A stretch of DNA of 64,000 nt from Pseudonocardia alaniniphila (lineage in GTDB: Bacteria > Actinomycetota > Actinomycetes > Mycobacteriales > Pseudonocardiaceae), in assembly GCF_022524485.1 (NCBI RefSeq), contig NZ_JAKXMK010000017.1:1-64000 (forward strand), in the 5' to 3' direction. Shown in pieces: positions 1 to 64,000 of this stretch. Both the position numbers and the translations under genes were made by a program. The stretch's first letter is position 1. Each line of letters begins with the position of its first letter. The notes beneath the pieces were generated by a model. That model searched no databases and was not told the origin of the DNA. It worked only from the letters and a program-made list of their open reading frames with translations.

Positions 1-114
1 GCGGCCTACCAGGGTGGTACCCGGCCCTGGATGCTCTGGGAGAACAGCACAGGCGACCGCGACCCTCTGCAGGCCACAATCGCGGCAATGAACGACGCCA
101 ACATCGAGCGATGA
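1..114 (+). CDS. C-terminal end of an unidentified protein (partial)
   Basis: The first 37 codons read as an open frame that enters from the left edge and stops at a TGA at 112-114. The visible tail contains GGTRPWMLWENSTGDRD and ends AMNDANIER. I do not recognise a family from this fragment. Its stop lies 4 bp before the GTG of the PIG-L gene, so the two are probably in one operation unit with that gene and the epimerase. A role in sugar or natural-product tailoring is inferred from the neighbours only. Confidence 0.6.
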   Translation, partial: AAYQGGTRPWMLWENSTGDRDPLQATIAAMNDANIER

Positions 115-118
115 GATC

Positions 119-793
119 GTGCTGAGCCTGCTGCCGGAGCGCATCGACCGGATCCTGCTGCTCGGCGCCCACTGCGACGACATCGCGATCGGCGCCGGCG
201 GGTCCCTCATCGAGCTGTGCCGTGCGCATCCCGGCGTCACCGTCTCCGCGCTCGTCCTCACCGGGGGCGGCTCGCTGCGGGAAGAGGAAGAACGCGCGGC
301 TCTGGCGGCGTTCTGCCCCGGGGCCGCGCTGGAGGTCGCGGTCCTCGACCTACCCGACGGTCGCGTCCCGACGCGCTGGGAGCGTGCCAAGCTCGCCATC
401 GAGGAGCTGCGCACCCTCGGTGAACCGGACATCATCTTCGCGCCGTCGCCGCACGACGCCCATCAGGACCACCGGACGCTCGCGAAGCTCGTGCCCACGG
501 TCTTCCGCGACCACCTCACGCTGGGCTACGAGATCCTCAAGTGGGAGAGCGACCTGGCTCAGCCCACCGTGTACCTGCCCCTTGCCGAGCCGGTGCTGCG
601 CGAGAAGGTGGCCAAGCTCCACGAGCACTACGGCTCGCAGCGCGACCGCAGCTGGTTCGACGCCGAGACGTTCGGAGGGTTGGCCCGCATCCGCGGTGTG
701 CAGTGCCATGCGCGGTACGCCGAGGCGTTCCACGCGTCGAAGCTCGTGCTCGGAGTCGCGCCTCTCACCGGGGTCGACCACCCGGTGGACTGA
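119..793 (+). CDS. PIG-L/LmbE-family N-deacetylase
   Basis: A 224-aa protein of the PIG-L (LmbE-like) zinc-dependent deacetylase family, whose members remove acetyl groups from N-acetyl-amino sugars and related compounds. The N-terminal metal motif is [13 protein letters not shown] (residues about 17-29), a variant of the usual AHPDDE. The second metal motif is [12 protein letters not shown] (about 109-120). The length fits single-domain members. Translation starts at a GTG 4 bp after the preceding stop, and the SDR gene follows after 34 bp, so this looks like an operon for modified-sugar synthesis. The substrate cannot be told from sequence. The Cys in place of Pro and the missing Glu of the first motif are mild departures from the consensus. 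Confidence 0.85.
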
Positions 794-827
794 ACCCCGC
801 CCATACGAACCACTCGAAGGGATCCCC

Positions 828-1853
828 GTGCGAGTTCTGCTGACCGGTCACCAGGGCTACCTGGGCACCGTGATGGCCCCGATCCTCACCGCGGCAGGCC
901 ACGACGTGACGGGGCTCGACAGCGGCCTGTTCGCCGAGTGCGTGCTCGGCTCGCTGGACACCCCGGACGTTCCCGGGCTCAGCACCGATCTGCGGGACGT
1001 CACCGCCCAGCAGCTGCAAGGCTTCGACGCCGTCGTCCACATGGCGGCGCTCTCCAACGACCCGCTGGGCTCGCTGGCCCCCGAGATCACCTACGACATC
1101 AACCACCACGCCTCCACCCGGCTCGCCCGCCTGGCCAAGGAGGCCGGCGTCTCCCGCTTCGCCTACGCGTCGACCTGCTCGGTGTACGGCGCTCAGTCCG
1201 GCGACGAGCTGGTGGACGAGGACGCGCCCCTCAAGCCGGTCACCCCGTACGCGATCTCCAAGGTGCGAGTCGAGGACGACCTGGCGGAGCTCGCCGACAG
1301 CGACTTCGTGCCGTTCTCGCTGCGCAACGCCACCGCGTTCGGGTTCTCCCCGCGGCTGCGCGCCGACATCGTGCTGAACAACCTCGTCGGACGGGCCATC
1401 CTCACCGGCAAGGTCACCGTGCTCTCCGACGGCACCCCGTGGCGTCCCCTGGCTCATGCCGAGGACATCGCGGGCGCTGTGCTCGCCGGGCTCGCCGCGC
1501 CGGCCGACGTCGTGCGGGCACGGGCGTTCAATGTGGGCACCGAGAAGAACAACCGCACCGTCGCCGAGATCGCCCAGGCCGTGGTGGAGGCGGTGCCGGG
1601 TTCCGACCTCGAGATCACCGGCGAGGCCGGAAACGACCCGCGCTCCTACCGGGTGGACTTCTCCCGGGCACGCAAGGAGCTCGAGTTCGAGGCGAAGTGG
1701 ACCATCCCGGACGGCGCTCAGCAGCTCTCGAAGGAGTACCGCGAGCGCGGCCTGACACAGGACGCGTTCGACAACAAGTTCACCCGCCTGGCAGTCCTGA
1801 ACGCCCGCCAAAAGGCAGGCGAGCTGGACGCGACAATGCGCGTACAGCACTAA
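828..1853 (+). CDS. NAD-dependent epimerase/dehydratase (extended SDR)
   Basis: A 341-aa extended short-chain dehydrogenase of the nucleotide-sugar epimerase/dehydratase type. It opens with the Rossmann motif TGHQGYLG (residues about 6-13), has the AALSND segment typical of the family, the ASTCSVYG strand with the catalytic Ser/Thr, and the YAISK catalytic Tyr-Lys pair (about 140-144). The GTG at 828 was chosen because a GAAGG sequence lies 7-11 bp upstream and the Rossmann motif begins directly after it; the open frame runs further upstream but overlaps the PIG-L gene. It probably acts on an NDP-sugar together with the upstream deacetylase. The exact reaction is not determinable. Confidence 0.88.
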
Positions 1854-1856
1854 CAC

Positions 1857-1920
1857 AGCATTGTGGAGCCGTAGTGCTGTTGGGGCGCGGGTTCTGACAG
1901 CACTACGGCTCCACAACGCT
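1857..1920. repeat. Long inverted repeat (hairpin 1) before the DUF559 gene
   Basis: Two 24-bp arms, 1857-1880 and 1897-1920, are reverse complements with a single mismatch and a 16-nt loop. The core is GTGGAGCCGTAGTGCTGT. It begins 3 bp after the epimerase stop, so it could serve as a terminator, but it has no U-tract and a related hairpin occurs right after the next gene. A binding site, a REP-like repeat or a mobile-unit end are the other options. Confidence 0.8.
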
Positions 1921-1973
1921 GGGGCTGTGGATGGGCGTTCGCTCGTCTGCGGCTTTTGCGCCAGCCTTTGTGC

Positions 1974-2825
1974 ATGGTGCTTCCCGCTGTTTTTCGTGGG
2001 TCCGAGGCTGTGGCCAGCGGGCTTCTCACACGCGCTCAGCTGCGCGGGCCTTCGGTACGGCGGCTCTGCCGCGACGTCTATACGGTCTCGTCGGGGCAGA
2101 TCACCCACCAGCTACGGTGCCGGGCGATGGCTCTCGCCCTACCGGCCGGGGCAGTGATCACCGGTCGGTCAGCAGCCACGATCAGGGGCGTGCCCCTCTG
2201 CTGGCGCGACGACGACGTGCAGGTCCTCGCGCCGCCGGAAATGCGGCTCGGGCATCGCGGTGGGCTGGACGTGCGGCGTACCGGAATCGAGCCCGTGGAG
2301 TGGGAGCCCTGGGCCGGCGGTCGGATCGCCACACCGATGCGGCTCGCCCTCGACCTTCTGCTCGGCCGTGCCCTACCTGATGCCGTAGCTGATCTGGACG
2401 CTGTGCTGCGCGCCCGGCTGGTCGAATACGCGGCCGTCGCGACGATGGTGGCGCAGCGGTCCGACAACGGCATCGTCGTAGCCCGGCGCGCCGTCGAACT
2501 GGCCGACCCGAGGGCGGAGTCGTTGCCGGAGTCCAAGCTCCGCGTCCACCTCGTGCTCGACGGTCTTGCTCCGGTGCCGCAGTACTGGATCCACGACGCG
2601 GGCGGTCGCATCGCACGCGTGGATCTCGCCCTGCCTGAGTACAAGGTCGCCATCGAGTACGACGGCGACTGGCGTGACGGCGAGACGTGGGCGCTCAACC
2701 GCGACCGTGACCGCCTCAATCGCGTGCACGCGGCAGGCTGGGACGTGGTCTTCGTGACAGCCCCACTACTCCGCGACGGGCGAAGACTGATCAGAACGAT
2801 AAGGCAGGCAATCCCCGCGGCATGA
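1974..2825 (+). CDS. AbiEi-type HTH plus DUF559 (Vsr-like) domain protein
   Basis: A protein of about 283 aa in two parts. The N-terminus resembles the winged-helix AbiEi antitoxin domain (GLLTRAQLRG, then RRLCRDVYT). The C-terminal 90 residues look like DUF559, a Vsr/PD-(D/E)XK-like nuclease fold: ESLPESKLR, then RVDLALPEYKVAIEYDG, then DRDRLNRVHAAGWDVV, where the E/D..D...E positions are plausible metal ligands. Such solitary genes are common in Actinobacteria and are often called type IV antitoxin-like; the real function is unknown. ATG 1974 is chosen over TTG 1956; neither has a good ribosome site. No toxin partner is adjacent. Related hairpins flank it on both sides. Confidence 0.7.
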   Translation: MVLPAVFRGSEAVASGLLTRAQLRGPSVRRLCRDVYTVSSGQITHQLRCRAMALALPAGAVITGRSAATIRGVPLCWRDDDVQVLAPPEMRLGHRGGLDVRRTGIEPVEWEPWAGGRIATPMRLALDLLLGRALPDAVADLDAVLRARLVEYAAVATMVAQRSDNGIVVARRAVELADPRAESLPESKLRVHLVLDGLAPVPQYWIHDAGGRIARVDLALPEYKVAIEYDGDWRDGETWALNRDRDRLNRVHAAGWDVVFVTAPLLRDGRRLIRTIRQAIPAA

Positions 2826-2832
2826 GCAGGTA

Positions 2833-2878
2833 GGAGCCGTACTGCTGTCTGAAGCGCCCTGCAGCAGCACTAGGGCTC
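2833..2878. repeat. Inverted repeat (hairpin 2) after the DUF559 gene
   Basis: The arms GGAGCCGTACTGCTG (2833-2847) and its imperfect complement (2864-2878) pair with two mismatches. On the minus strand the right arm, continued outward to 2885, reads GCATTGCGGAGCCCTAGTG, nearly the same as the hairpin 1 core. The hairpin starts 8 bp after the DUF559 stop. So the gene is bracketed by two versions of one motif. Confidence 0.75.
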
Positions 2879-2901
2879 CGCAATGCTGCAGGATTGGGTT
2901 T

Positions 2902-3174
2902 ATGTGTCGGAATATACGGACCCTGCACAACTTTGAGCCGCCTGCCACCCGGGATGAGGTGCACGGGGCTGCGTTGCAGTACGTGCGCAAGGTCAGCGGG
3001 TCGACCTCGCCGTCGCAGGCCAACGAGGAGGCGTTCGCCCGGGCCGTGGAGGCGGTCACCGCCGCGACGCACCGGCTGCTGGACGAACTCGTGACCTCGG
3101 CGCCCCCGAAGAACCGCGAGGTGGAGGCGGCCAAGGCGCGTGAACGCGCCGCCGCGCGCTACGCCACTGGCTGA
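2902..3174 (+). CDS. DUF2277 family small protein
   Basis: A 90-aa protein that begins MCRNIRTLHNFEPPATRDEV, the hallmark of DUF2277, with a helical remainder rich in Ala and Glu (QYVRKVSGSTSPSQANEEAF, then a C-terminal AKARERAAARY). The function of the family is unknown. The N-terminal Cys and Arg are the most conserved part in the family as I remember it. It stands alone: hairpin 2 lies upstream, and the next gene converges on it with a 19-bp gap. The 75 bp upstream are unusually AT-rich for this genome and may hold its promoter. Confidence 0.85.
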   Translation: MCRNIRTLHNFEPPATRDEVHGAALQYVRKVSGSTSPSQANEEAFARAVEAVTAATHRLLDELVTSAPPKNREVEAAKARERAAARYATG

Positions 3175-3193
3175 GGCGCGCGGCGGCCGCAGA

Positions 3194-4078
3194 TCACTGA
3201 GAGGCGGCCATGGCGTCGGCGAACTCCTCGGCCTTCAGCGGCGCGAGGTCGGAGACACGCAGGAAGTCGCCGAGGGTGGTGCCGGTGGCACCGCTGTCGA
3301 CGTTGCGCGGGCCGCGGGCAGCACGCACGTCGTCGATGTTGATGGTGCGCAGGTCGTAGGAGAAGCGGGTGACGCCGGAGAGGTTCGGCGCCGACGCGTG
3401 CAGGTGGTTGGACGAGAACATCATCACATCGCCCGCGCCCCCCGCGATCCGGATCTCGCCGCGGGACTCGATCTCCTCGAGCGGGAGCGGGTGGGGCCGG
3501 TCGTCGGTGGTGGTCTTCTCGGCGGCGGCGTGGCGGTGCTTGGCCACCCACTCGTCATAGTCGTACTGGTTGGAGCCGTTCTTCACCGGCTTGTCGAAGT
3601 AGTCGGTGTACATGCTCATGACGTTGTCGCCGACCACGGGGAAGACCGGGGTCCAGTAGTTGACCAGCTGCTGCGGGTGGCCGTACCACATGTCGCGGTG
3701 GGCCTTGTAGTTGTAGCTGACGCCGGCGGTGAGGTAGTTCTCCGCGGGGATGACGCGCAGCCGGGGGATGTCGAAGTAGGTGCGGTCGGGGTCGACACCG
3801 AAGTCCACCGCGAACTGCTGGCACAGTTCCTTGGTGCGCTGCCCGTTGGTGAACTCGGACTTGAGCGGGCCCACCCGGCTGATGAACTCCTCGACGCTCA
3901 TCTCGAACTGGGCGCGCTCGGGATCGAGGTCGCCGAACGTCTCGGCGATGAGGTTCTCGGCGTGTTTCACCAAACCGGCCGCGCCGGGCAACCCGGTGTA
4001 AAGGTAGAAATCGCCGGAGAACAGCGACTCACGTCGGCGGTCGTCGGCGATCTGACGGTTCAGATAGAGCGTGATCAC
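3194..4078 (-). CDS. Phytanoyl-CoA dioxygenase-like Fe(II)/2-oxoglutarate oxygenase
   Basis: A 294-aa protein with features of the non-haem iron, 2-oxoglutarate-dependent oxygenases. AHRDMWYG (residues about 127-134) supplies the HxD pair, and SNHLHASAPN followed by TRFSYDLRTIN supplies the distal His and the Arg that binds 2-oxoglutarate. Members of this family hydroxylate or halogenate small molecules, often in natural-product or sugar tailoring. The start is a GTG at 4078. It faces away from the PIG-L/SDR genes but may belong to the same functional group. The substrate is unknown. Confidence 0.7.
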   Translation of the reverse strand: MITLYLNRQIADDRRRESLFSGDFYLYTGLPGAAGLVKHAENLIAETFGDLDPERAQFEMSVEEFISRVGPLKSEFTNGQRTKELCQQFAVDFGVDPDRTYFDIPRLRVIPAENYLTAGVSYNYKAHRDMWYGHPQQLVNYWTPVFPVVGDNVMSMYTDYFDKPVKNGSNQYDYDEWVAKHRHAAAEKTTTDDRPHPLPLEEIESRGEIRIAGGAGDVMMFSSNHLHASAPNLSGVTRFSYDLRTINIDDVRAARGPRNVDSGATGTTLGDFLRVSDLAPLKAEEFADAMAASQ

Positions 4079-4216
4079 GCAATTCCTCGCTTCTCCGGTC
4101 GAATGCCCTGCAAGTTCGCGGATGGAGGTTACCGTACGACCAGGACAGGTCGGTCCTACGAAGGAAGTTAGTAGGCATGCGCCACTAGGAATCGTAGTAG
4201 TCGCCGACGAAAACGG

Positions 4217-5464
4217 TCATACCGGATCGATGCGGAGTACCTGGTCATCGGCGCCGTTGGATGTTGATAGCAGGAGCGCCCCGTCGGGTGCGAGCCGGAC
4301 GGCCCGCAGCCGGCCGAACGCGCCATCGAGCGCGGGCGGAATGGTCACCTGAGCGACGTTACCGTCCGCGCCCAGGCGCATGAGCAGCAACTTCTGTCCG
4401 CGCAGTGCGCCCACCGCGAGTACTCCGTCGAGATCACCCCATTGTGGACCTCTCAGAAACGCCGCGCCGGACACCGCCTCCACCGGGCTGCCCGAGCTCC
4501 ACGCGGCGGACACGGCGTCGGGGAAGCGCTGGAGATCGGTCATCGGCACGGACTCGTCGTACCCCCCGACGGTGCCGCCGCGGGACGGGTCCCAGCCGTA
4601 GTTGGCGCCGGCACGCAGGAGGTTCACCTCGTCGTCTGTGGTCGGGCCGTGCTCGGCCGAGTACGCCGCTCCGGAGCGCGGATCGACGGCGACGCCCTGG
4701 ACGTTGCGATGGCCGTAGTTCCAGACGAGCCGCTGTGCGGGGTTGCCCGCGTCGGCGAACGGGTTGCCGGGCGCGGGCCCGCCGGTGGCGAGGTCGATGC
4801 GGAGCACCTTGCCGCCGAGCGACGTCAGGTCCTGCGGGATGGCGGCGCGCGCGGTGTCGCCGGTGCCGACGAGCAGCGTGCCGTCCGAGGCGAGCGTCGG
4901 GCGGCACCCCGAGTGCCGGCCCGACGGGTTGATCGGCATCCCGCCGACCAGTGGGTCGGCGACCCTGGTGGCGGCCCTGCCGTCGGCGGACAGCTGCCAG
5001 GTGACCAGCCGGACGTCGGTGGGGGTGCTTCCCTCCATATGGGTCTGGCACGTGGTGAATCGGCGGGTCTCGGCGAAGTCGGGGTGGACGACCATCCCCA
5101 TCTGCCCGCCCTCGCCCCGGACGTACACATCGGACTGATCGGCGTCGACGGGCGTGACGGTGGCCCCGGGCTTCGTGCTCGACAGCATCGCGATCCGGCC
5201 GTCCCGCTGGGTCAGCAGCACGCGTCCGTCCGGGAGGAATCCCAGGTCCCACACGTGCGACAGGCCTCCCGCGACGACGCTTGCCCGCAGCTCGGGCGTG
5301 CCGGTGCGGGCGAGGGGGGTGGGGGCCGAGACCGGCGCGGAGGAGCTGCCGGTCTCGCCCGAGGTCGCGGCGTCGGGCGCTGTGCATCCGGTGAGCCCCA
5401 GCGCTGCAGCGGCCACCGCTGCGACGACGAAGCGGCTGGCCGTGGTCCGCAGCATGAGCCTCAT
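4217..5464 (-). CDS. PQQ-dependent sugar dehydrogenase-like lipoprotein (GSDH)
   Basis: A 415-aa exported lipoprotein of the glucose/sorbosone dehydrogenase family, a six-bladed beta-propeller that binds PQQ and oxidises sugars on the outer face of the membrane. The signal peptide has an LTGC lipobox at residues 24-27. Propeller motifs include GLSHVWDLGFLPDG, YGHRNVQGVAVDPRSG and YSAEHGP, which match the PQQ/Ca2+ site region of the family. A second ATG lies at 5455. No PQQ synthesis genes are seen in the window, so the cofactor may be imported or the protein may bind something else. It diverges from the tricorn gene across about 100 bp. Confidence 0.85.
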   Translation of the reverse strand: MRLMLRTTASRFVVAAVAAAALGLTGCTAPDAATSGETGSSSAPVSAPTPLARTGTPELRASVVAGGLSHVWDLGFLPDGRVLLTQRDGRIAMLSSTKPGATVTPVDADQSDVYVRGEGGQMGMVVHPDFAETRRFTTCQTHMEGSTPTDVRLVTWQLSADGRAATRVADPLVGGMPINPSGRHSGCRPTLASDGTLLVGTGDTARAAIPQDLTSLGGKVLRIDLATGGPAPGNPFADAGNPAQRLVWNYGHRNVQGVAVDPRSGAAYSAEHGPTTDDEVNLLRAGANYGWDPSRGGTVGGYDESVPMTDLQRFPDAVSAAWSSGSPVEAVSGAAFLRGPQWGDLDGVLAVGALRGQKLLLMRLGADGNVAQVTIPPALDGAFGRLRAVRLAPDGALLLSTSNGADDQVLRIDPV

Positions 5465-5570
5465 CTTGCCGCCGCCCGAGTGAGGACGCGGTGTGCAAAA
5501 CGCCCATCCGCTTGCGAACGGGTCGATCTACGGCTCCCTGTCGACTCTGATGATCGCTACCGTCTGGACC

Positions 5571-8500
5571 ATGCCCCGCAGTTACCTCCGCTTCCCCCAC
5601 CTGCACGCGGACACCCTCGTCTTCGTCGCCGAGAACGACGTCTGGACTGCGCCGGTGTCAGGTGGGAGGGCCTACCGGCTCACCGCCGACGACGTGCCGG
5701 TCGATCATCCTCGCCTGTCGCCGGACGGCACGCGGGTTGCGTGGACATCCTGGCGGGACGGGGCGCCCGAGGTGTTCGTCAGCGACATCGACGGTGGCGG
5801 CGCGCGCAGGCTGTCCTACTGGGCCGACCCACGTGCGCACGTGGTCGGGTGGACGCCCGACGGAGATGTGCTCGCCGTGAGCACGGTGGGGCAGGCGTCC
5901 CGGCGGGGTTGGGCCTACGCGATCCCGCCGGGCGGTGGCACGCCGCGCCGGCTCGACCTCGGACCGGTCTCCGACGTCGCACTGGTCGCGGACGGCAGCC
6001 CGATCGTGATCGTCACCAGCGTCTTGTCGCGGGACATGGCCTGGTGGAAGCGGTACCGGGGCGGCACGGCCGGCAAGCTGTGGTGGGACGCGACCGGGTC
6101 CGGGCAGTTCGTGCGGCTCGCGGCCGATCTCGACGGGCAGATGGCGGCCCCGATGCTCGTCGGCTCCGGCGACGGGAGGCGCATCGCCTTCATCTGCGAC
6201 CACGAGGGCTGGGGCAACATCTACTCGCTCGGTGCGGACGGATCCGGGTTGCGGCGCCACACCGACCACGGCGGCCCCGATGCGCCGCCGTTCTATGTGC
6301 GGCACGCGAGCACCGACGGCGAGCGGGTCGTGTTCGAGTCGGCGGGCGAGCTCTGGATCCTCGACTCGCTCGACGACGCCGCCGAGCCCCGGCGCCTCGA
6401 CGTGCGACTCGGTGGCCCGCGCACGGCCCGCGAACCGCTCCGCATCCGCGCCGCCGACGAGCTCACGTCGGCCGCGCCCGACCGCACCGGTCGCACGAGC
6501 ATCGCGCTGGTGCGCGGCACCGTCCACCGGCTCACCCACCGCGACGGGCCCGCCCGCACGCTCCTCGCGGAACCGGGTGCCCGGGCCCGGCTGGCGTGGC
6601 CGCTCGGCGATGACCGCGTGGTGTGGGTGGACGACGTCGAAGGCGAGGACGCCGTCTGCGTGGCCCCGCTCGACGAGCGTGCCGATGGGGCGGCACCGCT
6701 GCGCCGTCACGGGGTCGGCGAGGTCGGTCGCGTGCTGGCGCTGGCCGCGGCCCCCGACGGGTCGAAGGTGGCGCTGGCCGCGCACGACGGGCGGCTCCTG
6801 GTGCTGGAGCTCACCGGCGACCGCGAAGGTGAGCTGCGTGAACTGGCGCGAGGAGCCGACGGGGAGATCAGTGATCTCTGCTGGTCGCCCGACAGCGCCT
6901 GGCTGGCCTATCGCGACCCGGTCGAGTCCGGCCTGACGCGGATCATGATGGCCCGGCTCGCCGACGACACGCTCGTGGCCGTCACCGAGCCGCGGTTCGT
7001 GGACATGGATCCGACGTTCACCTCCGACGGCAAGTACCTGGCCTTCCTGTCACGCCGCAGCTTCGACCCGATCTACGACGAGCACTCCTTCGACCTCACC
7101 TTCCCGGCGTCGTGGCGTCCGTTCCTGGTTCCGCTGGCCGCCCGCACGCCCTCCCCGTTCGGGGCGAGTCCTGACGGGCGTCCGGTCTCGCCGGGGGAGG
7201 AGGGGCCGTCGGACCTGCCCGCGCCGGCGGCTACGGACCCGTCGGCCGAGCCGGACGCCGCCGCCGAGAGCAAGGCCAAGCCGGAGAAGAAGAAGGACGA
7301 CACCCCGCCCGAGGTGGTGGTGGACGTCGAGGGGCTGGCCGACCGAGTGGTGCCCGTGCCCGTCGTCGCGGCGCGCTACAGCGGGATGCAAGCGGGGAAG
7401 GACTGCCTGCTCTGGTACCGGGTCCCCGTCTCCGGCGTGCTCGGCGACACCCGCGCGGGCACCGACCAGAAGGCCGAACGGCCGGTGCTGGAGCGCTACG
7501 ACCTGGTGCGCCGCAAGCTCGACGTGATCGCCGACCCGATCAGCGGCTTCGCCGTGAGCGGCGACGGCACGCGGCTCGTCGTCCGGGACGGTGGCACGCT
7601 GCGTGTGCTGCGGACCGACCGCCCGAACTCCTCGACGCCCGGTGAGGGCGACGCCGACGAGTTCGAGATCGACACCCGCCGGATCGTCGTCACTGTCGAC
7701 CCCACCGCAGAGTGGCGGCAGATGTTCGACGAGGCCGGCAGGCTGATGCGCGACCACTTCTGGGCGCCGGACATGGCCGGCGTGGACTGGGCCGAGGAGA
7801 TGGCCCGGTATCGGCCGCTCGTCGACGCCGTCGGCAGCCACGACGACCTCGTCGACCTGCTGTGGGAGCTGCAGGGCGAGCTCGGCACGTCGCACGCCTA
7901 CGTGTCCGGACGCGCGGCGGGCGACTACTCGGGGCAGCCTGGGCTGCTCGGCGCCGACCTGGAGCCCACCGACGACGGGTGGCGCGTGGTGCGCGTGCTG
8001 CCCCCGGAGACGTCGGCCCCCGCTGCCAGGAGCCCGCTCTCCGGGCCGGGTGTCGACGTCCGCCCCGGCGACGTGATCCTCGAGGTCGGCGGCAAGCCGG
8101 TCGACCCTGCATACGGACCTGCGCCGCTGCTCGTGTCGCGGGCCGACGAGCTGGTGGAGCTCACCGTCCGCTCCGGGCCGGACCGCGATGACGCGGGCAC
8201 GGTGCGCCGGGTCGTGGTCAAGCCGCTGTCGTCCGAGACGTCGCTGCGCTACCAGGACTGGGTGGCCGGCCGCCGGGCGTTCGTGGCCGACCGGTCCGAG
8301 GGCAGGCTCGGCTACCTGCATGTGCCCGACATGATGGCGCCGGGCTGGGCGCAGCTGCACCGGGACCTGAGCCGCGAGACCAGCCGGGAGGGCCTGATCC
8401 TCGACGTCCGCGGCAACAGCGGCGGGCACACGTCGCAGCTGGTGGTGGAGAAGCTGGCGCGCAAGGTGATCGGCTGGGACCTGGCGCGGCATCGCCAGCC

Positions 8501-8930
8501 CACGACCTACCCCGAGGACGCCCCGCGCGGCCCCGTCGTCGCCCTGGCCGACGAGCTGTCCGGCTCGGACGGCGACATCGTCACCGCGGCGATCAAGCGG
8601 CTCGGCATCGGCCCGGTTGTCGGCGTGCGTACCTGGGGTGGCGTGATCGGCATCGACGGGCGCTACGGGCTGGTCGACGGCACGCGCGTGACGCAGCCGC
8701 GGTACGCGTTCTGGTTCGACGACACGAACTGGAACGTCGAGAACTACGGCGTCGACCCCGACGTGGAGGTGGTGATCGCGCCGCAGGACTGGGTGGCCGG
8801 GCGTGATCCCCAGCTGGAGCGGGCCGTCGACATGGCGCTGGAGGCGCTGGCCGAGCAGCCCGCGGTGCGTCCGCCCGACGTGGCCACCCGGCCGAGCCGC
8901 CGCCGCCCGGAGCTGCCGCCCCGCCCCTGA
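5571..8930 (+). CDS. Tricorn protease homolog (S41)
   Basis: A 1119-aa cytosolic peptidase of the tricorn type, which trims peptides released by the proteasome. N-terminal beta-propeller repeats (VAENDVWTAPVSGG; YRLTADDVPVDHPRLSPDG) run to about residue 580. A Pro/Lys/Asp-rich linker (about 560-590) precedes the C1 helical, PDZ (LEVGGKPVDP) and C2 domains. The catalytic residues known from Thermoplasma tricorn have clear counterparts: Ser774-His775 (GTSHAYVSG) and Ser999-Asp1000 (SGSDGD), with DVRGNSGGH in the S41 core. ATG 5571 gives the family start MPRSYLRFPHLH; the frame is open further upstream but would run into the divergent promoter. A strong hairpin follows the stop. Confidence 0.93.
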   Translation: MPRSYLRFPHLHADTLVFVAENDVWTAPVSGGRAYRLTADDVPVDHPRLSPDGTRVAWTSWRDGAPEVFVSDIDGGGARRLSYWADPRAHVVGWTPDGDVLAVSTVGQASRRGWAYAIPPGGGTPRRLDLGPVSDVALVADGSPIVIVTSVLSRDMAWWKRYRGGTAGKLWWDATGSGQFVRLAADLDGQMAAPMLVGSGDGRRIAFICDHEGWGNIYSLGADGSGLRRHTDHGGPDAPPFYVRHASTDGERVVFESAGELWILDSLDDAAEPRRLDVRLGGPRTAREPLRIRAADELTSAAPDRTGRTSIALVRGTVHRLTHRDGPARTLLAEPGARARLAWPLGDDRVVWVDDVEGEDAVCVAPLDERADGAAPLRRHGVGEVGRVLALAAAPDGSKVALAAHDGRLLVLELTGDREGELRELARGADGEISDLCWSPDSAWLAYRDPVESGLTRIMMARLADDTLVAVTEPRFVDMDPTFTSDGKYLAFLSRRSFDPIYDEHSFDLTFPASWRPFLVPLAARTPSPFGASPDGRPVSPGEEGPSDLPAPAATDPSAEPDAAAESKAKPEKKKDDTPPEVVVDVEGLADRVVPVPVVAARYSGMQAGKDCLLWYRVPVSGVLGDTRAGTDQKAERPVLERYDLVRRKLDVIADPISGFAVSGDGTRLVVRDGGTLRVLRTDRPNSSTPGEGDADEFEIDTRRIVVTVDPTAEWRQMFDEAGRLMRDHFWAPDMAGVDWAEEMARYRPLVDAVGSHDDLVDLLWELQGELGTSHAYVSGRAAGDYSGQPGLLGADLEPTDDGWRVVRVLPPETSAPAARSPLSGPGVDVRPGDVILEVGGKPVDPAYGPAPLLVSRADELVELTVRSGPDRDDAGTVRRVVVKPLSSETSLRYQDWVAGRRAFVADRSEGRLGYLHVPDMMAPGWAQLHRDLSRETSREGLILDVRGNSGGHTSQLVVEKLARKVIGWDLARHRQPTTYPEDAPRGPVVALADELSGSDGDIVTAAIKRLGIGPVVGVRTWGGVIGIDGRYGLVDGTRVTQPRYAFWFDDTNWNVENYGVDPDVEVVIAPQDWVAGRDPQLERAVDMALEALAEQPAVRPPDVATRPSRRRPELPPRP

Positions 8931-8947
8931 CGGCCACCTCGTACGCG

Positions 8948-8984
8948 CGGCACTCCCGTCCGACAGGGCCGGACGGGAGTGCCG
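8948..8984 (+). terminator. Hairpin terminator after tricorn gene
   Basis: A perfect 15-bp stem (CGGCACTCCCGTCCG at 8948-8962 and its complement at 8970-8984) with a 7-nt loop, 18 bp after the stop. It has no U-tract, as is common for actinobacterial terminators. Confidence 0.75.
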
Positions 8985-9097
8985 CTCGTGCCGATGGGTG
9001 AACGCGCATGTGGGGGACCGATCGGGTGAGGGTCGGGCGCCGCTGCTCACATTCGGGCTGGTCATCACGAGTGTGTGCTGGTGGGAGGGGTGCACCC

Positions 9098-10330
9098 GTG
9101 ACGTCGCGGCGATCGACGGCGCTGCTTGCGCTGGGTCTCGTGCTGATTGCGGCGTGCACAGCGCCTCCCCCGCGCGTCCCGATGCAGCGCGGCCACAGCC
9201 CGATCACGGGCGAGCTGCGTGGCTCGGAGTTTCCCACCGCGCTGTCGCCGCTGATCGTCTCGACGTTCGAGCCGACGATCCCGTTCGCCGCCTCGAATGG
9301 GAAGTTCATCGCCACCTACGAGCTGAACCTGCGCAACATGACGTCGCTGATGCTCACGCCCACCCGGGTCGAGGTGCGCAGCCCGGCGGGTGTGGTGCTC
9401 TACACGCTCGACACGGCCCAGATCCCGCCCGCTCTCGCCCTGCCGAGCGCACGGTCGGGCGTCACCGGGATCGGCGACGGTCAGATCGCGATGCTCTTCA
9501 TGACGCTGGAGTTCGCCACGCGTGCCGAGATCCCCGATCGGCTCGAGAACCGGGTGACGGTGACGGCGCCCGGGTTCCCGCCGGAGGGCGTGACGTCGAA
9601 GTCGGTGGCGGTGACGGTGAGCGACGCGACGGTGCCGGTGCTGGGGCCGCCGCTCGTCCCGGGGTCCGGTTACATCGCGGCCGACAGCTGCTGCGATTCG
9701 GTGCGTCATCGCCGGGCCGGGCTGTCGGTCGACAACGGGTTCTGGTTCGCCCAGCGCTTCGCGGTGGACTGGGAGCAACTCGACGCGCGAGGCCGGACCG
9801 TCACCGGGGACGACCCGGATGACCCCTCCGACTACACGATCTACGGGAAGCAGGCGATCGCTGCCACGGACGGCACCGTCGTCAAGGTCATCGACGGCCT
9901 TCCCGACCAGGAGCCGGGCGAGCTCCCGGCGGGCATCAGCCTCGACAAGGCCGACGGCAACAGCGTGATCGTGGCGATCGAGGACGGCCTCTACATGCTC
10001 TACGCGCATATGCAGGCGGGCTCGCTGCGCGTCGAGGAGGGGCAGCGGATCGCGCGAGGGGACCCGATCGGCCTGGTCGGCAACAGCGGCAACAGCTCGG
10101 TACCGCACCTGCACTTCCACGTGATGGACGGGGCGTCGCCGGTGGAGTCGGAGGGCGTCCCCTACGTCATCGACTCCTTCACCGTCACCGGGCAGATCGC
10201 CTCGACCCAGGCTCTCGACCAGCTGGAGAACACCACCCAGCCCCTTCCGGTGCAGCCCACGCCGAGCGACGGCGCACACCGCGACCAGTACCCGCTGGAC
10301 CGGGTGGTCGTCAGCTTCCCCCGGGCCTGA
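9098..10330 (+). CDS. M23-family (LytM-like) peptidase lipoprotein
   Basis: A 410-aa predicted lipoprotein. The signal peptide SRRSTALLALGLVLIAAC ends in a lipobox (IAAC). Residues about 30-200 form an all-beta region of unknown role. The C-terminal half carries an M23 zinc-metallopeptidase fold: QRFAVDWEQ with the first metal-binding positions replaced or displaced, AHMQAGSLRVEEGQRIARGD, GNSGNSS, and HLHFHV with the HxH motif. Such proteins cleave peptidoglycan cross-bridges or regulate those that do. GTG 9098 is chosen because GGGAGGGG lies 8 bp upstream and the signal peptide starts here. The canonical HxxxD of active LytM enzymes is not obvious, so catalytic activity is uncertain. Confidence 0.85.
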   Translation: MTSRRSTALLALGLVLIAACTAPPPRVPMQRGHSPITGELRGSEFPTALSPLIVSTFEPTIPFAASNGKFIATYELNLRNMTSLMLTPTRVEVRSPAGVVLYTLDTAQIPPALALPSARSGVTGIGDGQIAMLFMTLEFATRAEIPDRLENRVTVTAPGFPPEGVTSKSVAVTVSDATVPVLGPPLVPGSGYIAADSCCDSVRHRRAGLSVDNGFWFAQRFAVDWEQLDARGRTVTGDDPDDPSDYTIYGKQAIAATDGTVVKVIDGLPDQEPGELPAGISLDKADGNSVIVAIEDGLYMLYAHMQAGSLRVEEGQRIARGDPIGLVGNSGNSSVPHLHFHVMDGASPVESEGVPYVIDSFTVTGQIASTQALDQLENTTQPLPVQPTPSDGAHRDQYPLDRVVVSFPRA

Positions 10331-10464
10331 CGCGGATCCCGACCCCGGGCGGGCGTGCCCGGTCCCGGGCGTAGCCTGGAAGCCGAGGCCCCACCGGGCG
10401 CCAGTCCCGGGTAGGGGTCTGTCTGTGCTGCCCAGCTCCTGCCATGCGAGGGGTATCTCGAACC

Positions 10465-13400
10465 GTGGCCATGCTCTCCGGTCTGCTTCATTCCTCCCTT
10501 TCCGACCCCGATCTGCGCGCTGTCCTCGATGCGGCGCGCAACGTGCGACCCGTGGTGGGCGAGATGCCCGCGCTGCGGATCGAAGGACCGTCCGCGCTTC
10601 GTCCGATCCTCGCCGCCGCATTCGGCTCACCGGTGGACGACGGCGGCGCCGGGCGCACCGTTCTGGCCGTCACCGCCACCGACCGGGAGGCCGAGGACCT
10701 CGGCGCCGCTGCCGCCGACCTGCTCGGGCGCGACGACGTGGCCGTCCTCCCGTCCTGGGAGACGCTGCCGCACGAGCGGCTCTCCCCGCGCCCCGACACC
10801 GTCGGACGGCGGTTGTCGCTCTTCCGCAAGCTGGCCCGCCCCGAGACCGCGCCGCGTGTGCTGGTCACCGCCGCGCGCAGCCTCATCCAGCCGATCGCGC
10901 CGGGCCTGGGCAGGCTCGACCCCGTCCAGCTGCGAGTGGGGGACACCGCCGACTTCAACGCGCTGCTCGTCCGGCTCGTGGAGCTGGCCTACACCCGCGT
11001 CGAGATGGTGACCGCTCGCGGCGAGTTCGCGGTGCGCGGTGGCATCATCGACGTCTTCCCTCCCACGGCCGAGCACCCCGTCCGCGTCGAGTTCTGGGGC
11101 GACGAGGTGAGCGAGCTGCGCTACTTCGCCGTCGCCGACCAGCGCTCGGTCGCTGCCGTCGCGGAGCTGGTGGCGCCGGGCTGCCGGGAGCTGCTGCTCA
11201 CCGAGCCGGTGCGCGCCCGAGCCGCGGAGCTCGCGCGCACCCACGAGAACAACCCGCCGCTGCGCGAGCTGCTGGAGCACCTGGCCGAGGGCATCCCCTC
11301 GGAGGGCATGGAGTCGCTCGTTCCGGCGCTGGTCGGTGGCGAGCTGGAGCTGCTTACCGACCTGCTGCCCGCGGGGTCGCCGGTACTGCTCGCCGACCCC
11401 GAGCGGATCCGCACCCGCAGCGCCGACCTCGTCCGTACGGGGCACGAGTTCCTCGAGGCGAGCTGGTTCGCGGCCGGCACGGGCGGGGCCGCGCCGATCG
11501 ACGTCGGAGCGTCTGCCTACCGCGACCTGGACGAGGTGCTCGACCACGCCGCCGCCACGGGACGGCCGGTGCTCACGCTGAGCCCGCTGCTGAGCGGGCG
11601 CGAGGACGCCCTCGCCCCGGCCGTGCACGAGGTGGAGTCCTACCGCGGCGACACGGACCGGGCGCTGGTCGACCTGCGCGCCCACGTCACCGCCGGTGGC
11701 ACCGCTGTGCTCGTCGTCGGTGGCCAGGGCACCGCGCAGCGTTCGCTGGAGCAGCTGCGTGAGGCGGACGTGCCGGCCACGCTCGTGGACCGGCTGACGG
11801 AGCCGCCCGAGAAGGGCCTGGTCACGGTCACCTGCGGGCGGCTGACGGAGGGCTTCACGGCCACGGCCAGCGCGCTCGTCGTGCTGACCGAGGCCGACCT
11901 CACGGGTAACCGGGCGGCGGGCACCGAGCCGCGCAAGCTCGCGTCGAAGCGGCGTAACGCCGTCGACCTGGTGACGCTGCAGCCCGGCGACTACGTCGTG
12001 CACTCGCAGCACGGCATCGGCAAGTTCGTCGAGATGCGCGAGCGCACGGTCAGCGGTGCCACCCGCGAGTACCTGGTGCTGGAGTACGCGTCGTCCAAGC
12101 GGGGCCAGCCCGCCGACCGGCTCTTCGTCCCCACCGACGCGCTCGACGAGATCAGCCGCTACGTCGGTGGTGAAGTGCCCACGCTCAACAAGCTCGGCGG
12201 TGGCGACTGGGCCAAGACGAAGGGCCGCGCCCGCAAGGCCGTCCGTCAGATCGCGGCACAGCTGGTGCAGCTCTACGCCGCCCGCCAGTCCTCGCCCGGC
12301 CACGCGTTCGCCAAGGACACCCCGTGGCAGCGCGAGCTGGAGGACGCCTTCCCGTTCACCGAGACGCCCGACCAGCTCGCCGCGATCGAGGAGGTCAAGC
12401 AGGACATGGAGCGCCCGGTCCCGATGGACCGTGTGATCTCCGGTGACGTGGGCTTCGGCAAGACCGAGATCGCGGTGCGCGCGGCGTTCAAGGCCGTGCA
12501 GGACGGCAAGCAGGTGGCGGTGCTCGTGCCCACCACGCTGCTGGCCACCCAGCACCTGCAGACGTTCTCCGACCGGATGCGCGCCTTCCCCGTCACCGTG
12601 AAGGGACTCTCCCGCTTCACCGACCCCGCCGAGGCCAAGCAGACCGTGGAGGGCCTCGCCGAGGGCACCGTCGACATCGTGGTCGGCACCCACCGGCTGC
12701 TGCAGACCGGCGTCCGGTGGAAGGACCTCGGCCTCGTGATCGTCGACGAGGAGCAGCGCTTCGGTGTGGAGCACAAGGAGCACATCACCGCGCTCCGCAC
12801 GCACGTCGACGTCCTCACGCTGAGTGCGACGCCGATCCCACGGACGCTGGAGATGAGCCTCGCCGGCATCCGCGAGATGTCCACGATCGCCACACCGCCC
12901 GAGGACCGTCACCCCACGCTCACCTACGTCGGCGCCTACGACGAGAAGCAGGTCGCCGCCTCGGTCCGGCGTGAGCTGCTGCGCGACGGCCAGGTGTTCT
13001 ACGTGCACAACCGCGTGTCGACGATCGACCGTGCGGCGCGGCGGATCCGCGAGCTCGTGCCCGAGGCGCGGGTGGCGATCGCGCACGGCCAGATGAACGA
13101 GGACCTGCTCGAACGCACGGTCAACGGGTTCTGGCACAACGAGTTCGACGTTCTCGTCTGCACGACGATCGTGGAGAACGGCCTGGACATCTCCAACGCC
13201 AACACGCTGATCGTCGAGCGGTCCGACACGTTGGGTCTCTCGCAGCTGCACCAGCTGCGTGGCCGGGTGGGCCGCGGGCGCGAACGTGGGTACGCGTACT
13301 TCCTCTTCCCGCCCGAGCACCCGCTCACCGAGACCGCCCACGACCGGCTCGCGACGATCGCCCAGCACTCGGAGCTCGGCGCGGGCGCCGCCGTGGCGAT

Positions 13401-14043
13401 GAAGGACCTCGAGATCCGCGGTGCGGGCAACATCCTGGGCGCGGAGCAGAGCGGCCACATCGCGGGCGTCGGGTTCGATCTCTACATCCGGCTCGTCGGC
13501 GAGGCCGTGGCCGCCTTCCGGCAGGCGGCAGGCGCGGGCGACGGCGAGGAGGAAGAGCAGCTCGCGGAGGTGCGGGTCGACCTCCCGATCGACGCGCACG
13601 TCCCCCACGACTACGTCACGGGGGAGCGGCTGCGGCTGGAGGTCTACCGCAAGATCGCCGAGGCGGGCGACGCCGCCGCTCTGGAGGCGATCGTCGAGGA
13701 GCTCACCGACCGCTACGGCGAGCCGCCCGTGCCGGTGCGCAACCTGCTCGCCGTCGCCGCGTTCCGCCAGACCTGCCGCACGCTCGGCGTCGCCGAGGTG
13801 GCGGTGGGGGGCAACGGCATCCGGATCGGCCCGGTCGATCTGCCCGACTCGGCCCAGCTGCGGCTCAAGCGGCTGCACCCGAAGGCGACGTACCGGGCTG
13901 CCACGCGGGCCGTGGTCGTGCCGCGGCCGATGGAGAGCGGCCGGATCGGCGGGACGCCGCTGCGCGATGCCGAGCTTCTGGACTGGTGCACCACTCTGCT
14001 GCGCGATGTACTGGCCCCGACCAGGGTGCCTGCGCCCGTCTGA
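10465..14043 (+). CDS. mfd: Transcription-repair coupling factor Mfd
   Basis: A protein of about 1190 aa that frees RNA polymerase stalled at DNA lesions and recruits UvrA. The UvrB-like N-terminal module is followed by the RNA-polymerase-interacting domain ([12 protein letters not shown], about residue 510), then a RecG-like motor with Walker [10 protein letters not shown] (about 660), the DEEQ box [23 protein letters not shown], and [12 protein letters not shown]-type motif VI. The C-terminal UvrA-binding module is present ([16 protein letters not shown]). Starts possible at ATG 10444, GTG 10465 and ATG 10471; GTG 10465 has GAGGGG 10-15 bp upstream. A strong hairpin ends the unit. Confidence 0.96.
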
Positions 14044-14049
14044 GCCGGC

Positions 14050-14088
14050 ACTCGTACCCGACCGGGTGTTGCACGGTCGGGTACGAGT
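14050..14088 (+). terminator. Hairpin terminator after mfd
   Basis: A perfect 15-bp stem, ACTCGTACCCGACCG (14050-14064) with its complement (14074-14088) and a 9-nt loop, 6 bp after the mfd stop. No U-tract. Confidence 0.75.
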
Positions 14089-14161
14089 CGGGCCGAATTC
14101 GTAACACTGTCCGGGTCCAGGGAGAGGTTCCAGCAGAAGCTCACCCGGGATCGGCCCTGGG

Positions 14162-14650
14162 GTGGGCCTGATCCCCCGGAGCGTTGCGTTGTCCGTTCCC
14201 CTCGCGGCCCAGCCGTCACAGCGGGCGCAGTACGTGCCCGTGCCCGCCACCTACGGGCAGCGGGTCGGTGGTTTCCTCATCGACGTCGGCATACCGATGG
14301 GTCTGCTCTTCACCGTGCTGATCGCCGCGCTGATCCCCCGCGACCGCACCCTGGCGCTGGTCGTCTACGCGATCTCGGCCGTGGTGGCCGTCGTCTTCGT
14401 GCTGTGGAACAGCGGGTACTGCCAGGGCCGCACGGGGCAGAGCCTCGGCAAGCGCGCGCTCGGGGTGCGGCTCGTCGGCGCGGCGACCGGGAAGCCCGTC
14501 GGGTTCCGGCGTGCCGTCGGTCGCCAGATCGCCCACCTGTTCGACGCGATCCCCTTCCTTCTCGGGTACGCGTGGCCGCTGTGGGACGAGCAGAAGCAGA
14601 CCTTCGCCGACAAGATGTGCCGCACGCTCGTGGTGCAGGCCGACCTCTGA
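14162..14650 (+). CDS. RDD family membrane protein
   Basis: A 162-aa membrane protein of the RDD family (named for conserved Arg-Asp-Asp). It shows YGQRVGGFLIDVGIPMGLLF as the first transmembrane segment with the RDD-type Arg and Asp, a second hydrophobic stretch (LALVVYAISAVVAVVFVLW), the loop GRTGQSLGKRALGVRLV, and a third helix near the C-terminus followed by DEQKQTFADKMCRT. Some members act in ion exchange or as membrane-stress factors, but most are uncharacterised. The GTG start at 14162 is tentative; TTG 14189 with CGGAG upstream is an alternative. Confidence 0.85.
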   Translation: MGLIPRSVALSVPLAAQPSQRAQYVPVPATYGQRVGGFLIDVGIPMGLLFTVLIAALIPRDRTLALVVYAISAVVAVVFVLWNSGYCQGRTGQSLGKRALGVRLVGAATGKPVGFRRAVGRQIAHLFDAIPFLLGYAWPLWDEQKQTFADKMCRTLVVQADL

Positions 14651-14725
14651 GCGTGACGGCCCGGTCGGCGATGTCCCGCGTAACGCACGGGCGCCGGTGG
14701 ACGGGTGAGACGGCCGTGAAAGAGT

Positions 14726-15667
14726 GTGGCGGTGCGCATGCAGGTAGGGCGCGTCGCAGCGGCCGTAGCGGTCCTGGGCGCGGTGATCGGTGGGTGCAGC
14801 GGTCCTGATCAGGCGGGATCGGCGGTGATCATCGGCGCCGACGCGGTGCCACTCACGCGCGTCCAGTCGCAGCTCGACGTGGCGCTGAGCAAGACCGACC
14901 AGATCGCCCGGATCACGGCCCAGGGCGGCACCACCGCCGACCTGTCTCGCAGCATCGTCACCCGCGAGGTGATTCACGACCTGCTCCAGCGGCGGGCCGC
15001 CGCGGACCGGGTCGTCGTCACCGACGCCCAGATCGACGCCGAGCTCGCCGGCAGCGGTGGAGTCGACGCGATCGTCGACGGCTCGCTCTACGACCACGCG
15101 ACACTCCGCCAGCGGGTGCGCGACGACCTCATCGCAGCGGAGCTCGCGAAGCGCTCGGTGGCCGGGCTCGCGGTCACGGTCGACCTGGTGGCGGCCACGT
15201 CCCGCGCCGACGCCGAGGCGAAGGCGCAGACGTTGCAGCACGGAGGCCCCGCGGCCGACGCGCTGTTCACCGATCCCCGGGTTGCCGAGCGGGGCACCAC
15301 CGTGCAGGCCGCCACCAACCCGAACGAGGCGGGCAGCGTGCTGTTCGGCGTTCCCGTGGGCGGGGTGGTCGCCTTCCAGCCCAGCCCGCAGGAAAGCACC
15401 TGGATCGTGTTCAAGGTCACCGAGCGGAGCACCAACGCCCCGTCCGACCCTGCCGCGGTCAACAACATGAGCCAGGCACAGCTCACCACCATCGGCGAGC
15501 GGCTGCTCCAGCCGGACGCCGAGAAGCTGGGCGTCCGCGTGAACCCGCGGTACGGGGTCTGGGACCCGATCCAGCTCCGTGTCGTCGCCGACGGGCAGCA
15601 GACGGGCATGGTCCTGCCACCGGTGGCCGCGCCCGCCCCCGCTCCCGGCACCGCCACAGTGGGCTGA
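14726..15667 (+). CDS. SurA N-terminal domain lipoprotein
   Basis: A 313-aa lipoprotein (signal VGRVAAAVAVLGAVIGGC with lipobox IGGC) whose helical middle resembles the SurA/PrsA N-terminal chaperone domain (SKTDQIARITAQGG, then REVIHDLLQRRAAADRVVVT). It lacks an obvious parvulin domain; the C-terminus is Pro/Ala-rich. A similar lipoprotein commonly lies between mfd and mazG in Actinobacteria, as here, which supports the call. It probably helps fold secreted proteins on the outer face of the membrane. The mazG gene begins 3 bp after its stop. Confidence 0.82.
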   Translation: MAVRMQVGRVAAAVAVLGAVIGGCSGPDQAGSAVIIGADAVPLTRVQSQLDVALSKTDQIARITAQGGTTADLSRSIVTREVIHDLLQRRAAADRVVVTDAQIDAELAGSGGVDAIVDGSLYDHATLRQRVRDDLIAAELAKRSVAGLAVTVDLVAATSRADAEAKAQTLQHGGPAADALFTDPRVAERGTTVQAATNPNEAGSVLFGVPVGGVVAFQPSPQESTWIVFKVTERSTNAPSDPAAVNNMSQAQLTTIGERLLQPDAEKLGVRVNPRYGVWDPIQLRVVADGQQTGMVLPPVAAPAPAPGTATVG

Positions 15668-15670
15668 GCG

Positions 15671-16624
15671 GTGGCGTCGCGCACCGTCGTCGTCCTCTCC
15701 GTTCGCGCGCCGCACGCCGTGCCCGCAGCCGCGTTGCCCGCACTGCGGGACGCAGCGCTCGTCGTCGCTGATCGGACGGTCCCGGACGAGGTGGTCGCCG
15801 CCGCAGGAGCGTCCCGCGGCGAGGACGTCCCGGACGGTGGGGTCCTGCTCACCACCGATCAGGAGCACCCCACGATCCCGTCGGCCGACACTGTGGTCAG
15901 AGCGCCGGAGCCGCCCGGTGCCGCGCTGCTCGACGCCGTGGCCGTGATGGATCGGCTGCGTTCGCCCGGCGGCTGCCCGTGGGACGCCGAGCAGACCCAC
16001 GCTTCCCTGCTGCAGTACCTCGTCGAGGAGTGCTACGAGCTTTACGAGGCGATCGAGGACCACGACCGCGACGCGATGCGCGAGGAGCTCGGCGACGTGC
16101 TCCTGCAGGTGCTGTTCCACGCCCGCATCGCCGCCGAGTCCGACCCCACCGAGGTGGGCGCGCCGTTCGACATCGACGACGTGGCCACCGACCTCGTGGC
16201 CAAGCTCGTCGGGCGGCATCCGCACGTGTTCGCCGGCACCGAGCAGATCGACTCGGCCCAGCGCCAGGAGCACCGCTGGGAGGAGCTCAAGCGCGCGGAG
16301 AAGCAGCGGGAGTCCAGTGTGGACGGAGTGCCCCTCGGGCAGCCTGCTGCCGCGCTCGCGGCGAAGCTGACCAGTCGCACCGCCCGCGCCGGGCTGCCTC
16401 CCGAGCTGCTGCCTGCCGGCCGGGGCGTGGGGGAGCAGCTGTTCGCGGCCGCTGCCTCGGCGAAGCTCGCCGGCATCGATCCCGAGGCCGAGCTGCGTGC
16501 GGCGGCCCGGCGGTTCGTCGATCACGTCCGGATCGCCGAGCGCAACGCGGCGGCCGACGGCGAGGATCCGCACGCCCTCGACGCGGCGGCGTGGCGGCGC
16601 CACTGGCCGCGCCAGGGAAGCTGA
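15671..16624 (+). CDS. mazG: Nucleoside triphosphate pyrophosphohydrolase MazG
   Basis: A 317-aa MazG, which hydrolyses (d)NTPs to monophosphates and pyrophosphate and clears damaged nucleotides. The core is LRSPGGCPWDAEQTHASLL followed by EECYELYEAIED and REELGDVLLQVLFHARIA, giving the EExxE...ExxD Mg2+-binding set. An extra N-terminal segment of about 90 residues (VVVLSVRAPHAVPAAALPAL) precedes it, as in mycobacterial MazG. A second shorter repeat follows (AKLTSRTARAGLP). GTG 15671 is 3 bp after the upstream stop, so translation is probably coupled. Confidence 0.92.
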   Translation: MASRTVVVLSVRAPHAVPAAALPALRDAALVVADRTVPDEVVAAAGASRGEDVPDGGVLLTTDQEHPTIPSADTVVRAPEPPGAALLDAVAVMDRLRSPGGCPWDAEQTHASLLQYLVEECYELYEAIEDHDRDAMREELGDVLLQVLFHARIAAESDPTEVGAPFDIDDVATDLVAKLVGRHPHVFAGTEQIDSAQRQEHRWEELKRAEKQRESSVDGVPLGQPAAALAAKLTSRTARAGLPPELLPAGRGVGEQLFAAAASAKLAGIDPEAELRAAARRFVDHVRIAERNAAADGEDPHALDAAAWRRHWPRQGS

Positions 16625-16684
16625 TCGCGGATTCGCCGAGAATCGTCATGATCAGCGAGCGCCCGGTCTGGCTAACCTGATCGA

Positions 16685-17464
16685 GTGGCCGTGCGGAAAG
16701 CTCCCCGTGCTCCCCGTCGGCGCAGCGCCGCGATCGTCATCGCGTTCGTTCTGGCGGGTGTCGGGCTCGTCGCGGTGGTACTGACCGGGATCGCGGCGAT
16801 CGACGACGACGGGCAGGGTGCCCGGCGTGGCGACGGACTGCGGCCGGCAGACGTCGGCCAGGGCACGCCCGTGCCGCAGCCCCCGGCCCTCGCGGCCGGT
16901 CTCGACCTCGCGGCCTGGTCTTCGCACACGGCGGCGCGCAGCGGTGTCCCCGCCCGCGCGCTGCGCGCTTATGCGGAGGCCGAGATGGAGGAGCGGGCCA
17001 AGACGCCGGCCTGCCGGCTCTCCTGGACCACGCTCGCGGCCATCGGTCGTGTCGAGTCCGACCACGGCCAGCTCGGCCGCGCCAACCTCGACCCCGACGG
17101 CATGTCCAGGCCCGCGATCATCGGGGTGCCGCTCGACGGATCCCAGGGTGTGCGGGAGATCCGCGACACCGACGGCGGCCGTCTCGACGGCGACACCACC
17201 TACGACCGCGCAGTCGGCCCGATGCAGTTCCTGCCCACCACCTGGGATCGCTACGGCGCCGACGGCAACGGCGACGGCGTGCGCGACCCGTTCCAGATCG
17301 ACGACGCCGCCGCGGGCGCAGCCGCCTACCTCTGCGCCGGCGGGCGCGACACCGCGAGCGGCGCGGGCTGGTGGGCCGGGGTGATGACCTACAACCGGTC
17401 GGTCTCCTACGCGCGGCTGGTGTGGGCCGCGGCCGACCGGTATGCGGGAGCTGTCGCGCCGTGA
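16685..17464 (+). CDS. Membrane-anchored lytic transglycosylase
   Basis: A 259-aa protein with one N-terminal membrane anchor (AAIVIAFVLAGVGLVAVVL) and an extracellular lysozyme-like domain of the MltB/SLT type. The catalytic Glu lies in AAIGRVESDHGQLG, and DRAVGPMQFLPTTWDRYG is the GPMQF motif of the family. DGNGDGVRDPFQIDDAAAG is a Ca2+-loop-like Asp-rich stretch. It cleaves glycan strands of peptidoglycan. It follows mazG by 60 bp. Confidence 0.88.
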   Translation: MAVRKAPRAPRRRSAAIVIAFVLAGVGLVAVVLTGIAAIDDDGQGARRGDGLRPADVGQGTPVPQPPALAAGLDLAAWSSHTAARSGVPARALRAYAEAEMEERAKTPACRLSWTTLAAIGRVESDHGQLGRANLDPDGMSRPAIIGVPLDGSQGVREIRDTDGGRLDGDTTYDRAVGPMQFLPTTWDRYGADGNGDGVRDPFQIDDAAAGAAAYLCAGGRDTASGAGWWAGVMTYNRSVSYARLVWAAADRYAGAVAP

Positions 17465-17473
17465 GCACGGCCT

Positions 17474-17494
17474 GACCTGCACGAACGGCAGGTC
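17474..17494. terminator. Small hairpin between convergent genes
   Basis: GACCTGC (17474-17480) and GCAGGTC (17488-17494) form a 7-bp stem with a 7-nt loop between the transglycosylase and phospholipase genes, which converge. It may end transcription from either side. Confidence 0.4.
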
Positions 17495-17537
17495 GGTGCG
17501 AACGCGCCGCTCGTCCACCCGGTGAATCCGCCGCGGC

Positions 17538-19031
17538 CTATGGCACCTGCCGACGGTCTCCTCGTTCCTGGTCGGGCATGCGCTGCTTACCGATCGGCGG
17601 GGCGGGCATGGACAGCCGCTTCGCCTCGTATCGGGCCAGGTTGTACCGACCCGTGGTGCTGGGGAGCGTCGGTGGCTTCTCCGTGCTGTCGAAGCGGAAG
17701 ACGGATGTCAGGTCGCCGACCTTCTTGCGCCGCCACACGCTGATGTTCGTCTCGACGACTCCGGTGAGCCGTTCGAGCAGCAGCAGCTGCGAGGTGTGGT
17801 CGAACGTTTCCGAGCTGACCCAGCCGCCCACGGTCCACGGGGAGACGACCACCGCGGGTACCCGGAAGCCGAGCCCGACCGGAAGGTTGCCGCCGTCCAC
17901 GCCCGTCACCGACGTCTTGGTCACGTACTCGTCCGGCGTGCCGTGAGGCGGGGTGGGCGGCACGACGTGATCGAACATCCCGTCGTTCTCGTCGTAGGAC
18001 AGGATGAACACGGTCTTCGCCCACACCTCGGGATTGGCCGCGATCGCATCGATCTTGGCGGCCACGAAGGTGGCGCCGGCCGCCGGCAGGTGTGCCGGGT
18101 GCTCGTCGAAGTCCGACGGCGGCAGGATCCAGCTCACGGTGGGCAGCTTGTCGTTCATCGCGTCGTACTCGAACTGGCCGACCGGGGTGGGGGCCATCGC
18201 GTGTTCGTAGAGGTCGGAGCCCTTCTTCGCCTCGTAGTACTGCTTGATGTGCTGGATCGACGGCAGACCCGTGGTCGAGCCGGGGTCGTGGTAGATCCGC
18301 CACGACACCCCGGCCTTGGTGAGCCGCTCGGGGTAGGTCGTGAACGAGTAGGCCGCGTTGGGAGCGGAGGTCGTGAGGGACGGCCCCCCGGCCTCGCCGT
18401 TCGGGTCGATGGTGCCCGCCATCCACATGTGCCGGTTCGGTCCTGTGGGTCCCAGCACGGAGCAGTGGTACCCGTCGAGAACGGTGAACGCCTCGGCCAG
18501 GGCGTACTGGAAGGGAATGTCCTCGCGGGTGAAGTAGCCCATGGTGAACGCACCCGTGGTGTCGCCGTCGGAGGCCCGGTGCGCCGGCAACCAGTTGTCG
18601 TTCTTGCCGCCGTTCAGCGCCTGGTGCTGGACGGTCCACTCGTGGCTCATCGACGGGATCGCCTGCGCGGCCGTGGTGCGTGTGTCGAGCCGGTAGGGCA
18701 TCAGGTAGCCGTCGGTGTTACCCGGGTCGGGCTGCTCGAAGACCGAGCGACCACCCGCGATCTTCATCGCGTTCGGGTCGCTGAACCCGCGGACTCCCGC
18801 GAGCATCCCGAAGTAATGGTCGAAGCTGCGGTTCTCCTGCATGAGCATCACGACGTGGCGGATGTCGTCGAGTCGTCGGTTCGTGGGCTCTGGTGCCGCC
18901 AGCGCCCGCTGGACGTTCCGGGGCAGAACGAGTCCGGCGGCCGCGAGCCCACCGGCCGCCGCTGCCGAGCCGAGCAGCCGACGGCGGGTCATCCGGGTGG
19001 GCGCGCCGGAGGAGTCCGAGTTCTCACTCAT
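17538..19031 (-). CDS. Phospholipase C / acid phosphatase-type phosphoesterase (Tat-exported)
   Basis: A 497-aa member of the bacterial phospholipase C/AcpA phosphoesterase family. It has a twin-arginine signal (TRRRLLGSAAAAGGLAAAGL). The catalytic region begins with DIRHVVMLMQENRSFDHYFG, in which the Glu-Asn and downstream Asp/His residues bind metal and the phosphate; SMSHEWTVQHQALNGGKNDN and FILSYDENDGMFDHVVPP are further family blocks. It probably hydrolyses phospholipid head groups or phosphate esters outside the cell, giving a phosphate source. It is about 500 aa, shorter than the roughly 700-aa non-haemolytic enzymes with C-terminal repeats. It stands alone between two convergent or tandem units. 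Confidence 0.88.
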   Translation of the reverse strand: MSENSDSSGAPTRMTRRRLLGSAAAAGGLAAAGLVLPRNVQRALAAPEPTNRRLDDIRHVVMLMQENRSFDHYFGMLAGVRGFSDPNAMKIAGGRSVFEQPDPGNTDGYLMPYRLDTRTTAAQAIPSMSHEWTVQHQALNGGKNDNWLPAHRASDGDTTGAFTMGYFTREDIPFQYALAEAFTVLDGYHCSVLGPTGPNRHMWMAGTIDPNGEAGGPSLTTSAPNAAYSFTTYPERLTKAGVSWRIYHDPGSTTGLPSIQHIKQYYEAKKGSDLYEHAMAPTPVGQFEYDAMNDKLPTVSWILPPSDFDEHPAHLPAAGATFVAAKIDAIAANPEVWAKTVFILSYDENDGMFDHVVPPTPPHGTPDEYVTKTSVTGVDGGNLPVGLGFRVPAVVVSPWTVGGWVSSETFDHTSQLLLLERLTGVVETNISVWRRKKVGDLTSVFRFDSTEKPPTLPSTTGRYNLARYEAKRLSMPAPPIGKQRMPDQERGDRRQVP

Positions 19032-19179
19032 TGCCGTAATTTCGGGACGGTGCGTGTCGGTTCAGAACCATGCACCGGACCTTCGTCGCGATGATCGACG
19101 TCGGCGCTCATGCGGTGATGACGCGAGCTGAACTCCAGTTGAAGCGGGATGCCGGCCGCTCGAACGTCTGCTGCGGAGA

Positions 19180-20442
19180 TCAGGGCTCCAGCAGGCTGCG
19201 CCCCCAGTAGTCACCCTCGCCCAGCCCGGCCGGGCACGCGAACACGGCCGAGCTCGTGTGCTCGATGTACTCCATCATCACGTCCGACTTGGCGAGCGCC
19301 CTCTGCATCGGCACGAACTGGGCCTGCGGGTCGCGCATGAACGCGAGGAAGAACAGGCCGGCGTCGAGGTGCCCCTGCCCGTCGCTGCCGTCGACGAAGT
19401 TGTAGCCCCGCCGCAGGATCTTCGTGCCCCCCAGCGACTCCGCTGAGGCGAGACGGATGTGTGCGTCCGCCGGGATGCGCGGCTGTCCGTCGGGCCCGGT
19501 GGCGCCGAAGTCGATCGGGTCGAACTCCGCGGCCGCCCCGAGCGGCGCGCCCTCGCCCTTCGTCCGCCCGATGATCACCTCCTGCTCGGCGAGCGACGTG
19601 CGGTCCCAGATCTCGATGTGCATGCGGATCCGGCGGGACACCAGGTACGAGCCGCCCTCGAGCCACGCCGGTCCGTCGCCGGGCTGTACCCACAACTGCT
19701 GCTCGAGGGCGGCAGAGTCCTCGGCCTTGAGGTTGCGGGTGCCGTCCTTGAAGCCGAAGAGGTTGCGCGGGGTCGCCTGCTCCGTGGACGTGGACGAGGT
19801 GCGCCCGAACCCCAGCTGCGACCAGCGCACCGAGGTGGTGCCGAAGCCCATCCGGACGAGGTTGCGCACCGCGTGCACCGCCACCTGCGGATCGTCGGAA
19901 CACGCCTGGATGCACAGGTCGCCGCCGGAGAGGGCGGGGTCGATCTGGTCGCCGGTGAAGCTCGGCAGCTCCGCGAGGCCCGGGGGACGCTGCGCCGCCA
20001 GCCCGAAGCGGTCGACGCCGTCCTTCTCGAACAACGACGCGCCCACCCCGAACGTCAGTGTCAGCGACGAGGCGGGCAGCCCGAGCGCCTCGCCGGTGTC
20101 GGACGGCGGGGCCTGCGGGTTCAGGTTGACCGCGCCGCCCGGCGCGGCCTCGGCGCCCGCCGTCATCCGCTCCGCCGCGGTGGTCCACTTCTGGAGCAGC
20201 GCCCGCAGCCGGTCGCGGTCGTCAGCGGTGACGTCGAGTGCGACGAAGTGCAGCCGGTCCTGCGCGGGCGTGATGATCCCGGCCTGGTGATCGCCGCGGA
20301 ACGGCACCACGCCGGGGCTCGCGGGGGCGTCGGTCCCGCCGCCGGTCGAGCCGACAGCGAAGCCGGTGGCCGCGCCGACCCCGGCCAGCGCGGCCCCGGC
20401 GCCCGTCCAGCCGAGCAGCCGGCGTCGCGAGATCGGGCTCAC
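19180..20442 (-). CDS. efeB: EfeB, Dyp-type haem peroxidase/deferrochelatase (copy 1)
   Basis: A 420-aa Tat-exported Dyp-type peroxidase (signal SRRRLLGWTGAGAALAG), the third member of the EfeUOB iron-uptake system. The distal Asp is in FGFKDGTRN, the proximal haem His in ADAHIRLAS, and the distal Arg in ILRRGYNF. EfeB oxidises Fe(II) or frees iron from haem on the outer face of the membrane. The GTG start overlaps the efeO stop by GTGA, so the two are translationally coupled. A second complete operon lies divergently to the right. Confidence 0.93.
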   Translation of the reverse strand: MSPISRRRLLGWTGAGAALAGVGAATGFAVGSTGGGTDAPASPGVVPFRGDHQAGIITPAQDRLHFVALDVTADDRDRLRALLQKWTTAAERMTAGAEAAPGGAVNLNPQAPPSDTGEALGLPASSLTLTFGVGASLFEKDGVDRFGLAAQRPPGLAELPSFTGDQIDPALSGGDLCIQACSDDPQVAVHAVRNLVRMGFGTTSVRWSQLGFGRTSSTSTEQATPRNLFGFKDGTRNLKAEDSAALEQQLWVQPGDGPAWLEGGSYLVSRRIRMHIEIWDRTSLAEQEVIIGRTKGEGAPLGAAAEFDPIDFGATGPDGQPRIPADAHIRLASAESLGGTKILRRGYNFVDGSDGQGHLDAGLFFLAFMRDPQAQFVPMQRALAKSDVMMEYIEHTSSAVFACPAGLGEGDYWGRSLLEP

Positions 20443-21590
20443 GACGTGACGACCCCGGCGACCTGGCTCACCGGCTCACCCAGCGCGTCGACGGCCTCGG
20501 ACATCTTGCGCGTGTCGTCCGGCGTGAGCTGCGTGTAGAGCACGAACCCGTCGCCCGCGCGGTATCCCTCGAGCAGGGTGTCGACGGCGGCGAAGCGTTC
20601 GTCGAGCGTCGGGCCGAGGGTCGGGTCCTTGTCGTCGAGCACCGGGCGCAGTGCGGCGACGGCCCCTTGCGAACCCTCGACGTTGGCCTTGAAGTCCCAC
20701 AGGTCGGTGTGCGAGTAGCGGTCCTCCTCGCCGGTGATCTTGCCGGTGGCGACCTCGTCGAGCAGTTCCTTCGCCCCGTTGGCGAGCTGCACCGGCGTGA
20801 GCTCGACGGTGGTCACGCGGCTCTGCAGGTCCTTGATGTCGGCCATCAGCTGGTCGGCGATCGCCGGCGAGTCGGGCTGCAGGCCGTCGACCCAGAGGTC
20901 CTTCTCCAGGCGGTGGTAGCCGGTGAACGCGACGCCGGGGTCGCGCTCGTCGTCCTCGCGGCCGTCGATCTTCGGGTCGATGTCGCCGAAGGACTCCGCC
21001 ACGGGCTCGATGCGCTCCCAGTAGGTGCGCGACACCGGGAACAGCGCCTTGGCGCCCTCGACGTCCTGGCGCTTGACGGCGTCGGCGAACTCTTGCGTCT
21101 TCGGGACCAGCGCGTCGATCTGCGAGGTGACGTAGCGCTTGTAGCCGGCGGTGGCCTCGGCGAGCTTCGTGTTCTCGTCCACGGAGCGCGCGGCCGTGCC
21201 GGTGACGGTGAAGGGTGCCCGGATGCCGTCGCCGACCATGCCCGGCTTGCACGCCGTGGTGTACGTGCCGCCGTCGGGCACCTCGACGATGAGTTGCCTG
21301 GTGAGGCCCGGACCGATGTTCTCGACCTCGCCCATGATCCGGTCGCCCGTGCCGTACAGGTAGAACTCGGTGACCTTGCTCCCCGTGTTGTTCACGGCGA
21401 ACGTGATGGTGCCCGCGGGTGCCTCGGCGCCGCCCACCTCGCAGGCGTCGTCCGCGGCCCGGACGGGGATGGGGCCGCCGGCAGCCGCGCCGCCGGTGGT
21501 GGGGGCCGGTGCCGTGCTGGTGCAGCCGGCGAGGGCGGCCACCGCGAGGGCGGCCACGGGGAGCCCGGCGCGAGCTCTGCGGGACATCAT
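20439..21590 (-). CDS. efeO: EfeO, iron-binding lipoprotein with cupredoxin and M75 domains (copy 1)
   Basis: A 383-aa lipoprotein (signal ends LAGC). Residues about 40-125 form a cupredoxin-like EfeO N-terminal domain (TITFAVNNTGSKVTEFYLYG; YTTACKPGM with a Cys). The C-terminal M75 imelysin-like domain carries the metal motif HxxE in TGYHRLEKDLW and the conserved YSHTDLWDFKANVEG. EfeO gathers iron for the EfeU permease. It follows efeU by 40 bp and overlaps efeB. ATG 21590 or 21587 may be used. Confidence 0.92.
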   Translation of the reverse strand: MMSRRARAGLPVAALAVAALAGCTSTAPAPTTGGAAAGGPIPVRAADDACEVGGAEAPAGTITFAVNNTGSKVTEFYLYGTGDRIMGEVENIGPGLTRQLIVEVPDGGTYTTACKPGMVGDGIRAPFTVTGTAARSVDENTKLAEATAGYKRYVTSQIDALVPKTQEFADAVKRQDVEGAKALFPVSRTYWERIEPVAESFGDIDPKIDGREDDERDPGVAFTGYHRLEKDLWVDGLQPDSPAIADQLMADIKDLQSRVTTVELTPVQLANGAKELLDEVATGKITGEEDRYSHTDLWDFKANVEGSQGAVAALRPVLDDKDPTLGPTLDERFAAVDTLLEGYRAGDGFVLYTQLTPDDTRKMSEAVDALGEPVSQVAGVVTS

Positions 21591-21630
21591 GCTCCTAGAC
21601 GATCGAAAGGGGGGCGATCACGAAGAACGG

Positions 21631-22482
21631 TCACGATGTGGTGGGGGCTGACGCGACAGGCCGGGCGCTGCGCTGCGGCAGCACGAACAGGGTGAGGACG
21701 ACGGCCACGTAGGCGACCCAGACGATCGCCTCGAGCACGGTGGTCTGGGGCGAGAAGTTGAAGATCCCCTTGAGCAAGGTGCCGTACCAGGAGTCCGGCG
21801 GAACGGCCGCGCTGACGTCGAACGCGAGCGTGTCGAGCCCGGGGAGGATGGCGGCCTCCTGCAGGTCGTGCATGCCGTAGGCGAGGATCCCCGCCGCCAC
21901 GAAGACCAGCAGCACGCCGGTGACGGTGAAGAACTTGCCCATGTTCAGCGTGACGGCGCCGCGGTAGATGAGGTAGGCGAGCAGGATCGACACGGCGATG
22001 CCGAGCAGGAACCCGATGAGCGGTTCGGTGGTCTCGCCCGCAGCCTGGGCCGCGGCGAAGAAGAACACCGCCGTCTCGAGGCCCTCTCGGCCCACCGCGA
22101 GCGCGGCCATGACGACGACGGCGGTGGAGCCCATCTGGATGGCGCTCTCCAGCCGCCCGCGGAGCTCGGCGGAGATGGAGCGGGCGGCCCGCCGCATCCA
22201 GAAGATCATCCAGGTGACGAAACCGACGGCGATGATCGAGAGGCCGCCGCCGAACGCCTCCTGCGCCTGAAATGTGAGAGCTTGCTGTGTAAGGGTCAAT
22301 GCGAGTGTGACGCCGACGCTGATGGCCACCGCGATAGCGACGCCGAGCCACACCTTCGGAAGAACGGACCGGCGCCCGGTACGCACCAGGAACGCAATGA
22401 GAATGCTCACCACCAGGGCGGCTTCGAGGCCTTCCCGGAGGCCGATCAGGGCGTTCCCGAGCAATGGGATCCTCTTCTCCAC
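21631..22482 (-). CDS. efeU: EfeU, FTR1-family iron permease (copy 1)
   Basis: A 283-aa membrane permease with about seven transmembrane helices. The two REGLE motifs that carry iron are in LREGLEAALVV (residues about 14-24) and GREGLETAVFFF (about 130-141). It is homologous to yeast Ftr1p and imports iron oxidised or delivered by EfeO/EfeB. GTG 22482 is the first codon of the operon efeU-efeO-efeB. An IdeR/DtxR-like box lies 10 bp upstream. It is only moderately similar to copy 2 (22913-23779), so the two are not a recent duplication. Confidence 0.92.
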   Translation of the reverse strand: MEKRIPLLGNALIGLREGLEAALVVSILIAFLVRTGRRSVLPKVWLGVAIAVAISVGVTLALTLTQQALTFQAQEAFGGGLSIIAVGFVTWMIFWMRRAARSISAELRGRLESAIQMGSTAVVVMAALAVGREGLETAVFFFAAAQAAGETTEPLIGFLLGIAVSILLAYLIYRGAVTLNMGKFFTVTGVLLVFVAAGILAYGMHDLQEAAILPGLDTLAFDVSAAVPPDSWYGTLLKGIFNFSPQTTVLEAIVWVAYVAVVLTLFVLPQRSARPVASAPTTS

Positions 22483-22491
22483 ACGGCCTTA

Positions 22492-22510
22492 TTAGGCCAG
22501 CTTGGCCTCA
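22492..22510. promoter_or_regulatory. IdeR/DtxR-like iron box upstream of efeU copy 1
   Basis: TTAGGCCAGCTTGGCCTCA agrees at about 12 of 19 positions with the IdeR/DtxR consensus TTAGGTTAGGCTAACCTAA and is itself nearly palindromic. It lies 10 bp upstream of the GTG of efeU on the minus strand, where a repressor would block initiation. Confidence 0.5.
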
Positions 22511-22631
22511 ATCGGGCCGAGGGTAGCCTCAGTACAGCTGGGAGGAAAGGTGCGGCGGAGCGTGATCCGCGTCGGGCCGTCTGGCCAGCCCGAATAGTCC
22601 TTTTCATGGCGATTTAGGGGTGGCGCGATGC

Positions 22632-22652
22632 TCGATCGTTACGAACGACCGA
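22632..22652. promoter_or_regulatory. Palindrome in the efe control region
   Basis: TCGATCGTT (22632-22640), ACG, AACGACCGA (22644-22652): nine-bp arms with one mismatch. It could bind a dimeric regulator. No match to a known operator is claimed. Confidence 0.35.
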
Positions 22653-22784
22653 GATCGACAGGCCGGCCTCGGTTCGCCGGGCCGGACTGCGGCGTGCTGC
22701 CGCGCCGGCGCTGCATCGCGGGCTGCGCTCTGCGATGGCCGCTCCGAGCGATCGATCCTGATGATCCTGTTCCGGTGATTCGAT

Positions 22785-22800
22785 TAATTTGTGCAAATTA
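22785..22800. promoter_or_regulatory. AT-rich perfect palindrome in the efe control region
   Basis: TAATTTG-TG-CAAATTA: perfect 7-bp arms with a 2-bp centre in DNA that is otherwise over 65% GC. This stands out as an operator candidate for a second regulator of the right-hand operon, about 113 bp before its start. Confidence 0.45.
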
Positions 22801-22826
22801 CTCGGAAAGCCGCGCTGTTTGACACG

Positions 22827-22845
22827 GCAGCTCAGGCCAACCTAA
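22827..22845. promoter_or_regulatory. IdeR/DtxR-like iron box upstream of efeU copy 2
   Basis: GCAGCTCAGGCCAACCTAA matches the IdeR/DtxR consensus at about 14 of 19 positions, with a nearly perfect right half (GGCCAACCTAA against GGCTAACCTAA). It lies 67 bp upstream of the GTG at 22913, a good place to overlap a promoter. Confidence 0.6.
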
Positions 22846-22912
22846 CTTGAACGCCGGATAGGCAAGCCTGCGATCGTTCCCCTGCCCGCCCTTTCGAAAG
22901 TGGGTTGATGCT

Positions 22913-23779
22913 GTGCTGGCGACCTTTGTGATTGGCCTTCGGGAAGGTCTCGAGGCGGCACTTATCGTCGGGATCATCGCCGGTTTCCTGGCCAACCAGG
23001 GTCGTCGGGACGCACTGCGTCAGGTGTGGGTGGGCGTCGGGATCGCCGTGCTCATCTGCGTGGCCGTCGGGGTCGCGCTCGAACTCCTCACCGCCGACCT
23101 GCCGCAGGCGGCGCAGGAGGGGCTCGAGACGCTCATCGGGCTCTTCGCCGTCGCCATGGTCACCTACATGATCCTCTGGATGCGGCGCCACGCCCGTCAC
23201 ATGCGCGCGGAGCTCGAGTCGTCGGCCACCGCCGCGCTGGCCCGAGGCTCGGCGGGTGCCTTGGTCGGGATGGCCTTCCTCGCGGTGCTCCGAGAGGGCT
23301 TCGAGACCGTGGTGTTCCTGCTGGCGGCGTTCCAGGCCAGCACCTCCCCGTTGGAAGCGGGCGGCGGCGCGCTGCTCGGCGTGATCATCGCGGTCGTCCT
23401 CGGCTACGGCATCTACCGCGGTGGTGTCCGGCTGAACATGGCCCGCTTCTTCCGGATCACGGGTGCAGTGCTCGTCATCGTCGCCGCAGGCTTGCTCATG
23501 ACCGCTGCACACACCGCTCACGAGGCGGGCTGGATCAACTTCGGTCAGCAGCAGGCAGCCGACCTCTCGTGGCTCGTGCAGCCCGGCACGCCGATCTCGT
23601 CGCTGCTCACCGGCGTGCTCGGCATCCAGCCGTTCCCCACGATCGTGGAGGCGGTGATCTGGCTGGTCTACGCGGTGCCGATGCTCGTCCACGTGCTCTG
23701 GCCGCAGCGCGGACCGGCCTCGCGGCGCCGGGCGTCGGAGCCCGCGCCCACCCCCGAGCCGGAGCCGACCCGCGGGTGA
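22913..23779 (+). CDS. efeU: EfeU, FTR1-family iron permease (copy 2)
   Basis: A 288-aa permease with about seven transmembrane helices. The iron motifs are LREGLEAALIVG (residues about 9-20) and LREGFETVVF (about 125-134). The C-terminus is a Pro/Glu-rich cytosolic tail (EPAPTPEPEPTRG) absent from copy 1. It heads the second efeUOB operon, diverging from the first. The sequence differs clearly from copy 1 beyond the motifs, so acquisition or an old duplication followed by divergence is likely. Confidence 0.92.
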   Translation: MLATFVIGLREGLEAALIVGIIAGFLANQGRRDALRQVWVGVGIAVLICVAVGVALELLTADLPQAAQEGLETLIGLFAVAMVTYMILWMRRHARHMRAELESSATAALARGSAGALVGMAFLAVLREGFETVVFLLAAFQASTSPLEAGGGALLGVIIAVVLGYGIYRGGVRLNMARFFRITGAVLVIVAAGLLMTAAHTAHEAGWINFGQQQAADLSWLVQPGTPISSLLTGVLGIQPFPTIVEAVIWLVYAVPMLVHVLWPQRGPASRRRASEPAPTPEPEPTRG

Positions 23780-23840
23780 ACCCCCTGCGGATGATCGCCT
23801 CGATCCACCCGTCCCTCTCTTTTCGTCGCCGAAGGATGGC

Positions 23841-24989
23841 ATGTTCATGAGATCGTTTCGCCCGCGCGCGCTGGGCACCGTCGCGGCCGCGCTCTCGGTC
23901 GGCCTGCTGGCCGCCGCCTGCGGAGGCAGTGGCAACTCGGGCGCCGCGCCGGGCGGAGAGCAGCAGACCGAGGTGAAGGTCGCACTGTCCGACCAGGGCT
24001 GTGCGCCTGCGCCCGCCTCGGTGGCGGCAGGCCCGGTGACGTTCACGGTCACGAACGCCGGCACGGCGAAGGTGACGGAGGCCGAGCTGCAGAGCAACGG
24101 CAGGATCCTCGGGGAGAAGGAGAACATCACCGAGGGCCTCAACGGGAACTTCGCCCTCCGGCTGGACCCGGGCACCTACACGATGTACTGCCCCGGCGCC
24201 GCGCAGGACACCTCGACGTTCACCGTGACGGGCGGGGGCGCCGCACCGGCAGCGCCTGCCGACACCTCGCTCGCCAAGGCGACGCAGGACTACCACGACT
24301 ACGTCGTCTCCGAGGTCGCCGCGCTGGTGCCGGCCACGAAGGCGTTCGACGACGCCGTCCGGGCGGGCGACATCCCCAAGGCGGAGTCGCTGTTCGCGCC
24401 GGCCCGCACGCACTACGAGAGCATCGAGCCGGTGGCCGAGAGCTTCGGCGATCTCGACCCGGACATCGACGCGCGGGTCAACGACGTCGACGACCCCGCC
24501 CAGTGGACCGGGTTCCACCGCATCGAGAAGGCGCTCTGGGAGGACAAGTCGCTCGCCGGGATGACGCCGATGGCCGACAAGCTCGACGCGGACGTCGCCA
24601 CCCTGCAGAAGAACGTTGCGACCGCCACCTACCAGCCTGCCCAGCTCGCCAACGGTGCCAGTGACCTGCTCGACGAGGTGTCGACGTCGAAGGTGACCGG
24701 CGAGGAGGACCGCTACTCGCACACCGACCTGTGGGACTTCGCCGCCAACATCGCCGGTGCACGCAAGGCCTTCGAGCTGCTCCAGCCCGCGCTCGCGGCG
24801 AAGGACCCCCAGCTCGCGCAGCAGCTCGAGGCGCGCTTCACCGACGTCACGTCCGGCCTCGCGAAGTACCAGCAGGGCAACGCCTACGTCGACTACAGCA
24901 CCGTCCCGCAGGACCAGCGGCGTCAGCTCGCGGATGCGGTCAACGCGCTGGCCGAGCCGCTGTCCCAGGTGTCGGGGAAGGTGGTCTGA
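23841..24989 (+). CDS. efeO: EfeO, iron-binding lipoprotein (copy 2)
   Basis: A 382-aa lipoprotein (signal ends LLAAAC) with the same two-domain build as copy 1: a cupredoxin-like half (VTFTVTNAGTAKVTEAEL; TYTMYCPGAAQ with a Cys) and an M75 half with TGFHRIEKALW (HxxE) and YSHTDLWDFAANI. GAAGG upstream of the ATG is the likely ribosome site. The gap to efeU is 61 bp and to efeB 6 bp. Confidence 0.92.
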   Translation: MFMRSFRPRALGTVAAALSVGLLAAACGGSGNSGAAPGGEQQTEVKVALSDQGCAPAPASVAAGPVTFTVTNAGTAKVTEAELQSNGRILGEKENITEGLNGNFALRLDPGTYTMYCPGAAQDTSTFTVTGGGAAPAAPADTSLAKATQDYHDYVVSEVAALVPATKAFDDAVRAGDIPKAESLFAPARTHYESIEPVAESFGDLDPDIDARVNDVDDPAQWTGFHRIEKALWEDKSLAGMTPMADKLDADVATLQKNVATATYQPAQLANGASDLLDEVSTSKVTGEEDRYSHTDLWDFAANIAGARKAFELLQPALAAKDPQLAQQLEARFTDVTSGLAKYQQGNAYVDYSTVPQDQRRQLADAVNALAEPLSQVSGKVV

Positions 24990-24995
24990 GGCGCC

Positions 24996-26231
24996 ATGGC
25001 GGAACTATCGCGACGTCGGTTCCTCGGCAGCCTCGCCGGCGCGGGCGTGGCCGGCGCCGGCCTTGCGATCGCGGGCACCTCGATCTCGGCGGCGGCATCC
25101 GCGTCCGCTGCTGCCGACACCGTGGCCTTCCGCGGCGCCAACCAGGCCGGGATCAGCACGGACGTGCAGAACCAGCTCGCCTTCGCGGCGTTCGACGTCA
25201 CCAGCACCGAGCGTGCCGACCTCGTCTCGATGTTGCAGAGCTGGACGACCGCGGCCGAGGCGATGACCCGGGGCGCGCCCGTGCCGGGTGACTCGGCCAC
25301 GTCCGACGTTCCCCCCGCCGACACGGGCGAGGCCGACGGGCTGACGGCGTCGCGCCTGACCATGACGATCGGGTTCGGGCCGTCGCTGTTCGACAACCGG
25401 TTCGGGCTGGCCGCCCGGCGTCCGGCGGCGCTGCAGCCGCTGCCCGCGCTGCCGGGCGAGCTGCTGGACAACACCCGCAGCAACGGGGACATCGCGGTGC
25501 AGGCCTGTGCCGACGACCCGCAGGTGGCGTTCCACGCGATCCGCAACCTGGCCAGGATCGGCCGTGGCACCGTCGTCAACCGGTGGACCCAGCTCGGCTT
25601 CGGCCGCACCTCCGTGACGGGCGCGGGCCAGTCCACCCCGCGCAACCTCATGGGATTCAAGGACGGCACCCGCAACATCCGGGGCGACGACACGACCGCA
25701 CTCGACCAGCACGTCTGGATCGGCGACGGGACGGACCAGGCGTGGATGCGCGGCGGCACCTATCTCGTGGCCAGGCGGATCCGCATGTTCGTCGAGAACT
25801 GGGACCGCGACCTCCTGTCCGACCAGCAGGCGGTCTTCGGACGGACGAAGTCGGCCGGCGCCCCGCTCACGGGCACCGATGAGTTCGACACCCCCGACTT
25901 CGCCGCGACCGGCCCGGACGGCACGCACGTGATCCCGGACGACGCCCACATCCGGCTGGCCGCCTTCGAGAACAACAACGGCCTGCGGATCCTGCGCCGC
26001 GGATACTCCTTCAACGACGGGATCGACCCGAGTACCGGTGGGCTCGAAGCCGGGCTGTTCTTCATCAGCTTCCAGTCCGACCCGGCCACGTTCGTCACGC
26101 TGCAGCGCAAGCTGGGCGCGAACGACGCGCTCAACGAGTACATCCAGCACGTCGCGTCGGGCCTGTTCGTGTGCCCGCCCGGCATGACCCGGGACGGGGA
26201 CTACTGGGGCAGCGGGCTGTTCGAAGCGTGA
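24996..26231 (+). CDS. efeB: EfeB, Dyp-type haem peroxidase (copy 2)
   Basis: A 411-aa Tat-exported Dyp-type peroxidase (signal SRRRFLGSLAGAGVAGAG). The haem residues are kept: distal Asp in MGFKDGTRN, proximal His in DDAHIRLAA, and distal Arg in ILRRGYSF. Its sequence is distinctly different from copy 1, for example RMFVENWDRDLLSDQ against RMHIEIWDRTSLAEQ. It closes the second efeUOB operon; the TPR gene converges after 11 bp with no clear terminator between. Confidence 0.93.
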   Translation: MAELSRRRFLGSLAGAGVAGAGLAIAGTSISAAASASAAADTVAFRGANQAGISTDVQNQLAFAAFDVTSTERADLVSMLQSWTTAAEAMTRGAPVPGDSATSDVPPADTGEADGLTASRLTMTIGFGPSLFDNRFGLAARRPAALQPLPALPGELLDNTRSNGDIAVQACADDPQVAFHAIRNLARIGRGTVVNRWTQLGFGRTSVTGAGQSTPRNLMGFKDGTRNIRGDDTTALDQHVWIGDGTDQAWMRGGTYLVARRIRMFVENWDRDLLSDQQAVFGRTKSAGAPLTGTDEFDTPDFAATGPDGTHVIPDDAHIRLAAFENNNGLRILRRGYSFNDGIDPSTGGLEAGLFFISFQSDPATFVTLQRKLGANDALNEYIQHVASGLFVCPPGMTRDGDYWGSGLFEA

Positions 26232-26242
26232 ACCGCCTCGGG

Positions 26243-26641
26243 TCAGGCCGGTTCCGCGCCCTCCACGGCGATGCGGGCGAGCACCTCTCCCAGCGCCTCC
26301 TGGTACTCCGGGCGAGGGTCCATGGCGGCCGCCATCTTCAGCTGTGCCTGGGCCTCGGCGAGACGTCCCTGCCGTTGCAGCGCCTTGCCGAGCGCGAAGC
26401 GGGCGTAGTGGTCGGACGGGTCGAGGTCGAGAACGCGGGCGAAGGCCTCCTCGGCGCGGTGCAGCTGGGCCGAGTTGAGGTAGGCGCGACCGGCGAGCAG
26501 ATGCACCGAGGCGTCGTTGGGTTGGCTCTCGAGCACGGGGCCGAGCGCCTGCAGCGCGTCCAGCGGACGGCTCCGGGCGATCAACATCTCTGCCCGGCGG
26601 AAAGATTCGAACAGGCCGTCGGACGCGGGCTGGCTCGTCAT
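26243..26641 (-). CDS. Tetratricopeptide repeat protein
   Basis: A 132-aa soluble protein with about three TPR units: HLLAGRAYLNSAQLHRAEEA, then ARFALGKALQRQGRLAEAQA, framed by helical ends. TPR proteins mediate protein contacts; no partner is evident. A minus-strand -10-like TAACGT lies 10 bp before the ATG, giving a short leader. It is monocistronic, divergent from enolase. Confidence 0.85.
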   Translation of the reverse strand: MTSQPASDGLFESFRRAEMLIARSRPLDALQALGPVLESQPNDASVHLLAGRAYLNSAQLHRAEEAFARVLDLDPSDHYARFALGKALQRQGRLAEAQAQLKMAAAMDPRPEYQEALGEVLARIAVEGAEPA

Positions 26642-26684
26642 GGTCGTCCCTACGTTAGGTGTACGGGACGCGATCTGCGAGGGG

Positions 26685-26714
26685 TTGACATGGGACGCAG
26701 GGGCGAACTACGGA
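26685..26714 (+). promoter_or_regulatory. Candidate vegetative promoter upstream of eno
   Basis: TTGACA at 26685-26690 and TACGGA at 26709-26714 with an 18-bp spacer. It would give a leader of roughly 125 nt for eno. The -35 is a perfect consensus match; the -10 is weaker. Confidence 0.45.
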
Positions 26715-26824
26715 GGACGCTGCGCCCAGTGGCGAGTTCCTGCGTCGATCGGGAACCCTCCACGACTACGCTGAGCCACCGGACACCGCGCCCAGCCCTG
26801 GCTGAGCGCGCACAGGCGTCGTAA

Positions 26825-28141
<1,317 letters not shown>

Positions 28142-28142
28142 C

Positions 28143-28182
28143 GTGCACGCGAGTCGCCCCGTTCCCGTGCGCGAGTCGCCCG
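28143..28182. repeat. Two copies of a GTGC-CGCGAGTCGCCC motif
   Basis: GTGCACGCGAGTCGCCCC (28143-28160) and GTGCGCGAGTCGCCCG (28167-28182) are tandem near-copies between eno and the next gene. From memory, such short motifs recur between genes in related genomes; I see no other copy in this window. Confidence 0.5.
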
Positions 28183-28205
28183 TGAAGCAGGCCTGAGGCG
28201 GCGCG

Positions 28206-28724
28206 ATGGTCGAGGAACGAACCCGGGTACGGGGCGAACGGACTCCCCGCACATCGCCTCGCCGCGGCGCCGGCACGGGAGCGACGCGGCGGCGGAACAG
28301 GGAGCCCAAGCTGAACCGGGTGGCACGCACCCGCGGTGTGGTTGCTGCAACCACGGGGATGCTCGGGCTGTCCACCACGCGTCGAGCAGCGGTGCTGGCC
28401 CTCGTGGTCTGCGCGCTGGCACTCACTGTCGCGGTCCCGCTGCGCAACTTCGTCGCCCAGCGGCAGGAGCTCGCCGCCGTGACCAAGCAGCAGCAGGCGC
28501 TCGCCGCCGAGGTGGACGAGCTGTCGAAGGAACGCGCCCGGCTGTCGGATCCTGCTGAGGTCGCCGCCCAGGCCAGGACGCGGCTCGGCTACGTCCTGCC
28601 CGGGGAGGTTCCCTACGTCGTGCAGCTGCCGTCCGGCCCGGACCTGACAGGCGCCGGCGAGGCCGGGGCAGCCATGCCGTGGTACCGCCAGCTGTGGCGC
28701 GAGGTCGCGGAGGGTTCGCGATGA
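28206..28724 (+). CDS. FtsB/DivIC-family septum formation initiator
   Basis: A 172-aa bitopic membrane protein: a basic, disordered N-terminus (about 1-60), one transmembrane helix (AAVLALVVCALALTVAVPL), a coiled coil (QELAAVTKQQQALAAEVDEL), and the DPAEVAAQARTRLGYVLPGE motif typical of the FtsB/DivIC family. It takes part in the divisome with FtsL and FtsQ. Position after eno supports the call. Its last codons overlap the DUF501 start (ATGA). Confidence 0.9.
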   Translation: MVEERTRVRGERTPRTSPRRGAGTGATRRRNREPKLNRVARTRGVVAATTGMLGLSTTRRAAVLALVVCALALTVAVPLRNFVAQRQELAAVTKQQQALAAEVDELSKERARLSDPAEVAAQARTRLGYVLPGEVPYVVQLPSGPDLTGAGEAGAAMPWYRQLWREVAEGSR

Positions 28725-29245
28725 GCCCGTCGACGCCGCGCGGGCCTGCTTCCGCTCCCGGCATCAGCGAGGAGGACCTCGCGGCCGTGGCCGCCCAGCT
28801 CGGACGGGTCCCGCGTGCCGTCCGCGCGGTGGCCTACCGCTGCCCGTGCGGGCACCCGGCGGTGGTGCAGACCGCCCCCCGGCTGGAGGACGGCACCCCG
28901 TTCCCCACGCTCTACTACCTCACCTGCTCTCGGCTGAACTCCTGGGTCAGCCGCCTGGAGGCCGAGGGCCGGATGCGCGAGATGACCGAGCGGCTGGCCG
29001 AGGACCCCGAGCTCGCCGCGGCATACCAGCGGGCACACGAGTCCTACCTCGCCGAACGCAACGCGATCGAGCCGTTGGGCACCGACGTCAGCGCCGGTGG
29101 CATGCCGAGCCGCGTCAAGTGCCTGCACGTGTGCGTCGCGCACGCGCTGGCGGCCGGCCCGGGCGTGAACCCGTTCGGCGACGAGGCGCTCGCCGAGCTG
29201 GGGGAGTGGTGGCAGGCGAGCGCCTGCTCGCGCCCGCCTGCGTAG
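28721..29245 (+). CDS. DUF501 domain protein
   Basis: A 174-aa soluble protein with the DUF501 pattern: RVPRAVRAVAYRCPCGHPAV with a CxCGxP motif, FPTLYYLTCSRLNSWVSRLE, and RVKCLHVCVAHALAAGPGVN. The clustered Cys and His residues suggest a metal site. The function is unknown, although the gene is almost always found between divIC and ppx in Actinobacteria. It is translationally coupled to the upstream gene by the ATGA overlap at 28721. Confidence 0.92.
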   Translation: MSPSTPRGPASAPGISEEDLAAVAAQLGRVPRAVRAVAYRCPCGHPAVVQTAPRLEDGTPFPTLYYLTCSRLNSWVSRLEAEGRMREMTERLAEDPELAAAYQRAHESYLAERNAIEPLGTDVSAGGMPSRVKCLHVCVAHALAAGPGVNPFGDEALAELGEWWQASACSRPPA

Positions 29246-29278
29246 CGGTGTCCGTCAGAACGAACGGCACGGATCGGC

Positions 29279-30967
29279 TCAACCAGGCGTGACCCGCTCC
29301 AGCAACGCTGCTGCGGGCGTGCCCTGGGGGAGGGTGCCCGCGGTGCGCCACGGGCCGTCGGCGTCGAAACGCGCAGCCAGGAATGCCGACGAGACCTCTT
29401 CCGGCGCGTGCCGCACGAGCAGCGATCCCTGCAGGCACAGAGCGAGCAGCTCGGCGAGCCGCCGGGCCCGTCGTGCCTCACGCTCGTGCAGCTCGGCGCG
29501 CAGCGCGCGGACGGCGCGGTCGAACCGGCTGTCCACGCCTCCGGCGACGTCCACCTCGGCGAGCACCGCATCCACCGAGTCGGGATTGCGGCTCACGGCG
29601 CGCAGGACGTCGAGTGCCGTGACGTTGCCCGAGCCTTCCCAGATCGAGTTGAGCGGAGCCTCGCGGTAGAGCCGTGGGAGCGCCGACTCCTCGACGTAGC
29701 CGTTGCCGCCGAGGCACTCGAGCGCCTCGGCCACCACCGCGGGCGCGCGCTTGCACACCAGGTACTTCGACGCCGGGAGCGCGAGCCGCAGCAGCGAACG
29801 CTCGTCGCGATCCACGGCACCGGCGAGCCGCAGCGCGAGCGCGGTGGCGGCCTCGGACTCCAGCGCCAGGTCGGCGACCACGGCCTGCATCAGAGGCGTG
29901 TCGGCCAGCCGCGAACCGAAGGCGCTGCGGTGCGCCACGTGATGCGCCGCCTCGCTCAGCGCGGCCCGGACGAGCGCTGCGGAGCCCAGCACGCAGTCCA
30001 GCCGCGTCATCGACACCATCTCGATGATCGTGGCGACGCCGCGGCCCTCGTCGCCCAGCCGCCGGCCCGTGGCGCCGGTGTACTCGATCTCGGCCGAGGC
30101 GTTCGACCGGTTGCCCAGCTTGTCCTTGAGCCGCTGCAGCCGGATGGCGTTGCGGGTGCCGTCGGGTAGGACGCGGGGGAGCACGAAGCACGTGAGGCCG
30201 CCGGGAGCCTGGGCAAGGGTGAGGAACAGGTCGTTCATCGGGGCCGAGGTGAACCACTTGTGCCCGACCAGCTGGTACGTCCCGTCCGCCGACGGGGTGG
30301 CGACCGTGGTGCCGGCGCGGACGTCGGAGCCGCCCTGTTTCTCGGTCATCGACATGCCGGCCAGCAGCCCGGCCTTCGTGGCCGGGTCGGCGAGCCCGAA
30401 CTCGTAGGACGTGGACACCAGGCCCGGTTCGTAGGCCGCGGCCAGCACGGGGTCGTGGCGCAGCGCGGGGACGGCGGCATAGGTCATCGAGATCGGGCAG
30501 CCGTGGCCCGCTTCGAGCTGGCTCATCAGGTAGAAGCCCGCGGCTCGCCGCACGTGCGCCCCGGTGCCGGGCTCGTCCACCCACGGTGCGGCGTGCAGCC
30601 CCCATTCGACCGCGGTGCCCACCAGCCAGTGCCACGACGGATGGAACTCGACCTCGTCGATGCGATGGCCGTACCGGTCGTGGGTGCGCAGGACGGGTTC
30701 GTGCACGTTGGCCAGCCGCGCGTGGTCCTGCGCCTCGGGTGACGTGATCAGCGCACCCAGACGGCCGAGATCCGGCAGCGCCGTCTGCGCGCCCTCCCGG
30801 CCGACCGCATCCGTCAACGCCGGGTCGCAGGCCAGCGGGTCGTGCCCGGAGAGCGGTGGCGGCTGGTTCTCGACGCGGTGCGTGCCGTGGTCCGTCGGCC
30901 CCGGCTCGGTGACGGTCACGAGTTCCGGGGGGACGGACAGGGCGGTGGAGCTGCGCTGGTCGACCAC
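29279..30967 (-). CDS. AidB-like acyl-CoA dehydrogenase
   Basis: A 562-aa flavoprotein of the AidB branch of acyl-CoA dehydrogenases. It has the longer N-terminal extension of this branch (HPSWHWLVGTAVEWG), the FAD-binding GMSMTEKQGGSDVRAGTT and GHKWFTSAP blocks, and RLDCVLGSAALVRAAL, then LECLGGNGYVEES. AidB binds DNA and protects against alkylation; its substrate is debated. GTG 30967 was taken as start because the frame further upstream shows no family features and enters the ppx promoter. It interrupts the conserved DUF501-ppx order in the opposite orientation. Confidence 0.88.
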   Translation of the reverse strand: MVDQRSSTALSVPPELVTVTEPGPTDHGTHRVENQPPPLSGHDPLACDPALTDAVGREGAQTALPDLGRLGALITSPEAQDHARLANVHEPVLRTHDRYGHRIDEVEFHPSWHWLVGTAVEWGLHAAPWVDEPGTGAHVRRAAGFYLMSQLEAGHGCPISMTYAAVPALRHDPVLAAAYEPGLVSTSYEFGLADPATKAGLLAGMSMTEKQGGSDVRAGTTVATPSADGTYQLVGHKWFTSAPMNDLFLTLAQAPGGLTCFVLPRVLPDGTRNAIRLQRLKDKLGNRSNASAEIEYTGATGRRLGDEGRGVATIIEMVSMTRLDCVLGSAALVRAALSEAAHHVAHRSAFGSRLADTPLMQAVVADLALESEAATALALRLAGAVDRDERSLLRLALPASKYLVCKRAPAVVAEALECLGGNGYVEESALPRLYREAPLNSIWEGSGNVTALDVLRAVSRNPDSVDAVLAEVDVAGGVDSRFDRAVRALRAELHEREARRARRLAELLALCLQGSLLVRHAPEEVSSAFLAARFDADGPWRTAGTLPQGTPAAALLERVTPG

Positions 30968-31069
30968 GCTGCGAGGGTAGTCGCGTACCTCCCGTCGTGT
31001 GCCGTCCGCGATCCGGCTCCCCGCGTACGGTGACCGCTGTCGCCGTGTGAGCCGGACCAAGGAGAGTGC

Positions 31070-32023
31070 ATGTCGCGCGTGGCCGCCATCGACTGCGGAA
31101 CCAACTCGATCCGTTTACTCGTCGCCGACATCACGACCGGGGACGGCGGCACCACCGAGCAGCGCGACGTGCATCGCGAGATGCGGATCGTCCGGCTAGG
31201 TCAGGGTGTCGACGCATCCGGCAAGCTCGCACCGGAGGCATTGGATCGCACGCGCGCGGCGCTGGTCGACTACGCGGAGGTGATCCGCCGGGAGGGCGCC
31301 GAGCGGGTGCGGATGGTCGCCACCAGCGCCACCCGCGACGCCCGCAACCGTGAGGACTTCTTCGGCATGGTCCAGGACACGCTCGGCATCGACGCCGAGG
31401 TGATCTCCGGGGACGAGGAGGCGAACCTGTCGTTCGTCGGAGCGGTGGGCGACCTCGATCCCGGCGACGGCCCGTTCGTCGTCGCCGACGTGGGCGGCGG
31501 CTCCACGGAACTCGTCGTGGGGACCCTGGACGGTGGGAAGGCCACCGTGCAGGCCGCCCGGTCGGTGGACGTGGGGAGCGTCCGCCTCACCGAACGCTGC
31601 CTGGCGGGCGACCCGCCGTCGGCTGACGAGGTGGCGGAGGCCCGCCGGGTGGCCACCGGCATCCTCGACGAGGCGTTCGACGCGGTGCCGGTGGAGGGCG
31701 TGCGCACCTGGGTCGGCGTCGCGGGCACGATCACCACGCTCTCGGCCGTGGCGCTCGGCCTGGAGGAGTACGACGCCGCAGCGGTGCACCACTCGCGGCT
31801 GGAGAACCAGGACCTGCACCGGGTGGCGGACGAACTGCTGGGCATGTCCCGCGAGGAGCGCAAGAGCCACGGTGCCATCCACCCCGGCCGGATCGACGTG
31901 ATCGGCGCCGGTGCCCTCATCGTCGACGTGCTGGCCCGCGAGCTGAACGATCGCGCAGGCGTCACCGGGATGGTGGTCAGCGAGCACGACATCCTCGACG
32001 GCATCGCGCGCTCGATCGCCTGA
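31070..32023 (+). CDS. ppx: Exopolyphosphatase (Ppx/GppA family)
   Basis: A 317-aa single-module Ppx/GppA enzyme, which hydrolyses polyphosphate or pppGpp. The nucleotide-phosphate loops are DCGTNSIRLLVAD and VADVGGGSTELVVG. The length corresponds to the short mycobacterial Ppx forms. GGAGAG lies 3 bp before the ATG. Residue 16 is encoded by TTA (31115-31117), a very rare codon in such genomes and often a site of tRNA-dependent control. Confidence 0.92.
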   Translation: MSRVAAIDCGTNSIRLLVADITTGDGGTTEQRDVHREMRIVRLGQGVDASGKLAPEALDRTRAALVDYAEVIRREGAERVRMVATSATRDARNREDFFGMVQDTLGIDAEVISGDEEANLSFVGAVGDLDPGDGPFVVADVGGGSTELVVGTLDGGKATVQAARSVDVGSVRLTERCLAGDPPSADEVAEARRVATGILDEAFDAVPVEGVRTWVGVAGTITTLSAVALGLEEYDAAAVHHSRLENQDLHRVADELLGMSREERKSHGAIHPGRIDVIGAGALIVDVLARELNDRAGVTGMVVSEHDILDGIARSIA

Positions 32024-32031
32024 CACACGCA

Positions 32032-32066
32032 GCGGGGTCGGGCGCGGACCACCGGCCCGGCCCCGC
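32032..32066. terminator. Hairpin between convergent ppx and S10 peptidase genes
   Basis: GCGGGGTCGGGC (32032-32043) pairs with GCCCGGCCCCGC (32055-32066) over 12 bp with one wobble pair and an 11-nt loop. It likely serves both converging genes. Confidence 0.6.
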
Positions 32067-32068
32067 GA

Positions 32069-33526
32069 TCACGACTCCGGTGCCGCCGTGACGAACGCCG
32101 CCAGGTGCTCCGACTGCGCCAGCCGCGAGGGCTCGTGCACGTACATCATGTGCCCGGCCTCGTAGTGACGGACCTCGATGCGGTCGCGCAGCTCGTCCGG
32201 GATCGGGAGCTGCGCGAACACCTGCTCGGCCGCGAAGTACGGCGTGGCCCCGTCGTGGTAGCCGCAGGCCACGTGCACGCGCAGGTGCGGGTTGTGGCGC
32301 ATCGCCGCCGAGAGCTTCGAGACGACCGACACCGCCCGGCCCTCGAACTCCTTGTACGACCACGGCTGCACGCGCCCGCTCAGCACCTCGTAGGGCAGGT
32401 CGCTGACGTAGCCGAGGCTGCTGCGGACGTGCGAGTTGAACGCTGCGGTGTACGGCCCCGTGATCGCCGCGATGGACGGGTCGTAGCTGGGCTTCTCACC
32501 GCCACCGTCGTCCTCCCAGCCGGTGAAGCGGCCGTCGATCCGGCCGACGGTGCGGCCGGGGGCACGCAGCAACTCCCGGAAGAAGCGGTGGTGCTCGATC
32601 CGCAGGCGGACCCGGCGCACGTAGCCTTCGTCGAGCCCGCTCAGGGAGGCCAGGCGCCCGGCGATCCGGTCGAGATCGGCGGCGGCGAGCCGGGAGCCCC
32701 GGGCGAGGGCCCACGGGTAGTCGCCTGCTGCGAACTCCTCCGCGTCGGCGAGCACCTCGTGCAGCTCGCGTCCCGGGTGCAGCCCGTGGTAGTGCGCGAT
32801 CGCCGCGTAGGTGGGCAGGAAGAGCGGGTAGGGCCGGTCGTTGCCCTCGGTGAAGCGGATCGATCCCATGTCCAGCACGCTGGAGATCAGCATGAGGCCG
32901 TTGAGATACATGCCGTGCCGGTCCTGCAGGTGCTCGGCGAGCGCCGCGGCGCGCAGCGTGCCGTAGGACTCCCCGGCCAGGAACTTCGGCGAGAGCCACC
33001 GCTCGTTGCGCGTGACCCAGAGCCGGATCACCTCGCCGATCGTCTCGACGTCGGAGGTGTAGCCGTGGAAGTCGGCGGGCTTCCCGCCGGTGACGGTGCG
33101 CGAGTAGCCGGTGGACACGGGGTCGACGAACACGAGGTCGGAGTGCGCGAGCAGCGACTCGTGGTTGTCGGTGAGCCCCCACGGCGGCGGGGTGAGGGCT
33201 CCGGCGTCGCCCATCACGACCCGGCGCGGCCCGAAGAGCCCGAGGTGCAGCCACACGCTCGACGAACCGGGCCCGCCGTTGAAGGCGATCGTGACGGGTC
33301 GGGTGGCGGGGTCGGCGCCGTCGAGTGTGTAGGCGACGAGGAACACCTCGGCCCGCGGCTCGTACCCGTCGAACGTGCCGTCGGTGTGCTTCTCGTGGCG
33401 CAGCACGACCCGGCCCGCGGTTGCCGTGTACGCCAGTTCGCCGGTGGGCGTGCGTAACGTGTGAGACGTGGTCACGAGGTCGTCGACGGGCGGTGCGGGC
33501 GTTTCCGGTGCGCTCTCCTCGCTCAC
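32069..33526 (-). CDS. Peptidase S10 (serine carboxypeptidase)
   Basis: A 485-aa cytosolic-looking serine carboxypeptidase. TIAFNGGPGSSSVWLHLG forms the oxyanion hole, FLAGESYGT holds the nucleophile Ser187, VACGYHDGATPYFA the catalytic Asp, and YEAGHMMYV the catalytic His. No signal peptide is seen. It probably removes C-terminal residues from peptides. The GTG at 33526 would make its 5' end overlap the divergent UDG gene by 59 bp; an internal GTG at 33475 would nearly remove the overlap. Confidence 0.9.
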   Translation of the reverse strand: MSEESAPETPAPPVDDLVTTSHTLRTPTGELAYTATAGRVVLRHEKHTDGTFDGYEPRAEVFLVAYTLDGADPATRPVTIAFNGGPGSSSVWLHLGLFGPRRVVMGDAGALTPPPWGLTDNHESLLAHSDLVFVDPVSTGYSRTVTGGKPADFHGYTSDVETIGEVIRLWVTRNERWLSPKFLAGESYGTLRAAALAEHLQDRHGMYLNGLMLISSVLDMGSIRFTEGNDRPYPLFLPTYAAIAHYHGLHPGRELHEVLADAEEFAAGDYPWALARGSRLAAADLDRIAGRLASLSGLDEGYVRRVRLRIEHHRFFRELLRAPGRTVGRIDGRFTGWEDDGGGEKPSYDPSIAAITGPYTAAFNSHVRSSLGYVSDLPYEVLSGRVQPWSYKEFEGRAVSVVSKLSAAMRHNPHLRVHVACGYHDGATPYFAAEQVFAQLPIPDELRDRIEVRHYEAGHMMYVHEPSRLAQSEHLAAFVTAAPES

Positions 33527-34229
33527 ATATCAGACCCTAGGTGATCTCGATGCGGCACTGGTCGACTGTCGGGAATGCCCTCGGCTGGTGGCCTGGCGCG
33601 AGCTGGTGGCCAGGGAGAAGCGTGCGGCGTTCCGTGATCAGGATTACTGGGGACGTCCCGTGCCGGGGTTGGGTCCGGCGGACGCGCCGCTGCTGATCGT
33701 GGGGCTCGCACCGGCGGCGCACGGCGGGAACCGGACCGGCCGGATGTTCACCGGCGACCGGTCGGGCGACGTGTTGTTCGCGGCGCTGTACGCGGCGGGC
33801 CTGGCGAACCAGCCGACCGCTGTGCACCGCGGCGACGGGCTCGAGCTCCTCCACACCCGGATCACCGCCCCCGTCCATTGCGCGCCGCCCGACAACAAGC
33901 CGACAACGGGCGAGCGCGACACCTGCGGCGCCTGGCTGCGTGCCGAACTGGCGCTGCTGCGCCCGCGTGCGGCGGTGGTGCTGGGCGCCTACGGCTGGCA
34001 GGCGCTGCTGCCCGTGCTCGCAGACGCGGGATGGGTCGTTCCGCGTCCCCGTCCCCGGTTCGGGCACGGGGTTCACGTCGAGCTGGCCGGAAATCGAGGG
34101 CCACTGCACCTCTTCGGCTCCTACCACGTCAGCCAGCAGAACACCTTCACCGGCAAGCTCACCCCCGCGATGCTGGAGGACGTCCTCCGTCAGGCGGCCC
34201 GAGCAGCGGAGATACCTGAGAAGAGGTAG
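33468..34229 (+). CDS. Type-5 uracil-DNA glycosylase (UdgB-like)
   Basis: A protein of up to 253 aa of the family 5 uracil-DNA glycosylases, which excise uracil and hypoxanthine from DNA. LLIVGLAPAAHGGNRTGRMF and TGDRSGDVLF form the active-site loop (GLAPAAHG with no Asp/Asn nucleophile, as in this family), and GSYHVSQQNTFTG is the C-terminal His motif. The Cys residues in ALVDCRECPRL and of the central region fit an iron-sulphur cluster. GTG 33468 is the only good upstream start. Organisms with high GC benefit from this repair of cytosine deamination. Confidence 0.88.
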   Translation: MVTRSSTGGAGVSGALSSLTYQTLGDLDAALVDCRECPRLVAWRELVAREKRAAFRDQDYWGRPVPGLGPADAPLLIVGLAPAAHGGNRTGRMFTGDRSGDVLFAALYAAGLANQPTAVHRGDGLELLHTRITAPVHCAPPDNKPTTGERDTCGAWLRAELALLRPRAAVVLGAYGWQALLPVLADAGWVVPRPRPRFGHGVHVELAGNRGPLHLFGSYHVSQQNTFTGKLTPAMLEDVLRQAARAAEIPEKR

Positions 34230-34285
34230 CCGTTATCACGTGCTTCGGAGGAGTAAAGCCGCCGTGAGGGTGGGACCCTGGAGGC

Positions 34286-35704
34286 ATGGCGCGCAACACC
34301 AGGATCGTCGTGGTAGGCGGCGGATACGTCGGCATGTACACGGCCCTGCGGCTGCAGAAGAAGCTGCGACGCGGGGAAGCCGAGGTGACCGTCATCGACC
34401 CTCAGTCGCACATGACCTATCAGCCGTTCCTGCCGGAGGCTTCCGCCGGATCGATTGAGCCGAGGCACGTCGTCGTCCCGCTGCGCAAGGTGCTCAGAAA
34501 GTGCCACCACCTCACCGGCCGGGTCACCCGCATCAACCACGCCACCCGTGAAGTCACCGCCGAGCTCGCCGCCGGCAACTTGACGACCGTCGGCTACGAC
34601 GTCCTCGTCGTGGCGCCGGGCTCGGTGGCACGCACGCTCCCGGTCCCCGGCCTGGCTGAGGTCGGCATCGCGTTCAAGACCGTCGGCGAGGCCATCTACC
34701 TGCGCAACCACGTGCTGTCGAGGCTCGACGCCGCATCCACCACCATCGACCCGGCACTGCGCAAGCGCTTCCTCACGTTCCTCGTGGTGGGCGGCGGCTA
34801 CGCCGGGATCGAGGCGCTCGCCGAGCTGCAGGACATGGCCCGCTACGCCACCCGTTACTACGAGAACATCACTCCTGACGACCTGCGCTGGGTGCTCGTC
34901 GAGGCCGCCAACCGGATCATGCCCGAGGTGGGCCCGAAGATGGGCCGCTACACCGTCGAGCGGCTGCTCGACGCCGGCATCGAGGTCAACCTCGACACCC
35001 GCGTGAAGTCGATGGTGGGCGGCCACGTCGTCCTCGACGACGGCAACGAGTTCGACGCCGACACGATCGTCTGGACCGCGGGCGTCAAGCCCAACCCGAT
35101 GCTGGACCACACCGACCTGCCGCGAGACGCCCGGGGCCGGATCGAGTGCACCGCCGAACTGCAGGTCGTCGGCATGCCCGACGTGTTCAGCGCCGGCGAC
35201 TGCGCCTCGGTGCCCGACCTGTCGAAGGACGACCCGGAGGCCAAGACCAGCCCGTCGGCGCAGCACGCCGTGCGCCAGGCCAAGGTCCTCGCCGACAACA
35301 TCGTGGCGCACCTGCGGCGCAGGCAGCTCACCAAGTACAGGCACAGCTACGCCGGGTCGGTGGCGAGCCTCGGGCTCTACAAGGGCGTCGCGGAGATCTA
35401 CGGGATCAAGCTGCGCGGGATCATCGCGTGGTTCATGCACCGCACCTATCACGTGAGCCGCATGCCCACCTGGAACCGCCGGGTCCGCATCCTCGTCGAC
35501 TGGACGGGCGCTCTGTTCCTGGGCCGGGAGGTCGTGGCGCTGGGGCAGATCAACGACCCGAGGGCCGAGTTCCATCGCGTCGCGAACCCGTCGTCGCCAC
35601 CGGCCCCACCTGCACAGCGGCCTGGACCCGAACAGGCGGGTGCGCCTGCCGGCGCAGGCCAGGGCGAGGAGGCCGTCACGCCAGGGATCAGACGAGGGGC
35701 TTGA
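34286..35704 (+). CDS. ndh: Type II NADH dehydrogenase (NDH-2)
   Basis: A 472-aa flavoprotein of the NDH-2 family, which passes electrons from NADH to menaquinone without pumping protons. It has two Rossmann motifs: VVVGGGYVGMYTALRLQ (FAD) and LVVGGGYAGIEALAEL (NADH). Family blocks include VIDPQSHMTYQPFLPE, FSAGDCASVPD, and the amphipathic C-terminal membrane anchor near RNRRVRILVDW-like WNRRVRILVDWTGALFLG. A Pro/Ala-rich tail ends the protein. CTGGAGG precedes the ATG. A strong terminator with a T-run follows. Confidence 0.92.
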   Translation: MARNTRIVVVGGGYVGMYTALRLQKKLRRGEAEVTVIDPQSHMTYQPFLPEASAGSIEPRHVVVPLRKVLRKCHHLTGRVTRINHATREVTAELAAGNLTTVGYDVLVVAPGSVARTLPVPGLAEVGIAFKTVGEAIYLRNHVLSRLDAASTTIDPALRKRFLTFLVVGGGYAGIEALAELQDMARYATRYYENITPDDLRWVLVEAANRIMPEVGPKMGRYTVERLLDAGIEVNLDTRVKSMVGGHVVLDDGNEFDADTIVWTAGVKPNPMLDHTDLPRDARGRIECTAELQVVGMPDVFSAGDCASVPDLSKDDPEAKTSPSAQHAVRQAKVLADNIVAHLRRRQLTKYRHSYAGSVASLGLYKGVAEIYGIKLRGIIAWFMHRTYHVSRMPTWNRRVRILVDWTGALFLGREVVALGQINDPRAEFHRVANPSSPPAPPAQRPGPEQAGAPAGAGQGEEAVTPGIRRGA

Positions 35705-35721
35705 CCTTCCCGAGCCTCGAC

Positions 35722-35756
35722 AGGCCCGCTCCGGTTCTCCGGAGCGGGCCTTTCTT
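35722..35756 (+). terminator. Rho-independent terminator after ndh
   Basis: AGGCCCGCTCCGG (35722-35734), loop TTCT, and CCGGAGCGGGCCT (35739-35751), then TTCTT. A perfect 13-bp stem with a short T-run, one of the clearest terminators in the window. Confidence 0.9.
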
Positions 35757-35773
35757 CTGCGAGGGTTCCGCCC

Positions 35774-35800
35774 TAGACTCAACCAAGTGGTTGGTGGAGT
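35774..35800 (+). promoter_or_regulatory. Leaderless promoter and operator of the TetR gene
   Basis: TAGACT (35774-35779) is a good -10 element and ends 7 bp before the GTG at 35787, the spacing seen for leaderless actinobacterial mRNAs. A 24-bp imperfect palindrome (35777-35800; ACTCAACCAA ... TTGGTGGAGT) overlaps the -10 and the start codon, as expected for an autoregulating TetR operator. Confidence 0.6.
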
Positions 35801-36371
35801 GCGAAGCGACCGTCGTGAGCAGCTGGTCGTCGCCGCGTACCGGCGAGTGGCGGAAGCGGGTTTCGAGGGCCTGCGGCTGCGGCAGGTCGCCGAGGACGTC
35901 GGCATCGACCACTCGACACTGCACCACCACTTCGCCACGAAGCAGGACCTCGTCGACGCCGTGGCCGAGTACACGACACGCCAGTTCTGGACGACCGCGC
36001 CGCAGGGGCCGGACCCGGCTGTCGCGCTGCGCGAGCACCTGCAGGCCTTGTGCCGGCTGATCGAGGATCGACCGGACCTGTTCGCCGTCACGGTCGAGCT
36101 CGACCTGCGGGCTCGCCGCGACCCGGCGGTCGCCGCCGCCATGGCTCGGCACGAGGCCGGCTGGCGCGAGGTGCTGACGACGGTGCTGGCCGAGGGCGTG
36201 GCGCACGGTTCGTGGTCGGTGCCCGTCGACGCTGCTGCCGGCGCGGAGCTCGTGATCGCGGCGGTGAAGGGTGCACGGCTCGTGCCCGAGGTGGCTGGTC
36301 AGGTCTTCGGGCAGCTCGAGGCGCTCCTCATCGACGGGGCGCAGGATCACGCGAAGGGGGAGAGGCCATGA
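35787..36371 (+). CDS. TetR family regulator
   Basis: A 194-aa regulator. The N-terminal HTH reads RREQLVVAAYRRVAEAGFEG, LRLRQVAEDVGIDHSTLHHHF, KQDLVDAV, the standard TetR pattern. The C-terminal ligand domain is helical (EHLQALCRLIEDRPDLFAV; EVLTTVLAEGVAHGSW) and resembles the TetR_C-type found next to oxidoreductase genes. It is probably a repressor of itself and of the FAD monooxygenase downstream, to which it is linked by two ATGA overlaps through a 25-codon ORF. GTG 35799 is a second possible start. Confidence 0.88.
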   Translation: MVGGVRSDRREQLVVAAYRRVAEAGFEGLRLRQVAEDVGIDHSTLHHHFATKQDLVDAVAEYTTRQFWTTAPQGPDPAVALREHLQALCRLIEDRPDLFAVTVELDLRARRDPAVAAAMARHEAGWREVLTTVLAEGVAHGSWSVPVDAAAGAELVIAAVKGARLVPEVAGQVFGQLEALLIDGAQDHAKGERP

Positions 36372-36445
36372 GCGAGCTTGCGAGTGAATCATCGACACAG
36401 CGCCTTCGCGAAGCGTCGGCCGAGTGCAGCGAGGGCGTGCGATGA
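36368..36445 (+). CDS. 25-aa linker ORF coupling tetR and monooxygenase
   Basis: A 25-codon frame that begins MSELASESSTQ and ends ECSEGVR. Its ATG overlaps the tetR stop (ATGA at 36368-36371) and its stop overlaps the monooxygenase ATG (ATGA at 36442-36445). GGGGGAGAGG sits just before its start, and GCGAGGG before the next. It can pass ribosomes from one gene to the next. I recall near-identical MSELASE-type peptides at junctions in other Actinobacteria, which would make it a spreading sequence element, but that needs a search. Confidence 0.55.
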   Translation: MSELASESSTQRLREASAECSEGVR

Positions 36446-37749
36446 GCGGGCCGGGGAAAGTGATCGTCATCGGGGGCGGCATCGGTGGCCTGTGCCTCGC
36501 GCAGGGCTTGCGCCGGGCAGGGGTCGAGGTCGCCGTCCACGAGCGGGACGCGGCCGTCGGGAGCCGGTGGGAGGGCTATCGGATCCACATCAACCCGGTG
36601 GGCGCGAGGGCTCTGCACGCCTGCCTGCCCGACGCGGTGTGGCACGAGTTCCTCGCGACGGCGGGGCGCGCGGGCGACTTCGGCTGGCTCACCGAGCAGC
36701 TACGAGAGCTGCTGGTGGTCGAGGAGTCGATCATGTATCCCGGCGCCGAGGACCCGGCGGAGAGCCACTACGCCGCCGACCGCCCCACGCTGCGCCGGCT
36801 GCTGCTGACCGGGCTGGAGGACGTCGTGCAGTTCGGCGCCGAGTTCGTGGGCTACGAGCAGCGCGACGACGGCACGGTGCTGGCGCGTTTCGCCGACGGG
36901 CGCACCGCGGTGGGCGATGTGCTCGTCGGGGCGGACGGCGCCGGATCCCGGGTTCGCAGGCAGTACCTGCCGCAGGTGCACGCGGCCCCTGCAGGCGCGG
37001 TCGGGATCGCGCACAAGATCTGGCTCACCGACGAGGTGCGCAGCGCGCTGCCGCCACGGCTCTGCACAGGCATGAACATCGTCCACGTCGACGCGCCCTG
37101 CTTCCTGTTCACCTCGGTCTTCGAGCCGCCTCCCGGCACGGCCGCGCGGCCGTACGTGCTGTGCGCCCTGGTCACGCACCCCGACCTGCTCCCGCCCGAC
37201 GTCACCGAACTCGACGACGACGCGCTGCGTGCCGTGGTCGACGTTCTCGTCGCGCGCTGGCACCCACAGCTGCGGCTGGCGCTGGCCGAGTCGGACCCGG
37301 CGAGCCGCGGCGCGGTCGCCTTCCGGTACGCGGAGCCAGGCCCGGCGTGGCCGAGCACACCGGTCACCGTCATCGGCGATGCGATCCATCTCATGCCCCC
37401 GATCGGCGGCCTCGGCGGCAACACGGCGCTGCGCGACGCCCATCTGCTCAGCCGCGAGCTGGGCGCGGCGGCCCGTGGTGAGCGCGACACGCTGGCGGCG
37501 ATCAGCGAATACGAGTGCGATATGCGCGACTACGGCGCTGCTGCCGTCCGCTTCGCTCTGAAGCAGAAGGACCTGGCCTTGTCCCATGGCGCCGTGGCGA
37601 CGACGGCCGCACGCAGCTGGTTCAGGATGTGCGCGGCCGTGCCCGCCCTGCGCAGGCGCACGTTCGCCCCCGGCCCCACCGATCCCGCCGCTCCCAGGGC
37701 GTGGGAACGCGTGCGTGCCACAGCGGGACCGCCCGTGCCCGCTCCGTAG
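36442..37749 (+). CDS. FAD-dependent monooxygenase (PHBH-type fold)
   Basis: A 435-aa class A flavoprotein monooxygenase. VIVIGGGIGGLCLAQGL binds the ADP of FAD, VLVGADGAGSRVR is the DG motif, and VIGDAIHLMPPIGGLGGNTA the second FAD motif. Such enzymes hydroxylate aromatic or other small substrates with NAD(P)H and oxygen. The upstream TetR regulator is the likely controller and may respond to its substrate. The ATG at 36442 overlaps the stop of the linker ORF. The tRNA gene begins 11 bp after its stop. Confidence 0.88.
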   Translation: MSGPGKVIVIGGGIGGLCLAQGLRRAGVEVAVHERDAAVGSRWEGYRIHINPVGARALHACLPDAVWHEFLATAGRAGDFGWLTEQLRELLVVEESIMYPGAEDPAESHYAADRPTLRRLLLTGLEDVVQFGAEFVGYEQRDDGTVLARFADGRTAVGDVLVGADGAGSRVRRQYLPQVHAAPAGAVGIAHKIWLTDEVRSALPPRLCTGMNIVHVDAPCFLFTSVFEPPPGTAARPYVLCALVTHPDLLPPDVTELDDDALRAVVDVLVARWHPQLRLALAESDPASRGAVAFRYAEPGPAWPSTPVTVIGDAIHLMPPIGGLGGNTALRDAHLLSRELGAAARGERDTLAAISEYECDMRDYGAAAVRFALKQKDLALSHGAVATTAARSWFRMCAAVPALRRRTFAPGPTDPAAPRAWERVRATAGPPVPAP

Positions 37750-37760
37750 GCTGTAGGCGC

Positions 37761-37834
37761 GCCCCCGTAGCCCAATCGGCAGAGGCAGGCCCCTTAAAAG
37801 GGTTCCAGTGTGGGTTCGAGTCCCACCGGGGGCA
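37761..37834 (+). tRNA. tRNA with UAA anticodon (Leu?) but short variable loop
   Basis: A 74-nt cloverleaf: acceptor GCCCCCG/CGGGGGC (perfect 7 bp), D-arm GCC...GGC, anticodon stem GGCCC/GGGTT with loop CTTAAAA giving anticodon UAA, a 5-nt variable loop, and T-arm GTGGG-TTCGAGT-CCCAC. CCA is not encoded (ACCC). UAA should read the leucine codon UUA, yet true bacterial tRNA-Leu has a long variable arm, which is absent here. Its identity is therefore open. Its 3' half is an integration site. Confidence 0.85.
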
Positions 37835-37930
37835 CCCGGCCGCAACCAGCAGAATCGCCGTCTGACCAGCAGTAACCGACCCGTCGGGCGATCTTGTGCT
37901 GTCCGGCTGTGTCTGGTGGGCACCTGTGAT
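37790..37930. repeat. att-type direct repeat, left copy
   Basis: About 141 bp that match 41512-41652 at close to 90%: the first 37 bp are identical and lie within the tRNA, and the rest is the region between the tRNA and the integrase stop. It includes the shared stretches AACCAGCAGAATCGC and ATCTTGTGCTGTCC. Confidence 0.9.
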
Positions 37931-37971
37931 CACCGGCTGTCTGTGCTGAATACGTGCTGAAGTTTCGGCCA

Positions 37972-38707
37972 TCAGTAGCCACCGAGTACCGCGTCGATCC
38001 GACGTCGAGCCGCGTCCTCCTGGCCGACGATGACCTTCGCGTGATCTGGTGGAGCACCCCAACGCTGTGGCCGGCCCAGGCCGCTACCTGCGTGGAGGGC
38101 ACGCCCGCATTGAGCCACGTCGAGACGGCAGCGTGACGGAGGTCGTAAGGCCGGCGTGCCAATGGTGAGGCCGCCTCGTCCTCCGTCAGAGCGGCGACGC
38201 GAGCCTTCCGCCAGACACGGCAGTAGGTGCTCTCGGCCAGCTGTCCACCACGCACACCGCGGAACAGCAGCCCGTCCGGGCCAGTGCCGAATGATTCCAA
38301 GTGCGCATGCAGAAGGGCCGTGAGCGCCGGTGGCGAGGGCACGATCCGAGTCTCGCCACGGGCACGGTGCTTCAACTGCCGTTCCTCACGCCGCCGCCCA
38401 CTGTCGGTCCACGAGGCGCCAGCCTCTGGTGTCGACGACTCCAACAGCAGCTCGCCCCACCCCTCAGCGGGCAGCGCGAGGTTCGCCTTCCGCAGCGTCG
38501 ACGCCTCGCCCGGTCGCAGCGCCGCGTAGTACATCGCTCCAAAGAAGGCGACCAGTCGATCCCCACTCGGCTCCTGCGCCGCAACGGCGTCCAGGAGTGC
38601 GCGCGCCTGCACCGGGTTGACCACGACGCGCCGGTCGACGGTCTGAACGGTCCGCGGCGCCTTCCACGCAAGGTTGGTGATCGGGTTCTGAGTGAGGAGC
38701 CGTCGTT
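37972..38707 (-). pseudogene. Tyrosine recombinase (integrase), truncated and frameshifted
   Basis: The reading frame on the minus strand gives the catalytic half of a phage/ICE-type tyrosine integrase: VNPVQARALLDAV, the first Arg in AALRPGEAS, YDLRHAAVSTWLNAG with the box II Arg and His, and WAGHSVGVLHQI. Here family members continue Y-AKxxxGQEDAARRRIDA. The base that would complete the Tyr codon is missing (CAGATC-ACGCG near 38045), and the rest of the normal C-terminus, ending RRRIDAVLGGY at 37972, is read only after a frameshift. Upstream the frame meets a TAG at about 38708, so the N-terminal DNA-binding half is lost. It lies beside the tRNA and points toward it, as integrases of tRNA elements do. 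Confidence 0.85.
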
Positions 38708-38778
38708 CGACCGCGAACTCGGCCGGCTACCCGGCCCCCGAGGCGCCAGAGGGTGTGCTCTCGGTCCTCAGAGGGCGC

Positions 38779-38982
38779 TCAGCAGCGGCGGAACCACCAG
38801 GGCGACGGATGCGCGAGGGGGTTGTTCAGCGTCTTGTCCAGGAACAACAGGTCGAGCTTGGCGATCTGGCGACGGAGCGGTGCGCGCTGACGCAACGGTA
38901 GAGCGCACACCGCTTGTTCGAGCGCCTCCCGGGCGATGGGGCCGACGTACAGAACCAGGTCGTTATTCTCCCCCTGCAGCAT
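38779..38982 (-). CDS. Small hypothetical protein
   Basis: A 67-aa frame with a credible protein-like sequence: NDLVLYVGPIAREALEQAV, ALPLRQRAPLRRQIAKLD, and the end NPLAHPSPWWFRRC. I recall similar small proteins with a basic helix and a C-terminal PWW motif in actinobacterial mobile or accessory DNA, with no known function. ATG 38982 has no evident ribosome site, so it may be a remnant. It lies next to the truncated end of the integrase. Confidence 0.4.
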   Translation of the reverse strand: MLQGENNDLVLYVGPIAREALEQAVCALPLRQRAPLRRQIAKLDLLFLDKTLNNPLAHPSPWWFRRC

Positions 38983-39219
38983 GGAGGGCGGTTTTCGAGC
39001 TACGTCGCGCCACGTGAAAAGATGGCTGCGGACCCAGCCGGACGAAAGGTGGGGCCGGTCGAGCCGATCGAGAGCGCGGCTGGTGGACAGCGGAACGCCG
39101 TGAATCGGCGTGGGGTGTCGCTGACGACGGTTGCGAGCCCGTACTTGGGCCGGTCGCCTACGCGGCATGGACCTTTCGGATCGGAGCCATGGCCCCATGC
39201 TGCCAGAGAGTGACGATGG

Positions 39220-39234
39220 AGGGAATCGAACCCT
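39220..39234 (-). repeat. tRNA T-arm-like fragment
   Basis: On the minus strand AGGG-TTCGATT-CCCT has the form of a T-stem and loop, followed by CCATCGTCAC. No acceptor or anticodon arm is found, so it is at most a piece left by another integration event. Confidence 0.35.
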
Positions 39235-39326
39235 GTGGGCTCCGCCCACACCCGACACCGCTTCGGAGATCAGCGGAGTGCGGAGGGGTGGTGATCTCCT
39301 CACGGCGCGCCGAGACGGCTGCCAGC

Positions 39327-39378
39327 CCGAGGGGTGGGGCGCAAGGCTGGACTGAGTACCTTGCACCCCACCCCTCGG
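39327..39378. repeat. 18-bp inverted repeat downstream of the IS110 transposase
   Basis: CCGAGGGGTGGGGCGCAA (39327-39344) and its complement with one mismatch (39361-39378), loop 16 nt. It lies 49 bp beyond the transposase stop and could act as its terminator. Confidence 0.6.
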
Positions 39379-39426
39379 CCCGGCAGGGACGAGCCCGCGC
39401 CGCGAGACCTCCGATCTTGCTAAGGG

Positions 39427-40719
39427 TCAAGCCGGGGATGGTTGTGGTTGTGGTGCTCGTTCGGGGAAAGCCTTGACCGGGTCGTAGGACCGGCGGGTTT
39501 GTAGGCAGTGGTGGAGTTGGCCGATCATGCGGTTGAACAGGTGTCGTAGGGCGGCGGCGTGGCGGTCGCCGTGGGCTCGTCGCTGGTCGTAGTGGTCCTT
39601 GGGTGGGCCGGTTCTGGCCATCGTGGCGAAGGCCCAGACGAAGCCGACGGCGGCGAGCCGGTTGTTTTTGACCTGGCGCCTCATGATCACGGTGTTGCGG
39701 CCGGAGGCGCGGGTGACGGGAGCGGAGCCGGCGTAGGCCTTGACCGCCCGTGCGTCGGTGAAACGGGCGCGGTCGTCGCCGAGCTCGCCGAGGATTCGGG
39801 CTCCGGTGAGTTCTCCCAGCCCGGGGAAGCTGGTGATGATGGTGTGGTCGGGGTGGCTGCGGAAGGCCTCGATTGAGGCCTGACCGAGCTGTTCGGCGTT
39901 GTCGCATTCTGCGTTCAGCGTCGTCAGCAATGCGAGCGCCTGGCGGCTCATTGCCTGTTCGATCAGTGGAGGCTGGCGTAGCTGCGGAGCGTGTAGCGCC
40001 TGTGCGATTGCTGCAGCTCGGATGTGGGCGCCGCGCTTGCGCCCGCCCCGACGTAGCGCCGCTGCGATGCGCGCGACGCTGATTCGGGTTCCGGCGGCCG
40101 GTGATGGGGCGAGCGCGAGGACGTGGCGGGCGTCGGAACCGGCCAGGTTCGTGACGCCGCTGCCGCCGGCGCGAGCGAACGCCGTGAGGAAGCCCGGGTA
40201 GTACTCGCGCAACAGCGATCGCAGCTCAAGGGTGGCTCGGGTGCGTCGCCAGATCGCGTCCTGCGCCGCGCGGGCCAGTACGGCGATGGCCTGGGCGAGG
40301 TCGGTGTCGGCGGGCATCTTGCGGTGAGCGTGGGAGTCTGTGCGCAGGATGTTCGCCAATGTCATCGCGTCGGCGTGGTCGGACTTCGCCCGCGCGAATG
40401 AGTGGCGCTCGCGGTATCGGGCAACTGCCATTGGGTTGATCGCGAACACCGGGCGGGCGGTCGCGCGCAGGGCAGCCACGAGCAGCCCACGCGGGGTCTC
40501 GATCGCGACGGGGATCGAATCCTCGACGCTGTCACCAGCGGCGGTGAGCATGGCGGTCAGTTCGTCGAACCCGTCCGGCCCGTCGTTAATGCGCCGTTTG
40601 GCGATCAGGCCGCCGTCCTGGCCAATCAGGGCGATGTCGTGATGACGCTCTGCCCAGTCGATCCCGCAGAACACTCTCAAGTCCTCACCTACCTCGGGTC
40701 TGCTGTTTGTGCTGGTCAT
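39427..40719 (-). CDS. IS110-family transposase
   Basis: A 430-aa recombinase of the IS110 family. The N-terminal RuvC-like DEDD domain shows CGIDWAERHH (Asp), PVAIETPRG (Glu) and AKSDHADA (two Asp). The C-terminal domain has the helix-hairpin-helix block SFPGLGELTGARILGELGD and AYAGSAPVTRASG with the Ser that acts as nucleophile. It is intact and may be active. ATG 40719 begins MTSTNSRPEVGEDLRVFCG; the frame is open for 29 more codons upstream without family similarity. IS110 elements use a bridge RNA from their non-coding end; see 40720-41189. Confidence 0.92.
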   Translation of the reverse strand: MTSTNSRPEVGEDLRVFCGIDWAERHHDIALIGQDGGLIAKRRINDGPDGFDELTAMLTAAGDSVEDSIPVAIETPRGLLVAALRATARPVFAINPMAVARYRERHSFARAKSDHADAMTLANILRTDSHAHRKMPADTDLAQAIAVLARAAQDAIWRRTRATLELRSLLREYYPGFLTAFARAGGSGVTNLAGSDARHVLALAPSPAAGTRISVARIAAALRRGGRKRGAHIRAAAIAQALHAPQLRQPPLIEQAMSRQALALLTTLNAECDNAEQLGQASIEAFRSHPDHTIITSFPGLGELTGARILGELGDDRARFTDARAVKAYAGSAPVTRASGRNTVIMRRQVKNNRLAAVGFVWAFATMARTGPPKDHYDQRRAHGDRHAAALRHLFNRMIGQLHHCLQTRRSYDPVKAFPERAPQPQPSPA

Positions 40720-41189
40720 CTCCCTGGCCGGGTCGCGCGGCGCCCTAATGACAAGGCTCGCTGGCCTTCCCTCCGATGAGCCGTCCGCGATCCGGACGAC
40801 CCGCACGGTCCCAGGTTCGCGTCAGAGCTCGAGGCTCTGGAGTGACGGAGGGGCGCCCTGTGCGGGCGGGCTCGAACCACGATCAGGACCTCACCGCGCC
40901 GCGCCGCGGATATGACGCTGACACGCCGATCTCGTGTCCCAGCTACTGCAACGCCCAGCGAGCGACCGTGTCAGAGCACCCGTCTCGCGAGAGGGCTCAC
41001 AGCCCGTGGAGATCACCAGGCGTCTCCTGACACGGCCGCTCGACAGTCATTAGGAGATCACCACCAGGACCCGGTATGCGAGGGCAACAACGGCCGGCGC
41101 GGACTATGCACGGACGCACACAGGGGAGACGTTGCTCCATCGCAGGTCAGGCGCGGTTTGCCAGCCCACTGTAAATCCGCTGCGACTGC
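40720..41189. other. Non-coding region upstream of the IS110 transposase
   Basis: 470 bp without a plausible gene. It contains several hairpins, e.g. CAGAGC-TCGAG-GCTCTG (40823-40839), and a compact three-hairpin fold at 40966-41035. In IS110-group elements the bridge RNA is transcribed from the region 5' of the transposase, which is this side. Confidence 0.55.
40966..41035 (-). ncRNA. Candidate bridge RNA segment of the IS110 element
   Basis: A 9-bp closing stem CCGTGTCAG/CTGACACGG joins 40966-40974 and 41027-41035. Inside are three short hairpins: TCTCG/CGAGA, GGGCT-CAC-AGCCC, and GGAGA...TCTCC. This is more structure than expected by chance in 70 nt. The strand is chosen to match the transposase. 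Function as a bridge RNA is inferred from position and structure only. Confidence 0.4.
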
Positions 41190-41504
41190 TCAGGGATCCG
41201 GCGGTGTGTAGCCGCGCCTCAGGTTCTTATCGAACGGGTCGCGCCGCTGCGCGTCGCGGATATGGCGACGGGTTCGGCGGACGACGGCGGCGGCATCGCT
41301 CCTCAGGACGTGCCCGCGGCGGCGAGCCCGACGATCATGTGCTGCGGCGCTGATAAGGACGGCCACGACCACCACTGCAATCGTCGGCCAGAGCCACAGC
41401 ACGAAGCCAGTAAAGCAGGCCATGCCAAATACGTCCCGAAGTTCGCGGATCGGGTCGCGCGGCATGGCGGTTTCCGCAGGCCAGCGGGCACGACCGGCCC
41501 GCAT
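41190..41504 (-). CDS. Small membrane protein of the integrative element
   Basis: A 104-aa protein with one long hydrophobic segment (FTGFVLWLWPTIAVVVVAVL) and a basic C-terminal half (DRRARRRG, RRTRRHIRDAQRRD). Similar single-helix basic proteins occur in actinobacterial integrative elements, as I recall, without a known function. The ATG at 41504 is preceded by AAGGGG at a 7-nt spacing, and that ribosome site is part of the att core (the tRNA 3' half). ATG 41465 is an alternative start, giving 91 aa. Confidence 0.5.
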   Translation of the reverse strand: MRAGRARWPAETAMPRDPIRELRDVFGMACFTGFVLWLWPTIAVVVVAVLISAAAHDRRARRRGHVLRSDAAAVVRRTRRHIRDAQRRDPFDKNLRRGYTPPDP

Positions 41505-41511
41505 GGAGCTA

Positions 41512-41652
41512 CCCCTTAAAAGGGTTCCAGTGTGGGTTCGAGTCCCACTGGGGGCACCCTGCCACAACCAGCAGAATCGCACGCTGACCAGAAACAACCG
41601 ACCTGTCGGGTGATCTTGTGCTGTCCAGCTGTGTCTGGTGGACACCTGTGCC
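41512..41652. repeat. att-type direct repeat, right copy
   Basis: It begins with 37 bp identical to the tRNA 3' half (anticodon loop to T-stem), then one C-to-T change, GGGGGCACCC, and about 90 bp of diverged match to the flank of the left copy. The 5' half of a tRNA is absent, so this is not a tRNA gene. Confidence 0.9.
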
Positions 41653-41663
41653 CACCGACGCGG

Positions 41664-42257
41664 TTACCCGGCCACTTCCATGGAGTCGGGCCACGGCTCC
41701 ACGACCAGGCCCGGCCACTCGTGCTGCCACCGCTGAGCCTTCGCCTCGTAAACCGCCCGCGGTGCCAACAGCGGATTTGGACGTACCCGCATCGCGAACA
41801 GGTCCGCGTACCCGTGAGGCGCATAGTCGACCAGCTCACCTCTGGGCGTCCGAGACACGCCGAAGCAGCAGGTGGTCGACGCGAAGTGGTCGATGGCATC
41901 AGCTGAGCTGGTGAACCGCACTCCGGGGACACCGAAGCGCGACTCGTACCAGAGGTGCACGCGCGCTTCGTTGCGGACCTCCACTGTCACGCAGAGGTCA
42001 GCGAACAGGGCGGTGGCCTTGCGGATCACCGCGTCCTCGGCCTCGTAGGACAGGTCCGATGCGTCGTAGTAGAACAAGTCGTAGTCGGCGATCCCAGCGC
42101 CGGGGCTACGGCCGTCCAGGACGTTCCACACGGTCTGGAACACCGCCCCGGCGGTCAGCCACCAGTCCAGGACACCGAGGGCCGGCCCGCGGTCGAGGAT
42201 CGCCCCATTGATCGGGTTCCGCTGGACGAGGTCGAGGAAACGGGCACGCTGATCCAC
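41664..42257 (-). CDS. Nucleotidyltransferase family protein (DUF925-like)
   Basis: A 197-aa protein of the nucleotidyltransferase-like DUF925 family. It shows LDWWLTAGAVFQTVWNVLDG, then GIADYDLFYYDASDLSYEAED with the Asp-rich metal-like motif (DYDLFYYD), RVHLWYESRFG, and the C-terminal GYADLFAMRVRPNP and YEAKAQRW. The family is uncharacterised and resembles minimal nucleotidyltransferases. GTG 42257 is chosen because the frame upstream has no family similarity. It lies just to the right of the second att copy. Confidence 0.75.
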   Translation of the reverse strand: MDQRARFLDLVQRNPINGAILDRGPALGVLDWWLTAGAVFQTVWNVLDGRSPGAGIADYDLFYYDASDLSYEAEDAVIRKATALFADLCVTVEVRNEARVHLWYESRFGVPGVRFTSSADAIDHFASTTCCFGVSRTPRGELVDYAPHGYADLFAMRVRPNPLLAPRAVYEAKAQRWQHEWPGLVVEPWPDSMEVAG

Positions 42258-42611
42258 GATCAGCAGTCTGGTGCAGCGGGCCGACGAGCACCGCTGGCTC
42301 CGCCCGCACCTGTCGCCGCTTCGGACGCCGGTCAGAGGCGGTATGACAGCGCTCTGTAAATCTGGCCACGGCGTGGCGGCATCGTCTTCTTGTGATGCGC
42401 GGACGTGGCCTGGTTGCTTCACTTCCCACCCTTGTTGTCGTGAGCGCTCCCGCCAGCGCCACTCCTGGGTTCACTGCAGGTGATCGTGACGAGCTGACAA
42501 TGCGTGCTCTTCCGACGTTCTTCGGCGTGATCGAGCTGCTGCTGAGAGCTGGCGTGCCCGGCCCTGCGCTTCAGGGCGAATGCTGATCTTCTGAGGCGTT
42601 AGCGTCATGCC
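42258..42611. other. Intergenic region without a recognisable gene
   Basis: 354 bp between the divergent nucleotidyltransferase and GNAT genes. Frames here show no protein-like sequence. It presumably holds the promoters of both genes; no clear boxes are seen. Confidence 0.5.
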
Positions 42612-43043
42612 GTGACGGCACGACAGACCATCATCAGGGCGGCCACGCTCATGGACGAGCCGACGGTCTACTCGCTGGCCGCGGAGATGGCCACCTCCTT
42701 CGCCGTCGAGCGGGAGAGCTTCCGGCGCAGCCTCGGCGAGTTGGTGGCCGCCGACAACGCGCTGCTGCTCGTCGCGGAGACTGATGGCAAGGTCAGCGGC
42801 TACGTCCTCGGCTTCACTCACCCTGCCTTCTACGCCAACGGCAGGGTCGCGTGGGTCGAGGAGATCGCGGTCCAGGCTGGGCAGCGGCGGCAGCGGGTGG
42901 GAGCGTTGCTCATGGAGGAGTTCGAGCGCCGAGCCCTCGACGCGGGCGCGAGGCTGGTTGCACTCGCGACGCGTCGAGCAGCCGACTTCTACCTGGCCAT
43001 CGGGTACGAAGAGAGTGCGACCTATTTCCGGAAGCTTTTGTAG
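42612..43043 (+). CDS. GNAT family N-acetyltransferase
   Basis: A 143-aa GNAT enzyme, which transfers an acetyl group from acetyl-CoA to an amine. The fold is visible: an N-terminal strand (QTIIRAATLMDEPTVYSLA), GYVLGFTHPAF, VEEIAVQAGQRRQRVGALLM (the motif A Q/R-x-x-G-x-G/A loop: QRRQRVGA), and the C-terminal AADFYLAIGYEESATYFRK. The substrate is unknown. The GTG at 42612 begins the fold. It is convergent with the VOC gene. Confidence 0.85.
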   Translation: MTARQTIIRAATLMDEPTVYSLAAEMATSFAVERESFRRSLGELVAADNALLLVAETDGKVSGYVLGFTHPAFYANGRVAWVEEIAVQAGQRRQRVGALLMEEFERRALDAGARLVALATRRAADFYLAIGYEESATYFRKLL

Positions 43044-43053
43044 CTTTGCGGGG

Positions 43054-43524
43054 CTACCCATTGACACCTTGTACGTCCGGGCCCTTGGCGTGCGGGGGAC
43101 CTGCCGCCGTTTGCGTCGCGCCGTTGCGCGTCCAGAACTCGACGACGTGCCCGTCGGGATCCGTGACGTAGGCCGACCGCTGTCCCGGCGCTGTTGGATC
43201 GTCGCCGAAGTAGACCTCGTCGACGTGCACTCCATGGGAACGGATCTGGGCGACAACCGCGTCGTAGTCGCCCTCCGCGACGGTCATCGCGAAGTGAACA
43301 TGCGCGCCGCCCCGCGAGCCGGCGATGCCGATCTGTGGCTTCCACAGACCGATGCGGGTCTGGCTTCCCGACTGCAGCCAGACGGCTTCCCGCCCTCGGA
43401 ACGCCTCTCCTTCCCAACGTCCTATGACCGGCAAGCCGAGTACGCCGGTGTAGAACTGCTCAGACGCCGCAAGATCACGCACTTCGATCACGAGTTCGGT
43501 CACGCCCATCGTCGGGACTGGCAT
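43054..43524 (-). CDS. VOC/glyoxalase family protein
   Basis: A 156-aa protein with one pair of beta-alpha-beta-beta-beta modules of the vicinal-oxygen-chelate superfamily: TELVIEVRDLAASEQFYTGV, then GAHVHFAMTVAEGDYDAV and AYVTDPDGHVVEFWTRN. The His and Glu residues in these blocks may bind metal. It could be a lyase, dioxygenase or resistance protein of the bleomycin/fosfomycin type. ATG 43524 has GGAG at a 6-nt spacing; starts at 43536 and 43569 lack one. Confidence 0.82.
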   Translation of the reverse strand: MPVPTMGVTELVIEVRDLAASEQFYTGVLGLPVIGRWEGEAFRGREAVWLQSGSQTRIGLWKPQIGIAGSRGGAHVHFAMTVAEGDYDAVVAQIRSHGVHVDEVYFGDDPTAPGQRSAYVTDPDGHVVEFWTRNGATQTAAGPPHAKGPDVQGVNG

Positions 43525-43812
43525 CTGCTTCTCCATCACGTCAGCCGGACTGTCACCAGCACGGTCCATCGTGAAGCCGGGTTGAGGTCAAGAGCCGGGG
43601 CGCGAGCTCGACGAGCGCGTGCCGAAGCTGGGCAACTACCGAACGGACGAACGCCACAACCGATGACTCCGGCCCGCCGTCGCGGTCATCCTTGTGTACG
43701 CGACGCACGAGGAGCGGATTCCGATGGATGGGACCAGGCCGAGCGAGGTGGGGGAAGTGGACGGCGTGCGGACAAGGGGCCTGCCCCGCGTCCTGACGAA
43801 TGGGTTCCGGCC

Positions 43813-44172
43813 ATGGCGGTGATCGAGGACGTTCGGCCGCTGGGCACCGAGTTGGAGCGCTCGTACCAGGTGTATGTACGCGGCAGGTTGAAGTTCCGCG
43901 TCAAGCAGATCGTCTACGTGGCGTTCTCCCTGGACGAGAGCGTGATGGGCTTCGCGTTCCCCAAGGAGGAGCGGGCGGCGCTCGTCGCGAGCGGGCCGCA
44001 CAAGTTCCACATGCCGTCGGCGGCGGATATGCGCTTCAACTGGGTCCACGCCGACCTTCCTGCATTGGATCCGGTCGAAGCTCGCGAGTTCGTGGTCGAC
44101 GCTTGGCGCATGGTCGTCCCCCAGAAGCTCTCCCGCGCGTACGACCTCACCCATCCCAACGGCCCGGGCTGA
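43813..44172 (+). CDS. MmcQ/YjbR family protein
   Basis: A 119-aa protein of the YjbR/MmcQ fold (DNA-binding-like cyanobacterial/E. coli YjbR superfamily). It has RLKFRVKQIVYVAFSLDESV, MGFAFPKEERAALVASGPHK, and the C-terminal EAREFVVDAWRMVVPQKLSR, which is the family's last helix. The function is unknown. No ribosome site is clear; the ATG sits at the start of the fold. It converges on the DUF2252 gene, with a hairpin in between. Confidence 0.7.
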   Translation: MAVIEDVRPLGTELERSYQVYVRGRLKFRVKQIVYVAFSLDESVMGFAFPKEERAALVASGPHKFHMPSAADMRFNWVHADLPALDPVEAREFVVDAWRMVVPQKLSRAYDLTHPNGPG

Positions 44173-44183
44173 ACCCCGGACTC

Positions 44184-44211
44184 CGCCGCCGGCGGCGCGA
44201 TGCCGGCGGCG
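44184..44211. terminator. Hairpin between convergent YjbR-like and DUF2252 genes
   Basis: CGCCGCCGGC (44184-44193) and GCCGGCGGCG (44202-44211), a perfect 10-bp stem with an 8-nt loop, 12 bp after one stop and 14 bp after the other. Confidence 0.6.
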
Positions 44212-44224
44212 TCGAGCAGGAGGC

Positions 44225-45676
44225 TCAGATTGTGGTGGTCGCCTCGGCTCTGCCGTCCTTCACGGCGGCTTGGAGCGCGGCGTAGTCGCGTTCATTCTGG
44301 TCGGCGTAGGTTTCCGCGAAGTCGGCGATCGCGTTGTCGAACTTGGCGGAGCGGCCCAGGTAGGCGGCCAGGGCGAAGCGGTCGCCGGATCGGGCGTGCG
44401 CCCGGGCAAGGGTCCACCCGCACATATGGGCGTACACCTTCATGCCAGATGGAATCATCGATTCGATCGGCACAGAGACTTTCCAGTCCTTCAGCTGGCG
44501 AACGTAATAGTCGCGATCTGTGCCGTCCGGGTCGACCACATGGGTCCAGCCGAGGAGAATGTCGCTCTCGGCCTGCATCAGTCGCTGCCCCACGACCACC
44601 CGCTCGCCCTCGTTGCTGTACTGGCTGCGCCCGCAGAAGGCCGCCAGCACCGACGGCTGGGCCTCCTTGGACTGCAAGAACAACGGTTCGGTGCCGTCTT
44701 CGGCATCCATGAGCAAGACCCAGGCGCGGGTGCCGACGCTGCCGACGCCGACCACCTTGCGGGCCACCTGCATCAGCGTGAAGTACTCGAGCAGGTGCTT
44801 GCGGTCGGACTCCAGAGTGCGCCGGTACTTGCCCAGTACCGCGCGGACGACCTCATAGATCTTCGCGACCTGAACATCGGCGAAGATCTCCTCGATCGGC
44901 TCGATCAGTGGAGGCATGCTGATGATCTGCCGCCGCCCGTCGACCACGGTCGTGAGTTTGTTCAGCGCCTGCATGCTGTCTCGGGTATGTGCCTTGGCCA
45001 GCGTTTTCTCGGTGAGCTTTACGCGTTTCCGCTTCATCTGCGACCTCACTTCACCGAGGGTGGCTGCTACATCCAGGTGCGCGTACCACACGTCCAGGAA
45101 GTGCTGCTCCGCGAACGCCCGCATCGCAGTCCGGTATGCCTCGACCGCCGAGAGGACAACCGTTCGGCGGGCCTTCCTGCTGAACTCGTTGTCGCGGCCC
45201 GCCACGGCCAGGCTTGCCCCGAGCCGTTTGACGTCCCACTCGAACGGCCCGGGCAACGTCTCGTCGAAGTCGTTGACATCGAAGACGAGCCGCCGCTCCG
45301 GCGACGCGAATGCCCCGAAATTGGACAGGTGTGCGTCGCCGCACAACTGCACTCGCAGCCCCGACGTCGGCGTTCCCGCCAGATCGACCGCCATCGGAAG
45401 TGCCGCCCCACGGAAGTACGCGAACGGCGATACCAGCATCCGCCCGTGGCGGACCGGTACCAACTCCGGTATCCGGCTCTTTGCCTGCTCCAGCAGGAGG
45501 CCGATCGGATCTCGTGATCCATCCGGCGTGAACTCCGCGTGCGCCTCCAGCGGGGCCGAGGCCCGAGCATCCTTTCCCCGGGCCGCCCGATCTGCACGAG
45601 TCAACTGCCTCGCGCTCTGGGTCTGCGCATTGCCCTTGCCGGGCGCTCGAACGTCACCTGCACTCGTTACGACCAT
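44225..45676 (-). CDS. DUF2252 domain protein
   Basis: A 483-aa protein covering the DUF2252 family: RMLVSPFAYFRGAALPMAVD, QLCGDAHLSNFGAFASPER, VFDVNDFDETLPGPFEWDVK, RQLKDWKVSVPIE and the C-terminal GRSAKFDNAIADFAETYADQ. The GDAHLxNFG and NDFDE motifs recall kinase-like catalytic and metal loops (as in aminoglycoside phosphotransferases), so a phosphotransfer role has been suggested for such folds. ATG 45676 has AGAGG 7 bp upstream. It follows the aquaporin gene by 88 bp on the same strand. Confidence 0.9.
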   Translation of the reverse strand: MVVTSAGDVRAPGKGNAQTQSARQLTRADRAARGKDARASAPLEAHAEFTPDGSRDPIGLLLEQAKSRIPELVPVRHGRMLVSPFAYFRGAALPMAVDLAGTPTSGLRVQLCGDAHLSNFGAFASPERRLVFDVNDFDETLPGPFEWDVKRLGASLAVAGRDNEFSRKARRTVVLSAVEAYRTAMRAFAEQHFLDVWYAHLDVAATLGEVRSQMKRKRVKLTEKTLAKAHTRDSMQALNKLTTVVDGRRQIISMPPLIEPIEEIFADVQVAKIYEVVRAVLGKYRRTLESDRKHLLEYFTLMQVARKVVGVGSVGTRAWVLLMDAEDGTEPLFLQSKEAQPSVLAAFCGRSQYSNEGERVVVGQRLMQAESDILLGWTHVVDPDGTDRDYYVRQLKDWKVSVPIESMIPSGMKVYAHMCGWTLARAHARSGDRFALAAYLGRSAKFDNAIADFAETYADQNERDYAALQAAVKDGRAEATTTI

Positions 45677-45764
45677 GGCCACCTCTTTCCGTTGCTCGTT
45701 CTGATGCGAGGAGGGGCCATGACCCGCTCACGCCACGAATCGGAAACCCCTACCTGCGATCGGC

Positions 45765-46634
45765 TCAGGGGCGCGGCTCGGGACCGACGCGCCAGCCCGT
45801 GCCGAGCGTGCCCTGCGCTGCCCCCACACCGCTGCGGCCGCCGCCGCGACCGCGCAGGACGTAGGCGAAACCCACGGCGACTACCGCGCCCGCCACCGGC
45901 CCGGCCACGTACGCCCACCACGACGTCCAGTCGCCGAGCACCAGGGCGGGACCGATCGAGCGGGCAGGGTTCATCGACGCACCGCTGACCGGCGCCCCCC
46001 ACAGCCCGGCCAGCGCTATGTAGCTGCCCACACCGATAGCGGCCAGCGGCCCGATCTGCTGGGCCCCCGACGCGGTGCCCAGGATCACGCTCACCAGGCC
46101 GGTGGTCAGGACAAGTTCCCACAGCATCGCAGTGGTCGTCGAAATGCCGGCACCGGGCAGGGTCAGGCCCGCGTCGCCTTGCTTGCCGATCAGCGCCCAC
46201 AGCAGCAGCGTCGCGAGTATGGCGCCGATGAACTGGGCCACGATGTACGCGGGCACGCGCTTCCACGGGAAGTCGCCGCGCAGCGCAAAGGCAACGCTCA
46301 CCGCTGGGTTGAGGTGCGCGCCGGAGACCGTGCCCATGAACAGGATGACGGCCGCCACCATCAGCGCCGGCGCCACCACGAGCGCACCGAACGGAACCGC
46401 ATCGCCACCGAAACGGGCGTTGACCATTCCGCCGCCGACGGCGACGAGGACCAGGAAGAAGGTGCCCAGTAGCTCGGAGAACAGGCGCCGTCCCTCGTAG
46501 CTGTCGTTCCAGAAGTCGAACTGGCTGGCCACGGAGTTCGGCTGCCCGATTGATCGCAGGGCGACGTCGGCGTGGCCGAGCTCCTGCCGATCTGTCGCAG
46601 ATTGCCGGGCTAGCTCGTCTGGTTGGCTGGTCAT
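45765..46634 (-). CDS. Aquaporin/MIP family channel
   Basis: A 289-aa channel with six transmembrane helices and the two half-helix NPA motifs, GAHLNPAVSVAFALRG and GASMNPARSIGPALV. The Arg after the second NPA is kept. The N-terminus is a long soluble stretch of about 45 residues (SVASQFDFWNDSYEGRRLFS), unusual for the family. It conducts water or small neutral solutes. ATG 46634 is tentative; 46667 would add 11 residues. Confidence 0.9.
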   Translation of the reverse strand: MTSQPDELARQSATDRQELGHADVALRSIGQPNSVASQFDFWNDSYEGRRLFSELLGTFFLVLVAVGGGMVNARFGGDAVPFGALVVAPALMVAAVILFMGTVSGAHLNPAVSVAFALRGDFPWKRVPAYIVAQFIGAILATLLLWALIGKQGDAGLTLPGAGISTTTAMLWELVLTTGLVSVILGTASGAQQIGPLAAIGVGSYIALAGLWGAPVSGASMNPARSIGPALVLGDWTSWWAYVAGPVAGAVVAVGFAYVLRGRGGGRSGVGAAQGTLGTGWRVGPEPRP

Positions 46635-46997
46635 CTCACACTTGCCTGCGTCGCTTGACGTGGACACCTGAAGGCGTGCGCGTGCTGGTGTGCAGGTAGC
46701 GCTTGGAGCAAAATCACCGAACTGCCTAGGAGTACTGCATTATGGTCCTCCGAGACGGGGCGGGCCACGTCCAGATATGACTCGTCGAGCGGTCGTCGTA
46801 CGCTTACAAACTCGGCTGTTGGTTCGTGGCTGACGCCGTACAGCAGCGCTAGTCGTCGACAGACCTGACGGTCCGCAGTGGATAACTCACGAAGGGTCTT
46901 ATGATAAAAGCACCCCGTCGGTTCTCGATGCGGTCTCGTGCTTTGTCGAGTCTCTGAGGGATGGTGCGGACCGGCCCCCGGCGGCGGCTCGGGCAGG
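46635..46997. other. Intergenic region without a recognisable gene
   Basis: About 360 bp, lower in GC than its surroundings and with protein-unlike frames. It includes AT-rich pieces (GCATTATGG; TTATGATAAAAGC) that could be a promoter for the aquaporin gene. Nothing else is recognised. Confidence 0.45.
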
Positions 46998-47786
46998 TTA
47001 CCCGGCCCGGCTTGCCGAGTAGCTGCGCGTGACAGCGATGGGCCGGAACCCGAATCGGGCGTAGAGGCGCTTCGGGGTGTCGTCCACCTCGGCACCGATC
47101 AGGACCGGCCCTGAACCCCGTTGGCGGGCGGCTCCGACCGCAAAGCGCAGCATCTCGCTCGCGATCCCCTTGCCACGCGCCTCGGGGTGCACGAAGACGT
47201 CCTCGATCATGGCTGCGCCATCAGAGCGAGTCCACACTCCGATGCACCCGACCGTCCGGGAATCTCGATGCGCGACGAAGTAGGTGGCCGGTAGAAGACT
47301 CCGTCGGAGGAGTAACGCCGCATGGGTCTCCGAGACGGGTCGTTCCGCGCGCCGGGCTCGGCCGTCTTCCTCGATGTGGTCGATCCTGAACAGTTCCTCG
47401 ATGGCCCGCCAATCCTCGTCGTCTCGGGCGGTTTCCAACATCAAGGCCGCTGGGCCGACGGTGACCGACGCCGGGAGCACGAGCTGAAGTTGTGTGTCGA
47501 GCGACCAGTCGTTGAGCACGAGGAGTGCTTCGACGGTGGGTGGAGTCCGCGGCGAGATCAGGACCCGTCGGCATGGTGCGCCGGTGATCGCTTCGACGTC
47601 GGCCAGGAGCGAGACGAGCTGATCCTCGGAGCCGACTCTGAGCGAGGTGAGGAAGTTCCCGAGCGGATGGCCCGGAGCGGCCGGTGACCTCACCAGCCGA
47701 CCGAGCCCGAGATCGACACTCTCGCCGCCCAGCGACCAGAACTGCTCGACGAGATCGGTCACCTCATCGGCCGTCAGCTCCATCAC
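46998..47786 (-). CDS. GNAT family N-acetyltransferase with N-terminal extension
   Basis: A 262-aa protein whose C-terminal half is a GNAT domain: TVGCIGVWTRSDGAAMIEDV, FVHPEARGKGIASEMLRFAV with the acetyl-CoA loop RGKGIA, and RLYARFGFRPIAVTRSY. The first 125 residues (DEVTDLVEQFWSLGGESVDL) form a helical domain of unknown role, perhaps a diverged first GNAT half as in two-domain members. The substrate is unknown. Confidence 0.85.
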   Translation of the reverse strand: MMELTADEVTDLVEQFWSLGGESVDLGLGRLVRSPAAPGHPLGNFLTSLRVGSEDQLVSLLADVEAITGAPCRRVLISPRTPPTVEALLVLNDWSLDTQLQLVLPASVTVGPAALMLETARDDEDWRAIEELFRIDHIEEDGRARRAERPVSETHAALLLRRSLLPATYFVAHRDSRTVGCIGVWTRSDGAAMIEDVFVHPEARGKGIASEMLRFAVGAARQRGSGPVLIGAEVDDTPKRLYARFGFRPIAVTRSYSASRAG

Positions 47787-47870
47787 CGGCGTCTCCCAGT
47801 CTCGATCCCGTTCCGTCGTACCACGCAGAATGGCTCGCCTCCGCCCGTGATGGGGCGGCTACGCCGGTAC

Positions 47871-48275
47871 TCACACCGAACGGTCGTGGCCTCGTAGACG
47901 TAGATAGGCAGTCGACCCCTGCACGAAGCCCCAACGTCCATAGAAGGGCGTCACGTCGGCATCGGCCGCCAACGCAACGTGCGCAGCGCCTGATGCACGC
48001 GCCCACCCGCTCAACTCGTCCATGATCCGCGCGCCGAGTCCTCGCACCTGCGCTGCCGGCTCAACGACGACGTCGACCAGGAAGTAGTACAGGCCGTCAC
48101 CCACAGCCCGCCCCATTCCGACGGCGCGGCCTGCCTCGTCATAGGCGGTGACGCCGAAAGCCGATGCCTCCAACGCCTGTGCGCATCGTTCGAGATCGGG
48201 GCTCGGCCAGCCCACCGATGCACGCAGGCGGACGTAGTCATCAGGCAGGGGCGGATGAGCGACCGTCGTGAACAC
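47871..48275 (-). CDS. GNAT family N-acetyltransferase
   Basis: A 134-aa single-domain GNAT: YVRLRASVGWPSPDLERCAQ, GMGRAVGDGLYYFLVDVVVE, AAQVRGLGARIMDELSGWAR with the acetyl-CoA loop, and TPFYGRWGFVQGSTAYLR. The N-terminal pattern (PDDYxxLRxxVGW) is that of small acetyltransferases often called YjdJ- or PhnO-like. The GTG at 48275 gives this pattern; an open frame goes on to 48362. Confidence 0.82.
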   Translation of the reverse strand: MFTTVAHPPLPDDYVRLRASVGWPSPDLERCAQALEASAFGVTAYDEAGRAVGMGRAVGDGLYYFLVDVVVEPAAQVRGLGARIMDELSGWARASGAAHVALAADADVTPFYGRWGFVQGSTAYLRLRGHDRSV

Positions 48276-48405
48276 CTGCCCATGATCGAACCAGGTCGGC
48301 TCCGCTCGCACCGAGCATCGCTTCGAAGATCGGACCGGTTCTGTCGGTGGTCGCTTGCACACTGGTCGCGCCGTTGATCACTGGACTGCAGGGGCGGGAG
48401 ACGTA

Positions 48406-49647
48406 GTGCGCAAGGGGCTTCTGGACGTCCGCCCGCTGCAGACGTCGCCGGCGTTTCGGCGGCTCTGGATCGGGACGTCGGCCATCCAGTTCAGCGGGCA
48501 GATGGCTGTGGTCGCGGTGCTCTACCAGGTGTGGGAGCTCACCCGCAGTCCGCTGTGGACAGGTGCGATCGGCGTCGCCACGGCGGTCCCGACGATCGTG
48601 CTGGGCCTCCTCGGGGGGACGATCGCCGACACGTTCGATCGCCGCCGCATCGTGCTGCTGACGAGCCTCGGCGCGGTCGTTTCGGCGGGGTTGCTGGCTG
48701 CGCAGGCGGTGGCCGGGATCGGGTCGGCGGCGCTGGTCCTCGTCCTGGTCGCGGCGAAGACGTCGTGCACCGCGCTGGGCACGGCGTCGCGGCGGGCGTT
48801 TCTGCCCCGGCTGCTGCCGCCGTCCCAGGTCGCCGCGGGGGTGGCTCTCGACCACGTCGCGTTCCAGGTGGCGATGCTGGCCGGCCCGGCAGTGGCCGGG
48901 GTGGTGCTGGCCCGGTGGGGCCTGAGCTGGGCGTACACCATCGACGCCATCGCAATCCTGCTCTCGCTCTACGGGGTGGCCCGGCTGCCGTCGATGCGCC
49001 CCGAGGGCGGCGCGGCGCGGGCAGGGCTGCGTGCGACCGGCGAGGGGCTCGCGTTCCTGTGGCGGCGCCCGGCGCTGCGCGGGGTGCTGGCCAGCGACCT
49101 GGCCGCCACCGTCCTCGCGATCCCGATCGCACTGTTCCCCGTGATCAACCAGGAGCGTTTCGGGGGCGATCCACACACGCTCGGGCTGTTCCTCAGCACA
49201 CTCGCGGTCGGAGGGACGGCGTCCGGGCTGCTGTCCGGTGCGGTCACCAGCGCCGCACGGCCCGGTGCGGTGATGTTGGGCTCTGTCGGGGTCTGGGGGC
49301 TGGCGCTGGCCGGGTTCGGCCTGGTCGACGGCCTCGCAGCCACGCTGGCGTGCCTGGCCGTCGCGGGAGCTGCCGACACCGTGTCGGTGATCTCGCGGGG
49401 CACTCTCGTGCAGCTCGAGACGCCCGACGGGTTCCGCGGCCGGATCAGCTCGGTGGAGTACGCGGTCGGTGCGGGCGGGCCGGGGCTCGGCGACGCGCGG
49501 GCCGGGCTCGTCGCAGGCCTGGTGTCGGCCTCGGCATCGGCAGTCAGCGGCGGACTGGCGTGCGTGCTGGCGGTGGCAGTGATCGCTGGGACGCATCCTG
49601 CGCTGCGACGGTGGCGGCGACCCGTCCCGGTCGGTGACGAAGCATGA
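48406..49647 (+). CDS. MFS exporter (EntS-like)
   Basis: A 413-aa major facilitator of the MFS_3/EntS type with about twelve helices. The N-terminus RPLQTSPAFRRLWIGTSAIQ is typical, as is the loop after helix 2-3 (GGTIADTFDRRRIVLLTS). ASRRAFLPRLLPPSQVAAGV is a family block. Members export siderophores, drugs or metabolites. GTG 48406 has GGGCGGGAG 6 bp upstream. Its stop overlaps the following GNAT start (ATGA), so an acetylated or modified export substrate is conceivable. Confidence 0.88.
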   Translation: MRKGLLDVRPLQTSPAFRRLWIGTSAIQFSGQMAVVAVLYQVWELTRSPLWTGAIGVATAVPTIVLGLLGGTIADTFDRRRIVLLTSLGAVVSAGLLAAQAVAGIGSAALVLVLVAAKTSCTALGTASRRAFLPRLLPPSQVAAGVALDHVAFQVAMLAGPAVAGVVLARWGLSWAYTIDAIAILLSLYGVARLPSMRPEGGAARAGLRATGEGLAFLWRRPALRGVLASDLAATVLAIPIALFPVINQERFGGDPHTLGLFLSTLAVGGTASGLLSGAVTSAARPGAVMLGSVGVWGLALAGFGLVDGLAATLACLAVAGAADTVSVISRGTLVQLETPDGFRGRISSVEYAVGAGGPGLGDARAGLVAGLVSASASAVSGGLACVLAVAVIAGTHPALRRWRRPVPVGDEA

Positions 49648-50204
49648 GATCCAGGCTCACGTTCGACGATCACTACGGTCGTCGCATGGTGGAACTGGTC
49701 GAGCCGACGACGCATCTCTACAGCGCATGGCGGGCAGCTCGCGACGACTGGGGCCCCGGAACCCACGAAGACGGATTCGGCCTGCTCGCCTCGGACACAG
49801 TCGAGACGCCGGACGGGTTCGAGACCTGGGTGCGGCGCCTGCAGGGGGAGCAGGACTCGACATACCGGTGGATCGTCGAGGGTGACGACCTCCTCGGTGC
49901 CATCGCGCTGCGGCACCGGCTGGATGATGGCGCGCTCGAGGTGGGGCAGGTCGGCTACGGCATCCGTCCATCGGCCAGGGGGCGTGGGCTGGCGACCTGG
50001 GCGCTGGCACAGATACTGGCGACGGCCAGGGCGATCGGGCTCGACCGGGTGCTGATCGTCTGCGCCGACGGCAACACCGCGTCGGCACGGGTCATCGAGC
50101 GCCACGGTGGAGTTCTGGAGGGCATACGCAACACCGATTTGGGGCCTGCCCGGCGGTACTGGGTGGCGATCGATCCACCGACGGTGCCGCTACAAGGCCG
50201 CTGA
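49644..50204 (+). CDS. GNAT family N-acetyltransferase (RimJ/RimL-like)
   Basis: A 186-aa GNAT of the type with RimJ/RimL-like pattern: VELVEPTTHLYSAWRAARDD, GAIALRHRLDDGALEVGQVG, YGIRPSARGRGLATWALAQI with the acetyl-CoA loop, and NTASARVIERHGGVLEGIR. The ATG overlaps the MFS stop, so it is translated with the exporter. ATG 49686 is another start. Confidence 0.87.
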   Translation: MRSRLTFDDHYGRRMVELVEPTTHLYSAWRAARDDWGPGTHEDGFGLLASDTVETPDGFETWVRRLQGEQDSTYRWIVEGDDLLGAIALRHRLDDGALEVGQVGYGIRPSARGRGLATWALAQILATARAIGLDRVLIVCADGNTASARVIERHGGVLEGIRNTDLGPARRYWVAIDPPTVPLQGR

Positions 50205-50332
50205 CGCAGGCGCCGAAGAGCCCGCAGACGGATCCGACCGCCGGCCCCCGATTTGCTGGTCCGGCAAAGTTTCGTGCCAGTTCGTGTGGCTGCAGGAAAG
50301 CTTCTTCTACCAGCGCAACAGGAGGAGCACCC

Positions 50333-50968
50333 GTGTCCACGTCCGCCACTGACGAACCCGCCCGCTTCTGGGACGAGCTCTACCGAGGAAACGCCCCGAC
50401 CGCAGAACCCGGGGTGAACGACCGGCTCGCGGAGATCGCCGCTGACCTGCCCCCGGGCGAGGCACTCGACCTGGGCTGTGGTCCCGGCGGTGACACGTTG
50501 TGGCTCGCCCGCCGGGGTTGGCGAGTGACGGCAGTCGACATCTCTGCCGTCGCGACCGACCGGCTGGCGGATCGCGCACATTCTCTCGGGCTCTCCGATC
50601 GAATCACTGCGGAGCGGCATGACCTGGCGGAGAGCTTCCCCGCCGGCCGGTTCGATCTCGTGTCAGCGCACTACCTGCACACCTCGTTCGAACTGCCCCG
50701 CGCGCGCGTCCTGCGGACCGCCGCACATGCGCTGTCCCCGGGCGGGCGGCTGCTGGTCGTCGACCACGGCTCGATCGCACCCTGGTCGTGGAACCAGGAC
50801 CCGGACACCCGCTTCCCGTCCCCGCTGGAGATCGCGGATGCCCTCGACCTCGACCCCGGACAGTGGACCGTCGAGCGCGCGGACGCGCCCCGCCGGATGG
50901 CCACCGGACCCGGCGGACAAACCGCTGAGGTCGTTGACCACGTCCTTCTGATCCGCCGCACCGACTGA
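50333..50968 (+). CDS. Class I SAM-dependent methyltransferase
   Basis: A 211-aa methyltransferase with the Rossmann motifs EALDLGCGPGGDTLWLARRG (motif I), VTAVDISAVA (motif II) and RFDLVSAHYLHTSFE (motif IV). It resembles thiopurine/tellurite-resistance-type small methyltransferases. CAGGAGGAG lies 5 bp before the GTG. The substrate is unknown. The separate LCMT-type methyltransferase follows. Confidence 0.87.
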   Translation: MSTSATDEPARFWDELYRGNAPTAEPGVNDRLAEIAADLPPGEALDLGCGPGGDTLWLARRGWRVTAVDISAVATDRLADRAHSLGLSDRITAERHDLAESFPAGRFDLVSAHYLHTSFELPRARVLRTAAHALSPGGRLLVVDHGSIAPWSWNQDPDTRFPSPLEIADALDLDPGQWTVERADAPRRMATGPGGQTAEVVDHVLLIRRTD

Positions 50969-51031
50969 CCCCGCCTGACCGAATCGGTTGCCGGCCCCCA
51001 CGAGGTATCGACAGCGGTACCGTTCGCGATC

Positions 51032-51832
51032 GTGGTTGCGGCGAGTGCTCACTGGATCGCCGCGACGCGGGCGCGGGAGTCCCGGCGCGAGGATGCGCTG
51101 TTCGTCGACGTCTTCGCGGCAGACCTCGCCGGTGACCTCGGGTTCACCATGATGGCCCGCAGCGAGGATGCGACCGGGCAGGAGAACTCCTACATCCCGG
51201 TACGGGTCCGGTGGTTCGACGACGCCGTCCTGGCTGCGATGTCGGGGCGCCTCGACCAAGTGGTGTTGCTCGGAGCGGGGCTGGACACTCGTCCGTTCCG
51301 GCTCGACGTTCCGCACCGTCTTCGTTGGTTCGAGGTCGACCGTGCCGAGGTCCTTGCCCGAAAGCAGCAGATTCTCGGCGAGACGCCCAGCAGATGTGAT
51401 CGTCGTGTCGTCGCCGCGGACCTTCGCGACGACTGGATCGCGCCCCTGAACGCTGCCGGCTTCGACCCGAGCCTGCCGACCGCGTGGATCGCCGAGGGAC
51501 TTTTCTTCTACCTGGGCGAGGTGGGGGTTCATTCGCTGCTCGGCCAGGTCGCCGGTATGAGCGCAGCCGGCAGCAGGCTCCTGGCCGACATCATGGGCGC
51601 CGCCGGTCTGAATGGGCCGGCCATGCAGCCGTATCGCGACCACTGCGCGTCCCACGGCCTGCCGCCGCCCTTCGGCTCGGACGACCCTGCCGGCATGCTC
51701 GATGCCGCCGGCTGGCAACTCGAGACGATCGTTGTCCCGGGCGCACCAGGAGCGAACTACGGTCGCCTTCCGCCGGTGCCCACGGGCCCGATCGCCGGCG
51801 CGACCCATCTCGTCGTCGCGAACATGCCCTGA
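51032..51832 (+). CDS. LCMT/Ppm-type SAM-dependent methyltransferase
   Basis: A 266-aa protein of the leucine carboxyl methyltransferase-like family (TIGR00027-type, common in Actinobacteria). Motifs: SAHWIAATRARESRREDALF, VVLLGAGLDTRPFRLDVP for SAM binding, WFEVDRAEVLARKQQIL, and WIAEGLFFYL. Natural-product O-methyltransferases are among its relatives. The GTG has no ribosome site; TACCGT 8 bp upstream suggests a leaderless transcript. It ends just before the T-arm fragment at 51844. Confidence 0.88.
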   Translation: MVAASAHWIAATRARESRREDALFVDVFAADLAGDLGFTMMARSEDATGQENSYIPVRVRWFDDAVLAAMSGRLDQVVLLGAGLDTRPFRLDVPHRLRWFEVDRAEVLARKQQILGETPSRCDRRVVAADLRDDWIAPLNAAGFDPSLPTAWIAEGLFFYLGEVGVHSLLGQVAGMSAAGSRLLADIMGAAGLNGPAMQPYRDHCASHGLPPPFGSDDPAGMLDAAGWQLETIVVPGAPGANYGRLPPVPTGPIAGATHLVVANMP

Positions 51833-51843
51833 TAGCTCTCGGC

Positions 51844-51863
51844 GTGGGTTCGAGTCCCACCGG
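51844..51863 (+). repeat. tRNA T-arm fragment matching the att core
   Basis: GTGGGTTCGAGTCCCACCGG is identical to 37810-37829 of the tRNA (T-stem, T-loop and first acceptor bases). No other tRNA arm is present. It may mark the far edge of the accessory region. Confidence 0.6.
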
Positions 51864-51977
51864 CCATTTAGCGTACGACGCGCGCCTCCCGTCGCCGGCA
51901 TCCATCTCATTCGTGCACGGGTTCCGGGATTCACGGCACAGTGAGGCCCGCTGTCGCCGGTACGCGGAGGAGAACAG

Positions 51978-52220
51978 ATGTCATCGCTGGACGGATCACG
52001 TGCATTCGCGGGCGCGCCTGGCCCGACGCCTGAGCAGGACGCCGAAGACCTGGGGCTGGTCCTCCGTGAGGCGCGCGAGACCCAGGGCGTCAGCGCTGCG
52101 GAGTTGGCGCGACGCACTGACGTCGCAGCAGGCGACATCCTTGATTTCGAAGCCGGGCGCGTGATCCCGGCCAAGCCGCCGTTCGCGATCTACATGAGGG
52201 CACTCGGCTTCATCGCCTAA
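51978..52220 (+). CDS. Small XRE-type helix-turn-helix protein
   Basis: An 80-aa protein with one Cro/CI-type HTH: LGLVLREARETQGVSAAELA, RRTDVAAGDILDFEAGRVIP, followed by YMRALGFIA. It could be a phage-type repressor or an antitoxin, but no partner toxin is adjacent. GGAGGAG lies 9-15 bp upstream of the ATG. It lies between the T-arm fragment and the MerR gene. Confidence 0.75.
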   Translation: MSSLDGSRAFAGAPGPTPEQDAEDLGLVLREARETQGVSAAELARRTDVAAGDILDFEAGRVIPAKPPFAIYMRALGFIA

Positions 52221-52230
52221 TGAATCGAGC

Positions 52231-52268
52231 TTGACCTTCGAGTCGGGTGGAAGGCTTACCGTCGATAG
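52231..52268 (+). promoter_or_regulatory. MerR-type promoter with long spacer, leaderless
   Basis: TTGACC (52231-52236) and TACCGT (52257-52262) are separated by 20 bp, the extended spacing of promoters that MerR proteins activate by twisting DNA. A partial dyad CCTTC...GAAGG spans the spacer. The -10 ends 6 bp before the GTG, so the mRNA is probably leaderless. Confidence 0.6.
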
Positions 52269-53069
52269 GTGCGCACTTACCGGATATCCCAGCTCGCCGA
52301 ATGTGCTGGTGTCCCGGCGACGACGCTGCGGTTCTACGAGAAGGAGGGGCTGTTGCCCGCGGCCCGGAGCTCTTCCGGCTACCGGCAGTACACCGACTCC
52401 GACCTGGAACGGGTGCAGTTCATCACCGCCTCCAAGCACCTGGGGCTGCCGCTGGATCAGATCCGCGACCTGCTGACCGTGTGGGACAGAGGCGTGTGCC
52501 GCAGCGTCCGTGACGAGCTGCAGATGTTGATCACCGCGCAGGTGGCCGCGGCGGACGACAGGATCGACGACCTGCGCATCTTCCGTGGTCGACTGACTGG
52601 CACCTTGACCCACCTGCGCGAGCTTCCGGCCAACGACGGACCGTGCGATCCGGCGTGTTCGTTCCCGCCCGACCTCCCCGCCGGTGCGCCCGCTCCTCCA
52701 CTGGGCCGCCGAGCGACGGTCGCCGTTCCGACGACGGCCGAGCAGCACGAACGCGCTCCGATCGCCTGCTCTCTGGACGGGAGTGCGTACGGCGATCGGA
52801 TCGAGGAATGGCGCCGGCTGCTCGACGGCGCTGAGGTCGAACAGCTGCCCGACGGAGGGCGCGCGGCGCGCTTGCCGGCGGAGCGAGCGGCGGCACTCGC
52901 GCAGCTCATCGTGGCTGAGCAGCAATGCTGCCCGTTCTTCTCCTTCCGGCTCACATTCGCCGGCGCGCACATCGAACAGGTTGCCCGTGCTCCCGAGGGC
53001 GCCGAACCGCTGGTCGCCGCGCTCTTCGACCAGGACCTGTCGGCAGCGGGGGAGACCTGTTCCCGCTGA
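52269..53069 (+). CDS. MerR family regulator with C-terminal Cys-Cys domain
   Basis: A 266-aa regulator. Residues 1-70 form the MerR HTH (YRISQLAECAGVPATTLRFY, EKEGLLPAARSSSGYRQYTD), followed by a dimerisation helix and CDPACSFPP at about 125. The last 110 residues are an added domain (IACSLDGSAYGDRIEEWRRL; QLIVAEQQCCPFFSFRLTF) that I recall as a small stand-alone protein with a CCPF motif elsewhere. The Cys residues (CxxxC, CC) suggest sensing of a thiophilic metal. It probably controls its own promoter. No metal-resistance gene is adjacent. Confidence 0.85.
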   Translation: MRTYRISQLAECAGVPATTLRFYEKEGLLPAARSSSGYRQYTDSDLERVQFITASKHLGLPLDQIRDLLTVWDRGVCRSVRDELQMLITAQVAAADDRIDDLRIFRGRLTGTLTHLRELPANDGPCDPACSFPPDLPAGAPAPPLGRRATVAVPTTAEQHERAPIACSLDGSAYGDRIEEWRRLLDGAEVEQLPDGGRAARLPAERAAALAQLIVAEQQCCPFFSFRLTFAGAHIEQVARAPEGAEPLVAALFDQDLSAAGETCSR

Positions 53070-53111
53070 TCGCGAGTCCGGCCGGCTCCCTGCGGTAGGT
53101 AGCGGGGGAAT

Positions 53112-54242
53112 GTGCAGACTGGCGAAATGCGGATTTTGTTCCGGGGTGACGTGAGAGTCAGTTATAGCCAGGCCACCGTGGAGGCAGGGGATGAACCGGC
53201 CGACACGTCGGATCTGGCGGCGTGTTTCGCCGGGCAGCGCAACGGGCTCTGCGGTGCGGGTGAGCCAGGCCTGCTGTTCCTGGTCACCGGGTTGCACACC
53301 GGGTCGGCTCCATTCGTCGTCGAGGCGCATGACGCGCCGCCGGACGTGCCGGATTGGGAGGAGGTCGTCGAGGTGTCCTTCCCCGTGCCCCGCTCGCCGG
53401 TCGTGCTGTGCGGCTGGGCAGGCGGCAGCTCCGCACCCTTGGATCTGGCGCCGGACGTCTACCGGGTGCGGTACTGCGCGACCGGAATGGATGCCGGTAA
53501 GGCGGCAGACGTCCGCCGCGCGGGCGAACCCGAGATCGATCGCTACCTCCTGCAGTTCTGGCCCGCCCCGGCGGACCAGGATCGGGTGCTGCGCCAGACC
53601 GGTGCTGTGGCTCTGTACTGGCACGACTACGCGCGTAGCGCACCTACGCCGGAGCAGGTGCGCGCCCGCCGCGCGGAGGCCACGAAGCCGCGGCAGCGGC
53701 AGATCGAACACGACCGCCGGATACGCGAGAGGCTGCTCTGGCGTGGCGCCCGCCCTCCCGGGCCGCTCGGCGACGTGCCATCCGCCCGAACGCTGGTGCT
53801 GCTTGATCGCCCGCTCGCCGAGGCCATCGCCGCCGCCACGCCCGCGCAGCAGAAGGCGCTCGCGCGCTGGGCTGCCCGACGGACGATGGCCGAGGCGGGC
53901 CTGGAGTCGATCGACTGGATCGCATCCGGGCTCTCCGCGCTGGACGCCGCCGAGCGGTTGCCCGCGCCGTTCGACGACGAGCAGAAGGCCTGGCAATCGC
54001 TGTGGGCCGACGAGCGGGTGCCGCGGAGCGTGGTGACCTCCCCGGACGAGCAGAGTTCCGCCTGCCTGCAACAGGCCATGGCGTTTCCCGCGCTCGCCGC
54101 CGCAGCACACCCGGATCCCGCGGTCGCGGTCTTCGATGCCCTCCACCACGCCACTGCCGCGTTCGGCGCCCCCGGCTATCAGACGTTGTACGGCGAGTTG
54201 CAGCGCACGCTGAGCGCCCAGTCGGACGGGATCCCCTCCTGA
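53112..54242 (+). CDS. Hypothetical protein with beta-rich N-terminal domain
   Basis: A 376-aa protein that I do not recognise. The N-terminal half is beta-rich (LFRGDVRVSYSQATVEAG; LCGAGEPGLLFLVTGLHTG; LAPDVYRVRYCATGMDAGKA) and ends LLQFWPAPADQDRVLRQTG. The C-terminal half is helical, Ala-rich and basic in the middle (RRAEATKPRQRQIEHDRRIR). Nothing suggests membrane insertion or secretion. GTG 53112 has GGGGGA just upstream; ATG 53127 is an alternative. It stands alone between merR and a palindromic terminator. Confidence 0.7.
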   Translation: MQTGEMRILFRGDVRVSYSQATVEAGDEPADTSDLAACFAGQRNGLCGAGEPGLLFLVTGLHTGSAPFVVEAHDAPPDVPDWEEVVEVSFPVPRSPVVLCGWAGGSSAPLDLAPDVYRVRYCATGMDAGKAADVRRAGEPEIDRYLLQFWPAPADQDRVLRQTGAVALYWHDYARSAPTPEQVRARRAEATKPRQRQIEHDRRIRERLLWRGARPPGPLGDVPSARTLVLLDRPLAEAIAAATPAQQKALARWAARRTMAEAGLESIDWIASGLSALDAAERLPAPFDDEQKAWQSLWADERVPRSVVTSPDEQSSACLQQAMAFPALAAAAHPDPAVAVFDALHHATAAFGAPGYQTLYGELQRTLSAQSDGIPS

Positions 54243-54267
54243 CGGCCGCGCACACCTCCGAGCCTCA

Positions 54268-54291
54268 GTGCACACGTCATGACGTGTGCAC
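54268..54291. terminator. Perfect 24-bp palindrome between convergent genes
   Basis: GTGCACACGT and ACGTGTGCAC flank a CATG centre; outer CCTCC (54255-54259) and GGAGG (54292-54296) can extend the stem across a bulge. It lies between two converging genes and most likely ends both transcripts. Confidence 0.6.
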
Positions 54292-54332
54292 GGAGGCCAT
54301 CGGGTGTGCACGGTCGACCAGCCGACGGAGGG

Positions 54333-55841
54333 TCAGCAGTTCCCCGTGATCAGCGCGGCCGCTCGTTCGGCGATGGCGAGCACGGTGGCGCAGGTGTTGG
54401 TCGAGACGATCGACGGCATCACCGAGGCGTCGGCGACCCGCAGGCCATCGACGCCGTGCACCCGCAGCTGCGGGTCCACGACCGCCCCGCTGTCGGTGCC
54501 GATGCGGCAGGTCCCGACCGCGTGGAAGAGGGTGCCCGCGTTCTGGCGCACCGCACCGCGCAGCGCCGCGTCGTCCTGTGCCGCGGTGCCGGGCATCAGC
54601 TCGTGGTCACGCCACGCCGAGAGCGCCTTCGCCTCTCCCACCTCCCGGGCCCGCTGCAGCCCGATCACCATGCGGTCGACGTCCCGCTCGTCGGCGAGGT
54701 AGTTCGGGTCGATCAGTGGTGATCCCTCGGGCTTCGCCGGGTTCAACCGGAGCGAACCACGGCTGGCCGGCGTCGTCAGCGCGCTCACCACCGTGAACCC
54801 ATCGCCCTGTCCCGGCATCCCCCGGGCGCCGGCCGGGAAGCTCATGAAGATCATCTGCGCGTCCACCGGGCCTGCAGGATCACTGCGGAAGCGAACCTGC
54901 GGCCGGCGCGCGAACTGTGCGGCGTGCAGGGGCCCCGGCGCGCGGTAGGCCACCCCGGCCTGCGGGTGCTCGTGCAGGTTCTCTCCGACCCCCGGCCGGT
55001 CTGCGACGACGGTGATGCCGGCCTCGCGCAGCAGCGCCGCGGGTCCGATCCCGGAGAGCAGCAGGAGCTGCGGCGATGCGATCGTGCCCGCCGCGAGGAC
55101 GACCTCACGCTCCGCCTCGACCGAACGCGGCTCACCGTCCACCGTGTACTCGACTCCCCGGCACCGGTCGCCGTGCAACACCAGCCGCCGCACGGCCGCG
55201 CCCGTGATCACGTCCAGGTTCGACCGGTCCAGCGCCGGGGTCAGGTAGGCATCGGCCGCGCTCTGTCGCATGCCGTGCACCACGGTGAACTCGCTCCAGC
55301 CGACTCCTTCGCCCGAACCGGAGTTGAGATCCTCGGCGACGGGATGTCCCGCCTCGACCGCGGCCTCGAACATCGCATCCCACAACGGCTCCTCGGCCTC
55401 GCCCGGAGCAACCGTCGTCGGCCCGTCCACTCCCCGGTCACGGGGATCGCCGACCCCGACCGCGTGCTCGGCCCGCTTGAGGAACGGCAGCATCGACGCG
55501 TAGTCCCAGCCGGTGGCCCCGGCCGCCGCCCAGGCGTCGTAGCTGTCGCGGTGGCCGCGCGTGTGCAGCGACGCGTTGATCGCGCTGGAGCCGCCGAGCA
55601 CCTTGCCCCGCGGCCACGGCAGCACGACACCACCGAGGCGCCGCTGCGGCACGGTCTCGTACGCCCAGTCGACCTCCGTGCCCTTCAGCGTCGACCACAT
55701 CGCCGGATCGGCCATCGCCGGTGGCCCGCTACGAGCACCCGCCTCGAGTAGGAGCACCCGCACCGCGCGGTCCTCGGACAACCGCGACGCGAGCACGCAC
55801 CCTGCCGTACCGCCGCCCACGATGATGTAGTCGAACGCCAC
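54333..55841 (-). CDS. GMC-family oxidoreductase (choline dehydrogenase-like)
   Basis: A 502-aa FAD flavoprotein of the glucose-methanol-choline family. DYIIVGGGTAGCVLASRLSE binds FAD, LPWPRGKVLGGSSAINAS is the first GMC signature, and VVLAAGTIASPQLLLLSGIG the second. The C-terminal active-site His is in GTLFHAVGTCRIG. It oxidises an alcohol. GTG 55841 has GGAGG at a 5-nt spacing and starts directly at the FAD motif. It follows the S9 peptidase gene by 107 bp. Confidence 0.9.
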   Translation of the reverse strand: MAFDYIIVGGGTAGCVLASRLSEDRAVRVLLLEAGARSGPPAMADPAMWSTLKGTEVDWAYETVPQRRLGGVVLPWPRGKVLGGSSAINASLHTRGHRDSYDAWAAAGATGWDYASMLPFLKRAEHAVGVGDPRDRGVDGPTTVAPGEAEEPLWDAMFEAAVEAGHPVAEDLNSGSGEGVGWSEFTVVHGMRQSAADAYLTPALDRSNLDVITGAAVRRLVLHGDRCRGVEYTVDGEPRSVEAEREVVLAAGTIASPQLLLLSGIGPAALLREAGITVVADRPGVGENLHEHPQAGVAYRAPGPLHAAQFARRPQVRFRSDPAGPVDAQMIFMSFPAGARGMPGQGDGFTVVSALTTPASRGSLRLNPAKPEGSPLIDPNYLADERDVDRMVIGLQRAREVGEAKALSAWRDHELMPGTAAQDDAALRGAVRQNAGTLFHAVGTCRIGTDSGAVVDPQLRVHGVDGLRVADASVMPSIVSTNTCATVLAIAERAAALITGNC

Positions 55842-55948
55842 CCGACCTCCCCCGGCCGAACCCCGGACGAGCTCCACCGTGCCACCGGGCCGATCGGATT
55901 CGGCCCGCCCGGTGAACCCGGTCACCTGCCGATTCGTCCGGCGTCGGC

Positions 55949-57913
55949 TCAACTCGACGGCGCGTCCGGACCTCTCATCAGCCATCGGTCAAACCACTCG
56001 CGCGAACGCCGGAGTATGTCGAGCTGGTGGTTGCGCTCGCGGATCGAGTGGTTCTCTCTCGGGTAGACGACGTACTCGTGCTCGACGCCGAACCGGCGAA
56101 GCGCGCGGTGGAAGAACTCCGCCTGTGCGATCGGGACATTCGTGTCGTTCTTGCCGTGCATGATCAACACCGGCGTGCGGATCTTCGAGGCGAACGAGAT
56201 CGGGCTCAGCCTGTCGTGTTGGTGGGGGCCCGTTCCCTCCCAGCCGGTGCTGCCGCCGAGCGCGGCCTCGAACCGCCCCCACTCGCCGGTCGCGGCGAGC
56301 ATTCCCCAGTCGCTGATACCCGCTCCCATGAACGCGGCCTTGAACCGATCGGTCTGTCCGACCGCCCACGCGGCCATGAAACCGCCGTGGCTCCAGCCCC
56401 CGATGCCCAGCCGGTCCGGGTCGGCGACGCCGTCGGCGACCAACATGTCGATCCCCGTGAGAACGTCGGTCCACTCGTCGACGCCGACTGCGCCCGCAAC
56501 GCGTGCGGCGAACTGATGACCATGCCCTTGGCCACCACGTGGGTTCGGCAGGAACACCGCGTACCCCGCCGTCGCCAACCACTGCCCGGAGGGATCCCAG
56601 GCGAGCTGGAGTTGGTCCGCGTGCCGGTCGTAGGGGCCGCCGTGGATCAGCGTGACGAGGGGAAATGGGCCGTCCTGCCGAGACTTTCCCGAAGGGAGGA
56701 TCAGGAGGCCGTCGAGCACCAGTCCGTCGGATGCCGCGTAGGACAGCCGCTCCTGCACGCCCCACCGGACATCCCGAAGTTCGGGTCTCGTATCGCTGAT
56801 CCGCACCAGCGGCCCCAGCGGCGACCCGGCGTGCACGTCCCGGGGCTCGTAGGACGTGCTCACCACGGCGGCGACGACATCGCCGCGTCCACTCGCGGTC
56901 AGGAACCTCGCGAAACCCTGGGCGCGGGATATCTCCACGAACCGCGGATCGGCCGGGTCGAGCCGGTGAATCGCGGTGTCCAGGCCGTCGGCGAACAGGG
57001 CCAGCGGCGCACCGGAGTCGATCTGGACGAGCTGCAACGGGCAGATGTTCATTCCGCGAGTCAGGTTGCGGTGCTCGCCTGCCTTCCCGCCGGTGGGCAC
57101 GGCGACGTCGAACACCGCGGTACCTCCGACCAGACCGGGTGGGGTCGTCGCCAGGTACGCCAGGTGCCAGCCTGCATCAGCGCGCCACCAGACAAGAGAC
57201 GATGCCTCCACCTGCGCAGGGCCGAGGTCCCGTGCCGCCCCACTGTCCACTGCGAGCAGGTGGAGTCCGGTCTCCAGCAGGCCCGGGTCCGGATCAGGCG
57301 TGGACCAGGTGAGCACCGCCAGCGGCCCACCATCGGGTCGTTGCACCACCTCGACGACGTGCCGGTCGCCGAGCGCCTCCGGAGTTCTGATCTCACGGGT
57401 CCGCAGGTCGAGCAACCGCAGCCGGGAGAAGCGCACGCGCTCACCCCATACCTCGGCGTCGTCGCGTTGCTCGGCCCGCCGCTCGTCCTCATCGGTCGGT
57501 TCGTCGCCTGCGATGACGGCGATCACGTCGGGCTCGGCCAGCGGGCGGTGATCGTGGATTCCGCTCTTCCAGGCCGTGAGGGCTTCGGCATCACCACCGG
57601 CAGGGCGGATTCGCTGCAGTTGCGCCGTGCCGCGTTCCGACCGGTCCGAGAGGAAGAAGAGCCACTGTGAATCCGGTGCCCATCGCGGCGAGGAGACCTG
57701 CACGGCGCCCCCGGCGAGCTGCCGCGCGGGCTCGCTCCCATCGGCCGGTGCGATCCACAATGCGCTGACCGGCAGCTCGTCCGCCTGCCCGACAGGGGTG
57801 ACAATGAACGCGACCCATCGGCCGTTCGGCGACAGCACCGGTGTGGACGGCGTGCTGCCATCGACCACGAACTCGTCACTCAGTTCCGCTCGGGGCGGTG
57901 TGGCGAACATCAA
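55949..57913 (-). CDS. S9 family (prolyl oligopeptidase-type) peptidase
   Basis: A 654-aa serine peptidase with an N-terminal beta-propeller (STPVLSPNGRWVAFIVTPVG; SSPRWAPDSQWLFFLSDRS) and a C-terminal alpha/beta-hydrolase domain. The nucleophile is in GIGGWSHGGFMAAWA, the Asp in LIMHGKNDTNVPIAQ and the His in YPRENHSIRERNHQ. It resembles acylaminoacyl- and dipeptidyl-peptidases, and probably degrades short peptides. No signal peptide is seen. It diverges from the BBE-type oxidase. Confidence 0.92.
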   Translation of the reverse strand: MMFATPPRAELSDEFVVDGSTPSTPVLSPNGRWVAFIVTPVGQADELPVSALWIAPADGSEPARQLAGGAVQVSSPRWAPDSQWLFFLSDRSERGTAQLQRIRPAGGDAEALTAWKSGIHDHRPLAEPDVIAVIAGDEPTDEDERRAEQRDDAEVWGERVRFSRLRLLDLRTREIRTPEALGDRHVVEVVQRPDGGPLAVLTWSTPDPDPGLLETGLHLLAVDSGAARDLGPAQVEASSLVWWRADAGWHLAYLATTPPGLVGGTAVFDVAVPTGGKAGEHRNLTRGMNICPLQLVQIDSGAPLALFADGLDTAIHRLDPADPRFVEISRAQGFARFLTASGRGDVVAAVVSTSYEPRDVHAGSPLGPLVRISDTRPELRDVRWGVQERLSYAASDGLVLDGLLILPSGKSRQDGPFPLVTLIHGGPYDRHADQLQLAWDPSGQWLATAGYAVFLPNPRGGQGHGHQFAARVAGAVGVDEWTDVLTGIDMLVADGVADPDRLGIGGWSHGGFMAAWAVGQTDRFKAAFMGAGISDWGMLAATGEWGRFEAALGGSTGWEGTGPHQHDRLSPISFASKIRTPVLIMHGKNDTNVPIAQAEFFHRALRRFGVEHEYVVYPRENHSIRERNHQLDILRRSREWFDRWLMRGPDAPSS

Positions 57914-58010
57914 CTGATCCTTTCAGGCACGCAGGAGCAGGATCGCCACTCAGTAGGTCGTCCGCTACGTCGGCGACCAAGGGCAGCCATGCGGGAGGAG
58001 CCCGTCGATC

Positions 58011-59525
58011 GTGACGAGAATCGACCGTCGCACCGCTCTCAAAGCCGGCGGGGTGCTGGCTCTCGCCGCTCTCGCGAGCTGCGTCGACAACGAATCCGCG
58101 ACGGCCGTACCGCCCAGCCCTGTCGCAGCCGGACCGAGTCCCGCTGCGGCCCGTCCGACCCTCTCCGCCGCGGCCGCGCCCGACTGGAACGGGTTGCGGA
58201 GCGGCCTCGACGGCACGCTCTTCCTGCGCGGTGAGAGCGGGTACCCCGCCGCCCACCAGCTGTTCAACCCGAAGTTCGACTCGATCCAGCCGGCTGCCGT
58301 CGTCCGGGCCGCAAGCACCGACGATGTGCGCGAGTCGATCCTGTTCGCCCGGCAGAACGGACTGGTCTGCGTCCCCAAGGGCGGTGGGCACTCCTACGTC
58401 GGAGCCTCCACTGTGGCGGGCGGGCTGGTCGTCGACGTCGGACCGATGAGCAGCGTCGGTTACTCCGACGACGTGGTGACCGTCGGCGCCGGTGCGAAGC
58501 TGTACGACGTCCACGCGCAGCTGGACAAGGACGGCCGATCCCTCCCGACCGGGACCTGTCCCACCGTCGGTGTCGCCGGTCTGGCCCTGGGCGGCGGGAT
58601 GGGAGTCCACACCCGCACCTACGGTCTGACGAGCGATCGGATCCTGTCGATGCAGGTGGTCACCGCCGATGGGGTCGCCCACACCGCCGACCCCACGCAG
58701 GACGCGGACCTCTACTGGGCGTTGCGCGGGGGAGGCGGAGGCAACCTCGGCATCGTCACGTCGTTCCGGCTGGCCACGATCCCCGCGAGCAGGCTCGGAT
58801 TCTTCACACTGACCTGGCCGGAGGAGGCCGCGACTGCGGCGCTGCGGGGCTGGCAGCGATTCGCGCACGAGGCTCCGGCGACGGCCTGGGCGAACTTCCA
58901 CATCGACGCCCAGAGCAGCGGAACGTTGTCGATCCATGCTGTCGGCGTGTCCACCACGGGTTCGGCCGCGGCCGCGGCCGAGCAACTGGAGTCGTTCGTC
59001 GGGGCGAAGGCCACCAGCCGATCGATCACCGTCAAGACCCACATGCAGGCGGTCACGTACCTGGGCGGCGGGACCACCAGCGCGCGAACGGGATTCCTCG
59101 CAGGCTCCGACGTCCTGCGGGGTCCCATGGACGCGGCGACGGTCACCCGGCTGCTCGCCGTGGTGAAGGCTGCCGCACGGGCGAAGGTGCCCGCGTCCGC
59201 GATCCTGGACCCGCTGGGCGGTCAAGCGGCGAAACAGCCGCAAGGTGGTGCCGCGTGGCCATGGCGCTCCGCGCTCGGCGTCATCCAGTGGTACTCCGGC
59301 CTCCCGGCCCACCCGTCCGCCGCGGCCCTTCGGGCGGCGCAGAACTTCCTGACCTCCGGGCATCGCGCCGTGGCCGGTGCCTCGGCCGGCGGCTACGTCA
59401 ACTACATCGAGGCCGGCCGCTCGGTGAGCTCCTACTACGGGTCCAGCCTGGCCAGATTGCGTGCCGTGAAGACGCAGTACGACCCGACCGACTTCTTCAA
59501 GGCCTCGCACGCCGCATTCGGGTAG
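58011..59525 (+). CDS. Berberine-bridge-type FAD oxidoreductase (Tat lipoprotein)
   Basis: A 504-aa exported oxidase. The signal DRRTALKAGGVLALAALASC joins a twin Arg to a lipobox. The FAD_binding_4 domain has VPKGGGHSYVGAS, whose His is the usual covalent FAD link, and PTGTCPTVGVAGLALGGGMG, whose Cys is at the second covalent site of bicovalent flavoproteins. The C-terminal BBE motif reads GYVNYIEAG and RAVKTQYDPTDFF. It oxidises a sugar, lactone or secondary metabolite outside the cell. The substrate is unknown. Confidence 0.9.
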   Translation: MTRIDRRTALKAGGVLALAALASCVDNESATAVPPSPVAAGPSPAAARPTLSAAAAPDWNGLRSGLDGTLFLRGESGYPAAHQLFNPKFDSIQPAAVVRAASTDDVRESILFARQNGLVCVPKGGGHSYVGASTVAGGLVVDVGPMSSVGYSDDVVTVGAGAKLYDVHAQLDKDGRSLPTGTCPTVGVAGLALGGGMGVHTRTYGLTSDRILSMQVVTADGVAHTADPTQDADLYWALRGGGGGNLGIVTSFRLATIPASRLGFFTLTWPEEAATAALRGWQRFAHEAPATAWANFHIDAQSSGTLSIHAVGVSTTGSAAAAAEQLESFVGAKATSRSITVKTHMQAVTYLGGGTTSARTGFLAGSDVLRGPMDAATVTRLLAVVKAAARAKVPASAILDPLGGQAAKQPQGGAAWPWRSALGVIQWYSGLPAHPSAAALRAAQNFLTSGHRAVAGASAGGYVNYIEAGRSVSSYYGSSLARLRAVKTQYDPTDFFKASHAAFG

Positions 59526-59708
59526 TCACGAACCCGCCATGCGAAGCCTGCGCGCGATCGCCCGGCGGGCCCTGTCGATGCCCACATCGTTCACCGCCGC
59601 CCGTACTGGATCCGGCCATTCACCGTTCTTGTCCCGGCCGACCGAGATGGCGGCGATCCTGCGCGAGGAGATGGCGAACGCTCTGGCCTGACGGCGGCTT
59701 CGCGCCAT
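59526..59708 (-). CDS. Doubtful 60-aa ORF
   Basis: A basic 60-codon frame (AFAISSRRIAAISVGRDKNG; RARRAIARRLRMAGS) filling the gap between two genes. It has no recognised family; it may be a remnant of a larger gene or not translated. The gap otherwise holds nothing that I can name. Confidence 0.2.
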   Translation of the reverse strand: MARSRRQARAFAISSRRIAAISVGRDKNGEWPDPVRAAVNDVGIDRARRAIARRLRMAGS

Positions 59709-59711
59709 GCC

Positions 59712-60194
59712 CTACCGCTGCGTGATCGCCTCGGCCGCTGTGCGGCGAAGGTGGCAGCTCACGTCTCCGACCAGGTCGATGTGCACGCGCCGCTCCACGA
59801 AGCGCCATCTCCCGTCGCGGCGCTCGAAGCGGTCGTGGTATCGGCCGCTGACGATGGGTTGCAGGGGCAGGTCGGGCAGCGCCTGCAGCGCGGTGACGTA
59901 CGACCGGGCGCCCGCTGTGCCCGCCTCCTCGTCGACCTCCACGATGATGTTCGTGACGAGATGCTTGGTGCGAGGGGTGCTGTCCTCGTAGACGATCAGC
60001 GAATCTCTGAGCATCGCCTCGATGGCGTCCCGGCCGGTGATCGGCACGTCCCGCCCGATGAAGGTGGCGTCGGCGAGCAGGTGGCCGACACCCGCGAAGT
60101 CGCCGTCGTCCACGAGTTCCGCGTAGGTGGCGATGAGGTTTTCGATGGCCCGGTGGCTCGAAGCCGGATCGGCCGGTGTGCCGGATGAGGGCAT
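59712..60194 (-). CDS. SnoaL-like/NTF2-fold protein
   Basis: A 160-aa member of the SnoaL-like NTF2 superfamily: HRAIENLIATYAELVDDGDF, AGVGHLLADATFIGRD, TPRTKHLVTNIIVEVDEEAG, and RYHDRFERRDGRWRFVERR. The fold is a cone-shaped pocket used by cyclases, hydratases and dehydratases, or for binding. ATG 60194 starts just before the first helix; the frame is open up to 60281. It is divergent from the PrmC-like gene. Confidence 0.87.
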   Translation of the reverse strand: MPSSGTPADPASSHRAIENLIATYAELVDDGDFAGVGHLLADATFIGRDVPITGRDAIEAMLRDSLIVYEDSTPRTKHLVTNIIVEVDEEAGTAGARSYVTALQALPDLPLQPIVSGRYHDRFERRDGRWRFVERRVHIDLVGDVSCHLRRTAAEAITQR

Positions 60195-60413
60195 GGTCAC
60201 CGTTGCGACACTAGGTGGGCGAGGCTGTGGTTCGAACCCGATTGGTCGGGGTGTGGGCCGCTGTTTAGGCTGACGCCGCACGCAGGACGTGACGGCCGAA
60301 GGAGGTGGGACCCATCACCGCTCGTCCAGGCTGGGCACTCCCCGCCTCGCGCCCCTGCAGCTGACCCGACCGAAGTCGCCGAGGGGGCGCCGCGGGTATC
60401 GCGAAAGGCTCCC

Positions 60414-61211
60414 ATGTCGATCTCACCCCCCTCTCTCCCCGAACCCGCGTCCGACATCGTCAGCCGGCTCCGCGCGGCCGGGTGTGTGTTCGCCGAGGAC
60501 GAGGCGCGCTTGCTCCTCTCCGCGGCCCCTACCCCGTCCGACCTCGCAGTCATGCTGGAGCGGCGCATCGCGGGCCTGCCGCTCGAGCAGGTGCTCGGCT
60601 GGGCGGAGTTCTGCGGTCTTCGGGTGGCCGTGGATCCCGGGGTCTTCGTCCCACGCCGCCGCACGGAGTTCCTCGTCCACGAGGCGGTCGACCTCCTGCG
60701 GCCCGGGGCCGTGGTCGTCGACCTGTGCTGCGGCACCGGTGCGGTGGGTGCCGCGATAGCTGCGGCACCGATCCCCGTCGAGGTGCACGCCGCCGATGTC
60801 GACCCGGCCGCCGTGCGTTGCGCACGCCGCAACCTCGGCCCTGTCGGCGGCCTGGTCTACGAGGGCGATCTCGACGAGCCGCTGCCCGTGGCGCTGCGCG
60901 GGCGCGTCGACGTCCTGGTGGCCAACGCGCCCTACGTGCCCACCGACGCGATCGGCCTGATGCCACCGGAAGCCCGTCTGCACGAGCCGAGGGTCGCGCT
61001 CGACGGCGGGCCGGATGGGCTCGACGTGCAGCGCCGCGTGGTCGCCGTGGCCCCGAAATGGCTGGCGCCGGGTGGCCACCTGCTGATCGAGACGAGCGAG
61101 CAGCAGGCGCCGCACACCGCCGACGCGTTCGTCCGGCACGGGCTCCGAGCGCGGGTGGCCTGCTCGGACGAGCTGAGCGCCACCGTGGTGATCGGGACGA
61201 TGCCCGACTGA
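60414..61211 (+). CDS. PrmC-like protein N5-glutamine methyltransferase (putative)
   Basis: A 265-aa SAM-dependent methyltransferase related to PrmC/HemK, which methylates the GGQ glutamine of release factors. VVDLCCGTGAVGAAIAAAPI is motif I, HAADVDPAAV motif II, and VANAPYVPTDAIGLMPPEA holds NAPY in place of the usual NPPY. That change and the lack of a neighbouring prfA point to the PrmC-related subfamily (TIGR03704-like) rather than true PrmC. AAAGG lies 6 bp before the ATG. Confidence 0.85.
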   Translation: MSISPPSLPEPASDIVSRLRAAGCVFAEDEARLLLSAAPTPSDLAVMLERRIAGLPLEQVLGWAEFCGLRVAVDPGVFVPRRRTEFLVHEAVDLLRPGAVVVDLCCGTGAVGAAIAAAPIPVEVHAADVDPAAVRCARRNLGPVGGLVYEGDLDEPLPVALRGRVDVLVANAPYVPTDAIGLMPPEARLHEPRVALDGGPDGLDVQRRVVAVAPKWLAPGGHLLIETSEQQAPHTADAFVRHGLRARVACSDELSATVVIGTMPD

Positions 61212-61220
61212 CGGCGCTGG

Positions 61221-62219
61221 TCAGAGCCCGGCGGCGAGCTCCCGCAGGTGCTGGTGCATCCCGCCGTAGGCCCGCATCGGGGGCAGCAGGTCCTTGGCGA
61301 CCTTGACCGCGGCTGAGAAGTTCGGGTCGACCATGTTCGCGATCGGCGACTCGCTGATCTGCGTCAGCAGCTGGTAGGCGTCCATCTTGCCCATCCCGAG
61401 CAGGCCGCCCAGCCAGCCGATCATGTCGACCTGGGCGGCGCGCCAGGCGTCGTCCAGCGGTCGGCCCGAGCCGACCGTCATGAGGTGACGGTCGTCCTCG
61501 ATGCGTGGCCAGGCCGGGGCTCCGCCCTTGATCAGGTCGACGATCATGGTGACGTTCATCGCGGTCTCCACGGCGACCCCGCAGCTCTCGCCCTCACCCT
61601 GCCGGGCGTGTCCGTCGCCGATGGAGAACAGCGCCCCCTCGACGTTCACGCCGAGGTAGCAGGTGGCTCCGGCCCGCATCTCGGGTGTGTCCATGTTGCC
61701 GCCGAAGGTGTCGGGCACGGCCGTGGAGCGCACCTCGCCCCGTTCCGGTGCCACGCCGACTGTGCCCAGCATCGGTTCCAGCGGGAGCAGGATCCGATGG
61801 TCGGACTCGTTGGCGTTGAAGGTGACCGTGCGGGCGGCGGAGTCGATCTCGTACACCCACGTCAGCTCGGGGAGCGGATCCTGCAGCGTGGCGGTGCGAG
61901 TGGTGCCGGTCAGGCCTCCGAACAGGGGGAGGGTGGTCGACACGCCCCAGTCCCTGGCGGGTTCGATCGACACGAAGTGCAGCGCGAGGGTGTCACCGGG
62001 CTCAGCGCCTTCGACGAAGAACGGGCCGGTCTGCGGGTTGGTGTAGCGAGTGTCCAGGAGCGCGCTCGCCCGGTCCTTCGTGTCGCGCAGCCGGCCGGCG
62101 AAGGCGTCATCGGACCACAGCTGCAGCACCGACCCGGGCCGGACCCGCCGGATCGGGGCCGTTCCGCCGAAGCTCCAGCCGTACTGCTCGGGGGTCGGTG
62201 CGAACTCGATGACGTCCAT
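61221..62219 (-). CDS. Acetamidase/formamidase family protein
   Basis: A 332-aa protein of the FmdA/AmdA family, zinc-dependent hydrolases that split formamide or acetamide into ammonia and the acid. Family blocks: GPFFVEGAEPGDTLALHFVS, FGGNMDTPEMRAGATCYLGV, NVEGALFSIGDGHARQGEGE with the Asp/His metal residues, and a C-terminal helical part with DAYQLLTQISE. The amidase gene lies 31 bp upstream on the same strand and the ABC permease before that, so this is the last gene of an amide or nitrogen-scavenging operon. Confidence 0.9.
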   Translation of the reverse strand: MDVIEFAPTPEQYGWSFGGTAPIRRVRPGSVLQLWSDDAFAGRLRDTKDRASALLDTRYTNPQTGPFFVEGAEPGDTLALHFVSIEPARDWGVSTTLPLFGGLTGTTRTATLQDPLPELTWVYEIDSAARTVTFNANESDHRILLPLEPMLGTVGVAPERGEVRSTAVPDTFGGNMDTPEMRAGATCYLGVNVEGALFSIGDGHARQGEGESCGVAVETAMNVTMIVDLIKGGAPAWPRIEDDRHLMTVGSGRPLDDAWRAAQVDMIGWLGGLLGMGKMDAYQLLTQISESPIANMVDPNFSAAVKVAKDLLPPMRAYGGMHQHLRELAAGL

Positions 62220-62250
62220 GGTCCTCCGTGCTGTTCGTGACGTGAGCCGA

Positions 62251-63465
62251 CTAGCGGTCGAGGCGCTTGTAGTTCGGCGCGAAGGCCAGCAGCTCCTCCA
62301 CCGACCGCGCGCAATTCAGCAGACGGGCATCGGAGCCCCGCCGGCCGACGAGCTGAACCCCCAGCGGCAGACCGTGCTCTCCCAGCGCCGCGGGCAGGCA
62401 GATCGCCGGCGTGCCGGCGAGGCTCCACCTGGTGCAGTAGCGCGGGTCGCCGTTGTCGCCCGCGGGCGGGGCCGTGCCGGAGGCGGGAACGGTGAGCAGG
62501 AAGTCCACGGTGGACAGCGCCTCGTCCATCTCGGTGACGAGCTCGGCGCGCCGCTCCTGCGCCTGCTGATACGCGTCGGCACTGATCGTGGCGGCATGGT
62601 CGAGCATCTCGCGGACCTTCTCACCGACGAGGTCGACTCGATCGATCCCGAGCCGCCCGATTGCGGCCGCGCCCTCGAACTCCGAGATCGTGCGGTGCAG
62701 CGACAGCCCTTCGTCGCCGCAGAGCGGGGTGGTCGACTCGGTGACGCGGGCGCCGGCGTCGGCCAGCTGCCGAGCCGTCCCGTCCAGCACCGCGCGCATC
62801 TCGGCACTGGTCACCGACCAGTCCTGCGTGTGGACGACGCCGATCCGCAGCTCCGCGGGTTCCCGAGGCGCCAAGGTCGCGTCGAAACTCAGTTCGCCCC
62901 CCGACATGACGTCGGCCGCGGTGCCGGCCAGCCGGACGGTGCGGGCGAAGACCCCCACCGTGTCGATGCTGGGCGCGTAGAGCCACAGCCCGTCGGTGGG
63001 GATCGCGCCGTAGGTGGGCTTGAACCCGACGACACCGCAGTACGCGGCGGGGCGGACGACCGAACCGTTGGTCTGCGTACCGATCGCCAGGGGCACGAGA
63101 CCGACTCCGACCGCGGCGGCAGATCCGCTGGAGGAACCGCCCGGACTGAAGGCGGGGTTCCACGGGTTGCGCGTGGCGTTCGCGCCGAAGTAGGCGAACT
63201 CGCTGGTCACGGTCTTGCCCACGACCACCGCACGCCAGTTCTGTAGCGCCGTGACCGCTGCGGCGGTGCTCGTGGCCTGCCGGGCGGGCACGGCGGTCGT
63301 GCCGAGCCCGGTCGGGAGGCCCGCGACGTCGAACAGGTCCTTGACGCCCACCGCTATCGCGTTCGACCGCTCGTCCGACGGGCCGCGGGACGTGCCGACA
63401 CACGTGAAGGCACGCACCGTCCGGTCCAGGTCGCGCACCCGCTCGAGCTGATCGCTCACCGTCAT
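62251..63465 (-). CDS. Amidase (amidase-signature family)
   Basis: A 404-aa hydrolase with the Ser-cisSer-Lys triad: Lys in AVGVKDLFDVAG, the two Ser in SPGGSSSGSAAAVG and IGTQTNGSVVRPAAYCG, where the second block holds the nucleophile loop. It splits an amide or related bond. ATG 63465 has AGGAG at a 4-nt spacing and lies inside the end of the ABC permease gene, so the two genes overlap or nearly so (permease stop at 63474-63476). The substrate may be imported by that transporter. Confidence 0.9.
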   Translation of the reverse strand: MTVSDQLERVRDLDRTVRAFTCVGTSRGPSDERSNAIAVGVKDLFDVAGLPTGLGTTAVPARQATSTAAAVTALQNWRAVVVGKTVTSEFAYFGANATRNPWNPAFSPGGSSSGSAAAVGVGLVPLAIGTQTNGSVVRPAAYCGVVGFKPTYGAIPTDGLWLYAPSIDTVGVFARTVRLAGTAADVMSGGELSFDATLAPREPAELRIGVVHTQDWSVTSAEMRAVLDGTARQLADAGARVTESTTPLCGDEGLSLHRTISEFEGAAAIGRLGIDRVDLVGEKVREMLDHAATISADAYQQAQERRAELVTEMDEALSTVDFLLTVPASGTAPPAGDNGDPRYCTRWSLAGTPAICLPAALGEHGLPLGVQLVGRRGSDARLLNCARSVEELLAFAPNYKRLDR

Positions 63466-63473
63466 CTCTCTCC

Positions 63474-64000
63474 TCACCGTCCTGCCATCGCGAGGAAGCG
63501 CCAGCGCAGGATCACGCGCTCGAGTCTCCCGACCGCGGCCAGGAGCACCAGAGAGAGAAGCCCCACGACGATCAGGTTCGCCAACACGGTGGGCACGTCA
63601 TAGAGGCTCCCGGCGATGAGGATCGCGTGGCCCAGCCCGGAGTCCGAGGAGATGAACTCCCCGATGATCGCCCCGATCAAGGCGAGTCCGGCCGTCAGCC
63701 GCAGGCCGCCACAGATGTTCGTGAGCGACGAGGGCAGCACCAGTAGCCGGAACACCCGCCGGGTGGGCGCCCCCATCGACCGCAGCATCCGGATCTGCAG
63801 CGGGTCGGTGCCGCGTGCCCCGTCGAAGGCAAGTACGAGCGCCGTCACCACGACCGACGCAGCCGACATCACCACCTTCGACGACACGCCGGTGCCGGCC
63901 CAGACGATGACGATCGGCGCCAGCGCAGCGATCGGGGTGGCCCCGAGCAGGGCGATGGCGGGCCGCAGCATCTGCTCCACCAGCCGCGAGCACCAGAGCC
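63474..64000 (-). CDS. ABC transporter permease, SsuC/TauC/NrtB type (partial)
   Basis: The C-terminal 174 residues of a permease that continues beyond the right edge. It shows several transmembrane helices and the EAA-loop region RMLRSMGAPTRRVFRLLVLP that contacts the ATPase, then GLRLTAGLALIGAIIGEFI, typical of the nitrate/sulphonate/taurine/pyrimidine importers. The ATPase and binding-protein genes are presumably outside the window. Position upstream of amidase and formamidase suggests import of an amide or a nitrogen-rich solute. Confidence 0.88.
   Translation of the reverse strand, partial: LWCSRLVEQMLRPAIALLGATPIAALAPIVIVWAGTGVSSKVVMSAASVVVTALVLAFDGARGTDPLQIRMLRSMGAPTRRVFRLLVLPSSLTNICGGLRLTAGLALIGAIIGEFISSDSGLGHAILIAGSLYDVPTVLANLIVVGLLSLVLLAAVGRLERVILRWRFLAMAGR

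Follow-up and report, generated by a model that had tools for sequence, protein, structure and literature searches.

Decayed remains of two AICEs probably integrated in tandem at a tRNA-Leu(TAA) gene of Pseudonocardia alaniniphila

Introduction

Mobile elements of actinobacteria, among them the actinomycete integrative and conjugative elements (AICEs), often dock at tRNA genes; integrase, replication and transfer genes are the usual handles in searches for AICEs. The attP site of pSAM2 carries arm-type repeats, and the AICE family considered here resembles pSAM2 in combining a RepSA replication initiator (Pfam RepSA description) with a tyrosine integrase, a likeness at the level of gene content. 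Among the streptococcal ICEs, whose transfer system is unlike that of AICEs, the ICESt1-related elements were reportedly presented by Pavlovic in 2004 as islands evolving by deletion and tandem accretion, in which they would resemble the present locus.

Tandem accretion of AICEs has already been published. Fean5518 and Fean5534 lie in tandem in a tRNA-Lys of Frankia, as do Sav3708 and Sav3728 in a tRNA-Arg of S. avermitilis (Ghinet 2011, PMC3218068). As in the DNA analysed here, both members of each pair target the same tRNA; that paper describes them, however, as AICEs and the Frankia pair as excising, whereas both elements of our locus are decayed and one has nearly gone. The same source gives attL, attL2 and attR for Fean6303, which excises in two forms, while the integrase of the better preserved element of our locus is broken. 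AICE accretion and decay have also been described in a Streptomyces population (Tidjani 2022, PMC9513070): accretion at one tRNA-Arg, with a partial integrase, cargo and direct repeats remaining elsewhere, is like the situation here, although genus and tRNA differ and the part of the paper available contains no analysis of arm sites. The literature search returned nothing related by title on AICEs at tRNA-Leu in Pseudonocardia. The event proposed below is thus of a known kind, and its remains are unusually clear.

The window, i.e. the whole 64,000-nt stretch of P. alaniniphila DNA that was analysed (contig NZ_JAKXMK010000017.1), contains a repeated tRNA 3' half. We consider it probable (about 0.8) that two related AICEs of a tRNA-Leu(TAA) type integrated successively in the same tRNA gene and subsequently decayed. 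They are referred to as element 1, between the repeat copies, and element 2, beyond the second copy.

The repeat and its attachment arms

The single tRNA gene found by ARAGORN in the window is a complete tRNA-Leu(TAA) (37761..37836, + strand). Its anticodon lies at tRNA position 35, so that the dominant direct repeat returned by the window repeat search (37790-37935 and 41512-41657; 146 nt, 90% identity, spacing 3722), left of whose start at 37790 nothing matches, begins in the anticodon stem. Copy 1 (37790..37935, +) comprises the core, which is the tRNA 3' half, and most of the adjoining arm, termed P' below. The initial annotation had reported this repeat with a 37-bp core identical in both copies and a match running about 100 bp past it; the repeat is real, the exact run spans 37790-37826 and the flank beyond the tRNA differs at 14 of 99 bases, but the end given, 41652, falls 5 bp before the computed one. 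The tRNA 3' half itself (37790-37836) differs at one of 47 bases from core copy 2, the displaced half (41512..41558, +; 46/47 identical), and when the tRNA 5' half is rejoined with this old 3' half the product is still called as tRNA-Leu(TAA). By the reading adopted here, the 3' half of the complete gene, from 37790, is element-derived.

The additional 100 bp is identified as the attachment arm on the integrase side (P'), belonging to a family of pSAM2-like AICEs in Pseudonocardia. An nhmmer profile built from the arms of 15 relatives, with the window excluded, recovers a complete P' arm in element 1 (37839..37965, +; E 3.6e-31, profile 3-129 of 129) and a truncated one in element 2 (41561..41658, +; E 5.1e-17, profile 3-100 of 129), which has lost its int-proximal arm site and is also found by an Infernal model in the whole genome (3.4e-14). 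Since the flank of copy 2 matches a profile made independently of the window, the repeat is not due to chance. In the same genome, P' arms also follow tRNA-Tyr(GTA), tRNA-Arg(CCG) and, weakly, tRNA-Arg(CCT), and in another genome (G051) one follows tRNA-Leu(CAA); P' arms are thus a trait of the elements.

Two putative 26-bp arm-type sites are the best matches among 127,950 positions, one on the P' side of element 1 (37939..37964, +; 38.2 bits) and the other on its P side, 94 bp left of core 2 (41418..41443, +; 32.4 bits), the next score on the + strand being 11.0 bits. The matrix was derived from 22 nhmmer hits in relatives, including two duplicates and a few likely chance hits. The top two matches in 64 kb thus lie one at either end of element 1, and both sites may bind the integrase (Int).

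Copy 2 accordingly reads P site of element 1 (41418-41443), core (41512-41558) and P' arm of element 2 (41561-41658), which is the inner junction of a tandem array. Under the rules of site-specific integration, the P' arm behind copy 2 indicates that this copy was once the left end of an element, and hence that two elements sat in tandem.

Remains of element 1

Element 1 retains both arm sites and both cores, and its integrase gene is broken. The tyrosine integrase pseudogene (38031..38849, - strand; Pfam Phage_integrase, tblastn) covers approximately residues 153-435 of 454; its N-terminus is missing, the frame is lost just before the conserved Tyr 432, invariant in our integrase alignment (A1), and a genome search shows one TGA and one TAG. 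The fragment is stop-free over 227 codons with a dN/dS of 0.07-0.14, which rests on a dS of ~0.8-1.3 and resembles that of intact gene pairs (0.11-0.25), so that the loss of int can be dated only roughly.

Further right lies a right-end module of the AICE family (39235..39406, +), 92% identical to positions 13485-13658 of locus L050 and 92% to 14410-14578 of the AICE at the genome's own tRNA-Tyr (L153). It is interrupted by an IS110-family insertion (39407..41051, no strand assigned), whose ends were placed from the interrupted module and which encodes a transposase (39427..40806, -; Pfam DEDD_Tnp_IS110 6.7e-31, Transposase_20 5.6e-12); neither L153 (at 14577/14578) nor L156 shows a break in the module. 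Beyond the insertion follows a tRNA-Tyr-type P arm (41052..41179, +; profile E 1.2e-17), 81% identical to L153 14577-14705 and truncated just inside the Tyr core (CTGTAAATCCG), the match stopping at +2. Relaxed ARAGORN runs on the right-end modules returned only noise, and the Tyr origin of these modules is drawn from the comparison with the genome's own tRNA-Tyr locus.

As is typical of AICEs, the integrase relic adjoins an att site in a tRNA 3' end, and relatives encode a full-length Int, together with which RepSA (PF20199, 3.4e-102) and an FtsK/SpoIIIE protein occur. In the window, tblastn with the corresponding proteins of the relative's locus L047 found neither RepSA (a RepSA-type query alone being used) nor an FtsK/SpoIIIE-type transfer protein. 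The window elements are relics and not AICEs as they stand; with both att ends kept and no working integrase, element 1 would fit a cis-mobilizable element (CIME).

Remains of element 2

Beyond the inner junction the truncated P' arm is clear, and the remaining features are suggestive only. Behind copy 2 no integrase remnant was detected and the arm breaks off at position 100 of the 129-position profile; the 20 kb read around this copy contained no third core. A gene for an NTP_transf_6 nucleotidyltransferase (41664..42260, -, start approximate; Pfam PF06042, 1.2e-49) may possibly be cargo of element 2, a weakly supported assignment. It is patchy across the genus. At two of six further loci examined, the tRNA-Tyr stacks of G022 and G042, P' arms or Tyr cores lie no more than 5 kb from the gene; in G034 it adjoins a tRNA-Ser without P', and at the loci of G061, G044 and G024 neither a tRNA nor P' was found in the 20 kb read. 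A second tRNA-Tyr-type P-arm fragment (42319..42362, +), cut at CTGTAAATC, is possibly a relic of the right end of element 2, on a weak profile match (E 3e-4); it is 89% identical to L156 over 37 bp and shares repeat family D5 with 41141-41177.

The locus in other Pseudonocardia genomes

In the genus, 62 genomes were searched and 59 read at tRNA-Leu(TAA), i.e. all except G051 (tRNA-Leu(CAA) fetched), G053 and G054. P' stands directly behind the tRNA in 28 genomes, 13 of which had contributed to the profile and 15 of which are independent; it is absent in 31 of the 59, including relatives close by rpoB (e.g. G036, G020 and G034) and G047, which a contig end makes impossible to judge. One or more further cores were seen in 19 of the 59, on a different contig from the tRNA in G037, G047 and G048, and P' follows a further core in 11, i.e. 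in ten besides that of the window. Among the P-site marks in this survey are weak nhmmer hits, with E values as high as 10.

An integrase is recognisable behind four of the 14 further cores with P' (the second core of G004, two in G048, and G027, where the trace is a 28-residue piece) and was not found behind the other ten (window, G006, G012, G028, G032, G037, G056 twice, G060 and the third core of G004). P' arms thus outlast the integrase unexpectedly often, more so than can be explained here.

Several loci show the stages that such a history predicts. In one case (G004, L047), an apparently whole AICE is followed by a second core, a P' arm and a broken integrase; G004 thus carries two stacked elements, with a third core in addition, and the second integrase fragment of L047 is 87-91% identical to the first Int. 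The apparently whole relative encodes Int, RepSA, FtsK/SpoIIIE and GntR/UTRA proteins. At the own tRNA-Tyr locus, an apparently whole AICE precedes a core, P' and int crumbs, and three loci (L031, L033 and L034) each show one decayed P' scar accompanied by crumbs of an integrase or replicase. The initial annotation had suggested looking for the intact element and for empty sites in relatives: stacks were found, while no clean empty site with both window flanks was seen among the loci read. Taken as a syntenic marker of the chromosomal right flank, the glyoxalase-like gene is near this tRNA only in G061, ~0.55 kb behind the solo scar, and lies ~7 kb away in G041; at the other loci read, no glyoxalase-like, NTP_transf_6 or GNAT gene was found near this tRNA at E 1e-10.

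Of the six P' flanks that are short or cut, five (L028, L029, L031, L033 and L036, but not L034) have a strong hairpin directly behind the tRNA, as do a few elements. In the genus, z falls below -2 for 8 of the 28 flanks that have P' and for 3 of 29 that lack it (two of the 31 being left out), and hairpin-bearing flanks are alike in sequence, hence not independent. Selection for a tRNA terminator as the reason why the flank of copy 2 was kept was rejected in the window (z 0.5 for copy 1, -0.8 for copy 2).

Alternative explanations

The same tandem junction would arise if a dimer of one element had integrated and its duplicated P' arm had then diverged in place, and the two flanks are indeed mutual best matches (117 bits, followed by 86.9 for copy 1 and 71.6 for copy 2). 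Such divergence, amounting to 14 of 99 bases, sits poorly with the stop-free integrase fragment and its low dN/dS, which make element 1 look young for it, and the best-preserved stack, L047, joins distinguishable elements; we regard a dimer as improbable. A similarly small likelihood is given to one insertion beside a native flank that was already P'-like, i.e. a long att repeat of ~146 bp. AICE att repeats may reach beyond the tRNA, as described for Fean6303 (PMC3218068), and several genomes carry the tRNA and P' without a recognisable whole int (e.g. G052, G045, G055, G033, G061 with a truncated P', G007 and G012), to which the ten further cores lacking an integrase may be added. Nevertheless, the rpoB-close relatives and others without P' behind the tRNA (G047 aside), the occurrence of P' behind other tRNAs, and the int or rep crumbs that identify three solo flanks as scars argue against a native flank.

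An IS110-family element does sit between the repeat copies, and the initial annotation had named IS110 duplication as an alternative. This fails, as the insertion falls within element 1, separated by ~0.46 kb from copy 2 and by ~1.5 kb from copy 1, where it breaks a module that is continuous in relatives; no second copy was found in the genome, and P' behind further cores in ten other genomes would stay unexplained. Copying of the flank by IS110 therefore has a negligible probability.

Proposed history and implications

Successive integration of two related elements, with the second mostly lost, as initially annotated, draws support from the P' arm behind copy 2 and from the staged relatives. 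Alongside the repeat, arms, arm sites, integrase relic, IS position and comparative stages, which are observed, we infer the order of arrival and the crossover base. Both AICEs would have entered by a crossover in the anticodon loop of the same tRNA gene. The older element 2 would have replaced the tRNA 3' half and brought its own P' arm; the younger element 1 would then have recombined into the rebuilt tRNA, so that the 3' half and P' arm of element 2 moved downstream, giving the array tRNA-core-P'1-int...P1-core-P'2-.... Element 2 presumably lost its integrase, replication and transfer genes, int-side arm site and right att site, while element 1 would have lost most of its genes, suffered the break in int and received the IS110 insertion, keeping both arm-type sites and both cores.

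More novel than tandem accretion is the presence, inside other elements, of Tyr-type right ends truncated close to the crossover. Both 41052-41179, in element 1, and 42319-42362 resemble the right end of a Tyr-type AICE that stops within a few bases of the crossover in the anticodon loop and gives way to unrelated DNA. Half-sites cut in a similar way were seen at the Leu loci of G006 and G012, at the tRNA-Ser(CGA) locus of the window's own genome and at a tRNA-Arg(CCG) locus of G061; 11 of 17 Tyr-type profile hits were used in this count, and four Tyr-type hits end short of the core. It is a tentative and rather doubtful idea that stacked elements carry fossils of an earlier integration target, AICEs switching tRNA by site-specific recombination at the old overlap and leaving a half-site. 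If true, cut junctions would mark a target switch.

A layered record is preserved in the displaced tRNA halves and P' arms, and its downstream layers should be older. The P' arm and the 26-bp site may be used as markers for decayed AICEs that no longer carry integrase, replication and transfer genes.

A probable tandem scar at tRNA-Leu(TAA)

The only tRNA gene in the window is that for tRNA-Leu(TAA), at 37761-37836, and its 3' part is repeated together with the adjoining DNA at 41512 (146 bp, 90% identity). The repeat starts within the anticodon stem; the first 37 bp of copy 1 (37790-37935) and copy 2 (41512-41657) are identical, and left of 37790 the match is absent. The copies differ at 1 of 47 bases in the tRNA 3' half and at 14 of 99 in the flank past the tRNA.

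Between the copies lies element 1, a decayed actinomycete integrative and conjugative element (AICE). Past copy 1, a tyrosine integrase relic (Pfam Phage_integrase) on the minus strand corresponds roughly to residues 153-435 of a protein of 454 residues; it carries two stops and loses its frame just before Tyr 432, judged from the family to be the catalytic tyrosine. It is followed by the right-end module, an IS110-family insertion and copy 2. The IS110-family element, of which a single copy was found in the genome, is inserted in the AICE right-end module at 39407-41051, with ends deduced only from the interrupted module. Past copy 2 lie genes for an NTP_transf_6 nucleotidyltransferase (NTP6) and a GNAT protein, and a third that we take from its sequence to be glyoxalase-like.

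The P' arm and the proposed inner junction

In AICEs of this type, a conserved arm of roughly 125 bp, the integrase-side P' arm, fills the gap between the tRNA end and the int stop. A profile built from 15 such arms, with the window left out (length 129), matches copy 1 from end to end (E 3.6e-31); in copy 2 the match covers positions 3-100 of 129 (E 5.1e-17). The P' sequence model matches 52 of 62 genomes of the genus at E up to 0.001, some of them weakly. In the genome that holds the window, the arm is found behind tRNA-Leu(TAA), tRNA-Tyr(GTA) and tRNA-Arg(CCG), with a weak match behind tRNA-Arg(CCT); in G051 it lies behind tRNA-Leu(CAA). Since it occurs behind several tRNAs, the arm travels with elements, and the flank of copy 2 is the P' arm of an element rather than native Leu-locus DNA. 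The own-genome arms at tRNA-Arg(CCG) and, weakly, tRNA-Arg(CCT) belong to loci L091 (G000:C83) and L092 (G000:C62), with an integrase C-terminal crumb at CCG.

Another copy of the final 26 bp of the P' arm lies to the left of most further cores, at a distance of 86-108 bp. A matrix built from the relatives' arm sites, scored at 127,950 window positions on both strands, gave its highest value at 37939 (38.2 bits) and its second highest at 41418 (32.4 bits); on the plus strand, no other position exceeded 11.0 bits. These predicted arm sites delimit element 1 on either side. Copy 2 would therefore consist of the P arm of element 1, the core and the P' arm of element 2, probably the older remnant, which is the arrangement predicted where two tandem elements meet.

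Probable remains and order of the two elements

The P' arm of element 2 ends at 41658, six bases from the point where the NTP6 gene ends. This gene has a patchy distribution in the genus (8/62 genomes at E below 1e-80, 10/62 at E up to 0.001) and stands at tRNA-Tyr stacks in G022 and G042, in differing orientations; no P' arm was found near it in the four other loci looked at. Adjoining the block 41683-42324, which is 84% identical to G042, is a fragment of 44 bp (42319-42362) with a match to a tRNA-Tyr-type right end (E 3e-4). We infer that NTP6 and this fragment are remains of element 2.

Two related elements were proposed in the initial annotation; two that are also distinct fit better than a diverged dimer, the P' flanks being 14% different. 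In site-specific integration, the copy adjoining the tRNA is the last to have arrived; by this rule, element 1 would have arrived after element 2. The integrase fragment has 227 codons without a stop and a dN/dS of 0.07-0.14 against five relatives, a rough estimate with dS near saturation; selection therefore appears to have acted on element 1 up to a fairly recent time.

Relatives and stages of decay in the genus

A search with the integrase alignment gave 23 loci in named genomes, of which 16 are filed as Pseudonocardia. An apparently whole relative in G004 (L047) encodes an integrase, RepSA (3.4e-102), an FtsK/SpoIIIE protein and a GntR/UTRA regulator, which is the AICE gene set. Integrase, Rep and Tra homologues stand in the same order in at least nine other loci (L026, L027, L032, L035, L040, L041, L044, L048 and L050), Tra showing just 34-35% identity in L040 and L044. 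An integrase of this type (85% identity, residues 105-453) also occurs in L105, on a contig assigned to a Verrucomicrobia MAG, probably through a binning error and otherwise by transfer across phyla.

Among 62 genomes searched, 59 were read at tRNA-Leu(TAA). The P' arm lies behind this tRNA in 28, 13 of which had contributed to the profile, and is absent in 31, including G047, whose contig stops at the tRNA. Further cores occur in 19 of the 59, with P' behind one in 11; of 22 further cores tallied, 14 have P' and 19 a P-site mark, some marks being weak. G004 has P' and a broken integrase behind its second core, and then a third core; integrase pieces stand behind both further cores in G048, a 28-residue piece behind that of G027, and crumbs past the second core of G008, where the profile missed the P' arm. 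Solo P' arms with integrase or replicase crumbs occur in L031, L033 and L034. For 10 of the 14 P'-bearing further cores (the window, G006, G012, G028, G032, G037, G056 twice, G060 and the third core of G004), no integrase could be recognised behind the core, which counts against a simple picture. Some of the P' arms concerned are full length.

P' arms that persist where an integrase cannot be recognised occur at further cores in L046, L042, L050, L037, L051, L032, L045 and L047 (third core), several of them full length. In L051 (G056), 3030-8900 holds three stacked Leu cores, all of them with P', and between them a Tyr core with P' and an integrase fragment; its 1.3-kb unit at 7432-8726 carries both arms and no recognised integrase. 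In L048 (G043), a second attP-like site, a tRNA-Tyr-like core with P', lies downstream of the Leu-type AICE genes (14599-14822, tRNA orientation).

Cut tRNA-Tyr-type right ends

Element 1 holds a tRNA-Tyr-type P arm at 41052-41179 that ends 2 bp past CTGTAAATC, the Tyr core start. This and the fragment at 42319-42362 are cut right ends with unrelated DNA beyond, as are L154 10831-10938, L155 11114-11188, oriented L046 8287-8391 and 5928-6006, and oriented L042 6789-6868. Against the Tyr reference, the seven show 72-95% identity over the left 40 bp and 24-37% over the right 46 bp, the right-side gapped alignment of the L046 end at 6006 lying slightly above its shuffles. With registers set by eye, the match stops at +0 to +2 from the Tyr core start in five of the seven; the other two stop at +5 and +8. 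L048, L051 and L171 retain a core of the Tyr or a Tyr-like kind, and L084 has a damaged one. Matches in L030, L034, L090 and the second in L042 stop 4-10 positions before the profile end, at or before the core, and lend no support to a crossover cut.

Published precedents and a parallel in the same genome

This kind of event is already published: tandem AICEs, and Fean6303, an element that has three repeats past the end of the tRNA, appear in PMC3218068, and accretion and decay of AICEs in PMC9513070. A search among open-licence papers found no relevant one on Pseudonocardia and this tRNA.

An apparently whole AICE occupies tRNA-Tyr(GTA) of the own genome (L153, G000:C21:20001-40000, 3796-15200), with identities to the Leu-type references of 55-57% for the integrase, 74% for Rep and 66% for Tra. 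It ends in a second Tyr core, behind which stand a weak P' arm (E 4.6e-4) and crumbs of an integrase: a second tandem scar, the same event as at the Leu locus at another tRNA.
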